Assembly (NCBI GenBank): GCA_902728285.1
Contig: CACVBU010000757.1
Coordinates: forward strand, 408,900 to 472,899
Direction of reading: 5' to 3'
From: Clytia hemisphaerica
Taxonomy: Eukaryota > Cnidaria > Hydrozoa > Leptothecata > Clytiidae
Length of the DNA stretch: 64,000 bases
Position 1 is the first letter of the stretch, and the number at the start of each line of letters is the position of its first letter. The position numbers were made by a program, and so were the translations under genes. Positions 1 to 64,000 of this stretch are shown here, piece by piece. The notes under the pieces are model-generated. The model had not been told where the DNA came from and made no database searches. It saw only the letters and a list, made by a program, of their open reading frames with translations.

Positions 1-551
1 TTTTTGTTGCACGATTTCGAATTATTTTATATCAACACACGCAACAAAATCCAACATTGTTGTTTGATGATTAAACTTCGTCTAACATTATTTAAAAAGG
101 TTTCAATGTTGGTTGCATTGCATATGCGCCGGTCTTAAGCTGTCCGCATGTAAAGCCAACAAACGGGAAAACCTTCAGTGCTCAATCGCAAAGCGCGAGC
201 CTCTTCTTCACAACTAAGGTTTTTTCTTTCCTAGAAGCAACCCTCGAACCACCTCAGACACCTTTGGGCGTCTGCAACGATGGGTACCCTCGATAATTTT
301 GACAGGGTCACTATGGCATTTCATTGAACACAAACTTCCGTTATCTTAAAAAGACATATCATCGAGGCTTACAGACACAACATTTTGACTAATGTAAAAA
401 GTTTAGAAGTATAATTTTTATTATTGTATTCGGCATTTTAAGCCAAATCGATGTCAGGAATTAACCCACATTATAGTATTTTAAAGGCTTTTGATGTGCA
501 AGCAAAACCGTTAACCGGCGTTTGCGACGACGGGAACCGTCTAGTTATTAC
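1..551. other. no gene recognised (intron or intergenic)
   Basis: This is the region downstream of the last recognised helicase exon. Reverse-strand frames were read for the continuation of the helicase after motif III and none was found. Confidence 0.4.
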
Positions 552-2291
552 CTAACATTATTTTTGTTAGGGTGATATATTTCACAGTACACATCGTTTG
601 ATTGAGGATTTAGCATTGAGAAGATGGTGGCCTGAGTAGCAGAGGTTGCAGTGGCAGTGAACAACATGAACCTTGCTTTTGATGACAAGAGACTTTGCAG
701 CTCAACAATCTTGGAATAGCTTTCTCTGAATGCTTTTGTGGATTCATTTGATGACTTGCCCCTATGGTTGTTAAATATGTTTTAAGTGAAATCGTGTAAC
801 GACTGGTTAGTTGACGTATAATATATGAAGAGACACTCAAAAATAGAAAATTAGTAGTGTTAGAGAGCAGGACGTTTGTAAAATTTTAGAAGACAAAAAA
901 ATGTGGTTCATTAATATCATGAAAGAAACATGGTAAAGCCTTTCCGAAAGATTAAAATAATCTACAAACCATTCAACCATTACATGTGCTTCATCAACTA
1001 CGACTCCTATACAACGGTCAATAAACTCAGAATCAGAAAACAACATTCGCCAACGTTTCGTCTCCAACACTTCTGGACAGACATACACCAATGAATATGT
1101 ACCAGCTTTGATATCTTGGAGGGAACAACATTGAATTCAGATAAAACTTTTTAAGAGATATTATAAAATGAAACTGCTGTACTATCTGACAGCTTACTTA
1201 TTAGTACATTGCTATTGCTCTACTCTTTGGTGTGTAATAAACAAATGACAGTTATTTGCCAAAATGTTTAAGGAAACAAGGGGTTATTTATCTAAAGTCG
1301 CCTGAAAGTAAAGCCATGTAACTCCATGCTAATTGTTACTGTGAGATCGGGTAACTTTCATCAGTGGAGGATAACATGCATAGCCCTCAAATGAATGACC
1401 TGGTCGGTCATTAAGATACAAAGTAAAATCAAAACAAAAATTGTAGAGTAGAGCTGTGAATGGAGCTGCGTAGTTCATTTGTTTTGAAATTCTTCTGCTT
1501 TGATTGGTCAGTCATTTGATGTTCACGGTAGGGCTTATATGAATATCTCTTTTAAAAAAACAGGGGGTTCAATTTAGGACAAAGTAATAATTTATTACGC
1601 CCCTAAGAGAAGAGTACTTCTTTGTTGATGAATCTAGAGTCTATACTGACAACCAGACTTATCTTAAGTAAAATAATTCTAAATCTAAATAATATAGACA
1701 TACCTTCAAAACACTCATCATTTACAGTCTTGTCTAAGGAAATAGCCATGATACAGCTATCCCCAGCAGCCTTGATCTGATCGTTTATCAAGGCTATGAG
1801 TGGTGAAAATACTAGAAGCACTGGATTGCTAATCTCTGGACGTAACTCCTCAAAGTACCTCGGCACTGCTTGGAAAACAACTGACTTTCCATAGCCTAAA
1901 TGACAATAACACAACTGATTTTTAATTTATGACTACGTTAAATTTGTTTAAGCTTTCTTAAATTTTTTAATTTTATCATAGTATAAACACACACGTTTGA
2001 TAAACTTGGAATCTTTACCCTGCTGTTTTGATGGGTATAATTCAAAAACCATTTTTAAATATGATGCCTGCCTAGTAGCCTAGATGGTCAATCTTGAGAA
2101 GTTGTCTCAAATAAAGTAGAGTTTTTGGGAGAGATGAAATTAATATAATGACTGCCTGTCAAACCTGTTGGGGCACTGAAATATGTGTGTTTTCCATTAA
2201 AAAATGCCCTCAGAACATTAACTTGGGGCTGGTGAAAAGCTTCGATACCAAACTGGAACGCCAAATTCTTCAACAAAGTTGATTCATCCAT
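552..2291 (-). CDS. RecQ-like DNA helicase, N-terminal part (4 exons, runs off left edge)
   Basis: Exons 2291-2165, 1895-1704, 1114-970 and 761-552 join in phase with GT/AG borders to give about 224 residues. Visible helicase motifs, in order: an F-x-Q-type N-terminal motif (FHQPQVNVLRAFF), Walker A (PTGYGKS, split across the first intron), motif Ia (FSPLIALINDQ), motif II (VVVDEAHVMVEWG, split across an intron) and motif III (FTATAT). This order and spacing is that of RecQ superfamily-2 helicases, which unwind DNA with ATP. The C-terminal helicase lobe and any RQC or HRDC domain would lie left of position 1 or are lost. The start at 2291 is preceded by a possible acceptor, so an upstream exon cannot be excluded. 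An upstream in-frame ATG sits at 2336. It lies 233 bases downstream of the stop of the next gene on the same strand. Copies of this kind are numerous in cnidarians, so an inactive paralogue is possible; no stop or frameshift is seen here. Confidence 0.85.
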
Positions 2292-2523
2292 GCTATACAA
2301 GAAAATAAGTAGCAACCAAGTCCAACAAACAACCACCGCTTCAATTTTGAAACTCGTGAAAAAAATTTTAAGTCGTGCCTAATTCGTATCGGGGAGAGTT
2401 CAATTTCGAAAACATTACGTAATGTCTGGGGCTTCACTTTCTAACCTCTCGCCAGCTGAAAACTGTCTTTAGCCGATATACGGCTAAGAGCGGCAAATCT
2501 CTGGAAAGAGGATTTACCGACTA

Positions 2524-5500
2524 TTAAGCATCCTCTAAAAGAAGCACGAATTCGTTAGAGGATGCAAGCAGCCTATTACTACCCCCAATGAAGATTTCTT
2601 TAGCTGGGAATCTTTTCAATCGCTTTTTAGGCGGTGGTCGTTTACGTTTAATTGTTTCTTCTTTCTCGCTCTTCTCTTTCATATTTTTCTTTTTTAAGCA
2701 CTCGTCGTAATGTTCTGAAAGAAAGGGGAAACTTCACAGCGATCTGCTATCGGATTCAAAATATCGATAAATTTCAATTTTTGTAGAAAAATTTATCATT
2801 CAACAAAAGTTTTTTGTTTTATCCTTATTGTATTTATGATCTGGTCCTACAGCCAAAATTTTAGATCTGTAACACCACTACAGTCGGAATTGTGTGAATT
2901 CCGATTTGCAGGATCTGAGAGGGGATTTCTAGGGATTTTGAGGGATCTGAGAAAACGAAAGTGCTCTGTTTCAAAAAACCTTATTATTGTTTTAGGAAAT
3001 TTTAGATTTTAATTTATTTACTACATCAATTGCACTATATAAAAAAATTTCCATCTTCATTCGACTATTAAAACTCGAGTTATTAAAAAAACCGAGTCCA
3101 AGTTTCCCGATTTTTCATACTTCCATCACCAGATCACCGTGCTTGGTAACATTTCTGAAGCAAATTCAAATCCCACCGAGGTCATCACTATGATGACCCT
3201 ATCCATGTGAGTTGACATCATAGTATGTTCAAAAATATTTCTGAAACTTGAAATATTGTCATCGAATTTTAAAATAGTGGTAGGATATTTATAATTGCCT
3301 GCTCTAATGAAACATAGAGACATACATATCTCCTAAAATGCCAAAACACCTGAATTGTAATTATGAAAACGGAGCTATTTAGTAGACTACTAATCCCGGA
3401 AGGTACTAGGGTTGCGAGCTGAAAGGTATATGCCGCCTGACTTTTGACCCTCGGACGGACGATTTCGTGATTTTGAAATCCTTATAGGAACTTATTTGAC
3501 TAAATTTCAATCTTTTCAATATTTTCCTATCTTTCCGACTCTTGGTGGGAAATTTTCTTATTTTGGTACTTTCATGTATTTATTTTTAGTACTTTTCAGA
3601 TCCTTAAGGGTAGCACATACCCGCAACGCTGCAACCATTTACTTGCGTAAGTGTCCCCAGGCTACCAATTCACTGAAAAGCTTGTCCCTAAAGGAGCACG
3701 TCAAAGGCATAATAATAAGTAAAAATCAATCCCAATCCAACCTTAGAAATCTGCTATTCATTTTTAAACTCAGCACTACACTACAAACATTAGTAGAAAA
3801 TTTCTTACTCTTTTTGAAGTAATCTACTCGTCCTGCTGTCGTACCATCAAATCGCACCATGCAAGTCTCTTCGCATACCCCACAAATGACGTTCCACGGC
3901 CAAATGATGGATTTCCCTCGTTTTAGCTTCACTGGCCTTCCTGAAGCACCGTTTGAGAGTTTTGATGCTGACAGCTTTTCGAGTTCTGGAATGAAATAAA
4001 CATAATGAAAGAAATTTTCTCAGGACCCCCCTTTCCAAGGCAAAATTTGATTCCTCCATGTTCCTAGGAGATTTTATTATTCAATTTAAATCAATCACTG
4101 TGGGTACCTCACACAATGAATAGTGCATTTTGGATACTGTTATGAAATATAACATCACAGACAAAATGTCTTGTATGTATGCTTTTCCATTCAATTACTA
4201 TAACTAACCAGTTGCGAGAGATGCATAATCTTTAAGCTCTTCTGGCTTGGGTATTATTTTTGATGTTTCTCCTTCTTCACTGGCTTTTACTTCGAGTGTT
4301 ATTATTGGCGCTCCTGATTTGAATCTTGATAGTATAGGGTACATGATCGCTATAATAAAATGGTTTTAAAGTTAAACTTATCTGAGAAGAACAACGTTGG
4401 AATATCGTACTATGCGTTTCCGCAGACATCCGTTTTGTTACGGCTGGGGATTTGAATTTCAGTTTTGTGAAGTCAGAAAATTCAGTGGGTTGGAAAGATA
4501 ACACGATATTTTTCAGTAAGGCAGGGACAAGAATTGGAGTTTAATTTTTCACTGGAGACAATATTTTTGCCTCATTTCATGTTAGAGGATGTCCCACCGG
4601 GTCTTTGAGAAGATAGGGGGAAATTTGACAAAAAGAAAATTTGAAAGATTTTGTACAATTTTCATCCAAAGATCAAGATGGGGGGAGCGTACGGGGTTTC
4701 TGATTTCCGAAATTCCGAGCATTTTTGACCTGATTCCCGATATTCCGCAAAAATATTTCACTAATTCCGATACCGAATTTTTTTTCTGTAGATAATTTTC
4801 ACCTAAGAAAAACCTTTGCTATACCCCCATAAAACCAGATACAGTACAACTATTACACCATAATTCTAGTTTCAAATTAAACACGCTTTACAAAATTAAT
4901 TAAAATCATCGAGTAAAATCAAATCAATTTAAAATTGGGTGAAGAACTGAGTTGTTTTTGATTGCACGACCGAATCTTGATGATCGACCAATCATAAAGA
5001 ATGACGCTTGGTCTAAGCCTCAAATTTCCGAATTATCTTTGTGACCGTCCTCAGCTTCACTGCCTCCACTCTCAAGATCGTAAGAATCTTCGTGTTCCTT
5101 CTCATCTTTGTCTTTGGCAAAATTTGTGGGTTCCTTCTCAGGTTCATTTTATCTTTGTCACCAAATATCATCTTGATTTGAGTTCAGTGGTATCTGCAAT
5201 TTCACTAATTTTGGTCGAATACAAATAGTGGGAAAGTGTACCCGTCTTAGCCATAGTTGTCTCTTGGCGGACTGTGCGTTGACGAACGGCACAAGTATAT
5301 CTGTTTGCCCAGACTCGTAGTTTCTTTTCGTCGGTTTTGGAGATTGGGGTGACTTGATCGTTTTTTCGTGGTAAAACACGAAAAAGTTCTTTGAAGTTTA
5401 TCGAACTTTTCGATCATACCAGCTACCTTTCCTGCTGGTAAAATAGTGAGCCGACCATGGGTACAAACGTTTAAGAGATTCTTTCACGGGCCTCATAAAT

Positions 5501-8500
5501 TCACGCGAGTACTGTAGCTGGCTCATAAGCACTTGTTTTGTGTGTGTGTAGTTGAGTGGAAATGTTCTACCGAAAGCGTCATCATATACTCAACATGTAG
5601 TGCTTTTAAAATTAAACATGTGGGTGTTTTCTTTAAGTTTTTTTAAAGACCATTCAGAAGTGAGATAAATGATTTGGTCGGAACAAAACCATGAACACCA
5701 GTTAGGGAAGCCAGGGTTTCTATGTTAATTTTTAGGTTAATGCTGCAGATACCAATGTGCTGCCGTAGGAAGCATTTTCATATTGGGGGGGGGCTGAAGT
5801 TTAGTGACACCGCGAGGGCCAACCATGGTTTGGCCTGAGGGGGGAAATTTTGAAAATTTGAGCTCTAGATTGCTTACTAATACACTCAAAACATGCACAT
5901 AAAAGCCAATTATGACAAATTAAAAAAGAAAAACTTTGCATTTTGCAAAATAACCATTTTTGTAAAAAATTATTGGGGGGGGGCATATCACCCCTTGCCC
6001 CCCCCCCAGTTGCTACGGCACTGGCCTCTGGAAGCGACTTCAGCTCATAATTTTCTGTGGAAAAGTGAAAAAATCTAGCTCATACCTGTCCTCGGTAATG
6101 TAAATAGATCGCCTCAATAATTTGTCTACCCTCTTATTCTTCTTCACCCTTTTATTGAAGAGAGTAAAAAATTGTAATTAGATAGAGACCCTTGAGGCAG
6201 GCCCCTGCAATAAAAACAATCTTGACCTTGAAACCGAAGCTATATAGCTTATAGAACTGGACTTTCAATCGTTTCGAATGATAGGTGATGATATGACTAA
6301 AAGTAAAATATTAACGCCTTATTATAAAAATGCTAAGTTTGAACTGAAAAAAACAAAAGATTTAGATTCGTTTACCTTTCTTTTCCTGAATAGAAAAGGC
6401 ACGCATGTTTTTATTTGTTCATTTTCAATCTGGACTCGAAAGTTAAAAGCTTCAAATTATGATTTACCTGAGCAACTAAATTTATAAAAGACAGCACGGC
6501 TACAAAAGGTCCGCGCAAGAAATAAGATTGTACTGTGGAGCAATCCATACCTACCTATACCCATCATATGTGCGCGCGAACGCCGCTAGCTTCTAGCGCG
6601 CGTTTGTGCTTGACGTCATTGATTCAAAAAGCGTCTTTTGTGGATAGAAATTATTTCCGAAGCACACAATCGGATACCGAAAAACCGAAACTAAAGCTCT
6701 TCAGACTGAATTTCCGCAGTAAAAATATGCATTTTTTCCGGAACCGAAGTCCTTTTGGATTCCGAAATACCGGAGTGTTTTGACGTGATTACCGAAATTC
6801 CGCACAAAAATAGGCCCATTTCCGCAATACCGAAATCTCGTACGCCCCCCACCAAGATGGCGTTACTTTTGAATAATTTTTCTCAATTTAAGGAACTTCA
6901 AGTAAAAGTATAGGATGGGAATAGCCATTAATTACTCCGTATCCAAAATTTCATGAATACCAAGTGAACGATTTTCGACCGCTAATCGGGGTTCGACCGT
7001 TGATTGGAAAAAAAATTAGCGTACAATGTCAAATAAAGTTCTTGCTAAATCTTAAGTATCTTTCTATCAATTCACCGAATCTGAAATCCCTATTGAAAAT
7101 AGCTGCCCATAAATTAATTTATCAACTAAGCTTGCATTGCATAAAATTCCTCTACTACGAAATCGAGTCTTCTCTAAGCGATAGGACAGAGGGTGGTAGA
7201 TTTTTACGAGGAATATGTATGCAATAGATGAAAAAAGAGTCTGTTAAATGACGCGCCTTACGCGCCCACACGCTTTACGCACCTTATTATCAATGCGCCC
7301 TAAATTTTTAACGTGCCTTACAGTATTTCTACCTTAAATTTTTTAGACCAGCGTCCGAGATTCAAAAAAGGCCTTAAAAATGGTTTTCGTAGGGCACCCC
7401 TTAGATCAGGGCAAACTTTTGATATTATGCTCCTAATAGGGTGTAGAATTGACAAAAAAAAATTTGCCCTTACATTTAGAATCTCCTGCAGTTTTTGAGT
7501 GAATCGATTTGCCCCCTTTACTAACGGTTTTTTCGAAGTCTGAAAATCAAATATCTGAGGCTACCAACGAATTCAGCGTGAAAAGTAGATAAAGAAAATG
7601 GGGTTATTTGTTAAGTTTCGACCACCTGGTGCCGAGAAATGGCATTTTAAGGCGAAGAATCGATGTTTTTGGCGTTTTCCGATGACGTCAGCATTTTCCT
7701 AGGAGCATTTTCAGAAAAGATCATTCCCACAGCTGGATAGCCCGGAATTAGCAGTATCCAAAAATGGTATGACTTGTCAACTTTCAATGTATGGATCTCG
7801 AGATAATTCATTTTTAAGGTGGATAAATATGCTGAAAAACTGCTGACTCAGCAAAAAATATCGATAATTTTCAATATTTAAACCAAAATATCTCGAGATT
7901 TAAACAATAAGGCAAGTAAGTAAGGCGCGTCAAAAATTTAGGGAACATCGATAATAAGGCGCGTAAGAAGGTGCGTCAAAACTTAAAGGCGCGTGGGCGC
8001 GTAAGGCGCGTCATTTAACAGACTCATGAAAAAAGGTCTTAAGTTAATTGTGAAACTTTACTGAATATTTTTTCTTACCATGGAGTCTGTCAGCACCATT
8101 AATGATTCGAGGCATCTCTAATGTAACGTGAAAGTCAGACTTCAATGCGAACAACTGAGTACCATTTTCTTTAGATTTTCTTGCTCTTGAAAGTTCAACT
8201 TTACAATCTGACCATCCCAGCTGTTTAGCCGTTTCCCTGACGCTAGCTTGTTCCCTGAAACATTAAATGTTACTTCATTTTACGCCCTGGTTGGTACAAC
8301 CCAGTCCGCTTTTTTTTTATAAGAATGGTATAAATCCGTTCCATCATGGATATTCTTAACTTTTTTGGGAAAATCATCCTAAAATATTCTTACAGCACAT
8401 TCTTAGGTTAGGATACTAATTCATTCTAGATGTAACATTTAGTGCATATGTCTCAAGCATAAAATGGAACTTTTGTAAAAGGAGTGAGCCTAACATGGGG

Positions 8501-9039
8501 ATAATTGATAATTAAAAATTGAAAATGCTCTAAAAATGGCATTCTTAGCTTCAGTAGCAAAATCCCATGATGGTGATATTCTTAGCATATTCTTAGTTTA
8601 TTGGCCATTTTCATCATGTATTCTTATTAAAAAAGCGTGTAATCTGAAGTTTCAGATTCGCGAATGTGACGTTGCAGAGAAGCGTCTAACGGTCAGCAAT
8701 ACGGATCTTTTAGCCGCCATGTGCCGCGCTTAAGGGTTGGGTTTTTCAGCATACCAAAGTGTGTAAGGGTGTGTTTTTGTGAGAATGCACTGCAAGAGTC
8801 AAATTTTACAACAAATTCAAAATAATTGATAAAAAAGAAAGATTTTTACTGTTCATTCGTTTCGAAATCGAAAAAAATAAAACTTACGAAAAGATCTTCT
8901 TTAGATTTGAAAGCGTCAGGTCCTTTTGCCCCACCTTTCGCGGCGCGACAATGTGATGCGTTTCTTTCCTCAAGAAATCTTGCTTCGATTTACCAAGCTC
9001 GTAAAAGAAGGCTACAACCTCTACTTCATCAGACTCCAT
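2524..9039 (-). CDS. uncharacterised 278-residue protein with C2HC-type motif and basic tail (5 exons)
   Basis: Exons 9039-8888, 8254-8079, 4349-4209, 3985-3809 and 2714-2524 have canonical splice sites, and every junction is phase-consistent. The sum is 837 bases: 278 codons plus a stop. The protein starts MESDEVEVVAFFYELG. Exon 2 holds a charged segment around WSDCKVELSRARKSKENG. Exon 4 plus the start of exon 5 carry C-x2-C-x22-H-x3-C (CGVC ... HYDEC), a likely zinc site. It is followed by a lysine/arginine-rich stretch with KRKRPPPKKRLKR that resembles a nuclear localisation signal. The protein ends LLLEDA. I do not recognise the family; a nuclear, metal-binding protein is an inference from composition only. 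Intron 2 (8078-4350) has absorbed two DNA transposons without damaging any splice site, so the gene may still be functional. The ATG at 9039 is the first in its exon. Confidence 0.72.
5040..5600 (-). pseudogene. decayed coding remnant inside the 2.17-kb transposon
   Basis: On the minus strand one frame reads as protein from a Lys/Arg-rich segment (VLPRKNDQVTPISKTDEKKL, then RVWANRYTCAVRQ) to a stop at about 5173. Another frame further down reads as an acidic C-terminus (DLESGGSEAEDGHKDNSEI) ending near 5020. They are not joined by an obvious frame or intron. The same remnant is in the second copy at 55.8-56.3 kb, so it was already broken before the element copied itself. Function unknown; it may be a transposase tail or captured host exons. 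Confidence 0.4.
5752..6023. mobile_element. nested MITE with GTGCCGTAG-type ends and poly-G/poly-C flanks
   Basis: The left end reads CAATGTGCTGCCGTAGGAAG and the right end, inverted, CCAGTGCCGTAGCAACTGGG. Runs of 8-10 G lie just inside each end. It is present at the same place in both copies of the host transposon, so it inserted before that element multiplied. The ends resemble hAT-type CAGTG termini. No clear target duplication was seen. Confidence 0.55.
7237..8025. mobile_element. 789-bp TIR element with GCGCCTTA-repeat termini and 9-bp TSD
   Basis: Perfect terminal inverted repeat beginning GAGTCTGTTAAATGACGCGC and running about 30 bases. The 9-base duplication ATGAAAAAA is at 7228-7236 and 8026-8034. 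Inside each end, words of the type CGCGCCTTA recur several times in one orientation. There is no coding capacity, so it is non-autonomous. A 9-base duplication is typical of Mutator-like elements, but the family is an inference. Confidence 0.85.
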
Positions 9040-9424
9040 ATTTGATTTATTCTTCTAATTAACACTTTATTTACTCTTCCATATCACTCAAACAGGTCCT
9101 ACAGTCCTACGGTACATCATTTGTTTTCAAAGAAAACTGACTATTTCTTACCGAAATGACTTCCTTTCCATCATAAGAAAAAAGTAATTATAAGCATATA
9201 TTTAAGATGTAACACAGTTTGTTTAGAATTTTACTTATAAAAAAAAGAAGATATATTTCTTATAAATAAAATACTAATGAAAAGGAAAATTTTCTTACCT
9301 TTCTCTCTGCGTCAGGTGAGTTGTAAACAATCTTTTGTTTGCTTTTAGAATGTCTCCACCGTTTTGATTTGACGGTAAAAGTCATAAAGAATAGAAAAAA
9401 AGGGAGTGTGGCTTGTTTAATAAT

Positions 9425-9640
9425 TCACGCCTCGATAAATTGATTTCACCTGATTTCACGATCACGCTTTACTAAAATTTTCACGCTATCACGCCCAAAA
9501 AACCTTGATTTCACGATCACGCCGGCACTTCAGTTTCACGCCATCACGCCATATTTTTCAAAAATTCACGCCATCACGCCACGAAAAACCCTCCATCACG
9601 CCATCACGCCAACCGCTGGGGGGGGCCTCTTAAGAGGATC
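9425..9640. repeat. ATCACGCC-rich repeat element, copy 1
   Basis: The stretch is dominated by TCACGCC / ATCACG words (for example CACGCCATCACGCC repeated) and ends AACCGCTGGGGGGGGCCTC. A diverged relative with the same ending lies at 12505-12680. It is probably one end of a transposon with terminal word repeats. Confidence 0.6.
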
Positions 9641-9655
9641 CTTAAAAATACGTAC

Positions 9656-10954
9656 TTGTTGTGCGCAATCCTTGGAGTGTCTGCTTACTCAAACAAAGTT
9701 TACCCTTCTCAGTTTTTGTTAGGTCCAAGTCTTTACTTTCTGCTTCCCATTTGTCAAGGAATTCGAGAAAATCGTTCTCCAGCCACTAAGAAGAAAATAG
9801 TAAAAGTTTTCTAAAGTAGTAGTAGTAGTAGTGTTTATTTATTTGTCTATAACAAGACTGTTTAAAATGGTAGGGATGGAGATCACTCATATTTAAACAT
9901 TCAAAAGACCCCCATGTCATGAAATTTCCCTAGATAAGTGTCAAAAATTAATTTTACAGTTATTTCAGGAAAATCACTCCAAAAACACCACACCCTTTCG
10001 AATTTAGCACAAAAGAGTAGGCATTTCAATTAAAATGGGACTCATTTAATTACCAAAGCAACAATACCAGAATACCAGAAAAACCCCGATGAAAATCTTG
10101 TATGGTTTAAATACTAAATAGCCCAAAACCACCCAACCAAACTCAACTAAAAAGCATACATACCTCAAACCTTGAGTCATTAGCAGATTCATAGGAAGAT
10201 CTGTCTGCTTTGCGGTTTTTCCTCTTGCAGTAACATTGAGACAATCGAAAAACTTGTCAATCAGTCTGATGAACTTTTCTGTCGATTTGGTGTCTATGAG
10301 ATCTTGTTCTGCAAGCATGTCAGCAACTGTCTTGCTGAGAACCTTAAGACAAAGACATTAACAGAAGCATATTATTGCTTGTAGCTGAAATTTGGCCAAA
10401 ACCTAAGAACAAATTAAGAACAATCTGAGCCTCAATTTCAGAAATTATTAATAAAGTTTTAACAGATTTTAACATGTTTTAAACCCATTTTAAGTTATTA
10501 CGTAAAGAATCAAAGCGTATTAAGAACATTGTAAGAACATTTAAGCCTGAAAAATTCAAAAGTTTAAGAACAGCCCAGCTCTAGCCAAAATTTACTGTTT
10601 TTTTTATAAACAAAGTGTATGAAAGGTATCATGTCAAAAGAAAATTCTCTTAAATTTCAACTTTTTGAGAAATATTACCAAACCTTACAACAATGTTTTA
10701 AATAAGTACGAATATTTAAGTTATAAGTATTTATAAGTACGAGTTGTGAAATAATACTCAATAGATGCCAGTATAAGGACCAAATATACATACCTGAGCT
10801 GCTAGATTGACTTTCATTCTACTTTGTGGATCTAAATTGACATGTTCTTCACGGAGCTTGTGGCCCATGCGTAATCCTACAACGTGTCTTGCAGGTCCCA
10901 AATCCCAGTTGTAAAAATTGACAATGTGATGCCAACCAATCTCTTGTCCTTCAT
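9656..10954 (-). pseudogene. P-element / THAP9-like transposase, three exons of a fragment
   Basis: Exon-like blocks 10954-10794 (GWHHIVNFYNWDLG ... MKVNLAAQ), 10342-10164 (VLSKTVADMLAEQDLI ... FDCLNVTARGK) and 9785-9656 (WLENDFLEFLDKWEAES ... LSKQTLQGLRTTS) have splice-like borders. AAQ joins VLSKTVADML directly. The segments W-H-x-I-x2-x-Y, K-[MV]-x-V-x-L-A-A-Q-x-L-S and L-S-x-x-T-x-x-G-L-R-x-T match the catalytic-core region of P-element transposases as found in THAP9 proteins. The THAP domain and the rest of the catalytic core are absent. It lies upstream of the 278-residue gene on the same strand. Likely a truncated relic; a host-captured gene with distant exons is less likely. Confidence 0.65.
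9815..9835. repeat. (TAG)n microsatellite
   Basis: AGTAGTAGTAGTAGTAG next to TTTATTTATTTGTC, inside an intron of the P-element relic. A similar junction occurs elsewhere in the window (21.8 kb and 47.9 kb). Confidence 0.7.
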
Positions 10955-11059
10955 AGTAAAAGTTAAGTAATTCAATTTTAAGTTATTTACATGTATCTTA
11001 AACCTTTCGCGGGTACCTCTGGGACCCACAATCTCCGAAATATATTGAGACTTTAGTGT

Positions 11060-11370
11060 TTTCGTGTACTTTAACGTTTTTCAGAATTTAAAGTTCGGGT
11101 GAGAATTGCTAATTTAGCACTTCCACTTTCTTCTATTGAATATTTCGATTTTAGAGGGGTTTGGTGGCTTCTAGGCTATATTCCAAGCCTCATTCGAGCA
11201 AATTTGAGCTTTTAAATCCTGAGATCCTAAGGTCCTAAGTCTTAAGTCTCATGTTAAAACTCAGAGTTAAAACTCTACTTTCCAACTGTAGTTTAAGGCG
11301 CTTAAAATTCAATTGTGGTGTTCAAAATTACACTGGGAACTCCCCTTTGTCTCAAATATTTAGTGGCACA
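11060..11370 (+). repeat. diverged single copy of the 665-bp satellite monomer
   Basis: It contains, in order, GAAGTTCGNG-like, TTCTAGGCTATATT, GATCCTAAGGTCCTAAGTCT, TAAAACTCAGAGTTAAAACT and a GATTGTGGT-like block. These follow the same order as the first half of the monomer tandemly repeated at 44.4-47.8 kb. Confidence 0.75.
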
Positions 11371-11628
11371 AATTGTTTGACGTGAAAGAATGTTTTTACA
11401 AAAGGCACAAAGCTCTTGGACTAAAATATTACGAAAAATTTTAAACTTAACAATAAATATATTTTAAGGGAAATCCCAAATTACATCCTTTATCCCAAGA
11501 TTGACCGAAAAATTTACATTTTGTTTAAATTAGTGGTAGTAAATGAAAATAGTTTTTTTGTCATTCACAAAAAAATAATTCCCACTAAAATTTATTATTT
11601 ATGTTTTTACAAATTCCAATATTTTTAG

Positions 11629-11700
11629 GATAGAGAAGAGATTGATGATGATCCTAAAAAGTCCCTTTTAGATTCAAATATTAGTGTGACATCAAACAAG
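11629..11700 (+). CDS. candidate internal exon, 24 codons, unknown protein
   Basis: A polypyrimidine-rich acceptor (ATATTTTTAG) precedes an open frame reading DREEIDDDPKKSLLDSNISV and ends at AAG|GTACAA. Acidic, no stop, phase 0 at both ends. No partner exon was identified with certainty. Confidence 0.35.
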
Positions 11701-12108
11701 GTACAAACTTTCTTTCTAAAAATTTTTAATTGGGACATTTTGCTTGTTGGTTAACATTTAATCAATCAATTTATTTAATTTATTGATGACATTGTGATGA
11801 CTTTTTTAACCCATCACAGTACACTAAAAGCTCTGTCGCATTGTAAAGATAGCTAAATGGGGATGATAACAGAGTTTGAAGTTTGAGCTTTTCATTGACT
11901 TCTTTTGCATTACCATCTTGGTGTAAAGTGTGTCTCAATATAACTTTTGATATAATATGATTTAGACATCACGTTTGTGCCCGTTGAAAACATAATTAAG
12001 GACTGGAAAACTTTCTAGAAGAAAATGAATTAATAAAGACGAAAAACAAAGATCAACTTCTTGTAGAATTGTGCTATATTCTTCATTTTCTGTTTCTTTT
12101 TTGTTTTA

Positions 12109-12315
12109 CTATTCGATACATTTTATGTCATACTTGAGACAATTTTCACAGGCTCTGAGCGACGGGACAACATGTGTCTGCCCTTTTAATGTACACTCAG
12201 CGCACACGTTGTCATTTTTGAAGCACTCGTCACAGTAGCTGTCGCATATGTTGAATGTATCGTTTGCTAATATCATTTCTGGATCTTCTACTTTTCTTGC
12301 ACGGTTTTCACACAT
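12109..12315 (-). CDS. cysteine-rich ORF / exon, 68 codons
   Basis: It reads from MCENRARKVEDPEM to a stop after KYDIKCIE and contains CDSYCDEC, VCAEC and RACENCLKYDIKC: nine cysteines after the N-terminal Cys2, arranged as C-x2-C / C-x2-C pairs. Similar RAC-x2-C-L-x5-C segments occur in long uncharacterised invertebrate proteins (recollection, not a search). It could be one exon of such a gene. No signal peptide is seen. Confidence 0.45.
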   Translation of the reverse strand: MCENRARKVEDPEMILANDTFNICDSYCDECFKNDNVCAECTLKGQTHVVPSLRACENCLKYDIKCIE

Positions 12316-12504
12316 TTGTATCAGTCTTACTTGATTAATGAACGAACTCTTAATGTTATCACCTGACTTTCCATTTTTTTGACAGCAATTGGTAGAGAGA
12401 CGTCGTTATCCAAGCTAGTGACAGATGAAACCGCCCGAAAAACGTATATTTACGGCCTCGGATTCTTATAAAGTAAACAAAAATGATTTTTGGATAAAAA
12501 ATGT

Positions 12505-12680
12505 TTATCACGCTCACGAAACACAGTCTCAATCACGTAATCACGAGTTAAATTTCTTATCTATCACGATCACGTTCGTTCCTCCCATCACGCAATCACG
12601 CATTTTAAAATCTCAAATCACGAAATCACGACCTTAAAAAACGCCAATCACGCCATCACGAAAACCGCTTGGGGGCCTCG
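12505..12680. repeat. ATCACG-rich repeat element, copy 2
   Basis: Dispersed AATCACG / ATCACGCC words, ending AACCGCTTGGGGGCCTC like the copy at 9.4-9.6 kb. Confidence 0.6.
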
Positions 12681-12834
12681 TAGAAGGTGAATGTTTTATT
12701 TTGTATTTTCTTTAAAATAACAATAGTTGTAAATTTCTTAACGATATTTTTATCTTTATTATTTTGTTATATATTTTTCTTTAAAAAAAAAAGATATTTG
12801 TAAATTTCGTAATGTTAATTTCTTTACATTTGAA

Positions 12835-13345
12835 CTCATGTAATTCGAATTCTCAAGGGACCGAGAATTTCGTTCGAATTACATGAGTTTCAAACTTGAT
12901 GAGTTTTCGTATTTTTGACCTCATTCGATGAAAAAAGTCTTTCCCAGGTTTACTTTTGAACATTTTTTGTATTTTCGAGTTAGAATAATGAAATAATAAA
13001 TTCATAATTTTTCAAAATTGATTGTTTTGTTTCCTGCTCTCGTTTCTTGGAAATCTCTTCGGAGATCTTCTGAGTCAGTGGGATGACGTTTGATGATTCG
13101 AAAAGGGTCATCTTTTTGAGAGTCTCGATCGCGTCATCAATCTCATTGGAAACGATCGATTGACAAAATGTCAAGTTTGTAAGCTTCAAAAACTCGAAAA
13201 AATTCGAATTACACGATTAAAATTTCTTGATGGGACCGGAAATCTTTTCGAATTACACGGGTTCGAATTATAAGTGTTTTCTTGTAAGGTTTTCAGGGTA
13301 AATTCTGAGGGGACCACAGAATCTGTTCGAATGAAATGAGTTTTC
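12835..13345. repeat. degenerate repeat region with TTCGAATTACA words
   Basis: Several blocks of the type TTCGAATTACATGAG or TTCGAATTACACG, each linked to a phrase like GGGACCNGAGAATTT, recur at about 12840-12890, 13200-13270 and 13310-13345. No gene was recognised. Confidence 0.45.
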
Positions 13346-13349
13346 GATT

Positions 13350-13900
13350 TATACCGGGTGTGCCACAAATAAGTTACCCTCTTTGATTTGATATTGTAGG
13401 CAGTAGAAAAGAGATTTTTCAAAGATTGTTTCGGAATCATTCAGAGCAAAGCCTAACTTAAAGTTTGGTGTATTACTTTTTAATTTTACTTCATTGCTTC
13501 AAAAGTTATGATCAAAAACCTAAAATATCAATTTAGATATATGTCAAAAAAGGTTAAAAACAGGGGTATCGTTTTATGAGAGAAAGGACTTCTTTTACCA
13601 AAACATTAAAATACAAAGTTTTGCTCCTTGTAACACTCTTTATGTTTCTTTAGCTTTATTGCTTTTTTTTACTTCTGTTTTCCCCTTGGGCATAAACAAG
13701 ATGCAGAATGCTTCAACCCCCACAATATTACACAAAACGTCTTTCCAAGAGTTTCCGATAGTTTTTTGCTGTGTGTACATTATCGTTGAGAAAGTTGGAG
13801 AAGGTGAAAGTTTTGAGAAAAATGCCTTGTTTGAACTGTTGCAGCTCATCTTGATTCACCCTGTATTTACCTCATCTTGATTCACCCTGTATTTACAGGG
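13350..13900. mobile_element. possible MITE with GGGTGTG / CACCCTGT ends
   Basis: The left end is TACCGGGTGTGCCACAAATA and the right end CTTGATTCACCCTGTATTTA. A 26-base unit (13845-13870) is directly repeated at 13871-13896. The ends are only loosely inverted, so this is tentative. Confidence 0.35.
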
Positions 13901-14136
13901 ATGCTTAACTTTGTATATAAGTGCTTTTTACATAATGGAAATACATTTTCTGATGCATAAAATCGTTTTGTGTCTGTATTCATTACAAATGTTGTGAGAT
14001 CGATTTAACAATTCCAGGAGTGATCCATGGTTTAGCCAGAGTTTTTTGTTGGTGTTTAGTCACTATAACAGTTGGCACATGATGATCAATAAGGTTTGAA
14101 AGCTTGATCAACATCTGTTATATGATATAATTTATT

Positions 14137-15260
14137 TACCAATCAATATTAAAAAAGTCTAAAACAAAATCGTCTTGCTTAAAGTTTTTCCAGTCTTTTC
14201 GGTAGATTTTTTCATTCTTTGGTTTTATAGAGGGGCCACAGACAAGATGAAACTGAGGAAGGTGATCAGAGATAGAATAAAGTAAATTTCCTGAAAAGGT
14301 ACGCTTTTCAGAAATCGAAGAAAAAATGTTACCAATAAGTGTCATTGAGTGGTCAGTAATTCGAGTCGGATGAAAAATATTAGGTATAAGAAAGTGTGAT
14401 CAAAGGTTGTTCAAGTAAGATAATATATTGGGGTCAGTAGAAGTATTCAAAAGATTAATGTTGAAATCCCATAGTAGAAGAATTTGTTTATTTTCTTTGT
14501 TAATTTTATTCAAAAGTGGTTCAAGAAGCTTATTAAATTTGTCAAGTGAAAAAAGAGGGTGTTTATAAATGGATCCAACAATAGTATAAGGAGAATTTGG
14601 ATGCAAGATTTCTGCAAAAGTAGATTCAAGAAAGGTTGAGCAGTATAGCATAGAGTCAAGATCTTTCCGAGGTTCGAAAGTAAGATTGCTTGAAATGTAT
14701 AGCATAGTACCACTGGAAAATTTTCAAGATTAAAATTAAAAGATGGTTTTTCCCCTTCAAAATACGGGTCTCAGTGATTGCCATAACATCAAAATTAAAA
14801 TTAAGTTTAGAAAGAATAGTGGTTAAATCATCTATGTGTAGAGCTAATGAAGCAATATTAAGGTGAAGAGACGAAAAAGAGAAGGGCCCACTTCACGAGT
14901 AAGTTTCTGAAAGTCAGGAGTTTTGTAATACTTACAGTCAGCAGCCATGAGGTTATCAAGGTCGAGACAGTTGTTTTGGCAGTTCTCAGAAATTAGGTGG
15001 AGATTGCAAGCAACATCGATGAGTTTAGGGTTTAAAGCACCAGGGAGGGAAGGTCGAGGTTTGGGATTAAAGGGAAGGGCCCCAAGGAGACATTTGGGGC
15101 AGTACCAGTCATTAGAACTGGTAGATAAAAATTGAAATTCAGCAAGAGTTAATCCTGAGCATTTTAAGTGAGTCCAAAGTTTGCAGGAGTCACAGAATAT
15201 AGAGTTGCCTTCTTCTTTGACTATCTTAGAACATACTGAGCATGGAAATAGTGAAGGCAT
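14137..15260 (-). pseudogene. non-LTR retrotransposon ORF2, PHD finger plus endonuclease, broken
   Basis: The N-terminus is a PHD finger: C-x2-C at CSVC, then FCDSC, H-x2-C at THLKC, and WYCPKC. After frame breaks come AP-type endonuclease segments: HLNIASLALHIDDL, VMAITETR, GSIYKHP, a DFNINLL (usually GDFN, here WDFN) and SDHLPQF. The reverse transcriptase is absent. It lies just downstream of an ORF1 remnant on the same strand, so this is a truncated LINE with ORF1-ORF2 order preserved. Family placement: a CR1/L2-like group with PHD. Confidence 0.75.
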
Positions 15261-15551
15261 AAAAGTTAAACTTACTTAATTATAATGAGTTTTAAACGAA
15301 ACAAAGGTAAAAAACACCAGCGCCAACAAACGAAAAAAACAACAAAACTGTATAAAAAAATCTTGAAATGAGGAAACGAGAAAACGAAAGTGAATACGGG
15401 AAAAAGTTGAAAAGAATCAAAACAAAATTGCGAGTTGGCTTCTAAACTAAAAAATGGGTATTCGCATCACAGAGCGAAGGAAAAAAAAGAGGGAGTGCCC
15501 CCGTGAATCAAGGATCCAAAAAAAGACAATAATTCTAGTAAAATTGAAAAT

Positions 15552-15785
15552 CTAGAAGGTATAAAAATCATAACCTGGAAATATCTTCTCCAACGTGTTC
15601 ATGTGTTCAATCTTAGTATGCACATCCATATTATTTTCATTAATCGAAATAAAAACAGTTCCGTTGTAGACCCAGAAGCGATCAATCAATTTCTCTTCAT
15701 AAAGTTTTTTGCAAGTGCTCCAGAGAAATTTTGAGTATGGGCCAAGATTACAGTTTATGAAGATTTTACCTTGTAAACCAGCTTT
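15552..15785 (-). pseudogene. non-LTR ORF1 C-terminus, FP25K-like
   Basis: An open frame from GLQGKIFINCNLGP to FPGYDFYTF-stop contains KFLWSTCKKLYEEKLIDRFW and VYNGTVFISIN. This is the K-I-[FY]-[IV]-N ... W ... W-x-x-x-G-x-[IV]-[FY] pattern of the FP25K-like C-terminal region seen in ORF1 proteins of many invertebrate non-LTR elements. It lies 291 bases upstream of the PHD-containing ORF2. The 5' part is missing. Confidence 0.6.
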
Positions 15786-15869
15786 TTTTCAATTTATGTC
15801 AATATATTTTCTTATTGGTAGTGCTTCAGTGCTATTTTATATTCATATTTATATTTAGACTGACAGTAA

Positions 15870-16085
15870 TCAATGAGATGATGGAATAATGGAACTTATG
15901 CCAGGATCCAATGTCAAGGTTCAAGCTTCAACCATAGCCCTTGCAAGGTCCAAAAACATTCCTGGCTCGTGCATAGCTTATCTCATGAAGAAGATGTATT
16001 CACTTGAACGTCTATCGATGTCTACACTAAGTGATCGATCAGAATATGAAAAGTTGCCTGAAAACGAGAGTAATGCAATTAAAGG
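15870..16085 (+). CDS. candidate exon with BEN-domain-like segment
   Basis: The frame MELMPGSNVKVQASTIALAR ... YLMKKMYSLERLSMSTLSD ... ESNAIKG ends at AAAG|GTAAAA. The pattern L-x2-x-[FMY]-x3-x-L-x2-S-x-L followed by a charged segment resembles BEN domains. The acceptor is uncertain. No other exon of a BEN gene was found nearby. Confidence 0.35.
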
Positions 16086-16118
16086 TAAAATTGTCCTCAT
16101 TTTTCATTACTTGAATAA

Positions 16119-16400
16119 TTAAATAATATTTGATAATTGTGGCGTAGATGAAGGTGTATGTGTAGGTGATTTATTTGTAGGATACGAGCTACATGATTTA
16201 GCTCTAGTCCTTGACGTCCTTGTCGGACAAGTCGTTTTACGATTCAAATCTCTATCGTTAATATATCCACTACTATTTCTTGAACAAGTTGGCGATAAAG
16301 ATGGGTTCATGTTGGTTTTCGATTTTAGCATATTGTTAAGGTCTTGAAAAGCTTCTTGATGGTTTAGTGGTGCTTCTGTCCAAACCGGGAAGGTTCATAT
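16119..16400 (-). CDS. candidate exon, Ser/Thr/Pro-rich, unknown
   Basis: It is open on the minus strand from about 16400 (VWTEAPLNHQEAFQDLNNML) through a Ser/Thr/Pro/Arg-rich tail (THTPSSTPQLSNII) to a stop at 16119. Composition is protein-like against an AT-rich background. It overlaps the end of the BEN-like candidate on the other strand by a few bases. Low certainty. Confidence 0.3.
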
Positions 16401-16896
16401 AATCTTCACTTATCATTTTATTAACATGTCGTGTTTATGCTGAAAAAATAATTAAGAATCAGTTGAGTTTAAGTAAGATATAAAACAGTTATAATAATGT
16501 ATATATGTTGTATTAAGGAAGAGACTATATCTGAAAACGCTTACTCTTCTCACCCTTCTATCACAAAAGAAAACTATAAATCGTACAAAATTGCTTCAAT
16601 CTTATAACAAAGTATGAAAAATGATTTCACAAAATGTACTCTATTACATCTGAAATGAATGGACATGTCCTTTTCATAATAAGCTTTTTTTATTAAGATA
16701 CCAAAAAAAACACAAATCAAATATATTCCAAAGTATGAAATCAAAGTTATGGGAGTCATAAAAGTTTATCAAAAAATCTTAAAGTACACATCTGCAAGAA
16801 TATCGAAGAAGTCGCAAAATTAATTATCAAAACCCCTTTTCGTCCACACAAAAATTAATTCACTTGAGATTTCCTGAAATCTGATCCTAAAACAAG

Positions 16897-17045
16897 CAAA
16901 ACACGGGTCGCTATGTTCTGGTCGAGAATTGAATTGTTCGATTACCAACACATGTGGGCAAGCAAGATTGGTTATGTTATCATGAAGATCTTGAAAAGTC
17001 AAGATGGATCCATACCGATCAAACAACCTTTAACATTTTTTTAAA
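16897..17045 (+). repeat. dispersed repeat, copy 1 (pair with 19720-19850)
   Basis: Shares TTCGATTACCAACACATGT, GGCAAGCAAGA and CTGATCAAAC-like blocks in the same order with 19720-19850. The second copy lacks about 35 internal bases. Confidence 0.7.
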
Positions 17046-17800
17046 TTTTTGAGGACGAAATCTATTTTTTTCAACTGAGAAAAGTTATTGTGATAATTGC
17101 CCCCGCAGGAGCGTAGCGACGAGGAGGCACTCATAGTTTCACGCATAGATATTGGACTGGAATCTCAAAATTTTGCGAATTGTTTTGTTCTTGTTGTCGC
17201 GTAAGCATATCCGTAGTTAGTCTCTTCCGTAAATGTTCGGTTTTTTTTCGGGACGGTAGTAAATATTTAGTAGTACATATAATAGTATAGTATTACGTTA
17301 TATGCTATTACTATTATTACATATTACAATTTTAGTTTTGATTTAGCTTTGAAAAGCTGAAGCGAGTGTTATAAATGCAAATCATAACAGTGTATGATAT
17401 AACACGAATTACAATATTACTTGTGCAAATCAAAACAAACAAAATGGCAGACTGGTTATGATGATGATGAGCTGATTCATTGACTGGAAAAAGTGTTTTG
17501 TATGTCAAATTTTGTTTCTTCTCTTTGAAACTGAATACTAACTACTGTAATTTAGTCAGAAGTTCACTTCAGCAATGATTTCAATTCTTTTTCCGGAATC
17601 CTTAAAGAAATTTTGCTCAAGTTTTCAAATGTACATTTGATATTTTTGTTCACACTCTAATTTATCTTTGTCTTTTATTTTATTAATAACTACCTTTATT
17701 GTTTATAGAGCTTCTCGAGCTTTAAATACAATCATATGGTCGTAACTCGAGAAAGCCCTTCTTACATCTTAACTTAGTAAAACAAAATACCGGCAAAGTA

Positions 17801-18024
17801 CAAAAAAGTTGAATGTATGCATATGTAAAGTTGAATCCAAAAGTGGTTGAATGAATGTTGAATGTCAATCAATGTAAACAAACCTTTTCTTTCGGTCTTC
17901 AAAATAGATTTACCTCACTTAGAGTTTTTTCACTGTTTTTTTCAGTGTGGTAAATCTATTTCAAAAACCTGCAAAAAGTTTGTTTACATTCGTTTAACTT
18001 TACATGCGCACATTCAACTTTTTC
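17801..18024. mobile_element. 224-bp foldback MITE
   Basis: The two halves pair over most of their length. The left half has AAAGTTGAATGTATGCATAT, ATGTAAACAAACC and AAATAGATTTACCTCACT; the right half contains the inverse of each. The right half of a second copy is at 33040-33170. Confidence 0.75.
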
Positions 18025-18238
18025 ATGCAGTTGTGATAGCCTAAATAACTTATGCTCCAGTGGTTTGGTAGAATAGCTCCAATTCTGGCCATCCAAGTTA
18101 GGATGGACCTTCCCGAAGGCATTTAACGGTGGTTAGACTAGGTACACAGACAGTCATACAGAAACACAATAAAGGGAAAGTATATATAGCTATAAACTCA
18201 AAAAGTCTAGCTTCCTGAAGGCACGTCTCTTCATTGTC

Positions 18239-18480
18239 TGCGCTGCTTGGGGAAAAGATAGCATCATGAAAAAGTACTATGCACTTGAAAAAAAATTTAG
18301 GCGCATTTCAACTTTTCTCGACTGTACGTCTGAATGGACCACAATGGCATTCCTTTATTTTTCTTTTGACCAATAAAATAGAAGATTTTGTTTGAGAAGT
18401 GCAATCACAGCGTACGCAAGTGGAGGCCGGCTGCGCTGCTTGGAGAAAAGATTGCATCATGAAAAAGTACTATGCAAAGT
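18239..18480 (+). repeat. pair of direct repeats (~45 bp) about 195 bp apart
   Basis: GCGCTGCTTGG followed by AAAAGAT and GCATCATGAAAAAGTACTAT occurs at about 18239-18287 and again at about 18434-18477. Confidence 0.65.
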
Positions 18481-18813
18481 TGCAATAGAGAATTGTTGAA
18501 ATATAGCAGCCAATGAAAAAAACAAGCTATTTCTGATTGGTTACCTTGTTGATTTATTCACCACTATATATTTTGCCTACAATCTAAGATGTCTGCGGCA
18601 TTATCAGAAAAGGTCTATTTAGTGAATAATAATCCCGATATATATTGTTGTAAGAAAGAAACTAAGGAGAAAAAAACAAACAGGAGATGTGAAAACCTGT
18701 AAGCGATACCATAATTTTTCAAGCTTTTCCAGCTTTTCCTTAAATTTTATTAAATCTTCAAGCTGCGAATTCTTCAAGTATTTTGTTAATGGAATATAAT
18801 TTTTTTTCAAGCA

Positions 18814-18862
18814 AATGCCTCAATCAATCAATCAATCAATCAATCAACCAATCAATCAATAA
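18814..18862. repeat. (CAAT)n microsatellite
   Basis: About eleven CAAT/CAAC units in a row. Confidence 0.9.
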
Positions 18863-18904
18863 TTAAATCAATCAATTATTCCTGATTATTATTTAATGTT
18901 TTAA

Positions 18905-19463
18905 CCCTATTCGTACTAGGGGGGGCTGTTTCTGTTCGGAGGTCAAACTATTGCTAATAGCTCCTGAAATAATAGAGCTTTTGCCGTGAAATTTTTTGTA
19001 AATTCCTAACTTTTATTTAGCTTCAAAATAAAAAAAAATTTGACACCTAAATATTTTCACACCTTGAGCATGATGACATTTCTGACAGTAAGGTGTCACA
19101 AAAATTGACACTTTTCCAATACAAATTTATTTTCATTGTCAAATATATCGTTTAAACCGTAATTTATTGAATATTTAGGATAAAATAAGCATTTTAAACT
19201 CAGGCAACTTTTTTCTAAAGCCTTTGTTAGAATACAATAGCTATTTATAAGAACAAAGGAAATTTTCGGTTTTTGCTCACTTTGGGCATGATGAGTGACG
19301 TCATCAAAAAAAATTTTTGTCAAAAGCTACCTTACGTCAAAAGGATCTTGTGTGCCAAATTTCATCCAAAAAGACCCACTAGATCAAAGGTTAAGGGGTG
19401 GTACAGGAAAAGCCCCCCCACCCCTAGTTCTGAACCGCCCCTAAAAGCCTAGTTTGAATAGGG
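18905..19463. mobile_element. 559-bp piggyBac-like MITE with TTAA target
   Basis: TTAA lies at 18901-18904 and again at 19464-19467. The termini are inverted: CCCTATTCGTACTAGGGGGG on the left, and CCCTATTCAAACTAGGC when the right end is inverted. TTAA duplication plus a CCCT...AGGG terminus is the hallmark of piggyBac. No transposase is encoded. Confidence 0.8.
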
Positions 19464-19467
19464 TTAA

Positions 19468-20238
19468 TCTTTAAAGCATTAAAGCTTTAAGTGCATGACA
19501 TGATCTTTATGTGGGGGCATTTAGTGAAAGCTATGACTAGTATAGTCAGAAGTCATAAATGATGCTGTCATATCGTCGTTCACTTGACCAGTTCAATCTC
19601 ATTAATAGTGCTTCACAAAGTGTGAAATCTTCTACTTGATTAATCTCGAACATTGAGATTGGCTTTTTCATGAAGAGGGATGAACTTTTAGTCAATTGAG
19701 TGACGATATGCCATTTCAAAGCAAAACACTGTCACTATGTTCCAACCGAGAGTTGGATAGTTCGATTACCAACACATGTAGGCAAGCAAGAATGGTTCTA
19801 TACTGATCAAACCACATTTTTAACATTTTGAAACTTTATTCCTTTTAAACTGATAAAATTCATACACGATAATCTAGTCCGATTTTAATCTTACAAGTAA
19901 CAGTTGATCAGTGAGCGAGCAGCTTTATTTTATTTTTCATGAACATCTCTGTAACACTATGTGGTAGTGTCCTTTTTTCCATGACTCAAGTGTCTTTACC
20001 TCCTTATGAAAGTCTATTTTCTCTTCCCTTTGTCCACAGCCCTATTACCCTTCCCTTGTCCCACCTAAATTTTCATCTTTAATCAATTCAGCAAGAGTTG
20101 TTAATTCAACTTTTTTAACAGTAAAGAACGAGATGTTATTTAAACTAACATTTGATAAAGTAATCTTTTTTCCATTGTGCAATATTTATACTTAAATTAA
20201 GACAAAGAGTTTGTACTATTATCACTCACATATTTATA
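19468..20238. other. no gene recognised; contains one dispersed repeat
   Basis: AT-rich DNA. It holds a small inverted pair around 19566-19712 (ATCGTCGTTCACTTGAC and its inverse) and the repeat copy at 19720-19850. Confidence 0.5.
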
Positions 20239-21570
20239 ATACTCTAGGAGCTGAGTTGTGTCCCGCATGCACATCGGCGTATAGTCATTTTTTCTTTTGA
20301 TCATGAAAGTATAGTCCTTGAAGAGTCAGAAAACGTGTGTGGCGTTATTTGGATCAGGCTCAAATTCCCATAATGGCGGATTTTAGATTTTCAACCCTTT
20401 TTAGCCCTCTTGCTTGAAAATGAATTTTTTTTTGACTTCAAACATAGACATATTATATACCAATCGATCACAAATTTTATGCTGATTAAGAAAAAGGTCA
20501 GAACCATGGTCTGAAAATTTCGCTATCTAAAGATATGAAGCACTTTCGATTTTGATTTTTTGAAATGATTACTTTTGGTTCCAAATTTGCGTGGCTGTAA
20601 CATTTGATTGGCTTACTTGATTTACTTGAAATTTTCCGAGGGTCTTGTCTACCTTCCAAATAATAAAATTCAGGAAAAAATTTTTTTTTACATGAATTTA
20701 GAAATCCATAATGGCGGATTCAAAATTTTCTTTCGTCACATGGGGTCCTAGGCTCTGCTAGGCTAAGAAAAATATTTTTTGATCTTAAAACCATGTATAT
20801 TATATACCAATCGATCAGAAATTTTATGCTGGTTGAGAAAAAGGTCAGAACCATGGTCTGAAAATATCGCTATCAAGAGATACGAAGTACTTTCGTTTTC
20901 TAAGTTTTGAAAACGAAAGTACTTCATAGCTCAAGATAGAAAAATTTTCAGACCATAATATTGACCTTTTTCTTAATCAGCATAAAATTTCTGATCGATT
21001 GGTATATAATATACATGGTTTTAAGATCAAAAAATATTTTTCTTAGGCTAGCAGAGCCTAGGACCCCATGTGACGAAAGAAAATTTTGAATCCGCCATTA
21101 TGGATTTCTAAATTCATGTAAAAAAAAAATTTTTCCTGAATTTTATTATTTGGAAGGTAGACCAGACCCTCGGAAAATTTCAAGTAAATCAAGTAAGCCA
21201 ATCAAATGTTACAGCCACGCAAATTTGGAACCAAAAGTAATCATTTCAAAAAATCAAAATCGAAAGTGCTTCATATCTTTAGATAGCGAAATTTTCAGAC
21301 CATGGTTCTGACCTTTTTCTTAATCAGCATAAAATTTGTGATCGATTGGTATATAATATGTCTATGTTTGAAGTCAAAAAAAAATTCATTTTCAAGCAAG
21401 AGGGCTAAAAAGGGTTGAAAATCTAAAATCCGCCATTATGGAAATTTGAGCCTGATCCAAATAACGCCACACACGTTTTCTGACTCTTCAAGGACTATAC
21501 TTTCATGATCAAAAGAAAAAATGACTATACGCCGATGTGCATGCGGGACACAACTCAGCTCCTAGAGTAT
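20239..21570. repeat. 1.33-kb near-perfect palindrome
   Basis: The left arm starts ATACTCTAGGAGCTGAGTTG and the right arm ends with its exact inverse. The arms meet at about 20905 with a spacer of only about 8 bases (GTTTTC..TAAGTTTT..GAAAAC). Each arm itself contains two diverged direct repeats built around AAAAAGGTCAGAACCATGGT and TATATACCAATCGATCA. No open frame was recognised. Confidence 0.9.
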
Positions 21571-21789
21571 AAAGCAATTTATTTATTGTTAATATTTTAG
21601 CATCAAATGTTTATACTTTTACAGATATTTAAGTACATTTTGTAATGTACATATTTTTTATTGTTAAATTTTTTTTGTAGTTGTTTATTATAATATTATG
21701 CCCTATGTGGCAAATGAAATTTACGTTTCTTCTTTTCTTTTCACTTTTTACGCTCATTCCCAATTTTCGATGTTAAAGGCAAAAACCCA

Positions 21790-21825
21790 TTAATAGCAGT
21801 AGCAGTAGCAGTAGTAGTAGATCCT
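21790..21825. repeat. (AGCAGT/AGT)n microsatellite
   Basis: AGCAGTAGCAGTAGCAGT followed by AGTAGTAG. Confidence 0.8.
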
Positions 21826-22034
21826 ATTTTTTCAAATGTTATTTCAATGCAATTAAAGTGCATACTGTATGCTATTCCATGATGCATTTTATTTACAAAG
21901 TTTTTACTCTAGCAATGCGATTTAAATTCGTTTAACATTTTTGTCTAGGTCCAGGTTTCACTACATTTAAATTGCAATTAAACTCAAATTTCAATGACAA
22001 ATTTGATGCATTTAAAACGCGTGGAAGTTCTGTA

Positions 22035-24450
22035 AGGGATGGGTATGCCCGGCTCGTCTGAACATTTACAAGAGCTAATGTGTCGTATTTTTGGAGATTT
22101 AATTCAGCAAGGAATTGTTATTATTCTTGCTAACGATGTTCACGTTGTTGGAAACACCATCGAGGAACTTTTAGAGAATTGGGAAAAGGTGCTCCAACGA
22201 CTCTCCTAAAACAATCTCTGCTTATCCGCTGCCAAGACCGTGGTCTGTCCAGTAGAAACAACAATCCTTGGCTGGAAATGGAAAAATGGCACATTATCAC
22301 CCTGCGTCCACAAGACATCACCCCTAGCTTCCGTCAAGCCACCAGCAACATGCACATCAATGAGATCGTTCATCGGTGCATTTAAAGCCCTTGCTCGTTG
22401 CATACCACGTTACTCTTCGATCGTTGCACCACTGGAGGATTCCATTAAAGGCATGCAGGGCCAGCAAAAGATACACTGGACGGACGAACTGAGGACTCCA
22501 TTCCTTTGATGCCAAGAGGCTGTCAACTCACCCAAAACGATCACCATACCTCGACCCGACGATAAGCTTACATTGACAACAGACGCTTCTCCAGTCAACC
22601 AAGGTTTAGCCGCTACACTCTTCCTCGATCGTGATGGCAAACGTCATATCGGCGGATTCTTCAGTTTTAAACTAAAGTCTTGTGGCCTTGTGAACATTAA
22701 GCCCTTGCCATATCATCCGCTCTTCATCACTTTGCTCCATACATACGAGACTCTCGCCACTCTACTCAAGTGCTGACCGACAACGAATCGTGCTGACCGA
22801 CAACGAACCGTGCAAACCGACGATTAAGTCAAGGAAAGTTTTCCACCTCGAGTCGCGTTTCGACCTTTCTTGCCACACTCAGCGAATTCAACGTAGAAGT
22901 TTGCCACATCAGTGGTTTATCCAACCATTCGAGCGATTTTGGTTCTCGTAACCCGAACGAATGCCGCGACAAATCGTGCCAAATTTGCAAGTTCGTACAA
23001 GAGACAGTCGATTCATTGGTTCAGCAAGTACCGATCGACGACATCCTTTCAGGATCCGCTAGAATGCCTTTCCTCAACAATTCTTCTTGGCACTCTGCAC
23101 AACAAGAATGTCCCTCCTTACGTCGTGCATTCGCCCATCTACAAAAAGGGACACGTCCACCACGGAAGGCGCGACACATTCAAGACGTTCGAAAGTACCT
23201 ACGCGTCGCTACAATCTCTGCCAATAATCTCCTTGGCGTCAAGAAGAATGACCCTTACGTCCACCAACGACAGCTGATCGTGGTACCATCCGCCATCCTC
23301 CCCGGGCTTATCACCGCCCTTCATATTCAACTCAATCACCCAACCCGTATTCTACTCCAAAAGGCCTTTGATCGCCATTTCTATGCTATAAATAGCATTT
23401 CTACAATCGAGTCTGTCACATCAAGCCACACTTTTCAATCCATAATGAAACTTCTCAACGAAACTTACGAGCAAACTTCAACAACCCTGCCACACCACCC
23501 AGGAAAGATGTTCTCTGCCGACATTTTACGCCGCACAAAACGAAAAATCTTTGTTTCTCGCGATATTTTCTCGAGCTACACTACCGCCGTTTTTATTCCC
23601 GACGAAAAATCTGAAAGTCTTCGTTCTGCTCTTCTATCTGCCACTTACCATCTCAGAACAACTTCTACAATCATTTGTGTCGATGCCGCCCCTGGCTTTC
23701 AGTCTCTCAAGATAGACAAAAGTTTATCATCTGCCGGTATTTTAATTAACTTTGGTAAAAAATAAAAACAGTAACGCAACAATCAACAAGGGTATTCAAG
23801 AGCTCGAAAATGAACTAATCCGTGTTGAGCGAGAGGGGAAGCCATTAACCCCGCTTGCTCTCGAGCAAGCCCTTTACAACCTCGACACACGTATTCGATC
23901 CCGTGGTTTGTATGCGAAATAAATCATCTATCGACGAGATCAATCAACCGGCAATGAAATCGACGTGAAGGACAACACACTTCTTCATCAACACGAGCTT
24001 CTCCGACAACGAAACCATCAACCCAGTGCCCGATCCAAAGGCCGAGGCGGGGATGCCGCTAAAGATGCTACCGTCCAAGTCGGGGACTTGGTATTCATCA
24101 AACAAGAAGGCTCCAAGCATAAATCTAGCGAGCAATATATCGTTACGAACATTGTTGGCCATATGGCTACAGTTCAGAAGTTCGATAATTCACGTTTCAT
24201 GTCTCGAAAGTACAATCTACCTTTGACACGTATATACCCCGCAACTCCCCGCCAACGACTATACTTCCACGACTGGGACAACAACCATTTCGACGACTTC
24301 ACTTCATCTGACGAGGAAACAACTCTTCAACCAGATGACACCCCTAACATTTACGGTGCTGACCCTGAGGAAGACACCAACAATCGTGCGAGACGCAATG
24401 TTAGGCGCCCACGGTATCTTGATGATTATGTTTTAAATATTGAAGGGTGA
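22035..24450 (+). pseudogene. LTR-retrotransposon pol (RT end, RNase H, integrase, C-terminal tail), decayed
   Basis: Frames in order: RT tail GMPGSSEHLQELMCRIFG ... LANDVHVVGNTIEELLENWE (the usual catalytic Asp pair is degraded to AND), connection RSFIGAFKALARCIPRYSSI ... WTDEL, RNase H start TLTTDASPVNQGLAATLF, then an integrase region in 23016-23765 with ALHIQLNHPTRILLQ (H-x4-H side of the zinc site), MFSADILRR (first catalytic Asp), ICVDAAPGFQSL (second Asp) and, after a frame change, NKGIQELENELI (catalytic Glu region). The tail has GDLVFIKQEGSK and ends NIEG-stop at 24450. Several stops and frame changes make it a pseudogene. Family: a Ty3-like pol type common in marine invertebrates (recollection). 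No gag or 5' LTR was recognised. A purine-rich tract follows near 24567-24582. Confidence 0.8.
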
Positions 24451-24582
24451 AGTGCTGGTAACCTCTCCCCTTATTTCTTGTTTATTTTATTTGCTTACGT
24501 TTGAAATAGCGGACAGATTGAATGCACCATTTGTATATAGTTTTGGTTTTGTTTGGATTTTGGACAAATGGAGAACAGAAAA

Positions 24583-26660
24583 TGTGTGTTTAATCTTTTA
24601 TGGCTACTTTCATTTAGATTCGCGTTACCATTGTCTTTTCTAAGATAATTTTATCATGCGAGGAACATCTTACATGTTGACTTAAAAACAATTACAAATT
24701 TAACCAACCATAAATCATCTTGATCATTCAAAATTCATGGTAATTTACTAAAATTTAGGTAAAGTTCTTGTGTTTCAAATATTACAGAAGCTCTAAAAAT
24801 CGTAAATATATTCTGGATGTAATTATTGACATTTTAATCATCATTACTTATTCCTGTTTGAAAGATGTAGGTAAAAAGACAAAATGACTTCAGGTCCTCA
24901 CTTTGTAGTGTGTCAAATTTACAATGCAAAATCAAGGATATTTTCAATCTGAATTTCGATCAAAACTGAGGTTCTGACTTTGCAAAAAATGTGTGTTTAA
25001 TCGTTTATGGCTACTTTCATTTAGATTCGCTTTGCCATCGTCTTTTCTAAAATAATTTTATCATGCGAGGAACATCTTACATGTTGACTTAAAAACAATT
25101 ACAAATTTAACCAACCATAAATCATCTTGATCATTCAAAATTCATGGTATTTTACTAAAATTTAGGTAAAGTTCTTGTGTTTCAAATATTACAGAAGCTC
25201 TAAAAATCGTAAATATATTCTGGATGTAATTATTGACATTTTAATCATCATTACTTATTCCTGTTTGAAAGATATAGGTAAAAATACAAAATGATCTCAG
25301 GTCCTCACTTTGTAGTGTGTCAAAATTACAATGCATAAGATCAAGAAAATTTTCAATCTAAATTTCGATCAAAACTGAGGTCCTCACTTTGCAAAAAATG
25401 TGTGTTTAATCGTTTATGGCTACTTTCATTTAGATTCGCTTTGCCATCGTCTTTTCTAAGATAATTTTATCATGCTAGGAACATCTTACATGTTGACTTA
25501 AAAACAATTACAAATTTAACCAACCATAAATCATCTTGACCATTCAAAATTCATGGTATTTTACTAAAATTTAGGTAAAGTTCTTGTGTTTCAAATATTA
25601 CAGAAGCTCTAAAAATCGTAAATATATTCTGGATGTAATTATTGACATTTTAATCATCATTACTTATTCCTGTTTGAAAGATGTAGGTAAAAAGACAAAA
25701 TGACTTCAGGTCCTCACTTTGTAGTGTGTCAAATTTACAATGCAAAATCAAGGATATTTTCAATCTGAATTTCGATCAAAACTGAGGTTCTGACTTTGCA
25801 AAAAATGTGTGTTTAATCGTTTATGGCTACTTTCATTTAGATTCGCTTTGCCATCGTCTTTTCTAAAATAATTTTAGCATGCGAGGAACATCTTACATGT
25901 TGACTTAAAAACAATTACAAATTTAACCAACCATAAATCATCTTGATCATTCAAAATTCATGGTATTTTACTAAAATTTAGGTAAAGTTCTTGTGTTTCA
26001 AATATTACAGAAGCTCTAAAAATCGTAAATATATTCTGGATGTAATTATTGACATTTTAATCATCATTACTTATTCCTGTTTGAAAGATATAGGTAAAAA
26101 TACAAAATGATCTCAGGTCCTCACTTTGTAGTGTGTCAAAATTACAATGCATAAGATCAAGAAAATTTTCAATCTAAATTTCGATCAAAACTGAGGTCCT
26201 CACTTTGCAAAAAATGTGTGTTTAATCGTTTATGGCTACTTTCATTTAGATTCGCTTTGCCATCGTCTTTTCTAAGATAATTTTATCATGCTAGGAACAT
26301 CTTACATCTTGACTTAAAAACAATTACAAATTTAACCAACCATAAATCATCTTGACCATTCAAAATTCATGGTATTATACTAAAATTTAGGTAAAGTTCT
26401 TGTGTTTCAAATAGTACGGAAGCTCTAAAAATCGTAAATATACTCTGGATGTAAGTATTGACATTTTAATCATCATTACTTATTCCTGTTTGAAAGATGT
26501 AGGTAAAAATACAAAATAATTTCAGGTCTTCACTTTGCAGTGTGTCAAAGTTACAATGTAAAATCAAGGAAATTTTCAATTTGAATTTCGATCAAAACTG
26601 AGGTCCTAACTTTGCAAAAAATGTGTGTTTAATCTTTTAAAGCTACTTTCATTTAGATTA
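24583..26660 (+). repeat. 407/409-bp satellite, five full units, alternating A/B types
   Basis: Units start at 24583, 24990, 25399, 25806 and 26215, with a sixth cut off after about 40 bases. Lengths run 407, 409, 407, 409, 407. Units 1 and 3 share ACAAAATGACTTCAGG and ATCAAGGATATTTT; units 2 and 4 share ACAAAATGATCTCAGG and AAGATCAAGAAAATTTT. So the array is a repeated A-B dimer of 816 bases. Unit 5 is more diverged. Each unit starts TGTGTGTTTAATC and ends ACTTTGCA, followed by AAAAA. Confidence 0.92.
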
Positions 26661-26662
26661 GC

Positions 26663-27050
26663 AATGCTTCAAAAGTGTTTTCGTTCAGCGGAAAAAGCTT
26701 AAAATCGATTCTAAATACCACTTGAATGCTTCATGTGTTTTCCTTCAGCAGGAAAAGCTTCAAATCGATTCCAAATTCCATCTGAAGGATTGAAAACTGT
26801 CTTCATTCAGCAGAAAAAGCTTTAAAATGTCATCCCAAGTCTTCTAAAGTGCTTTCATTCGGCAAAACAAGCTTAAAATTGATTCTAAAAACCACCCGAC
26901 TGCTTCAAAAGTGTTTTCATTCTGCATAAAACGCTTAAAATTCATTTCAAATACCATCTGAAGGCATCAAAAGCGTTTTTGCTCAGCAGAAAAAGGTTAA
27001 AATCGATTCAAAATGCGATCATAAGGCTTGAAAAATGTTTTCATTCAGCA
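26663..27050 (+). repeat. degenerate ~70-bp tandem repeat
   Basis: About five to six copies of GCTTCAAAAGTGTTTTCATT-CAGCA-GAAAAAGCTTAAAATCGATT, spaced roughly 65-75 bases apart. Confidence 0.75.
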
Positions 27051-27051
27051 T

Positions 27052-27466
27052 AAACAGGCAGGATTTGATGGTTCTGGTGAATGTGATGGTTAAATTGATG
27101 GTTCTGGTGAATTTGATGGTGGCATTGATGGTTGTGGTGAATGTGCTGTAGGAGTTGATAGTTTTGGTGAATTTGCAGCAGGAGTTAATATACTGATAAA
27201 TTGTTATTGAGATGTTATTCATGGATGTAATAACAACACGTTCATTAACTAGCAAAAAATTTCAGATTAACCATAACTGTATTTTCATTACATCCATGAA
27301 TGACATCTCAATAAAAATTTATCAAATTATTAACTCCTGTTGCAAATTCAGCAGAATTTTCAACTACTACAACCATTCATCACAACCTTCAATGCCACCA
27401 TCAAATTCACCAGAACCATCAATAACAACATCAAATTCACCAGAACCATCAAATCCTGCAGCACAT
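27052..27466. repeat. 415-bp inverted repeat at the start of the 30-bp minisatellite
   Basis: The left side contains minisatellite units on the minus strand (GATGGTTCTGGTGAATNTGA). The right side has the same units on the plus strand. The mirror axis is near 27260, flanked by TTACATCCATGAATGACATC and its inverse. Confidence 0.8.
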
Positions 27467-28440
27467 TAACCAGAACCATCAACTCCTGATGACCATTCAC
27501 CAGAACCGCCAACTCCTGCTGCACATTCACCAGAATCACCAACTCCTGCTGCACATTCACCAGAATCACCAACTCCTGCTGCACATTCACCAGAACCACC
27601 AACTCCTGCTGAACATTCACCAGAAGCTTTAACTACTGCTACACATTCACCAGAACTACCAACTACTGCTGCACATTCACCAGAACCACCAACTCCTGCT
27701 TTACATTCACCAGAACCACCAACTCCTGCTGTACATTCACCAGAACCACCAACTCCTGCTGCACATTCACCAGAACCACCAACTCCTGCTGCACATTCAC
27801 CAGAACCACCAACTCCTGCTGTACATTCACCAGAACCACCAACTCCTGCTGCACATTCACCAGAACCACCAACTCCTGCTGTACATTCACTAGAACCACC
27901 AACTCCACCATTGCATTCACCAGAATTACCAATCTCCCGCTGCACATTCGCCAGAATCAACAACTTCTGCTGCCCATTCACCAGAACCACCAACTCCTGC
28001 TGGACATTCACCAGAACCACCAACTCCTGCTGTACTTTCACCAGAATCATCAACTCCTACTGGACATTCACCAGAACCACCAACTCCTGCTGTACATTTA
28101 CCAGAATCAACAACTCCACCATTGGATCCATCAGATCCATCAACACCAGCATTATATTCACCAGAATCACCAACTCCTGATGCACATTCACCAGAATCAC
28201 CAACTCCTGATGCAGAACCTCCAGAACCATCAATCTTTGATTCATATTCACCAGAACCATCAATTCCACCATTTCATTCACCCAAACAACCAACTTTACC
28301 ATCACATTCACCAGATCCATCAACTCCACCATAACATTCCCCCAAATCTCAAATTCCTACTGCACATTCACCAGATCTGCCAGGTCCTGCTGCAGAACCT
28401 CAAGATCCATCATCATCTGTTGCAAAAACACCAGAATCGA
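27460..28440 (+). repeat. 30-bp minisatellite, ~33 copies, reads as Pro-rich decapeptide
   Basis: The unit is AACTCCTGCTGCACATTCAC + CAGAACCACC. The plus frame reads PTPAAHSPEP repeatedly. The frame is broken by a stop near 27469 and a one-base shift near 27932. After the shift it runs open to a stop near 28332 (SPEPSIPPFHSPKQPTLPSH). It may be the relic of a Pro-rich coding repeat or a pure minisatellite. Minus-strand frames (VNVQQELVVL) are by-products. Confidence 0.85.
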
Positions 28441-28476
28441 GAAATTAAAATTTGGAGACTTAGGGCCACCGTTTTC

Positions 28477-28583
28477 AACTGGTTACCACTCGTTACCTCG
28501 TTACCACATCGTTACCACCTCGTTACCACCTCGTTACCACTCGTTACCACATCGTTACCACTCGTTACCACTCGTTACCTCTT
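28477..28583 (+). repeat. CGTTACCACTC-type tandem repeat
   Basis: About ten units of CGTTACCAC with TC, CT or AT spacers. Confidence 0.85.
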
Positions 28584-28589
28584 TTAGTA

Positions 28590-29795
28590 ACAACGCTCTT
28601 TTTCTGAAAAAAATTTTTTGGCGCCCTTGATAGTATACCATATTTTTATGCTCATTGGGTCAAGAGTTATGGCTTGTTATTGTCAGATTATCTAACAAGT
28701 TTTAACTTAAAGAAAACAAATTATTATTTGAGGGCTCGAGCCTTAGCAAGTTTGTTGATTATATAGAAAAATATGTAGCGAACGTTCAATTAGAACCAAT
28801 TTTGATTTTGAAAGGTTGTAAATTACATCACTATGTGACTTGAGAGCATAGTACATGGGAAGGAGCTAATTAAATGCGTTGGTATTTAATATTATAATCA
28901 CAGTGTCGCAACTGTTGGGTCTAGCTGCATGATTCAGTCAGCAAGTTATACGGGTTTGGGCCAAATCTCCAACTCTTGCGGAAAAAACACCATCTATTGC
29001 AGAGCCATTCCTAGAAGAGAATTTAACCAGTAACTTCCCGAACAGCTCGCGAAAAACTCCCTTCGTCCCTCACGGCACAAACATATCATGCTTAAATTGC
29101 TTTAAATCGTTACTATTAGTTCATGCGGTAAACGTTGTTTCGTAGCCTATACTAGATGTCGCCTGCGTTTTTTCTGCAATTAACGTCTATTTCACTTTGC
29201 GACTTTTTCGAATGTTTAAAACTTAGGTTTTGGGCTTAGATTTAGAACGCCATGGGCTCCGAACATTAGATTCTTTGACGTCACTTTAAACGTTTGAAGC
29301 TTTTGCAGTAGGGAAAATCGAATTTGCTTCTGGACTCTTGAAAGGTTTCGTTTGTGGAACTCGCCAAGAAACCAGATGAAAAATCCCGGTTTTCAGTGAG
29401 TGTTTCTCGATTTTTTTCAATTTTTACGCTTCACGGGTGCTGAACCCGACTGAAGACATCGACATAAAAAAAGGAGCACTGTGGGCGGCCGCCAATACGC
29501 CATCAGAAAACTTTCTGCGCGCGCATGACTTCTAAAATCGGAAATCAAAGTAGAATACAAAATGGTTGGTCGTTTTGGAAGGTTATTGTTTGTGGAGCTC
29601 TTTGGTAACGTTGAAGTTTGACATTTTCAAAGTTTTTTGACGTGTCACAAAGCAACCATAAGATGATGATAGGTTTATTTATTGCACTACAGACTGACCT
29701 ACCAAATAAAGTTTCTAGAAAAAACAAACATTTAGGACAGAATTTTGCTTACTTTGTGAGACAATTTGTGGCTCTTTTGGAAAATTTTCTAAGTC
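28590..29795. other. no gene recognised
   Basis: No convincing exon. A block at about 29484-29515 (GTGGGCGGCCGCCAATACGC) is shared with 50655-50682, so it is part of a dispersed element. Confidence 0.4.
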
Positions 29796-29799
29796 TTTT

Positions 29800-30140
29800 T
29801 GTGCACATAAAAAATGCACACTTCAGTTTGAAAAATTTTTACACACTAGAGAAATTGCACATTAATTTTTTTATGTGCACACTAAAAATGCACACCTGAT
29901 GTTGTGCACAGTAAAATTGCACACCTGATTTTGTGCACAGTAAAATTGCACATTCAACTCTTTACGCACAGTAAAGTTGCACATTTAACTTTTTTTGCAC
30001 ACTAAAATTGCACATTTAAATACAAATGTCTGAAGTGTGCATTCTTTTTGCACAGTTAAATATTTACTTGCACACTTAAATATTTACTTGCAAACTAGAT
30101 TGCTCACTTGCACATTGTCTGTACAGTTGCTGCACATTTA
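29800..30140. repeat. TGCACA-rich degenerate tandem repeat
   Basis: Roughly a dozen units of the type GTGCACAGTAAAATTGCACA with variable TTTAACT-like linkers, period about 30 bases. Confidence 0.8.
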
Positions 30141-30275
30141 ATTTTTTCTTAAGGGATTAGTTTTAATCATATTAGTGTGTAAAGAAATAGGACTTAATAG
30201 TACAAATGAGTTTATTTATTTACAAATAGTACAAAATTAACAAGTTAGTTTCAAGTAAAAGTTATTAAAAAATTT

Positions 30276-32600
30276 TTATTCAGCAGCTACGTTCATGTTG
30301 CTTAGGTACATTCCTTGAATGCTGACGGACGGCTGACGGGTGGAAGGAGCTCCTTCATTCCTGGACATAACACCCCTCGCTGAAGAGCGGCTGGCGTCTA
30401 ATTTTACAATTAGCTCTTCTAACGGCTCACTTCGCCAGGTCAACCTCCGACGAACTAGGGTTTTATTCCCTAGCTCGTCCACTTCTGACTCTTCGTCTGT
30501 CATAAGTTCTGCTCGAAGATCTGACAGGAGGAGTTTTTCGTCTTCATTTAAGTCCATTCCTTGGCCCATTTTCTGGCGTCTCTTGCAGAGCTGTAAAAAA
30601 AGTAAAAAATAATTAAGAAGCTGATAAATACAAATTTATGTTAAGCCATAACACTTTCAAACAATACTGTAGTACTTTTCATTTCCATATGCTCTTGGAG
30701 TTGGTAACACATTTTAATCGAAATCTTCATCAAAAGGGAGAGTACGAGTATGGGGATGGACGTGAGGCATTTCAATTAAGTATTTACAATATACTTATCA
30801 GAAAATGACTACAAAGTATGTAATAGAATTTGATTTCTGTATCAATACAAAATGATTGTTTATTTACCTTGCTACGCCTTAACGCTACTCGCGCCTGTCT
30901 GGCTTTCACTTCTAATTGCTCTGGAGATAGCAGCTCTTGCATCTTCTTCGCCCGTTTCAGATGACTGAAGTAGCGACTGCATGCACCTGGAAACAACAAA
31001 AAAGTTACAATTAAGACTCAAGAAGTTAGACATAGTGTGCAGAAGGGTCTGAACCCCCCCCCCCCATTAATATTTCATCCCCCCTATAAATGTATCTCCC
31101 CTATTTTTTAAATTTTTTGATCCCGCACCATTTACAGGGGTCCGAGCCCCCAGCATATAATTTGTACTCCCAGTATTGGGGAAGAATTTTGATAAATCAG
31201 ATAAGTCGAAATTATGTGATATTAAATTTCATTGACTTAAATCAGCATATAACATAAAAAAAATAATTTTTTGACCAAAAAGTTACTATCCCCCCATTTT
31301 TATTTGACCCCCTCTATAAGTTCAAACCCCCCATTTTAACTGGAAAATTGCCCACCCCCCCCCTATAAAGCCTTTCTTGAAAACTCGGACCCCCCCTTAA
31401 AAAAGGGGGGTTCATACTATGTAAGACTTGGACAGATGAGAAAGAATTAAACGATTCTATGTTTAGGCCTAACCAATATTCCTTATGAATGAAAGATGAG
31501 TCGATATTGTCAACAAGGTCAGATTTTATGTACAAAACTATAGACAAACTAATATAATTTCATATATTAGCAGTGAAAACTTGTGCGCGTGAACTTTAAA
31601 AAGTCATTCAGTTATTCAATAATCTAAAAATTTCAAAAGAAACCATTGCAAGGATTGAATGGTAAACAAAAACTTACTTTTGATCAGTTTTACTGGATAC
31701 GGAGGATCGAATGGTGCCACATCTTCGATTATGGATGCTGTAATCCTAACGTTGGCACTATCATCAAACCTGAAATGAAGTCATTTTACTACAAATTAAT
31801 ATTTGATACACCATGCTTGAACCGCTTGATTTTTATTTTGTCCAGTAACATATATAACACCCTGCACATATAAGTTTATCATTTCAGTACATAGCTACCA
31901 ATCCATATAGCATACAGGTCATGGATATGTAAAATAGGTCTAAATAGTTAGTTAATGTTGCAGAAGTAATATTCTTACCTTAAGTCAAAGTTCCACCTTT
32001 CATTCTCATCATCCTTCATTTTATAAGCAGCTTCAAAATCGATGGTTTGTTGACCACGTTCTGGATCACTCAACCTAAACAATCGAACACGATCACTACA
32101 AGCCACCTTGTCCTACAATGGAAAATAAACAAATATGTTATTCTTCAATTGACAGTTTTTCTAAAAAATGCCTCAATTATCTAAAAGCAACCTAGTGCAA
32201 CTCCAAACAGAAAATATATTCAAATTAAAGATGAGACAGTACTCTCAGCTACCGAATAGCCATCGCCACCGCTGATTAATTTTTGCAAAAATTTTCCACC
32301 CAGGACATTCTTATTCCAACCCCCTGCTTATTAAGTTTTGAGATTTTTTTCCAATCCCCCGGCTATTAGATACCCGAGAGTAATTGATATTTATATAAGG
32401 CAAATACCGAAAGCTCTGAAGGAATTGGATCTACTGCTACAGGTGAAAGAACAGGGGCTGCTTGTGCCAACTCTTCCAGATGATCAATTCGCTCCTGCAT
32501 AGCCATAATCAAATTGATATGCTCTTCGATCAGATTATTCTGGGCTTCAAGTTTGGCATTCAATTCTTCCTTATTGGCCCAGAGCTTTAGCGTAACTGGG
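30276..32600 (-). CDS. uncharacterised coiled-coil protein, at least 5 exons
   Basis: Exons (minus strand): about 32600-32408, 32112-31979, 31769-31678, 30986-30868 and 30590-30276. All downstream junctions are phase-consistent (0, 2, 1, 0) with GT/AG borders and end at a stop at 30276. Exon 1 reads as a heptad-rich coiled coil (LNAKLEAQNNLIEEHINLIM). Exon 2 has LFRLSDPERGQQTIDFEAAY. Exon 4 is helical and basic (YFSHLKRAKKMQELLSPEQL). The last exon is acidic, then RRRLTWRSEPLEELIVKLDA, ending NMNVAAE. The 5' end is unclear: open frame continues upstream through PVTLKLWANKEE to a possible acceptor near 32643, and no start is assigned. The family is unknown to me; the R-R-x-L-x-W-R-S-E segment recalls other uncharacterised invertebrate proteins. 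No disabling change was seen. Confidence 0.72.
31049..31425. mobile_element. possible MITE with GAACCCCCC ends
   Basis: It starts GAACCCCCCCCCCCCATTAA and ends AAAAAAGGGGGGTTC. Several internal CCCCCC runs follow phrases such as TATAAA. It lies in the intron between exons 3 and 4 of the coiled-coil gene. No target duplication was seen. Confidence 0.45.
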
Positions 32601-33039
32601 CCTTTAAAGAGAGTCGTGTTCGTGTGTAACGCTAAGCTATTAGCCGCATTCCGTCATAAAGTAAAAAACCATCCAGGCTGTTTGGCTATAATGGAGAGGC
32701 TTGAACAGATAAATAAAACAATAATTGAGATCTACAACTTCGCGCTATATTTTTTGTTCGGGAAAGACTATCAAATTGGTTTAGAACTTAGATTTTCGTT
32801 CAGACCGCAATGTTCGTTATTTATAATCAAATCAGTCTATGCCCAGGCTAACTCTCAACAACCTGGTTGGATTTCTGCGAAACTTTCTTTTAAAATCTTA
32901 TCGAGAAAGAAGAAGGATGCTTTTATACAATTTCTGTTTAATTTCTTTTTGTCATTCAACCGTGTTGTGGCAACATCTCTCCTGCTTCCAAGTGCCATGA
33001 ACAATAAGGATTAATTTTTGAAAGGTATGTTGCTTTTTT

Positions 33040-33170
33040 TCTGGCCGTCAAAATAGATTTACCTCACTCGCAGACAAACATAAAAAGACTCAAAAAAGTG
33101 AGGAACTAAAAATGTTTGTTTACATGCATCCAACTTTACAGGCACATGTTCAACTTTTTTGCACTTAGAC
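33040..33170. mobile_element. partial copy of the 17.8-kb foldback MITE
   Basis: Shares GTCAAAATAGATTTACCTCAC, TGTTTGTTTACATGC, AACTTTACA and GTTCAACTTTTTTGCA with 17801-18024. Confidence 0.65.
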
Positions 33171-33274
33171 CTTTTTATTTAAACTTTGTCATCTTTACCC
33201 CTGCGGACGACATTTTCGTAAAAATTAGGGCCTTGGTTAGGAATTTCCTTCCCAGGCCAGACCGCTGCGCTCAA

Positions 33275-33850
33275 CAGTCAGGGACAGTCGCCTTATTAGG
33301 AGACGCCTCCTGATTAGGAGACATGTAGGTCGCTTGGGGTCGCTTGATTAGGAGACCCGTCTCCTAGTTAGGAGACATAAAACTTTGATCTCAATTTTAA
33401 GGGCTTTAGGCTTTTCCACGCATTTTGAAACTAGTTTTAATGGGAAGAGCAGCCTCGAATTGGTAAAGTTTTAAAAAAATTATCAAAATTTCTCGGTGCA
33501 ATCGATCACAATCCTAATATAAAGCTCTACAAGGAAGCCCCTCTTGATTTTTTTCATATCCGCCATTTTTCTTTTTGAGACGCTTTTGTTCAGAAGATAG
33601 ATTCTTACTTCTGATTGGTTCTTATGGATTATTAGAATTGTGATTGATTCCACCGGTGGATTTTTCTGAAAATCACCATATGGAATCAATTTTTTGTGTT
33701 CTTTCCGTTGGGAGCAATCAAATCATTCGCAGTTTGCTCGTTCACGAGATAATTACACCCGTCTCCTGATTAGGAGACGTGAACCTCCTGATTAGGAGAC
33801 GGGTCTCCTAATCAGGAGGCGTCTCCTAATAAGGCGACTGTCCCTGACTG
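33275..33850. mobile_element. 576-bp TIR element with TTAGGAGAC-repeat termini
   Basis: The ends are inverted: CAGTCAGGGACAGTCGCCTT, then ATTAGGAGACGCCTCCTGAT. A 5-base duplication CTCAA lies at 33270-33274 and 33851-33855. Inside both ends the palindromic word CTCCTGATTAGGAG recurs several times. No coding capacity. Confidence 0.85.
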
Positions 33851-33856
33851 CTCAAT

Positions 33857-34640
33857 ACAATAGTCAATAGGATCTATCATCGGGACAGCTTGATGACAGA
33901 TCGAGATGTGATTGATGGATACTTATTGATTCGGATAGGAGATCGATCAAGGATTGATACTCAAGATATTTTATAAGCTTATGATTAATTATCGATTATG
34001 CATTCGATTTATCATCAATAATCTGTTATCGATCATATTGATTTTATCGATTCTTTCTAATGATCAAGCTCTATCAATTTACAATCGATATACTTGATTG
34101 AACTAATACTAGCTCGATAAATAATCAGCAAAGGATCAATACTCAAGACTTTTTTATGGCTGAATCCTCTATCAATCTCCTAGGCGGCAATCACAAATAT
34201 CTTCATTTCGCGTCCTCGTTGGATTCAAAAAGTGAGTCTGTCGGTCAGTCGGTCGGTTGGTAGTAAAAAATTTTGGGTTTTCTTAAAATTGGTCTGTGAG
34301 AGGATAAAAGGTAAAAAGGCGTTAACTGAGGCGGCAGGAGGCCCAATCGCGTGTATGTTTTGCGTGGTTTCAGATTATGAGATTTAAACACTGTGACCTT
34401 TGACACCTAATGGCACGTGCAATGATAAACAAAGTTAAAATGCTGCGAATGCGCTAGAAATCGCTCACAAAAATCGGCAAAAATAAAATTTTTGAGCAAA
34501 GGAAACGTCATCAAAACAAAAAGTCCGAAAAATTTACCGACTCTCTGACTCAATTTTACTCAATTTTCAGGAGTCGGTCGGGTGACGCGAAACGAAGATA
34601 TTTGTGATCCCGATAGTCGATAGGATTGATCACATAGGTC
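33857..34640. repeat. GATC/ATCGAT-rich repeat split by a TIR element
   Basis: Dense TGATCAA, ATCGAT and GATTGAT words on both sides of 34190-34608. The left edge contains GATCTATCATCGGGA; the right edge, inverted, contains CTATCGACTATCGGGA. Confidence 0.5.
34190..34608. mobile_element. ~419-bp TIR element with GTCGGTC words
   Basis: The ends are inverted around ATCACAAATATCTTCATTTC-GCGTC (one mismatch). Just inside the left end lies CTGTCGGTCAGTCGGTCGGT, and inside the right end GAGTCGGTCGGGT. It is nested in the GATC-rich repeat. Confidence 0.7.
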
Positions 34641-35870
34641 TGGTTCCTTCTTAAATGTAAATACTTTTTTAAATTACACTTTTTTAGAGGAGGCATTGGA
34701 AATTCCATGTTTTTCTCATTTTTCAGAAAATATCTTAGAAATCCCAAGTTTTTCAAAAATCATTTTGACTTAAATTCTGTGTTGCCCCCCTCCCATTTAC
34801 GGATTGGAATGGCAGGCATTTGCATACGCTTTGGAACAGGGGCAGGGGTACCAAATTTTCGATATTATCAGTGCACAAATACAATGTGGACAGCCGCAAT
34901 AGTGGTTTAAATTTTCTTATCTATCGCGTGGATACAAAATAGGGGATGCATAAGATTTTTTATATTGTGGCTGTAAAATCAAAAGGTCTACAGTATTACT
35001 GGTATTTTATTGGTTTGATTGTCATTTGACGGGCTAGTTTAAAACGCAGGTCACAATTTCTCTCAAAAGAAAGTGTTAATAGAGCAACAGTTCTCTGAGG
35101 CCAGGAAGATTACATCATTTAACCCAGAATTCCCTCTCACCAAACCATTTTCAAAAATTGAACCAGGAGGGGGAGTGGGTCTGAGTTTACCCTTAAAATT
35201 CAAGAACCTTTGTTTTAATACCAGATGCGTCAAAAAAAGCAGTGGCACAAAACAAGTCGGGAGAAGTTTTAACTTTGGCGAGAACTGAGTTGGGTGTAAT
35301 CAGTGAAAAAATGACCACCCTGGAGAGGGTTTTCAGACAGATACTAATAATCTTTTTTTTTCTTTCTTTACAGTGTCCTGGTCAGTTCAATCAACCTTAA
35401 AGGCATACTGTAGGCAACAGAAGGTCAATACTGGTACCCAATTTTAGGTGAGTTCTCTGTCACTTTCACAGATTGAAGTGGAAGAAAATGCTTGAGTGAT
35501 TCTAAATAATCACACTTTTTCCAAAAACATACCTGAACTTTACTATGAGCGTACTGAGGCCACTTTTTTCATCTACTCTTCAAGCCCTACCAGTTGGTCA
35601 TATTAGATATGAGAATTACAGACCTTCAAATTTTCGTTTGTAAAGGGGACCCTTGGTGACCATTTCAGCCCGGGGACCCCCGTGGGCCTGTTTGGCCCGT
35701 CAACCCTGTGGATTTCTACGTATCAGTGGGAATAAAAAACACTAAGAGAATTTTCTATTGAAAGGTGTTGGGACAGCAAGTCATGGCCTGGTCTATTTCC
35801 CCAATATTATCTCGTTTAGACTAACATGACAGAGGTTTTAAATATATAATCATATAGATGGTATGAATTA
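34641..35870. other. no gene recognised
   Basis: AT-rich DNA with two G-rich patches (near 35160 and 35680). No exon or repeat end was convincing. Confidence 0.4.
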
Positions 35871-38156
35871 TTGATACATACATTTCTTGCGAAGACGATG
35901 CAATTTGATAAACCTAATGTTAAAACATGTCCTTCCAATATCCTTCCTATTTATTTCCACACTAAAGGTCTTGAGTTTATTCAGCTCAAAAACATTCATC
36001 GCAAACCTTGTGTGAATTCGAAACTCCCTGAAAAACTTCAAGAAGATCCACCATCAATTGTTTATTCTCTAACTCCTACGATCAGAAATAAAATCTTTAA
36101 TTATAAAGAAACTGTTGATTCCATCAATACAACAGACCTAGAAACTTTTGGCACCAACCTTACATCATGTGATTTTCATAACTCTTCTTTTATTGATCAA
36201 CACCATGTACTTGGTCATGTCATGACCGGGGATCTAAGTTTCATTAAAGATAATCATTTGCGAAAATTGATATCTAAAGGACCAAATTATCGCGAACCTC
36301 GAAATATCAGTTGGAATAAATGTAGAGATGTTATTTCTGGTGGTTTGGATAGTTTTGTGAATAAAACTTCAGCAAAAATTAATGAGACAAATTAAAATTT
36401 TCTTCCGTGGAAAGATGAAGTATTAAACCAGGTTGATGCTAGATCTCATCCCTCAAAAAGAAGACCAAGTACAAAAAAGTAAGCTCAGTGCTCAAGAGAA
36501 AAGATGTCATTGACTATTTAAATGAACTTCACACAAATTTTCATTGTTCCCATTGATAAAGCTGCTAATAACGTTGCATTTATTTGTAAACGTTTTTATA
36601 TTGAAGTGATTTCGAAGTAGATTGGGATATTGGGTACAGGAAATGAAACATAAGTTAGGATTGATCGGGGTAAGGCAGAGATTGTAAATGAAATAATGTT
36701 GGTTTTTCTAAACGCCTTCGTCTTGCTATTTCTGAGAAGGACTTGGTTCTTCCTAGTATCTATTGGACTCCAAAGATACACAAGAATCCAACAGGAAAAC
36801 GATTTATCATTGCTTCTAAACGTTGTTCAACCAAATAAATTTCCAAATCAGTTAGTCTTGTTTTTAAACTGATCTACCGTCAAGTTGAAAATTTTCATAC
36901 CAAAGCCAAGTTTTTGAGTCATTACAACAAGTTTTGGGTAATTCAAAATTGTGAGCCGGTTTTAGAGTCTCTTAACCGAATCAATAAAAAGAAGAATGCT
37001 AAATCAATTTCGATCTTTGATTTTAGTACATTGTACACAAAGATTCCTCATGACAAGCTGATTAAAGGGGAGGTCGTCAGTAGTCCGACACTTTCTAGTC
37101 CGACAGTAAAAATGTCCGACGTTGGATTTGACGAATGCGTCAGTATTCCGTCAACAATTTTGTCGGACAACGAGTAAACAAACAACATATAAATCGCTGA
37201 AGAGGAGACACGTCTTTTATAAGAAACCACGTTCCGACTTTGAGGTTGGGCCCCTAAACCCGACTTTTCTTAAATTTTGGTAAGCTTATTAGGATTATGC
37301 TTTCAAGAGTCAAGAAATTGGATTTAGCTGTTTTAATTTATTTTATAGATTCGGACTATTTTACTGTCGGACTAGTGACATGCACCCGATTAAAGAACTT
37401 TCAGAAGTCATTGATTTTGTTTTTGATGCTGGCAATTGTAAATACATTGCTATTTCGAAAAATGATAAAGCATACTGGTCAATAACAAAACCCAAATCTT
37501 CTGTGTCCTTTACTCAAAATTCGTTGAAGACAGCTATGAAGCATCTTATTAAAAATTGTTTTTTCAAGGCAGGTTACATTATTATGTGTCAGGTGATTGG
37601 AATTCCCATGGGAATTGATCCAGCACCGTTTTGGGCTAATCTCTTCCTCTACCAATATGAACAACGGTACATGAGCAAGCTCATCGAGGAAGATAAGGTT
37701 AAAGCTCGCCATTTTCATTCATCAAAGAGATTCATTGACGATTTGTGTGCTATCAATGATGGGAACTTGTTTCAATCTGTGTATGGAGAAATCTATCCAG
37801 ATGAACTTGAACTCAAAATTGAACATTCTGGATCTCATGCTTCTTTTCTAAACCCAGATATTTCCATCAAAGACGGGATTTTTATTTACAAGTTGTTTGA
37901 TAAGCGCGACGCTTTTCCTTTTTCTATAGTTTGAATGCCACATAAAGATAGCAACATGCCTGAATCCATTTTTTATTCTTTATTTGTTGGTGAACTTCTC
38001 AGGATTGCTCGATCAACGTTACTTTTCGAGGACCTGAAAGTTAAAGCTAAAGTTTTCATTGAAAGAATGCGCCGTCAGGGTGCTGATAACGCAAAGCTAG
38101 ATTGCAGTCTTCGTAGGGTGATTGTCCGTCATATTTCAGAATTTGCAAGATTTCAC
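35871..38156 (+). pseudogene. Penelope-like retroelement reverse transcriptase, broken and split by a MITE
   Basis: 35871-36395 carries the region before the RT core (VLGHVMTGDLSFIKDNHLRK, GPNYREPRNISW). 36540-37060 reads through several frames: IVPIDKAANNVAFICK, YWTPKIHKNPTGKRFIIASK, FDFSTLYTKIPHDKLIK. After the nested element the frame continues ELSEVIDFVFDAGNCKYIAI, QVIGIPMGIDPAPFWANLFL, RFIDDLCAIND (catalytic DD) and IYKLFDKRDAFPFSIV, then a stop at 37932-37934 where the 63-kb copy has Arg. T-K-I-P-H and G-I-P-M-G are typical of Penelope-like RTs. No GIY-YIG endonuclease was recognised. The 3' end is cut off at 38157 by a hAT-like terminus. Confidence 0.75.
37068..37387. mobile_element. 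320-bp MITE inserted in the Penelope-like RT, 8-bp TSD
   Basis: GATTAAAG lies at 37060-37067 and at 37388-37395. Removing the insert plus one duplication restores the open frame ...DKLIK-ELSEVIDF... exactly. The ends carry repeated AGTCCGACA words (GTCAGTAGTCCGACACTTTC on the left, TGTCGGACTAGTGAC on the right). Confidence 0.92.
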
Positions 38157-38225
38157 AGTGGCGGATCTAAGGGGGTTCAAATGGTTCAGCTGAACCACCC
38201 CAACCCTTTTAGTAGATAAAAAAAC
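38157..38225 (+). mobile_element. hAT-like terminus
   Basis: CAGTGGCGGATCTAAGGGGG abuts the interrupted RT. Related CAGAGGCGGATCTGGGATTT ends occur in the 41.9-43.9 kb palindrome. The other end of this element was not found. Confidence 0.45.
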
Positions 38226-40986
38226 CCTTTCTTCATAGAGGTATAAAGAAAGACAGGAGATGAATTTGTCGGTAATTGGTCGTTAAAGTCTTTTGATTTC
38301 TTTTATGTAATAAATCAAAAGAAATTCTAGGCTCGCCCGACGAAATACGACTTTTTAGTAGAACTCAAGTCTGTTCTGAACATTCTTACTATCAGCATCG
38401 AAGATTTCTAGCCTTTTAATATACGAGAATAAAATAAAATTTAGCTCCACGAAATAAGTTTGCGTTCTTTTTTGGCATCCATTAAATTTTGTTTTGAAAA
38501 GATATTTTATCCAGCCAGAAAATAAAAAGTTCTTTATAAGCACACACAATTTCAGACCTAATTTGTAGACAAAAAGTCGCTGGAGAATTTTGGAGGAAAG
38601 TATTAAGCAATAGGGTTCATCTTGAAGAAAATGTTGATCGAAAACCTTGTCATTTGATGAAGGATTGCAAAGTTTACAGGCTCTTTTTTAGTCCAAATAT
38701 TTTCTTACACCAATGTCAGAAACAATGAATCTCGTTTCCTCTTATTTCCAACATTTAAGTTAGCCAATAAGATTTCACCTATCAACAAAAGAGCTCATTA
38801 AAAATGCACGATATATGAGATTATGAGCATGCATACCTCGTAATTTTTTTAATCGTAGGGCGAGCATGGTTACAATAGCATACTTCTCCTGTTTCTTTAT
38901 ACCTCCATGCTTTCTTCAAGTGAAATCTAGTTTTCTGATCGGAACTGATTTTTCTTCTTGGTCATACCTTGATATTATTTTACCAGTGGTTGTATCTAGG
39001 AAATCTTTAATTTTGAACCTGGTTCAGAAAATGCATCCAGTGAAATGGCAAATTTGAGGTGGTTCAAGGAAATTTCTCGAAAATACGAGACCGAACCTGA
39101 CCGACCGTTTTGACCGTAAAAGATTTTCCTACAAAAATAACATTCAGTCGCATGTCGTCGCCGGCAAAATATTGAAATGATTTGAAGGGTAGCCATTCGT
39201 ACGGCAAACGACCTCACTTCTTTGCAAGCGTTCAATGCAGTGTTTAAAAGAAAGGAATTGAAGTCCTGAAAAGTGTTAATAATCAGACAATTACTTATCT
39301 TTTTGAGGACATTTTTGGTTCAATTTAATCAGTAAATTTGAGAGAATCACACAACAATATCAATCAATGTATGATGATTTTGACAAAGACTCTGTATGAT
39401 GGAATTTTCACCTGCTTTTGTTTGATGTGGTGTGAAAGAAAAAGAAAAGACGACTTTCATTCTGAGGAAACATTTTTGTTTCAGTTTATCTTTAGAGGAG
39501 AAGCATTCATACCAACAAAAACAAAACTTAAATAAATTTTGCTTGATAAATGAAGTTTGTAATTTTTTATGGGAAAGAACTTAATTGTGAATATTTGGTG
39601 GAAGTTTATCGTGTCTTGAATATAATCACGAGATTTACGTTTGGCTCTTCTCCCATCATCGGACATCGGGAATATCACGGGGAAAAAATCTACCTAGCTA
39701 TATATGGATCACGAGATTTGTGATTGGCTACGTTTCGAGAGATTCTTCTCCCATCATTGGACATTGATGAATTTCACATGGCTACGTTTCGAGACATTCT
39801 TCTCCCATCATTGGACATTGATGAATTTCACATGGATAAAAAGCTAGCTAGCTTTATTTTTGAAAACTATTATAGAAAAACAAAACAAAATTTGTTTTAT
39901 AACAGAGACTGGAAGAAAGGTTCGGTTAGGGAACAACATTTTAGCAATTTGATTGAATTTAGTTGAAGAATGAAATTTCTGGAAAGGTGAACCTTCATGC
40001 ATGCTTCAAGATAATGTGATGCGAGGAAATATTTTTGGTTTCGTCATGTCGTAAGAAGAGAGAGTTCATACCACTTTATACTTGCAAAACAAAACTAAGA
40101 TTACTTTTACGTGATCATATGAAAATATGGTACTTTTATACAAAAAGAGACATTGGTGACCTCTGAAAAAATTACCCTCTTGTGCTTAATTGCAGGTGGT
40201 AATTTTGCAATTTTTTGGTAAAAATCACCCAATTAGCATTTTGTAATGACCTCAAATTTATGAAATTTTCCTGATAAAGTGCCAAAACCTTCATTTTCCT
40301 TGGGTTTTATGGGAAAATCAACCCAAAATCAGTTAATAATGACCCCCCATTTTATGAAATTTCTCTGAGAGTACTGCCCCTGCCTCTTCCACCCCCTACA
40401 AGTAAGCATAACAGAGTACGATTGAATGCAGAATTTATGAAATGATATATAACAACAATCTCTACCAATAGAATTATAAACAACACTCCGTACAATTGTA
40501 AAAGTTGAAAAAATGCTTTCCTACACATTGTTGATGATTACTGTTAGTACCTTTAATAATTCTTTTAAAAAACATCAAACTTTTTACTTTGAATGTAAAA
40601 AGTACTTTTTTATGAGATTATTCATCTAATTTCTGAATGAAAGCTAGAATTTCTAGAGTGTATTTGCACATAAAACACATTATTTCAGTACTTATGGTGT
40701 ACTCCACTTTTTGGCAATCTTTTATTTTTCCATCTTATTGTATTCTCTTGTATTATATGTATTATATAAATAATCTCCTTTATTTTTTAACTTGATCACT
40801 GTTTTCAAAATATTATCCATTTCTGGTTTTATAATGTAAACATACTCGACATGAAAAGTTTTTGCTTGATTGTCAGCCAATTAATTCGCTACAAAGAAAT
40901 TCCATAAAAAATGGTTAAAAGAATAAATCATCGAACTTTTTTACCATGATTTAAATATTCACGAAATCAAACTGAAGTGTGTAAAG
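38226..40986. other. no gene recognised; AT-rich
   Basis: Apart from the 54-base tandem duplication, no feature could be supported. An open frame at 39833-39966 follows the duplication but has no sign of being coding. Confidence 0.4.
39727..39834 (+). repeat. 54-bp tandem duplication
   Basis: GCTACGTTTCGAGAGATTCT ... AATTTCACATG (39727-39780) is repeated at 39781-39834 with one visible change. A decayed third relative lies near 39645-39680. Confidence 0.9.
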
Positions 40987-40989
40987 TAT

Positions 40990-41530
40990 TTAAAGGGACC
41001 CCTCGCTTGTTTGTGATCTTTAGGAAATTAAACTATATTGGTCCAAAAACCCCTAACAGCATATTCAAAGGACATAAAACTTACTGCTAGTTCCTGCGGA
41101 GATATCGAAAAATTCCTCTGAAAACAGTATGGCGTCTCCGTCTGACTGAAACCAACACAACCAGGGCTCATTGGGAGTTCTGAAGCCGATACCGATTCTC
41201 CATAAACCCGCAATTCGACTCCAAGCAAAGGGTTTTCTTAGGAGAAGAGCGCAGATTCTAGACTGTTCGAACCAGAGCCGGCCTCTACACCTCGTACTGT
41301 AATTTTCCGGTGCATTTGTATCGACAACTTGGTGCGACAAGAGCGCGAGAAAATTCGAAGGCCTTCAGAAGCCATTTGAAACTTCTGAAAGTTGAGTGAA
41401 CATCAAAATTTATAATTTCTAATTATGGATCGAAGAAAGAGTTTTGCGTGCTAATACTTTGGGAAGTTGCTTTTCATATAAATATGAAGTGAGTGTCTTG
41501 TTATCATTTTTAAGCGAGGGGTCCCTTTAA
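40990..41530. mobile_element. 541-bp TIR element, TTAAAGGGACCCCTCGCTT ends
   Basis: The two ends are perfect inverses over 19 bases. TAT flanks both sides (40987-40989 and 41531-41533), a possible 3-base duplication. The interior at 41065-41340 is more GC-rich than its surroundings and open on the minus strand for 91 codons with no recognisable domain. Confidence 0.8.
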
Positions 41531-42129
41531 TATTATAAATTGTCTTATTTTTTCTTCAAACTTTTCTTCAAAACCATTTATTTGCTCTTTTATCCATGGC
41601 TTTCTCTAAAACATTTTCTGCAAGAACCATGAATATATAAAAGAATATACACCAAATAAGCAGTTTTGAGCATAATCTGGGTGTCTGTTTTATCAAAATA
41701 AAAGGTCAAACCAAAGAAATATAAGAAATATAATAAAACTCTTATATTTCTTTGCTCAAACTATATTTCCGTTTTATGAAAGTTTTGTGGGATGAAACTA
41801 TATGTGCGCAATTGCAGTTAGGGAATTTCCCAATGTATATATGAATATCACCACAAACGATTATTACACGTTCAGCCTCTGGCTGTTCAAGCCGGGTCAA
41901 AAAGAAACTGGCCTGTCGCCCTTCCTTCAGCGCATGTTAACCCGCTGAACTTAACTGTTTGTAGGTAATGGTAACTGCAGACGTGCAGGCGCTCATTAAC
42001 GTCCCCTATGTTGAATAAAAAAGGTGACACCGCCCAAACAGGGCGGGTGCAAAATTTACGCCCAAAACGTCTGTTCTTTTTGAAAAGAGATTTTTGAGCC
42101 CCCTCAGAAAAATCCCAGATCCGCCTCTG

Positions 42130-42625
42130 TCTAGGTATATTGATTGACTCTCACCTCAACTGGAAAACACACACCACTTTTCTGTCATCAAAACTTGCAC
42201 GATCCAATGGTATTATATCAAAACTCAGGCACTATGTTTCAACAAAAACCATTGTTAATATCTACTATGCTCTTTTCCATTCTCATTTACAATATGGTTG
42301 CCAACTTTGGGGACTCACTGATAATACTACATCAAAACCTATCTTTATTCCTCAAAAGAAAGCCTTACGTCTCATGACCTTTAATAACTCTCAATGCCCT
42401 TCTTCTCCCCTTTTCTTAGATCTTAAAATTCTCAAAATCTTCGACCTTGTCAGATGCCTTAATATTTCTTTTGTTCACAAATTCTTGAACAACAGATTAC
42501 TTTTCGATCTCCTGCAATTTTTTACTTCCTTTAACACTATAACTTTTGGTAACAAATCATTTACTAAGACCTGCATAACACAATGGAATTGTTTACAGCG
42601 ATCATACCCTGATATAACCTTCTGA
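42130..42625 (+). pseudogene. non-LTR RT C-terminal fragment, left arm
   Basis: LGILIDSHLNWKTHTTFLSS ... YYALFHSHLQYGCQLWG ... QKKALRLMTF is the thumb/C-terminal region typical of CR1-like RTs. It lacks the 27-codon segment present in the right arm and ends early after an 8-base deletion. Confidence 0.75.
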
Positions 42626-43003
42626 TTATGATTTCATTAAATCTCTTGCCTTCACTCACTGTATTGGGGAATACTGAGCACACCCCCTCCCCAACCAAGA
42701 AAGCAAAAAAAAAAAAAATTTATTCTATTTTTTATTGCTTCAATTTTTTCGCACAAGGTAGCACATTAGAATATGCCAGTGGAGATCTAGCTATTTTTCG
42801 GTATCTTTTTAAGTAAGTAAGTATTTATTTACCTTTTTAGCACGGAAAGAGGCGGAATCAACCAAATAAAAAGGAAGGAGACCGCCTTATAGCTAAGCTA
42901 ATCAAAAAAGATGCGGCCACCTAAGTGCCGAAAAAATTGAAGCAATAAAAAATAGAATAAATTTTTATTTTTTTTTGCTTTCTTGGTTGGGGAGGGGGTG
43001 TGC

Positions 43004-43630
43004 TCAGTATTCTCCAATACAGTGAGTGAAGGCAAGAGATTTAATGAAATCATAATCAGATGGGCTCAAGGTTATATCAGGGTATGATCGCTGTAAACAA
43101 TTCCATTGTGTTATGCAGGTCTTAGTAAATGATTTGTTACCAAAAGTTATAGTGTTAAAGGAAGGAACAAAAAGAAGTTTCAATTTTGCTCCTCTGGTAC
43201 CTTGATTATCATCACCGTCAGCATCAAGCTGAATGAAGTTAAAAAATTGCAGGAGATCGAAAAGTAATCTGTTGTTCAAGAATTTGTGAACAAAAGAAAT
43301 ATTAAGGCATCTGACAAGGTCGAAGATTTTGAGAATTTTAAGATCTAAGAAAAGTGGAGAAGAAGGGCATTGAGAGTTATTAAAGGTCATGAGACGTAAG
43401 GCTTTCTTTTGAGGAATAAAGATAGGTTTTGATGTAGTATTATCAGTGAGTCCCCAAAGTTGGCAACCATATTGTAAATGAGAATGGAAAAGAGCATAGT
43501 AGATATTAACAATGGTTTTTGTTGAAACATAGTGCCTGAGTTTTGATATAATACCATTGGATCGTGCAAGTTTTGATGACAGAAAAGTGGTGTGTGTTTT
43601 CCAGTTGAGGTGAGAGTCAATCAATATACC
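43004..43630 (-). pseudogene. non-LTR RT C-terminal fragment, right arm
   Basis: It has the same protein as the left arm plus the segment around DADGDDNQGTRGAKLKLLF, ending AFTHCIGEY-stop. The catalytic core lies outside and is missing. The 5' side is joined to a hAT-like end (CAGAGGCGGATCTGGG at about 43631). Confidence 0.75.
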
Positions 43631-43933
43631 TAGACAGAGGCGGATCTGGGATTTTTCTGAGGGGGCTCAAAAATCTCTTTTCAAAAAGAACAGACGTTTT
43701 GGGCGTAAATTTTGCACCCGCCCTGTTTGGGCGGTGTCACCTTTTTTATTCAACATAGGGGACGTTAATGAGCGCCTGCACGTCTGCAGTTACCATTACC
43801 TACAAACAGTTAAGTTCAGCGGGTTAACATGCGCTGAAGGAAGGGCGACAGGCCAGTTTCTTTTTGACCCGGCTTGAACAGCCAGAGGCTAGCCAATCAA
43901 AGTATTTCGAGACAAGTACATGAATAAATATAC

Positions 43934-46900
43934 ATGAATAGCCTCGTGCAGTACAAAAGAAAAATGGATGTCATTCATGTCGGAGGTGTATATTATTGCG
44001 CAAACTGTCTGGCACAATTTAAAAGAAAGTACAATGCACAGCGTCATTTCAAGGACTCCCATGTCTCATCAGAAGCGATACCATTTCCAGATAGCCAACA
44101 AGAATATATTGCTTCGGGAGAAGATGATTTCATGAGCAGGAGCATTTCATCAGGAGCATTTAGATATGTCAAACATTCAGTTGAGATCTTTAATATTCGG
44201 CCTTTTCTGATATATTTTTCTTTTTAATGTCAGGAACCCTTGATGAAGCTAACAGACAGAGGAATGAATTGTGCCCTCAACAAACCATCACAAAATCGCA
44301 ACGAAAACACGCCAAAAGGAAAATTGATGAAGGTATACATATTATACTCTCTAGTCTCTAACAGTAGAGGGCTTCCATATTTCATGTAACTACATACATG
44401 TTAGGTTGTATAAACTGCAATCCGTGCCATAATATATTTGCACTTTTGGCTAATTTACCATTTTTCGAAAATTGAAGTTCGAGCGAGAATGTCAATTTTA
44501 GGCCCTCAACTTGATTTCATCGATTATTTCGATCTGGGAGGGATTTATTGGTTTCTAGGCTATATTTCAAGCCCTACTGGACCATTTTTGAACTTTTGGA
44601 TCCTCAGATCCTAAGGTCCTAAGTCTTAAGTCTAGCGTTAAAACTCAGAGTTAAAACTCTACCCTTCGAACCTACTTTAGAGCACTTACAAATCGATTGT
44701 GGTTTCAAAACACCCCGGTGAATTTCCCTTTTGTGCCAAGTATTTTGTCCTTGATTGTCTTTGAAAATTAAAAATGCCGACTTTTGCTCTGCGGGGGGTC
44801 TAAAATTAGGAGAAAACCCCTTAAATGTGAAAAATAACCCTTTTCCAACCATTTTGAGGCATTTCCATTAGGTCAAAATCAATTTTTTGTGAAATATTTA
44901 ACTTTTTGAAAAGGTGCAATTTACGAAAAGTCAAAAAGGTGAAAATTTCAGAAAATTTTGACTTTTTTTCAAGTTTTAGCCCCTAAAATTGACGAAAGGG
45001 GGATTTTGAGCCCAAAAAATTGCTTGAAACTTGAAATTAGACCCCCCGCTGAGCAGAATTTGGCATTTTTCAGTTTCTGAGACAATCCGTGCCATAATAT
45101 ATTTGCACTTTTGGCTAATTTACCATTTTTCGAAAATTGAAGTTCGAGCGAGAATGTCAATTTTAGGCCCTCAACTTGATTTCATCGATTATTTCGATCT
45201 GGGAGGGATTTATTGGTTTCTAGGCTATATTTCAAGCCCTACTGGACCATTTTTGAACTTTTGGATCCTCAGATCCTAAGGTCCTAAGTCTTAAGTCTAG
45301 CGTTAAAACTCAGAGTTAAAACTCTACCCTTCGAACCTACTTTAGAGCACTTACAAATCGATTGTGGTTTCAAAACACCCCGGTGAATTTCCCTTTTGTG
45401 CCAAGTATTTTGTCCTTGATTGTCTTTGAAAATTAAAAATGCCGACTTTTGCTCTGCGGGGGGTCTAAAATTAGGAGAAAACCCCTTAAATGTGAAAAAT
45501 AACCCTTTTCCAACCATTTTGAGGCATTTCCATTAGGTCAAAATCAATTTTTTGTGAAATATTTAACTTTTTGAAAAGGTGCAATTTACGAAAAGTCAAA
45601 AAGGTGAAAATTTCAGAAAATTTTGACTTTTTTTCAAGTTTTAGCCCCTAAAATTGACGAAAGGGGGATTTTGAGCCCAAAAAATTGCTTGAAACTTGAA
45701 ATTAGACCCCCCGCTGAGCAGAATTTGGCATTTTTCAGTTTCTGAGACAATCCGTGCCATAATATATTTGCACTTCTCAGGTAAGTTATGGCATGTCTCA
45801 AAAACCTGAAAATTACCATAATTTTTGAAGGCCATTAGCCGGCAGAAAATGAGGAAACCAATGGTTTGCTACGGAGGATACCGTGATGTAGTTTCGCTGT
45901 AGGGGTGTTACCTAATTGTTTACGCCCTTATTTTCGCGAAAAATCGCAAAAACTAAAAAATGCTGACGTCAGCAAAACTTGTTTTTTAAATATCCCCAGT
46001 TTGGCTAATAGTAGAAATATGAAATTTGGACCAACGTTGAATATCATTAAAATGATCATTTTGCAAAAAAAAACTTTTCGAAATTTTGCTGTCGTCAGCA
46101 GAAATCAGCAAAATACGAAATCTTGCAAAAAAGTGCTGATGTCACCTAAATTTCAAAAAAACTTTCTTGCAAAATGATCCTTTTAATAATGTGCAACTTC
46201 AGTCCAAATTTCATGTTCCTATCTTTAGCCAAACTGGAGATATTTAAAAAACAAGTTTTGCTGACGTCAGCATTTTTTAGTTTTTGCGGTTTTTCGCGAA
46301 AATAAGGGCAAAAACAATTAGGTAACACCCCGACAGCGAAACTTCATCATGGTATCCTTCATAGCAAATCATTGGTTTCCTCATTTTCTGCCGGCTAATG
46401 GCCTTCAAAAATTATGGTAATTTTCAGGTTTTTGAGACATGCCATAACTTACCTGAGTTTTGGCTAATTTACCATTTTTCGAAAATTGAAGTTCGAGCGA
46501 GAATGTCAATTTTAGGCCCTCAACTTGATTTCATCGATTATTTCGATCTGGGAGGGATTTATTGGTTTCTAGGCTATATTTCAAGCCCTACTGGACCATT
46601 TTTGAACTTTTGGATCCTCAGATCCTAAGGTCCTAAGTCTTAAGTCTAGCGTTAAAACTCAGAGTTAAAACTCTACCCTTCGAACCTACTTTAGAGCACT
46701 TACAAACCGATTGTGGTTTCAAAACACCCCGGTGAATTTCCCTTTTGTGCCAAGTATTTTGTCCTTGATTGTCTTTGAAAATTAAAAATGCCGACTTTTG
46801 CTCTGCGGGGGGTCTAAAATTAGGAGGAAACCCCTTAAATGTGAAAAATAACCCTTTTCCAACCATTTTGAGGCATTTCCATTAGGTCAAAATCAATTTT

Positions 46901-49900
46901 TTGTGAAATATTTAACTTTTTGAAAAGGTGCAATTTACGAAAAGTCAAAAAGGTGAAAATTTCAGAAAATTTTGACTTTTTTTCAAGTTTTAGCCCCTAA
47001 AATTGACGAAAGGGGGATTTTGAGCCCAAAAAATTGCTTGAAACTTGAAATTAGACCCCCTGCTGAGCAGAATTTGGCATTTTTCAGTTTCTGAGACGTC
47101 TTTGAAAATTAAAAATGCCGACTTTTGCTCTGCGGGGGGTCTAAAATTAGGAGAAAACCCCTTAAATGTGAAAAATAACCCTTTTCCAACCATTTTGAGG
47201 CATTTCCATTAGGTCAAAATCAATTTTTTGTGAAATATTTAACTTTTTGAAAAGGTGCAATTTACGAAAAGTCAAAAAGGTGAAAATTTCAGAAAATTTT
47301 GACTTTTTTTCAAGTTTTAGCCCCTAAAATTGACGAAAGGGGGATTTTGAGCCCAAAAAATTGCTTGAAACTTGAAATTAGACCCCCCGCTGAGCAGAAT
47401 TTGGCATTTTTCAGTTTCTGAGACAATCCGTGCCATAATATATTTGCACTTTTGGCTAATTTACCATTTTTCGAAAATTGAAGTTCGAGCGAGAATGTCA
47501 ATTTTAGGCCCTCAACTTGATTTCATCGATTATTTCGATCTGGGAGGGATTTATTGGTTTCTAGGCTATATTTCAAGCCCTACTGGACCATTTTTGAACT
47601 TTTGGATCCTCAGATCCTAAGGTCCTAAGTCTTAAGTCTAGCGTTAAAACTCAGAGTTAAAACTCTACCCTTCGAACCTACTTTAGAGCACTTACAAATC
47701 GATTGTGGTTTCAAAACACCCCGGTGAATTTCCCTTTTGTGCCAAGTATTTTGTCCTTGATTGTGAGAAGAAGTGGGATGTAGATGGAAATAAAATAGTT
47801 TATTAGAAACTTCACCTCATTCCTCCGTTATTAGCCTCTTTTTGGTACCTTTTGAATATTTATTTATTTGTCTCTCTAGAGGAGGAGGAGGAGGAGGAGG
47901 AGGAGGAGGAGGAGGAGGTGAACCTTCCCTTAGCACAGGGAATAGGCCCTAACTTAACTTAGGGTTCACAGCGCTATGACAAATAAAAAGTATAGTAAAA
48001 ACGAAAACATTAAGTGCAAATGATAAACTAAATATAACTATCAATAACATTTTTCCATTCCACACGATTCAAAGCTTTCCCATACCACTCACATTTCAAT
48101 ATACCAACTTTATTCAAACTTTTGTAAACTCCACGCCCATACGTGAATTCAGGGGCCCCGCGTGGACGCCTTTCACTAACCCAGCATGTCAGCATCTTAC
48201 GGGGCAAACGATCAGAGGGCATTCGGGTTAGGTGCCCTACACGGCATATGGTGCGGACACAACGAGCATGAAAAACTCTCAACTTTCTATAAACAATTTC
48301 AGTAAGGCACCAGTGCTCAGAGCCATATAACAAAATCGCCAGAACAAGGCCTTCGTAGACAGATTTTTTTGCTGCGAACGAAACATTAGTAGAACGGAAT
48401 AAACAATTTCTCAAAGCTCCAAACGCACTGCTGGCTGCTTTTATTCTCGACTCGACGTCAAGGGTATCTTTACAATCACGCGATAGGATTGACCCCAGGT
48501 AACAGAAACGATCGACGATCGGCATATGGGAAGCATCATCGATTTTGACATTACTAAGATTCGTATTATCGAAAGACAGGGGATCAGTATAGGTTTGGTT
48601 CGGAGCAGAAACAAACAAAATTTCAGATTTAGAACCTTTCTCTTCGGTACCAACATGGATTTCTAGACCGAATCTTAGAAAATGCTTGACTAGTGGTGGA
48701 AGGTAGGTTTCGACAGAGCTTCTTGATGTGAATAGAACTCCGGTGTCGTCAGCATACTCAGAGTCCGGTAACGAAAACTGTTCACATTTTTTAGTTGAAG
48801 GTCGTCTACCGGTTAGGATATCGTCAAACTTGGTGTGAAAGATACAGACTTCTCGTGTGTGAGTGGTTCTCCAAGACATCATTACAGCAGCAAGGTAGAA
48901 AATGAAAAGGAGTGGGACCCAGTATATCACCCTGTTTGACACCAATTATACTTTCGATCCTTTTAGTGATGTCATTTACAACAAACTTAACTTCCACATT
49001 TGCGTGAAGTGATTTAAGCAGACGTACAAGTTTATCAGGGACACCAAAAATATATAACACTTCCCAGAGAAGCTCGCTCGGTACTCGATCAAAGGCTTTG
49101 ACCAGGTCGAGAAATAATATCCAAGTCTCTTGGCCATGTTCCCTGCGCTTTTTCATTGCCATTTTTACTGTGAAGATCCCGTCAACACATCCACGCCCAG
49201 GACGAAAGCCGCACTGGGGTTCATGGTCAAGGGTTTCTACAATTGGGCTGAGTCTATTATGAAGGATGATAGCGATAATCTTGTAGGCAGATTCTAACAA
49301 CATGATCCCTCTGTAATTTCCCGGTAGGCTTAGGTCTCCTTTCTTTGGTAGAATCTTGAGAAGACCAGTTTCCCATTCAGAAGGGGGGTTTTCAGAGTCC
49401 CAAAAATTACGAACAATAGTTCTTAAAAAGGTAAAGGTAGATTCATTCTACGAGAGTGCTTTCCAGACTTGGGGAGTGATTCCAGAGTCACCAGGTGCTC
49501 GTTCCTTGAGGTTGCGAACGGCTTTCCGAATTTCATCATCATCCTTATCTGGCACCCGATGTAGAAATTTTCTTCCGACACGCTAAAGCTCTGAAGGTCG
49601 GGAAAATTTTCAACATCTGGAAGAAATACATTACGGAATTTCGCCTGACCGCGTAATTTTTTAGAAAAATGGGCCCGAGTGCAATTTGGACAGGGAAGGT
49701 GTCATGGCCGACAAAATTTGGGTCAGAAAAAACTTCAAAAGGTTTCACGAAATAAATTCAAATACAAAACCTTTTGGAGAAGGAATCATGCAAAATATTA
49801 TCATTCTTTTCACAAGGAGATCATGTAGAAATACTCAAATAAGTATTTTTCCTTCTTTAAACTTATCACAGAAGCAAAAACAAAATAGAAATAACATTGT

Positions 49901-52900
49901 ACACAAAAAAAGCCTCCTGAAAGAAGAGAAAAGTTATAATCATCATCTATAATAACACTAAAAGAAAAACTGAAGCTATAGAAAATGAATACTAACCCTC
50001 AATGAACACTTTTGTGAAGTTTGATAAAGATTCTATCCAAAAAACTTCAGTTCTGGAACACTGAAGTCGGTTTGTCGGTTGTCGGCCGGTGGACAACAGT
50101 TATATTTGGAGGACGGTCTAAGATAGATAACAACATGAAAGTTACTGATAAAAGCCTAAGCCCATAGGAACATACCTGCTTTAGTTTCTTTGGTCTTTGA
50201 ATGGTATAAAATTTGAGAAAGTGCAGAAAAATTCAGCCATCAAAACAAACAAAAACAAAAGTTATGATTATCAACTTTTCTGTGGTAGAAACACATTTTT
50301 TTGGGTTGGTGCACATACAGAAATTACACTGGATACTAAAACTAATATTTAGGGAGTGATAAGCACAGTTTAACTACAAAAAATCCATCAAAAGAAACCA
50401 AAAACAACCATAACAGCACACATTTTTTGAAAATTACATCAGCCATGTTGTTTGTAATTTTTGCCGACATACTCATGACGTGGTAACTAACGACAGTGAT
50501 TTGACGGTCTTTTTGAGGCGCCAGATCTCAAAAAAACAATTTTTGAGCGTTCAGCACGGCCCCGAAAATGAGGGCTAAACTTATGTCGGCACATCAATGG
50601 ATGACTACTATTTCTCTCCGATGGTATATTGGCCCGCTCCTTTAGAGCTTTAGCGTGGGCGGCCGCCAATATGCCATCGGAATATCAGATAATCATCATC
50701 CGGACGATGATCAATACCATTAACAGTCTCTTTGCGATCAAGAGAATTCAAAACAGAAGCATCAAATACGGGCGTTCTGCCATACAATTGTTGAAAATGA
50801 TCACGGAAGACAGTAGCGTTTTCTTCCGGTGATGTGCATATAGTGCCGTTTGGCTTTCTCATTGAGCGTTCATTACTGTTTTTAACTTTTGTTAGACCAG
50901 ATTTGATTTTATTCACTGTATCCCAAAATCGTTTTGTACCTTCTTTCGGGACACGGTTTAGTTCGTTGCATTGGGCTTGGATCCATTCATTTTTGGCTTT
51001 CGATACTGCCTTCTTTAGACGTTTACGGACGGTTTGTAATTTCTTAACGGTAGATCGCAGCGGACGGTCAATTTTTCTCATCAAAGCTTTGTTACGTTCA
51101 TCAATTAAAGGTAACAGTTTATCTTGGGCGGCTTGGAACCAGCCCGGTGAAGGTTTTCTAGCTCGGGGCAAGAGTTCATTAGAAGTTTTTATAATTGCTT
51201 CAGCAACCCTACTGTAGGTACTATTTTGAAGTTTGTTGTCATTGTCGTAAAGGGACTTGACTCTCAGACAAAAATTGTTCCTTTCATCTGGTATTTTCAA
51301 TCTAGAATAATCTAATTGGACAAGTCTTTGTCTTGGTACAGATTTCTTTTTCAGGCGAATAATGAAGCGTAGCTTACATTTGATTGCTATGTGATCAGAG
51401 TCAATTAGAGGTTCAGTAACACCAGCATCCATCACAAACTTGAAATTTTCTTTCTGAACAATGAAGTGATCAATTTGGTGTTTCAGTTTTGAGCGAGGAT
51501 GCGTCCAAGTTGCATAACTATTCTTACGGAAACAAGTGGTAGCTGCGAGTAGGTTGTTTATGGCAAGATATGACGAAAATCGTCTTCCAGAGTCATTGAT
51601 ATGTTCGATACCGAATTTTCCGATGGGGTAGTCTTCGTTCAACTGAGCGTTACATCCCATGCTAGAGTTTGTATCACTGCCGATTACCAAAATGTCTTTA
51701 GGTTTCTTTTTCGAAATGCAATCATCAAGTCCATCGAAGAAATTCTCCCATTCAATATCTGAAGCCATCCCAATAGGTGCATAACTTGAGATAACAAAAA
51801 CGCCTACATCGTTAGCATGTCTATCAGTTAACAAAAGTCTTACTGCGATAACTCTGGAGCTGATACGATGGATCTCACATCCAGCTGCTTTCCAGCAATC
51901 AACAGCTTTTGTGGATAGAACAATACCGACACCTTCGGAACCTCTGTTGTTAAGTTGCCGCTCCTTTCCGGAAAGTATAAGTTTATAATTGTTACAATCG
52001 ATAGCCTCTTTTCCAGTTATCCAGGTTTCCTGTAGACAGGCAACGAAAATGTTTCTATTTTTGAGTGATAGGGTTAGTTCCTCAACACGATCATTTGATT
52101 TCAAACCACGTACATTTTGGGATATCATTTGCACAACATTTGTTTTCGCTTTTTGTATTCGATGAATTGGCACAGGCGTTCGCGGCACGCCTGTGTCAGG
52201 AGCTTGTTGGTTCACCATTGCCATTGCGGAAGAACTTGGGCTCTTGCTGACAAATGACCTCTATAGACAAACCACTCCAGAATACATCACACCATCATCT
52301 TGATCTTTGTGGGTGTGGTGGTACCGCTCTTAGTGCGTCGGATTCCCACCACACCCTTTCTATTAGTTATCTTATTCACTAATTCTTAATGGAGTGAATT
52401 TTTTTATCTGTCTCTGTCTCTTATTCACTAATTCTTAATGGAGTGAATTTTTTTATCTGTCTCTCTAAAGAAGGGTAACTTTTTCACCAAAATTCTAAGG
52501 GTCGGTTTTTGCAGGTCCGGTCCACACATACCCAGCATCATCCAGCCCTAGTACCTCCCCCCCCCAAGCCCAATTATTTTCCTAAGCTGAGATATTAAAA
52601 AATATAAAAATATAAAAAATATTTTTAACATACAGACTTTGTGATGAGAGTGCTGCCCTTATCTCAGCTTTGGAAAGTAATTGGACAAAAAAAAAATTGG
52701 ATGCCTTTGCTTCGTTTTAGATTTTGTAACAGAAAGTGATTTTCTGGATCACGAGGCAGAGAAATCAACAAAACAAGTTCCCAAGAATAAGCAGCCAAGT
52801 GGGAAGGAGGTATACATAATACCCCTTCTAAGTTATTAAGCTCTCCCTCTTTTGAATTTTAAAGCAAAAATTTCTTGCATTTTTGGAAAATTTGATTCTC

Positions 52901-55900
52901 TATTTTAGAATTTGGGTGATACAAACTATGAACAGCACTTATAACTACATACTTCAATTAACTTTCAGTTTCACCCAATGCAAATGCAGTAGAATCTCCC
53001 CTCAAAATTTGAAGTTGTGAATATCTCAAATTATAAAGTCTGAAAGTGGAAGCTCAAACAATGATATTTTTCTTTCAGTGGAAAGCAAGAAAGACACAAA
53101 TGTCCATCTTGGAGACAGCTTCGTCAGATTTGTAAGATTCACTAGTTGAGATTGAATAGTATATTAAGAGAGAGAATCATGTTAGTTTTAATAAGATAAG
53201 AGTTTTAATAATAAGATATGATTTTTTAGTTAAAATTTCTAACAAATATCATTTTAGTAAGATATGATTTTTTAGTTAAAACTTCTAACAAATATCATTT
53301 TATTTCCAGACCTCCTCTCGCCAATATACAACAATCATCATCTCCATCTTCGACTCTGAGACACTCGGCATTATCAATGGCTAATCAAACTAATGCTCAG
53401 TAAGTTTCGTATTCTCAGTCTTTGATCTCTGATCACTCATTTCCTCACTGATTTCACTAAAATTTCCGCACTATCAAATGATCACTTAAGGGGGGGTTTC
53501 AGGGGGTACCCGATTCCGCAATTCCGCCAATTTTTTCTCCAATTTCCGTCAAACCGTCTTAAATTGAACCAAAATTCTGTCACCGAAAATTCCTTTGAAA
53601 TTCAATATTTTTGTCGAAAATTCCGCAAATTTGGAATATTTACCAATTCCGAAATTCCGCAATTTTTTTTGCTAAATTCTGTTTTTCCGCACTAAAATTG
53701 TCTGATTTTCCGTCTCCGTCAGAGAACCCAATTTCCGTAATTCCGTCTAAATTTTCGCCAAATTCCGCCACTCCGTCCGAAAAATATTCTTCCGTACTAA
53801 GCAGTCAAAAATGAATACATAATACAAACTAAATTTTCTAAATTGAATTTTTCTAAGGAATGGTCATCATAACAGCAGCGAGACAACAAGAACGTATACG
53901 TAAGTGTTACATTTTAACATGAACAATTATTTGCATTTGTTACTTCGTTGTAATAGAGAAAACAGTATTTGCTTTCAGGTCCTACAAATCCAGTCTCTCT
54001 GTTTGGCATGCAAATACTATTAAAAGTAAAGTTTAAAAAAGGCATAAAGGTCAATGTTCCTGAAATATAATGAATTTCTTTATGTTTATTTGTTCAATAT
54101 CAAAGTCAAAGTAGTCTGTGTTAGAAAAAATCAATCTCAACTTAACTTTCTTTTTAGGCAATTATCGTCTTCAAATCATGCTTTTGGAGGAAGTCAAACA
54201 TGGTCTGGGTTCTCACTCAAGTAAGTTTTCTCTCAATGACTTTCCATTTCATGGATTTTTATAAATACAAAACATTGTTTATTTTGCCTAAATTTTTCAG
54301 TCAAGCCAATTCTATTGTAATTTTTGAAATATTTTATGAAAAACATCAATGTGATTCATTTTTTGAATATTTTTTTAGCTCGAATCAACAAGTTTCTTCT
54401 ATTTCCAACAACCTTGTTCTACCATCAGTGTAAGTCCTTGACTTTCCATTTTATTGATTTTTATCAATACAAAACATTGTTTATTTTGCCTAAGTTTTTC
54501 AGTCAAGCCAATTCTGTTACAACCCTATAAATACCAGATCAAAGGGGTACTGTCAAATTAATGACTACTGTAATTTTAGAATTATTTTATGAAAAACATC
54601 AATGTGATTAATTTTTTGAATATTTTCATTTAGCTCGAATCAACAAGTTTCTTCGAACAACCTTGTTCTACCATCAGTGTAAGTCCTTGACTTTCCATTT
54701 CATTGATTTTTATCAATACAAAACATTGTTTATTTTCCCTAAGTTTTTCAGTCAAGCCAATTCTGTTACAACCCTATAAATACCAGATCAAAGGGGTACT
54801 GTCAAATTAATGACTACTGTAATTTTAGAAATATTTTATGAAAAACATCAATGTGATTAATTTTTTGAATATTTTTTTTAGCTCGAATCAACAAGTTTCT
54901 TCGAACAACCTTGTTCTACCATCAGTGTAAGTCCTTGACTTTCCATTTCATTGATTTTTATCAATACAAAACATTGTTTATTTTGCCTAAGTTTTTCAGT
55001 CAAGCCAATTCTGTTACAACCCTATAAATACCAGATCAAAGGGGTACTGTCAAATTAATGACTACTGTAATTTTAGAATTATTTTATGAAAAACATCAAT
55101 GTGATTAATTTTTTGAATATTTTCATTTAGCTCGAATCAACAAGTTTCTTCGAACAACCTTGTTCTACCATCAGTGTAAGTCCTTGACTTTCCATTTCAT
55201 TGATTTTTATCAATACAAAACATTGTTTATTTTCCCTAAGTTTTTCAGTCAAGCCAATTCTGTTACAACCCTATAAATACCAGATCAAAGGGGTACTGTC
55301 AAATTAATGACTACTGTAATTTTTGAAATATTTTATGAAAAACATCAATGTAATTCATTTTTTGAATATTTTCATTTAGCTCGAATCAACAAGTTTCTTC
55401 GAACAACCTTGTTCTACCATCAGGGGGGAGCGTACGGGGTTTCTGATTTCCGAAATTCCGAGCATTTTTGACCTGATTCCCGATATTCCGCAAAAATATT
55501 TCACTAATTCCGATACCGAATTTTTTTTCTGTAGATAATTTTCACCTAAGAAAAACCTTTGCTATACCCCCATAAAACCAGATACAGTACAACTATTACA
55601 CCATAATTCTAGTTTCAAATTAAACACGCTTTACAAAATTAATTAAAATCATCGAGTAAAATCAAATCAATTTAAAATTGGGTGAAGAACTGAGTTGTTT
55701 TTGATTGCACGACCGAATCTTGATGATCGACCAATCATAAAGAATGACGCTTGGTCTAAGCCTCAAATTTCCGAATTATCTTTGTGACCGTCCTCAGCTT
55801 CACTGCCTCCACTCTCAAGATCGTAAGAATCTTCGTGTTCCTTCTCATCTTTGTCTTTGGCAAAATTTGTGGGTTCCTTCTCAGGTTCATTTTATCTTTG

Positions 55901-57835
55901 TCACCAAATATCATCTTGATTTGAGTTCAGTGGTATCTGCAATTTCACTAATTTTGGTCGAATACAAATAGTGGGAAAGTGTACCCGTCTTAGCCATAGT
56001 TGTCTCTTGGCGGACTGTGCGTTGACGAACGGCACAAGTATATCTGTTTGCCCAGACTCGTAGTTTCTTTTCGTCGGTTTTGGAGATTGGGGTGACTTGA
56101 TCGTTTTTTCGTGGTAAAACACGAAAAAGTTCCTTGAAGTTTATCGAACTTTTCGATCATACCAGCTACCTTTCCTGCTGGTAAAATAGTGAGCCGACCA
56201 TGGGTACAAACGTTTAAGAGATTCTTTCACGGGCCTCATAAATTCACGCGAGTACTGTAGCTGGCTCATAAGCACTTGTTTTGTGTGTGTGTAGTTGAGT
56301 GGAAATGTTCTACCGAAAGCGTCATCATATACTCAACATGTAGTGCTTTTAAAATTAAACATGTGGGTGTTTTCTTTAAGTTTTTTTAAAGACCATTCAG
56401 AAGTGAGATAAATGATTTGGTCGGAACAAAACCATGAACACCAGTTAGGGAAGCCAGGGTTTCTATGTTAATTTTTAGGTTAATGCTGCAGATACCAATG
56501 TGCTGCCGTAGGAAGCATTTTCATATTGGGGGGGGGCTGAAGTTTAGTGACACCGCGAGGGCCAACCATGGTTTGGCCTGAGGGGGGAAATTTTGAAAAT
56601 TTGAGCTCTAGATTGCTTACTAATACACTCAAAACATGCACATAAAAGCCAATTATGACAAATTAAAAAAGAAAAACTTTGCATTTTGCAAAATAACCAT
56701 TTTTGTAAAAAATTATTGGGGGGGGGCATATCACCCCTTGCCCCCCCCCCCCAGTTGCTACGGCACTGGCCTCTGGAAGCGACTTCAGCTCATAATTTTC
56801 TGTGGAAAAGTGAAAAAATCTAGGTCATACCTGTCCTCGGTAATGTAAATAGATCGCCTCAATAATTTGTCTACCCTCTTATTCTTCTTCACCCTTTTAT
56901 TGAAGAGAGTAAAAAATTGTAATTAGATAGAGACCCTTGAGGCAGGCCCCTGCAATAAAAACAATCTTGACCTTGAAACCGAAGCTATATAGCTTATAGA
57001 ACTGGACTTTCAATCGTTTCGAATGATAGGTGATGATATGACTAAAAGTAAAATATTAACGCCTTATTATAAAAATGCTAAGTTTGAACTGAAAAAAACA
57101 AAAGATTTAGATTCGTTTACCTTTCTTTTCCTGAATAGAAAAGGCACGCATGTTTTTATTTGTTCATTTTCAATCTGGACTCGAAAGTTAAAAGCTTCAA
57201 ATTATGATTTACCTGAGCAACTAAATTTATAAAAGACAGCACGGCTACAAAAGGTCCGCGCAAGAAATAAGATTGTACTGTTGAGCAATCCATACCTACC
57301 TATACCCATCATATGTGCGCGCGAACGCCGCTAGCTTCTAGCGCGCGTTTGTGCTTGACGTCATTGATTCAAAAAGCGTCTTTTGTGGATAGAAATTATT
57401 TCCGAAGCACACAATCGGATACCGAAAAACCGAAACTAAAGCTCTTCAGACTGAATTTCCGCAGTAAAAATATGCATTTTTCCGGAACCGAAGTCCTTTT
57501 GGATTCCGAAATACCGGAGTGTTTTGACGTGATTACCGAAATTCCGCACAAAAATAGGCCCATTTCCGCAATACCGAAATCTCGTACGCCCCCCACTACG
57601 AGAGGCAACATAACAGTGAAGTCAGAAACAGAAGATGTTTTACGAAAAACTCATAAAAGGAATAAAAGTAAGGAAGCCTTACCGATAAAAACTGTGAATA
57701 ATCTGTTCGTGTAAGTTTCTTTCCTGTTCATCTAGAAAAGGCTGGTGATCACATTTAACGCAAAAGAAGAATTTTGCTTTCGAAGACCCGGTCGATGTTT
57801 CCTTTTCATTGTCAGTTTGATAGATTACAGTGAAC
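43934..57835 (+). CDS. uncharacterised C2H2-type protein with tandemly duplicated exons
   Basis: The first block (43934 to about 44190) has a zinc finger: YYCANCLAQFKRKYNAQRHF then KDSH (C-x2-C-x12-H-x4-H). Then come exons 44234-44332 (SQRKHAKRKIDE), 52721-52809 (DFVTESDFLDHEAEKS), 53079-53131, 53310-53399, 53858-53899, 54158-54220, 54379-54429, and three 45-base copies at 54634-54678, 54882-54926 and 55131-55175. A cut fifth copy starts at 55380. Phases match at every junction from 44332 on. A transposon sits at 55425-57596, after which an open stretch (ITVKSETEDVLRKTHKRNKS) continues to a donor at 57714. A short last exon near 57828 (LQ-stop) and AATAAA near 57846 are possible. The junction of the first block to 44234 is not in phase with any GT donor I can see, so the finger may belong to another isoform or gene. 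Basic/Ser/Asn-rich; a nuclear role is an inference. Confidence 0.62.
44421..47765 (+). repeat. 665-bp satellite array inside an intron
   Basis: Full units 44421-45085 and 45086-45750; a third (45751-47097) holds a 682-base foldback insertion. 47098-47424 and 47425-47765 together make one monomer in permuted order. The unit contains CCGTGCCATAATATATTTGC, TTCTAGGCTATATTTCAAGC and GATCCTAAGGTCCTAAGTCT. Open frames of about 60-80 codons recur in each unit but have no coding character. Confidence 0.92.
45776..46457. mobile_element. 682-bp foldback element in the satellite
   Basis: The ends are CTCAGGTAAGTTATGGCATG and its inverse, and the arms pair over about 300 bases with minor changes. It interrupts GCACTTTTGGC of a satellite unit, with two extra T at the junction (possible TT duplication). 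CTGACGTCAG occurs in both arms. Confidence 0.88.
47877..47920. repeat. (GGA)n microsatellite
   Basis: About 13 GGA units. On the minus strand it follows the end of the RTE-like LINE, so it may be that element's 3' simple-repeat tail. Confidence 0.9.
48028..49575 (-). pseudogene. RTE-like LINE reverse transcriptase
   Basis: From about 49540 the minus strand reads DKDDDEIRKAVRNLKERAPG ... (one stop) ... KKGDLSLPGNYRGIMLLESA, then 49303-48824 with GFRPGRGCVD, motif A FLDLVKAFDRVP and motif B GVKQGDILGP. After a frameshift near 48870, 48945-48028 carries motif C YADDTGVLF, FCYLGSIL, the thumb, and a C-terminus ending VIDSYI. Domain order and wording match RTE-clade elements. The stop and frameshift make this copy inactive. 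The upstream endonuclease half (50650-52224) is separated by an insertion. Confidence 0.8.
49579..50657. mobile_element. probable insertion inside the RTE-like LINE (CACGCTAAAGCTCT ends)
   Basis: The sequence between the endonuclease ORF and the RT domain is bounded by CACGCTAAAGCTCT and its inverse. It shows no LINE-like frame. No target duplication was found. The same 12-base core also occurs at 32583-32594, which may be coincidence. Confidence 0.45.
50650..52224 (-). CDS. RTE-like LINE, AP-endonuclease ORF (524 codons)
   Basis: Open for 524 codons. Endonuclease signatures: QNVRGLKSNDRVEEL, CLQETWI (catalytic Glu), VFVISSYAP, VIGSDTNSSMG (usually GDFN/GDWN), ATWTHPRSKLKHQIDHF and SDHIAIKCKL (catalytic Asp/His). 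The tail is a helical linker (DKLLPLIDERNKALMRKIDR ... RFWDTVNKIKSG) that normally leads into the RT. The frame runs into unrelated sequence (RWHIGGRPR-stop) at the insertion border. The protein family is annotated in many genomes as craniofacial development protein 2-like, a misnomer for RTE endonuclease. Confidence 0.85.
   Translation of the reverse strand: MAMVNQQAPDTGVPRTPVPIHRIQKAKTNVVQMISQNVRGLKSNDRVEELTLSLKNRNIFVACLQETWITGKEAIDCNNYKLILSGKERQLNNRGSEGVGIVLSTKAVDCWKAAGCEIHRISSRVIAVRLLLTDRHANDVGVFVISSYAPIGMASDIEWENFFDGLDDCISKKKPKDILVIGSDTNSSMGCNAQLNEDYPIGKFGIEHINDSGRRFSSYLAINNLLAATTCFRKNSYATWTHPRSKLKHQIDHFIVQKENFKFVMDAGVTEPLIDSDHIAIKCKLRFIIRLKKKSVPRQRLVQLDYSRLKIPDERNNFCLRVKSLYDNDNKLQNSTYSRVAEAIIKTSNELLPRARKPSPGWFQAAQDKLLPLIDERNKALMRKIDRPLRSTVKKLQTVRKRLKKAVSKAKNEWIQAQCNELNRVPKEGTKRFWDTVNKIKSGLTKVKNSNERSMRKPNGTICTSPEENATVFRDHFQQLYGRTPVFDASVLNSLDRKETVNGIDHRPDDDYLIFRWHIGGRPR
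52305..52475. repeat. hairpin and 51-bp tandem duplication upstream of the LINE
   Basis: GGGTGTGGTGG at about 52309 pairs with CCACCACACCC at about 52347. Next, TCTTATTCACTAATTCTTAA-TGGAGTGAATTTTTTTATCT is repeated twice between 52370 and 52470. Confidence 0.75.
53490..53805. repeat. TTCCG-word-rich repeat
   Basis: Dense AATTCCG, TTTCCGTC and ATTCCGCAA words, starting GGGGGGTTTCAGGGGGTACC. The vocabulary matches the ends of the 2.17-kb transposon, so this may be a decayed end of a related element. It lies in an intron of the zinc-finger gene. Confidence 0.5.
54379..55423 (+). repeat. tandem ~249-bp exon-plus-intron duplication (5 copies)
   Basis: Exon starts at 54379, 54634, 54882, 55131 and 55380. 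Each unit has intron, acceptor (TTTAG), a 45-base exon reading SNQQVSSNNLVLPS (51 bases in the first copy) and donor GTAAGTCC. Exons are phase 2-2 symmetrical, so any number can be skipped or added in frame. The fifth exon is cut before its donor by the transposon. Confidence 0.92.
55425..57596. mobile_element. 2.17-kb DNA transposon, copy 2
   Basis: Almost base-for-base identical to 4682-6852, including the nested MITE and the same broken ORF remnants; visible differences are a few bases and poly-G/C lengths. The left flank CCATCAGG and right flank TACGAGAG do not match, so no target duplication is left. It sits at the end of the fifth duplicated exon. Confidence 0.88.
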
Positions 57836-57968
57836 CTTAAATGAAAAATAAAACAACTTTAACTATGGCCCACGTCTGGATGCTTGAATACAAAATATAC
57901 ATTTCTTTTTTAAATACAGTACGCATTTGGCAAGTGAAAATCTTATTACATAAAAATTACTATTTCCC

Positions 57969-60900
57969 TCACTTTTCAACGATGTGTTGTGCAGTTTGTT
58001 GGACGTACTCTCGGATAACTTCTTGGCTACCATCTTTTATCTCTTCTGGTATTGGATCATCTAAAAGAACATCGTGATTTTTTATGGTTATTATATGCGA
58101 AATAATCTATCATAGTCAAGAGAATCAAATGGAAAAATTCATTAGAATAAAAAAACTGAACAATTTTGGCATTCTATTTCAGGGCCTATTTCGGAATTCC
58201 TATTTCTTTGTAGAAGGACTCGATGTAAATGACTAACACCAAAATAAGTTTACCTTCAAAGCTTTCCATCTTCAAATATTCCATCGTAATAGCAGCTATC
58301 TGTCCATCAAGCTCCTTGTCAGTGTATTCCGAGTAAGCATTCATGGCCTTGTGTGGTCCCTTTTAGGCATTGGACGTTTTCATGACATTCATTGCCCAAG
58401 TCACTGTTCCGTGTTCTTTTCCAGAACTTCTCACTCTGAAGAGCTTATCCTTGACCTATAAAATAAATGTAGCCCATTTTTTACTTCTGAAATTTCATCA
58501 CACACAGCACATTTTTCATAAAACTCATTGCTAAACATTGCTAAGGGTATTTCTCTCCAAGTTCCGAGTGACTGGGAGATGTGCTTAAATTTAACCCAAA
58601 CACGAACAATTAAAAAATATTTACCCTTACTAGCCTTTTGATGTAAAAATAACTGTTGTTACCTCGTAAAGAGTCTTTCTACAGTGCCAGTCAGCAAACT
58701 GAGGTTCGATACCTTCAAGTCGTTCGATGTCGGTGTGCCCGTCTTGTACTGCACGAATGAAATTAACAGCCCGTTCTTCGGTTAGTTGATCTCCCTCAAA
58801 TCTTATAGGTTTCAATATCTGAAAAAGAAACGAGATAATGTAAGATGTTTAGCATACTCCAGGTCACAATGCTGTTTGTGAAATACCTCCAGTATTAGCT
58901 AGAATTACTACATTGTCGATTGTAGCTGTGCGGCCAAATGAAGTTTCATGAGTTTGAAATTAATAATGTAAATGTAAGATTTTGGAATATGAACTACCTT
59001 AGAAATACCTTACTTTTTTTTCGTCGTCTTTGACAACCATTGGCACGTACTTTTCTTGGATTTCTCTCAAGATTTTAGCTATACCAGCAGAAGTGTTCTC
59101 GTTTTCGAAAATCAAGCCAAGTGGTACAACTGTTGATTTTTGAGACATTTCCTTCACAAATGGATGATGAATATGTCTTGAAATGTGTTTCTTTAGTGGT
59201 CCAAAAGCGGGTAAGTATGAGACGATTGACTTTGCAACAAGAAAGATGAATTCGTCTTTGAGTCGCTTGCAGGTGTCTGAGTTTGGTAGTACTCCGAATC
59301 GAGTGTAAAATTCTTCGGGTCGAGGATCTAAAAGAAAATGTAAAATAATCCGATTGGGATATAACCAGTCTATTCATACAACCAGACTCCCCTTTAAGTC
59401 GATTATAGAATTTCATGTTAACAAAGTATTAAACTTTCAAGTACCTTGTGAAGAGAGAACTCGATCTAAGATAGCAATATGATGAAACCAGTGATGATCC
59501 TGATTTAATTGATCATTCCCCTGATGCCGTGCCTCTACCTTGATATCAAGATTATCACCAACATCCTATGATATAAAAGTTTTAATTATTTTAACAAATC
59601 AACTTTCTAAAAGATGTTCTTACTCTCAGGTTCTTACTGGTTCTTCCAATTCTTAAAGATAAAAACCCCCTCAGTTGAATATGTCATTCAAAAGATTCTT
59701 ACTGCATATTCTAATGTTGCTGGTTCCTCTTCGGGTATGGTTTCTAGCGTCATTTTCCATTCTTTCACTTCTTCGTCATGGTTTTCTGCTAGTTCTTTGT
59801 TTTTTTTCAACGCTGTACGATACGAATTCGTAACGCATAATCTATTAAACCATTTAAAAGATTTTCTTTTGATTCCGGAGGCAAAAAACAGCTGGTCGTT
59901 ACGGTGACATATTACGTTGGAACGGCAATAAAAAAATCTGGCTTTGAAAAGTATTCCCAGGCATAACGCACGTGCTCCGATATGTCTTAAAAAAACAAGA
60001 AACAAAAATTACTAAACTGAAGATTGTCCGGACTAACAAATCCTATACATCGCTCATTACTTTCCCATACTATTTCCGGTATTATCAGAATGAATAAAAG
60101 GTCGCGCTCACGAAAAATGAAATAACTAAAACGAAAGAAAACAGAATTAAGAAACATACTTGTAAGGTGCGTCAATGCATTTAATAGCGCCGTTAATTGC
60201 ATGCGTTAAGGTAGGACATATCTTCTCTACTTCTTTGTAGAAAGCAAGGTCGTTGAATGTTACCAGGGATTCAACAGAAGCATCCTTCATGAATTCGTGT
60301 TGTTCGAGTTTTCCAATCTCATATGCGCACAATTCTGCGACTTTTTTATTGAAATCATCTGCTATCTTTGCGTTCGTATTTTCTTGGGTTGCCTGATTTA
60401 AAATATCAAAATTTAAACTTACTATAGCTGTAAACTATAAAAATAGATTCTGGAGTTTATAGCTTCGTACGGACTTTGGGCGGGCACAAGCAGAATGTCA
60501 TACTGTAAAACATGCGTTTTTATATGGGAAAAACGAAGAATTTCCGTTGCTCGTAATTTCCAGTCTTTACCCTTTGAAAATATTTCTGTATATGTAAAAA
60601 CATACCTGACTCTCCGGGTGATTCTTGTCAGTGGCTGACTCATCAACGTAACAATCATCTGCTGTATCTTCCAAATCAACATGTCTTCTTTTTTGAGAGG
60701 TATAGAATTTCTCCATTTACTTTTAAGTGAATCCCCTTTTTTAATATTTTTGAGCCCATTAAAACAACTTCGGCAAACTGTCGTTGTTTCATTTAGAGCA
60801 GAGTCGGTCTTAAATTTTATTCCGCATGCATCTAAACGTACAATGAAATTATCTGTGATCGCACTTTTTGGATCTTGATTTGTTTTGTACGGATTCAAAC

Positions 60901-61012
60901 AGAATTTACAAAATGAGCCAGGCATTTTTGTAAGTCGCTTATCGTACTTCTTCTCATCGTTAAGTAAGCCAAGCAGAAAATGGGAACGAAAACACATGGC
61001 ATGGAATTTCAT
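57969..61012 (-). CDS. DUF6589-like gene, 8 exons, with one frameshift and one stop
   Basis: Exons: 61012-60606, 60392-60160, 59985-59703, 59565-59445, 59327-59014, 58818-58663, 58455-58254 and 58060-57969, with canonical borders. Exon 1 has paired cysteines (FCKFC ... VCRSC), a likely zinc site. Later exons have CIDAPYK, AFGPLKKHISRHIHHPFVKE, PLGLIFENENTS, then PIRFEGDQLTEERAVNFIRA and LEGIEPQFADWH, then ELDGQIAAITMEYLKM and the C-terminus. G-D-Q-L-T-x-E-R ... R-L-E-G ... D-W-H is the signature of DUF6589 proteins, a family of unknown function that is expanded in cnidarians. Two defects: in exon 1 the frame after KKGDSLKSK is off by one from the acidic downstream frame (HVDLEDTADDCYVDES), and exon 7 has TAA after MKTSNA. 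So this is a recent pseudogene or the assembly has two errors. It converges with the zinc-finger gene. Confidence 0.72.
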
Positions 61013-61179
61013 TTTTCCTTCGCATGCAACTTAGTACTCAGTCTTTTTCTTGTGGCTCTCCTGTATTTTTAAATGGTACCCAGTGAATTCCAGTTACTGT
61101 ATCAATTAAATTATGAAAAAGACACAAATAAGGAGAGCCATCATTTGACTTCTCACTTATGTATGTTTTTTTTTATTTG

Positions 61180-62157
61180 CGGTTAGTGTAAAACACAGGT
61201 CACAGGTCACAGGTCACGGGTCACAGGTCACGGGTCACAGGTCACGGGTCACAGGTCACAGGTCATACAAATTACAGACCGGAAAACTGTAACGCACTCG
61301 TAACATACAACCCATAACATACAACTCATAACAAAAGTTCCTGAAATATTATAAATGTAATGTAATATCAAAATATGGTATTTAGAAGACTTTAAACGAC
61401 AAATCATCAACCCCAAAAATTGACAACAAATGACACTTAAATTATGTAAATAATGATGTTATCTCAAAGTATGAGGTTTTGTACACCAATTAACAATAAA
61501 ATATTTATCATGCGTAATAGGATGCCGACGCTGCAAGTGGATATAGATTGACAGGTTTTGAAAACAATAAATACTCCAAGAGAGCTGTTTTAGAGAGATG
61601 AAAATAGTGACGTCATTTTATCAAAAATACGAAGCAGGGGATAAAAATATTAAAACATTTATAAAATATAATCCCATTGACGCTATTTTCATCAATTCTT
61701 GTTATCATACCCAAGGTGATGCAGGAGATAAAATGAGATATGACATTAGTGATTGTGAAATAGCTATTTTCCTGTTAGGGGCTGTTTAATGCAAAGGTGA
61801 GATCGATATTCGAATATTTCTATATTCTTTGTATATAACATTCGTAACATGCGTATAACATTGAAAAGATAACTTTTTTGCATGTGTGATATAGATGTAA
61901 TATATAATACAAGTATTACAGGTCCGTGTTATACACGGCATAAAACGCGAAATCACGTGGTAAACACGTGGGTAGATTTTTAGCTTTAAAATAGTTCTAG
62001 ATCAACAAAATACCTTTGGAATTATATCATTGACATTAACAACTGTTTTTCAAACATTTTCTTTGTGTTTTACAGTAATCAAAGCTGACCTGTCAACACT
62101 GACCTGTGACCTGTGACCCGTGACCTGTGACCTGTGACCTGCGTTTTACACTAACCG
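61180..62157. mobile_element. 978-bp TIR element with ACAGGTC-repeat termini and 9-bp TSD
   Basis: Perfect 9-base duplication TTTTATTTG at 61171-61179 and 62158-62166. Inverted ends begin CGGTTAGTGTAAAAC, followed by ACAGGTC / ACGGGTC heptamers: about 11 at the left end, about 7 at the right. The interior has no convincing gene. It lies about 170 bases upstream of the DUF6589-like gene start. Confidence 0.92.
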
Positions 62158-62586
62158 TTTTATTTGTCGACCAATTAATTTATTTTTTCACACAAGAAAA
62201 AAAGTAGAGAAGCGGGCAAGCGTCGCAGCTTATTTTTTCTCCTCTCTTATTACTCAGCTGCTCCTTTATTTTCACTTGCGCCTTTCCAAGGCGTTTTAAT
62301 TAAACCTTTACGGAGGAGAGCTTTTTTTCAACAAATACGGCAAAAAATCCAGTAAAAAAATATTAAACCTTTCCGTTGGTGAAAAAGTAGAAAGAAAGAA
62401 AGAACCTTGGTTACACGCGCAACTCTCATTTTCAAAGGCAGTGAGATATAGTACAGTAAACCAAGGGAATGTAAATAAATCAGTTCTTCAAAAACAGAAA
62501 TGGTAGACCCGAGCTATGGCGAATAGCTATGGCAGAATCGAAGGTTTTGGTTGTGGCTGAGTTGTGGAATGACGACCCTGCCGGTG

Positions 62587-62700
62587 CACCCGACAGTCGG
62601 GTGCTGTTGTCGGGTGTTCGAAGTTAGAAATTTCAACACCCGACAGTCGGGTGCACTTTGTCGGGTGCTACATCTTGGGCGCTCTTAACAACACCCGACA
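62587..62700. repeat. CACCCGACAGTCGGGTG palindromic repeats
   Basis: GCACCCGACAGTCGGGTGC occurs twice (about 62587 and 62637), with single CACCCGAC or GTCGGGTG half-sites between and after. It is the same kind of terminal-word design as the nearby TIR elements, but no element borders were found. Confidence 0.7.
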
Positions 62701-62709
62701 TGTAACGGG

Positions 62710-63130
62710 CGGGTGGCGATTTCCCGAGGGCGGAAAAACGGGTTCTTTTTGCTACCGCCCGACGACTACCGCTAGAGAGTTTATTCAGTGTTTTTTGGTT
62801 GTTTTCAGTGGTATTTTAATATGGATTCTAAAGGGCGAAACTTATTCGGTAAGGACGACTTTTCTTTTGAGAATTTAATTCAAAAAAAGGGGAAATAACT
62901 TAAGATTTCTTTTTTAGAAGTTCCTATTTTCTCATTTTTAACATAATACACAGTTTTCAAAAAAAAAAAAATTTAAATCTTATGTTTACATTTTTTCTGC
63001 CATTTTGAAGTGAATAATTAAGGTGTTTGCATCTTTAATTATGTGAACACCATAGTTATAAATTAAAAAAAGAGGGAAGTTTGATTGGTTTTAAATTCAA
63101 ACTTGGTGTGACTCTCTATTTTTTCCACCA
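62710..63130. other. no gene recognised
   Basis: AT-rich, with a poly-A run near 62960. Confidence 0.4.
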
Positions 63131-63149
63131 TCAGATTATCAAAGGCAAA

Positions 63150-63515
63150 AAATAGTTGAGCTCCAGACCCTGGACTAATCTCAAAGTTGAGCACCATGGA
63201 AACCATGCATCGTTTTTAGATTTAGATATCACCGTTGAAAACAATATTTTTAGATACAAACTTTTTGATAAGAGAGATTCCTTTCCCTTCTTCATTGTAA
63301 GGATGCCACATGCCGACAGTAACATCCCATCGTGCATTTTTTATGGATCCATCTTTTCAGAAATTTTAAGGATAGCACGTAGCACACTCATGTTTGAAGA
63401 TCTGACTCCTAGAGTCACAGAGCTTTTCATTCAAATGCGAAACCAGGGAGCTTCAAATGCTTTCTTGAAGAAGCAAGTTGTCAAATGTTTTTCGAGGTTT
63501 CCGGATGTGAATTTT
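63150..63515 (+). pseudogene. Penelope-like RT C-terminal fragment, copy 2
   Basis: VEHHGNHASFLDLDITVENN, RYKLFDKRDSFPFFIVRMPH, SEILRIARSTLMFEDL and MRNQGASNAFLKKQVVKCFS align with 37.8-38.15 kb. It has Arg where the other copy has a stop. The RT core is absent. Confidence 0.75.
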
Positions 63516-63519
63516 TTTT

Positions 63520-63522
63520 CGT

Positions 63523-63555
<33 letters not shown>
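63520..63555. repeat. poly-T tract
   Basis: A run of about 30 T, interrupted once near its end, right after the Penelope-like fragment. Confidence 0.9.
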
Positions 63556-63556
<1 letters not shown>

Positions 63557-64000
63557 TCGTCTAAGGAATTAGCATCAGCATCGGAGTTATTCATTTCCTA
63601 CTTTCCCTTACCCCGTGCGGTCGTCCCGACGCCGAACCGGGTTCTTGTCCAACTTTTGATTCTGTATTTTTCAATTTCTGTGTGAGAGGTTGTTTGCGAC
63701 AAAGGTGAACCGCGACAAATGGTTTTCCACCTGTAGTGTATGTGGGATTGTTATTACTATGTTTTATTGCGCTTTTGTACTGTATTTCGTTGTAGTGTCT
63801 GTTTGTTGTTTGTTATTTATTTGGAAGCTGCTGGCCAGTATCTTTTTCTGTTATGTTTCCTGAAGGCGACTGAGTGTGGGCCCTTAAACACGTGGAAAGT
63901 CACTATGCCAGTCACAAGTCTGGGACTTTGGGGTTTTGTTTTGTGTTTGTATGTTTTTTGATGTATTTGATGTGTTTGCTTTTGTTTGCTTTTGTATTTG
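63556..64000. other. no gene recognised
   Basis: Pyrimidine-rich then GT-rich DNA; possibly the 3' region of the Penelope-like element. It could not be assigned. Confidence 0.35.

Follow-up and report, generated by a model that had tools for sequence, protein, structure and literature searches.

Several described transposons bear comparison with the element reported here. Muta1, a MULE of the mosquito Aedes aegypti, is a type 2 foldback element that transposes in yeast; its ends are described as a terminal motif with nine copies of a 12-bp subterminal tandem repeat, its duplications are 8-9 bp long, and more than 300 putative non-autonomous derivatives with variable repeat numbers are reported (PMC5225508). 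Tm1 of the root-knot nematode Meloidogyne is a Mutator/foldback family with variable, foldback-like ends, and 45 of its 53 complete elements are reported to have duplications of 8-10 bp, most often 9 bp (PMC3169594). For Galileo of Drosophila, it has been shown experimentally that transposase binding sites lie inside the terminal tandem repeats, and multiple short sites have been proposed to give specificity (PMC3688188).

The element that we analyzed lies in a 64,000-nucleotide stretch of DNA from the hydrozoan Clytia hemisphaerica, hereafter the window, and it belongs to a known kind of transposon. The original prediction, a mobile element each of whose ends carries a heptamer array pointing inward, was borne out by the termini, by a 9-bp duplication and by copies elsewhere in the genome. 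The element spans exactly 61180-62157 (978 bp; Table 1). TTTTATTTG forms a perfect 9-bp direct repeat immediately outside both ends, and when the same test at element length was slid over all 63,001 positions of the window, it gave one other exact coincidence. The 15-mer CGGTTAGTGTAAAAC with up to two mismatches occurs in the window only at the two termini of the element. The terminal 14-mer with up to three mismatches is no commoner in the window than expected by chance (9 versus 8.3), so that the two degenerate termini in Table 1 rest on longer matches. At the place of the degenerate second motif inside the right end, TGTAAAACA is also present in the related copies L035, L038, L042 and L044. 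The interior has about 30% G+C, the longest stop-free frame in the element is 72 codons long, and the two frames of the element that were tried gave no Pfam match. As a single strand, the element folds back end to end (z = -9.5 versus 20 shuffles).

Table 1. Parts of the element, its target-site duplication and a related degenerate terminus, in window coordinates
Feature	Position	Strand	Description
Left target-site duplication copy	61171..61179		9 bp, TTTTATTTG
Left terminal motif CGGTTAGTGTAAAAC	61180..61194	+	Perfect, 15 bp
Left subterminal array	61194..61265	+	10 heptamers CACRGGT and closing CA; AGGTCA/GGGTCA inward
AT-rich non-coding interior	61266..62066
Degenerate second terminal motif, inside right end	62067..62080	-	GATTACTGTAAAAC, 2 mismatches; 0/400 interior shuffles reach it
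Inner part of right array	62086..62099	-	One intact in-register AGGTCA and one decayed unit
Right subterminal array	62100..62143	-	6 contiguous heptamers: CGCAGGT, then CACRGGT
Right terminal motif	62143..62157	-	Reverse complement of left motif, perfect
Right target-site duplication copy	62158..62166		TTTTATTTG
Degenerate single terminus, same family	35032..35055	+	22/24 bases, one heptamer; 0/200 shuffled windows reach 22/24

The element had also been placed about 170 bases from a DUF6589-like gene. The distance holds, since the first in-frame ATG of the nearest minus-strand frame (60422-61030) lies about 168 bp from the element, but the identity of the gene is weakly supported: this frame has no Pfam match, and two pieces further along match DUF6589 below the cut-off (24.5 and 19.2 bits versus 27). 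The window contains other repetitive DNA as well, including an inverted-repeat element at 33275-33850, with perfect 48-bp arms and repeated palindromic GTCTCCTNATTAGGAGAC-like units, and a long, nearly perfect inverted repeat at 20511-21298 with nested 40-base arms (20511 to about 20820 and about 20990 to 21298). Tandem arrays are found at 24579-26659 (unit 407 bp), 54312-55423 (249 bp), 46771-47424 (327 bp) and 27435-28394 (30 bp, with open frames on both strands). Retroelement remains with reverse-transcriptase and integrase-core Pfam matches lie at 48824-49447 (-), 37293-37934 (+) and 22797-23765 (+), the matches at 37293 and 22797 being below the cut-off.

Searches of the genome (417,433,876 bases in 951 contigs) found the exact 15-base terminus 587 times (291 forward, 296 reverse), versus 4 times (3 and 1) for the reversed control, and TAAAACRCAGGTCAC 622 times, versus 11 for its control. 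The 100 terminus matches listed mostly form convergent pairs, many of them about 0.9 or 1.1 kb apart. Through the exact terminus, we assembled from the matches listed a set of 41 distinct paired copies including that of the window, in which degraded copies are under-represented because of this way of selection; duplicates (L023, L031 and L032, of L022, L022 and L029, respectively) and the unpaired termini L024-L027 were dropped before counting. All 41 copies are flanked by a 9-bp repeat, perfect in 33 and with one mismatch in 8, and none has a perfect flanking repeat of 7, 8, 10 or 11 bp. This length is within the 8-11 bp range of target-site duplications in the Mutator/MULE superfamily. Beyond A+T richness, the target sites have no fixed sequence and show no preference for TTAA. 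Copy lengths range from 420 to 5615 bp, with clusters near 0.9 and 1.13 kb. As 34 of the 41 copies are shorter than 1.3 kb and have no stop-free frame of more than 113 codons, the family has the features of a MITE: short, non-coding, of high copy number and with inverted ends. By inner sequence, 18 copies including that of the window form subfamily A, 21 form subfamily B, and 2 belong to neither. Median pairwise divergence is 7.4% in subfamily A (range 1.1-14.5%; 11 copies of 0.8-1.3 kb) and 4.0% in subfamily B (range 1.2-33.8%; 15 copies of 0.8-1.3 kb). A scan of viral contigs for the element gave no match, and about 0.18 Mb of the genome that was read directly contained no copy. An 18-base match in Paenibacillus was set aside as chance, since by our own arithmetic about 15 such matches are expected in 257 billion bases.

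The 82 ends of these copies are of foldback type, with a terminal motif followed by tandem repeats of variable length. There are 2-10 units per end, the two ends of one copy often differ, and a single register is kept; with one mismatch allowed, none of the 82 ends has fewer than two in-register units adjoining the terminal motif. The original prediction depended on a heptamer spacing shared between copies, and the 7-bp register is indeed conserved. The 447 heptamers at these ends have the form C-R-C-R-G-G-T, with each of the five fixed bases present in 442-445 of them. The first R is A in 335 and G in 112, and 59 of these 112 G residues fall in the first units by the terminal motif, outside any half-site; the second R is A in 408 and G in 39. 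This conservation, with C, C, G, G and T fixed and two variable purines, is what would be seen for a binding site with the core C-GGTC.

The copy in the window illustrates how the arrays vary. If A denotes CACAGGT and G denotes CACGGGT, the left array, AAAGAGAGAA, consists of the 10 units A A A G A G A G A A, and the right array reads (CGCAGGT)AAGAA, 6 contiguous units followed by a decayed unit and one further in-register AGGTCA. With the exception of the first unit, the left array (AAAGA-GA-GA-A) can be derived from the right one by adding two GA pairs (14 bp, two units each), and a difference of whole pairs is the product expected of slippage or unequal exchange. With up to one mismatch, AGGTCANAGGTCA occurs 14 times in the window, always in the element (shuffles average 0.23), and there are likewise 14 cases in the element of two RGKTCA half-sites one base apart, the DR1 layout. 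AGGTCAAAGGTCA is absent from the whole element. The window copy stood out because no other of the 41 copies matches its 14 RGKTCA DR1 overlaps (1-11 in the others) and because it ties for the most heptamers (16). By the strict measure of AGGTCA DR1s it has 6, and three other copies have 7.

Together, these data suggest that the family is probably a non-autonomous, MITE-sized DNA transposon of the Mutator/foldback kind, whose arrays are putative transposase-binding sites and whose AGGTCA content is a by-product. The inverted ends, the 9-bp duplications, the hundreds of dispersed termini, the 2 to 10 units at each end and the lack of coding capacity of its own all support this explanation. Its ends are built from a 15-bp terminal motif and 7-bp units (CRCRGGT) whose number varies. 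Mobilization would depend on a transposase that is encoded outside the element and most likely belongs to the MULE superfamily; this enzyme would read the terminal motif as its cleavage site and bind the heptamer array cooperatively. Repeated short, weak sites could thereby provide specificity and help in pairing the two ends, the arrays would grow and shrink through slippage or unequal exchange, and AGGTCA would simply follow from the sequence of the unit. By analogy with the described systems, the array most likely offers the transposase a series of binding sites, and the rows of heptamers most likely serve transposition rather than a response to hormones.

The likeness to the described systems concerns the build of the ends rather than their details. 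Muta1 shares with the family a short terminal motif followed by subterminal tandem arrays in both ends, and hundreds of non-autonomous derivatives, which in the case of Muta1 are described as having different interiors; unlike the family, which has a 7-bp unit and no linkers, it is described with a 12-bp unit and linkers of 3-4 bp, and it has a known active transposase partner (PMC5225508). Tm1 has composite ends of variable length with tandem motifs, mostly 9-bp duplications and MITE-like members in common with the family, but is described with a unit of about 14 bp, asymmetric 7-bp outermost motifs and an identified transposase of the Phantom type (PMC3169594). The terminal repeats of Galileo, which are reported to hold secondary sites for a transposase with a THAP domain, would be a functional analogue of the arrays, although Galileo belongs to the P superfamily and has foldback-like ends of more than 1 kb (PMC3688188). 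Rehavkus elements, reported from insects and annelids, resemble the family in their 9-bp duplications and in a minisatellite near the terminal inverted repeat; they differ in being coding and in that their minisatellite is described solely ahead of the 3' end (PMC6446971).

The genome contains two further elements with 9-bp flanking repeats (ATGAAAAAA and CGTCGCGGC), at window positions 7237-8025 and at L017:539-2109, both with the termini GAGTCTGYTAAAT. The ends of the former are GGCGCGT-rich, and those of the latter carry arrays in which GCGTGGGTCA recurs in units about 18 bp long. From their sequences, a second foldback/Mutator-like family in the same genome is possible, and the same build with different units would support the reading of such arrays as transposase sites.

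We infer membership in the Mutator/MULE superfamily from the length of the duplication and the build of the ends, since no transposase linked to these ends was found. A 9-bp duplication alone also permits other superfamilies, such as Merlin. The genome has at least 91 MULE-domain matches. On contigs C1-C139, none of the 13 MULE matches is within 5 kb of a terminus among the 100 listed, the nearest being 7.0 kb away, and three MULE neighborhoods contain neither an array nor a terminus with up to two mismatches within about 2.4 kb in either direction, a range that the ends of a longer element would exceed. The long copies did not qualify as autonomous candidates: L030 and L050, the two longest, owe their length to frames that resemble, as read by eye, a retrotransposon reverse transcriptase, and L045 and L049 have only short frames. 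That no MULE gene was found beside the termini where it was looked for counts in favor of mobilization by another superfamily with 9-bp duplications, Merlin-like or undescribed. So does the fact that GGTTAGTGTAAAAC occurs in no paper of the literature searched. A search of this literature on the themes of inverted repeats, tandem repeats, AGGTCA and MITEs gave none on this family by title among the matches listed; the family may be catalogued in repeat databases such as Repbase. We nevertheless consider another superfamily unlikely, since MULE genes are present in the genome and the combination of 9-bp duplications with terminal tandem arrays is the MULE/foldback pattern described from mosquitoes and nematodes (PMC5225508, PMC3169594).

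The DR1 layout that the original prediction saw in the tandem heptamer is literally present, but any tandem with a period of 7 sets hexamers one base apart, so that the spacing is uninformative by itself. The only coincidence in the pattern is that the unit contains AGGTCA. The chance that a 7-mer tandem holds this hexamer in some frame or strand is about 0.3%, that for RGKTCA is 1.2-1.4%, and with one mismatch allowed it is about 6%. The forced spacing counts against the idea that DR1 receptors of the HNF4, COUP-TF or RXR type bind the arrays, which would then pass on receptor control, or absorb it, at hundreds of loci; judged from the sequence, this idea seems improbable.

This idea draws its support from the presence of DR1 overlaps in every one of the 41 copies and from the weight of the family in the genome as a whole. 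Perfect AGGTCA-N-AGGTCA sites with C as the spacer number 2379, versus 24 for the reversed control, and the other three spacers together give 148, versus 49, so that the C-spaced form makes up 94% of perfect DR1s (2379/2527). For 77 of the 100 C-spaced matches listed, an exact family terminus among those listed is no more than 150 bp away. One of the other 23 is in copy L028, whose near terminus has one mismatch, and several are arranged as convergent pairs with spacings of about 0.4-1.1 kb, pointing to copies whose ends are imperfect. Most perfect double sites of the receptor type in this genome thus appear to come from the family. Nuclear receptors are encoded as well, their DNA-binding domains giving 14 exon-level matches at about 11 places in the genome, and such receptors could meet the predicted sites in the arrays. 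A separate observation concerns the A- and T-spaced perfect DR1s: among the 100 matches listed, several are same-strand pairs about 7-8 kb apart (for example G000:C18:1311937 and 1319163, C244:335167 and 343358, and C472:2854314 and 2861498), an arrangement that would fit sites lying in the long terminal repeats of a retrotransposon.

A precedent for the receptor idea comes from Alu repeats, in which sites for HNF4alpha and RAR have been described; there, too, a transposon family supplies many direct-repeat receptor motifs (PMC3252374; PMC1785376). The Alu sites differ in that they belong to a retrotransposon and were tested for HNF4alpha by binding arrays, as opposed to predicted sites in the ends of a DNA transposon (PMC3252374).

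Conservation of the half-sites divides the two subfamilies. We compared 365 array-internal half-sites, in counts that describe a pattern rather than form a formal test, since units within one array are not independent. The spacer between half-sites is C in 362 of the 365. Of the 158 half-sites in subfamily A, 156 end in A, 119 begin with A and 39 with G, and the spacer is C in 155. This is variation of the sort that receptors tolerate, and it makes the pattern of subfamily A compatible with predicted receptor sites; it is no argument against them. Subfamily B differs in the last A, critical for receptors, which is retained in 144 of its 193 half-sites and replaced by G in 49, with at least one such G in each of the 21 copies; its spacer, a position to which receptors should be indifferent, is C throughout (193 of 193). 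Receptor-driven constraint would not leave such a pattern, and family-wide selection for receptor half-sites is rejected as the reason for the arrays, since subfamily B breaks them. AGGTCGCAGGTCA, found 411 times genome-wide and never in the reversed control, also argues against receptors, as does the absence of CAAAG from the array stretches of the window copy, the interior of which has some. By this measure, the family overall would not maintain receptor half-sites, which the subfamily of the window has in predicted form.

The arrays could also be passive minisatellites that were expanded in the ends by slippage and have no function for the transposon or the host. The unequal unit numbers at the two ends of many copies and the whole two-unit duplications by which the left array of the window copy exceeds the right one would fit this, but we regard it as quite improbable, because two diverged subfamilies keep in-register units after the terminal motif at every end, and because five of the seven bases are nearly invariant. 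If the repeats were passive, some copies should have lost them or have them in disorder, a comparison in which the choice by exact terminus under-samples degraded ends. CMITE of corals and other TTAA families can be dismissed, since the former, which resemble the family in small size, lack of coding sequence, inverted ends and an animal host, are described as piggyBac-related, about 100 bp long and with TTAA duplications, no terminal arrays being seen in that description (PMC2872659), as opposed to 9-bp duplications without TTAA preference here.

Both variable purines of the heptamer sit in CpG/CpA contexts. At CpG columns of the interior, transitions are about three times commoner than elsewhere, but the measure is biased: a CpG in any single copy sufficed to label a column as CpG, and transversions at these columns are therefore elevated as well (2.2 and 1.2 times). 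CpG decay may account for part of the purine variation; for the origin of AGGTCA, it is only suggestive. One could go further and suppose that a transposase-recognition unit coinciding with a receptor half-site is the source of nearly all perfect DR1s, that subfamily A, settled on receptor-compatible half-sites, could act as a receptor sponge or as distributed enhancers, and that decay from AGGTCG to AGGTCA may create sites as copies age. Built on sequence patterns, this extended scenario strikes us as very improbable.

For a transposon of a known kind, the one unusual feature of the family is that its C-spaced form dominates the perfect DR1s of the genome. A striking array of regulatory-looking motifs can thus arise from transposon architecture, as a 7-bp terminal repeat automatically resembles a DR1 array. 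In motif scans of this genome for nuclear-receptor sites, the family would dominate the results, and such searches therefore need repeat masking. If receptors do bind, the family would offer hundreds of replicated natural insertions for testing the transposon-driven spread of receptor control, which has been proposed for Alu repeats, here in another animal.
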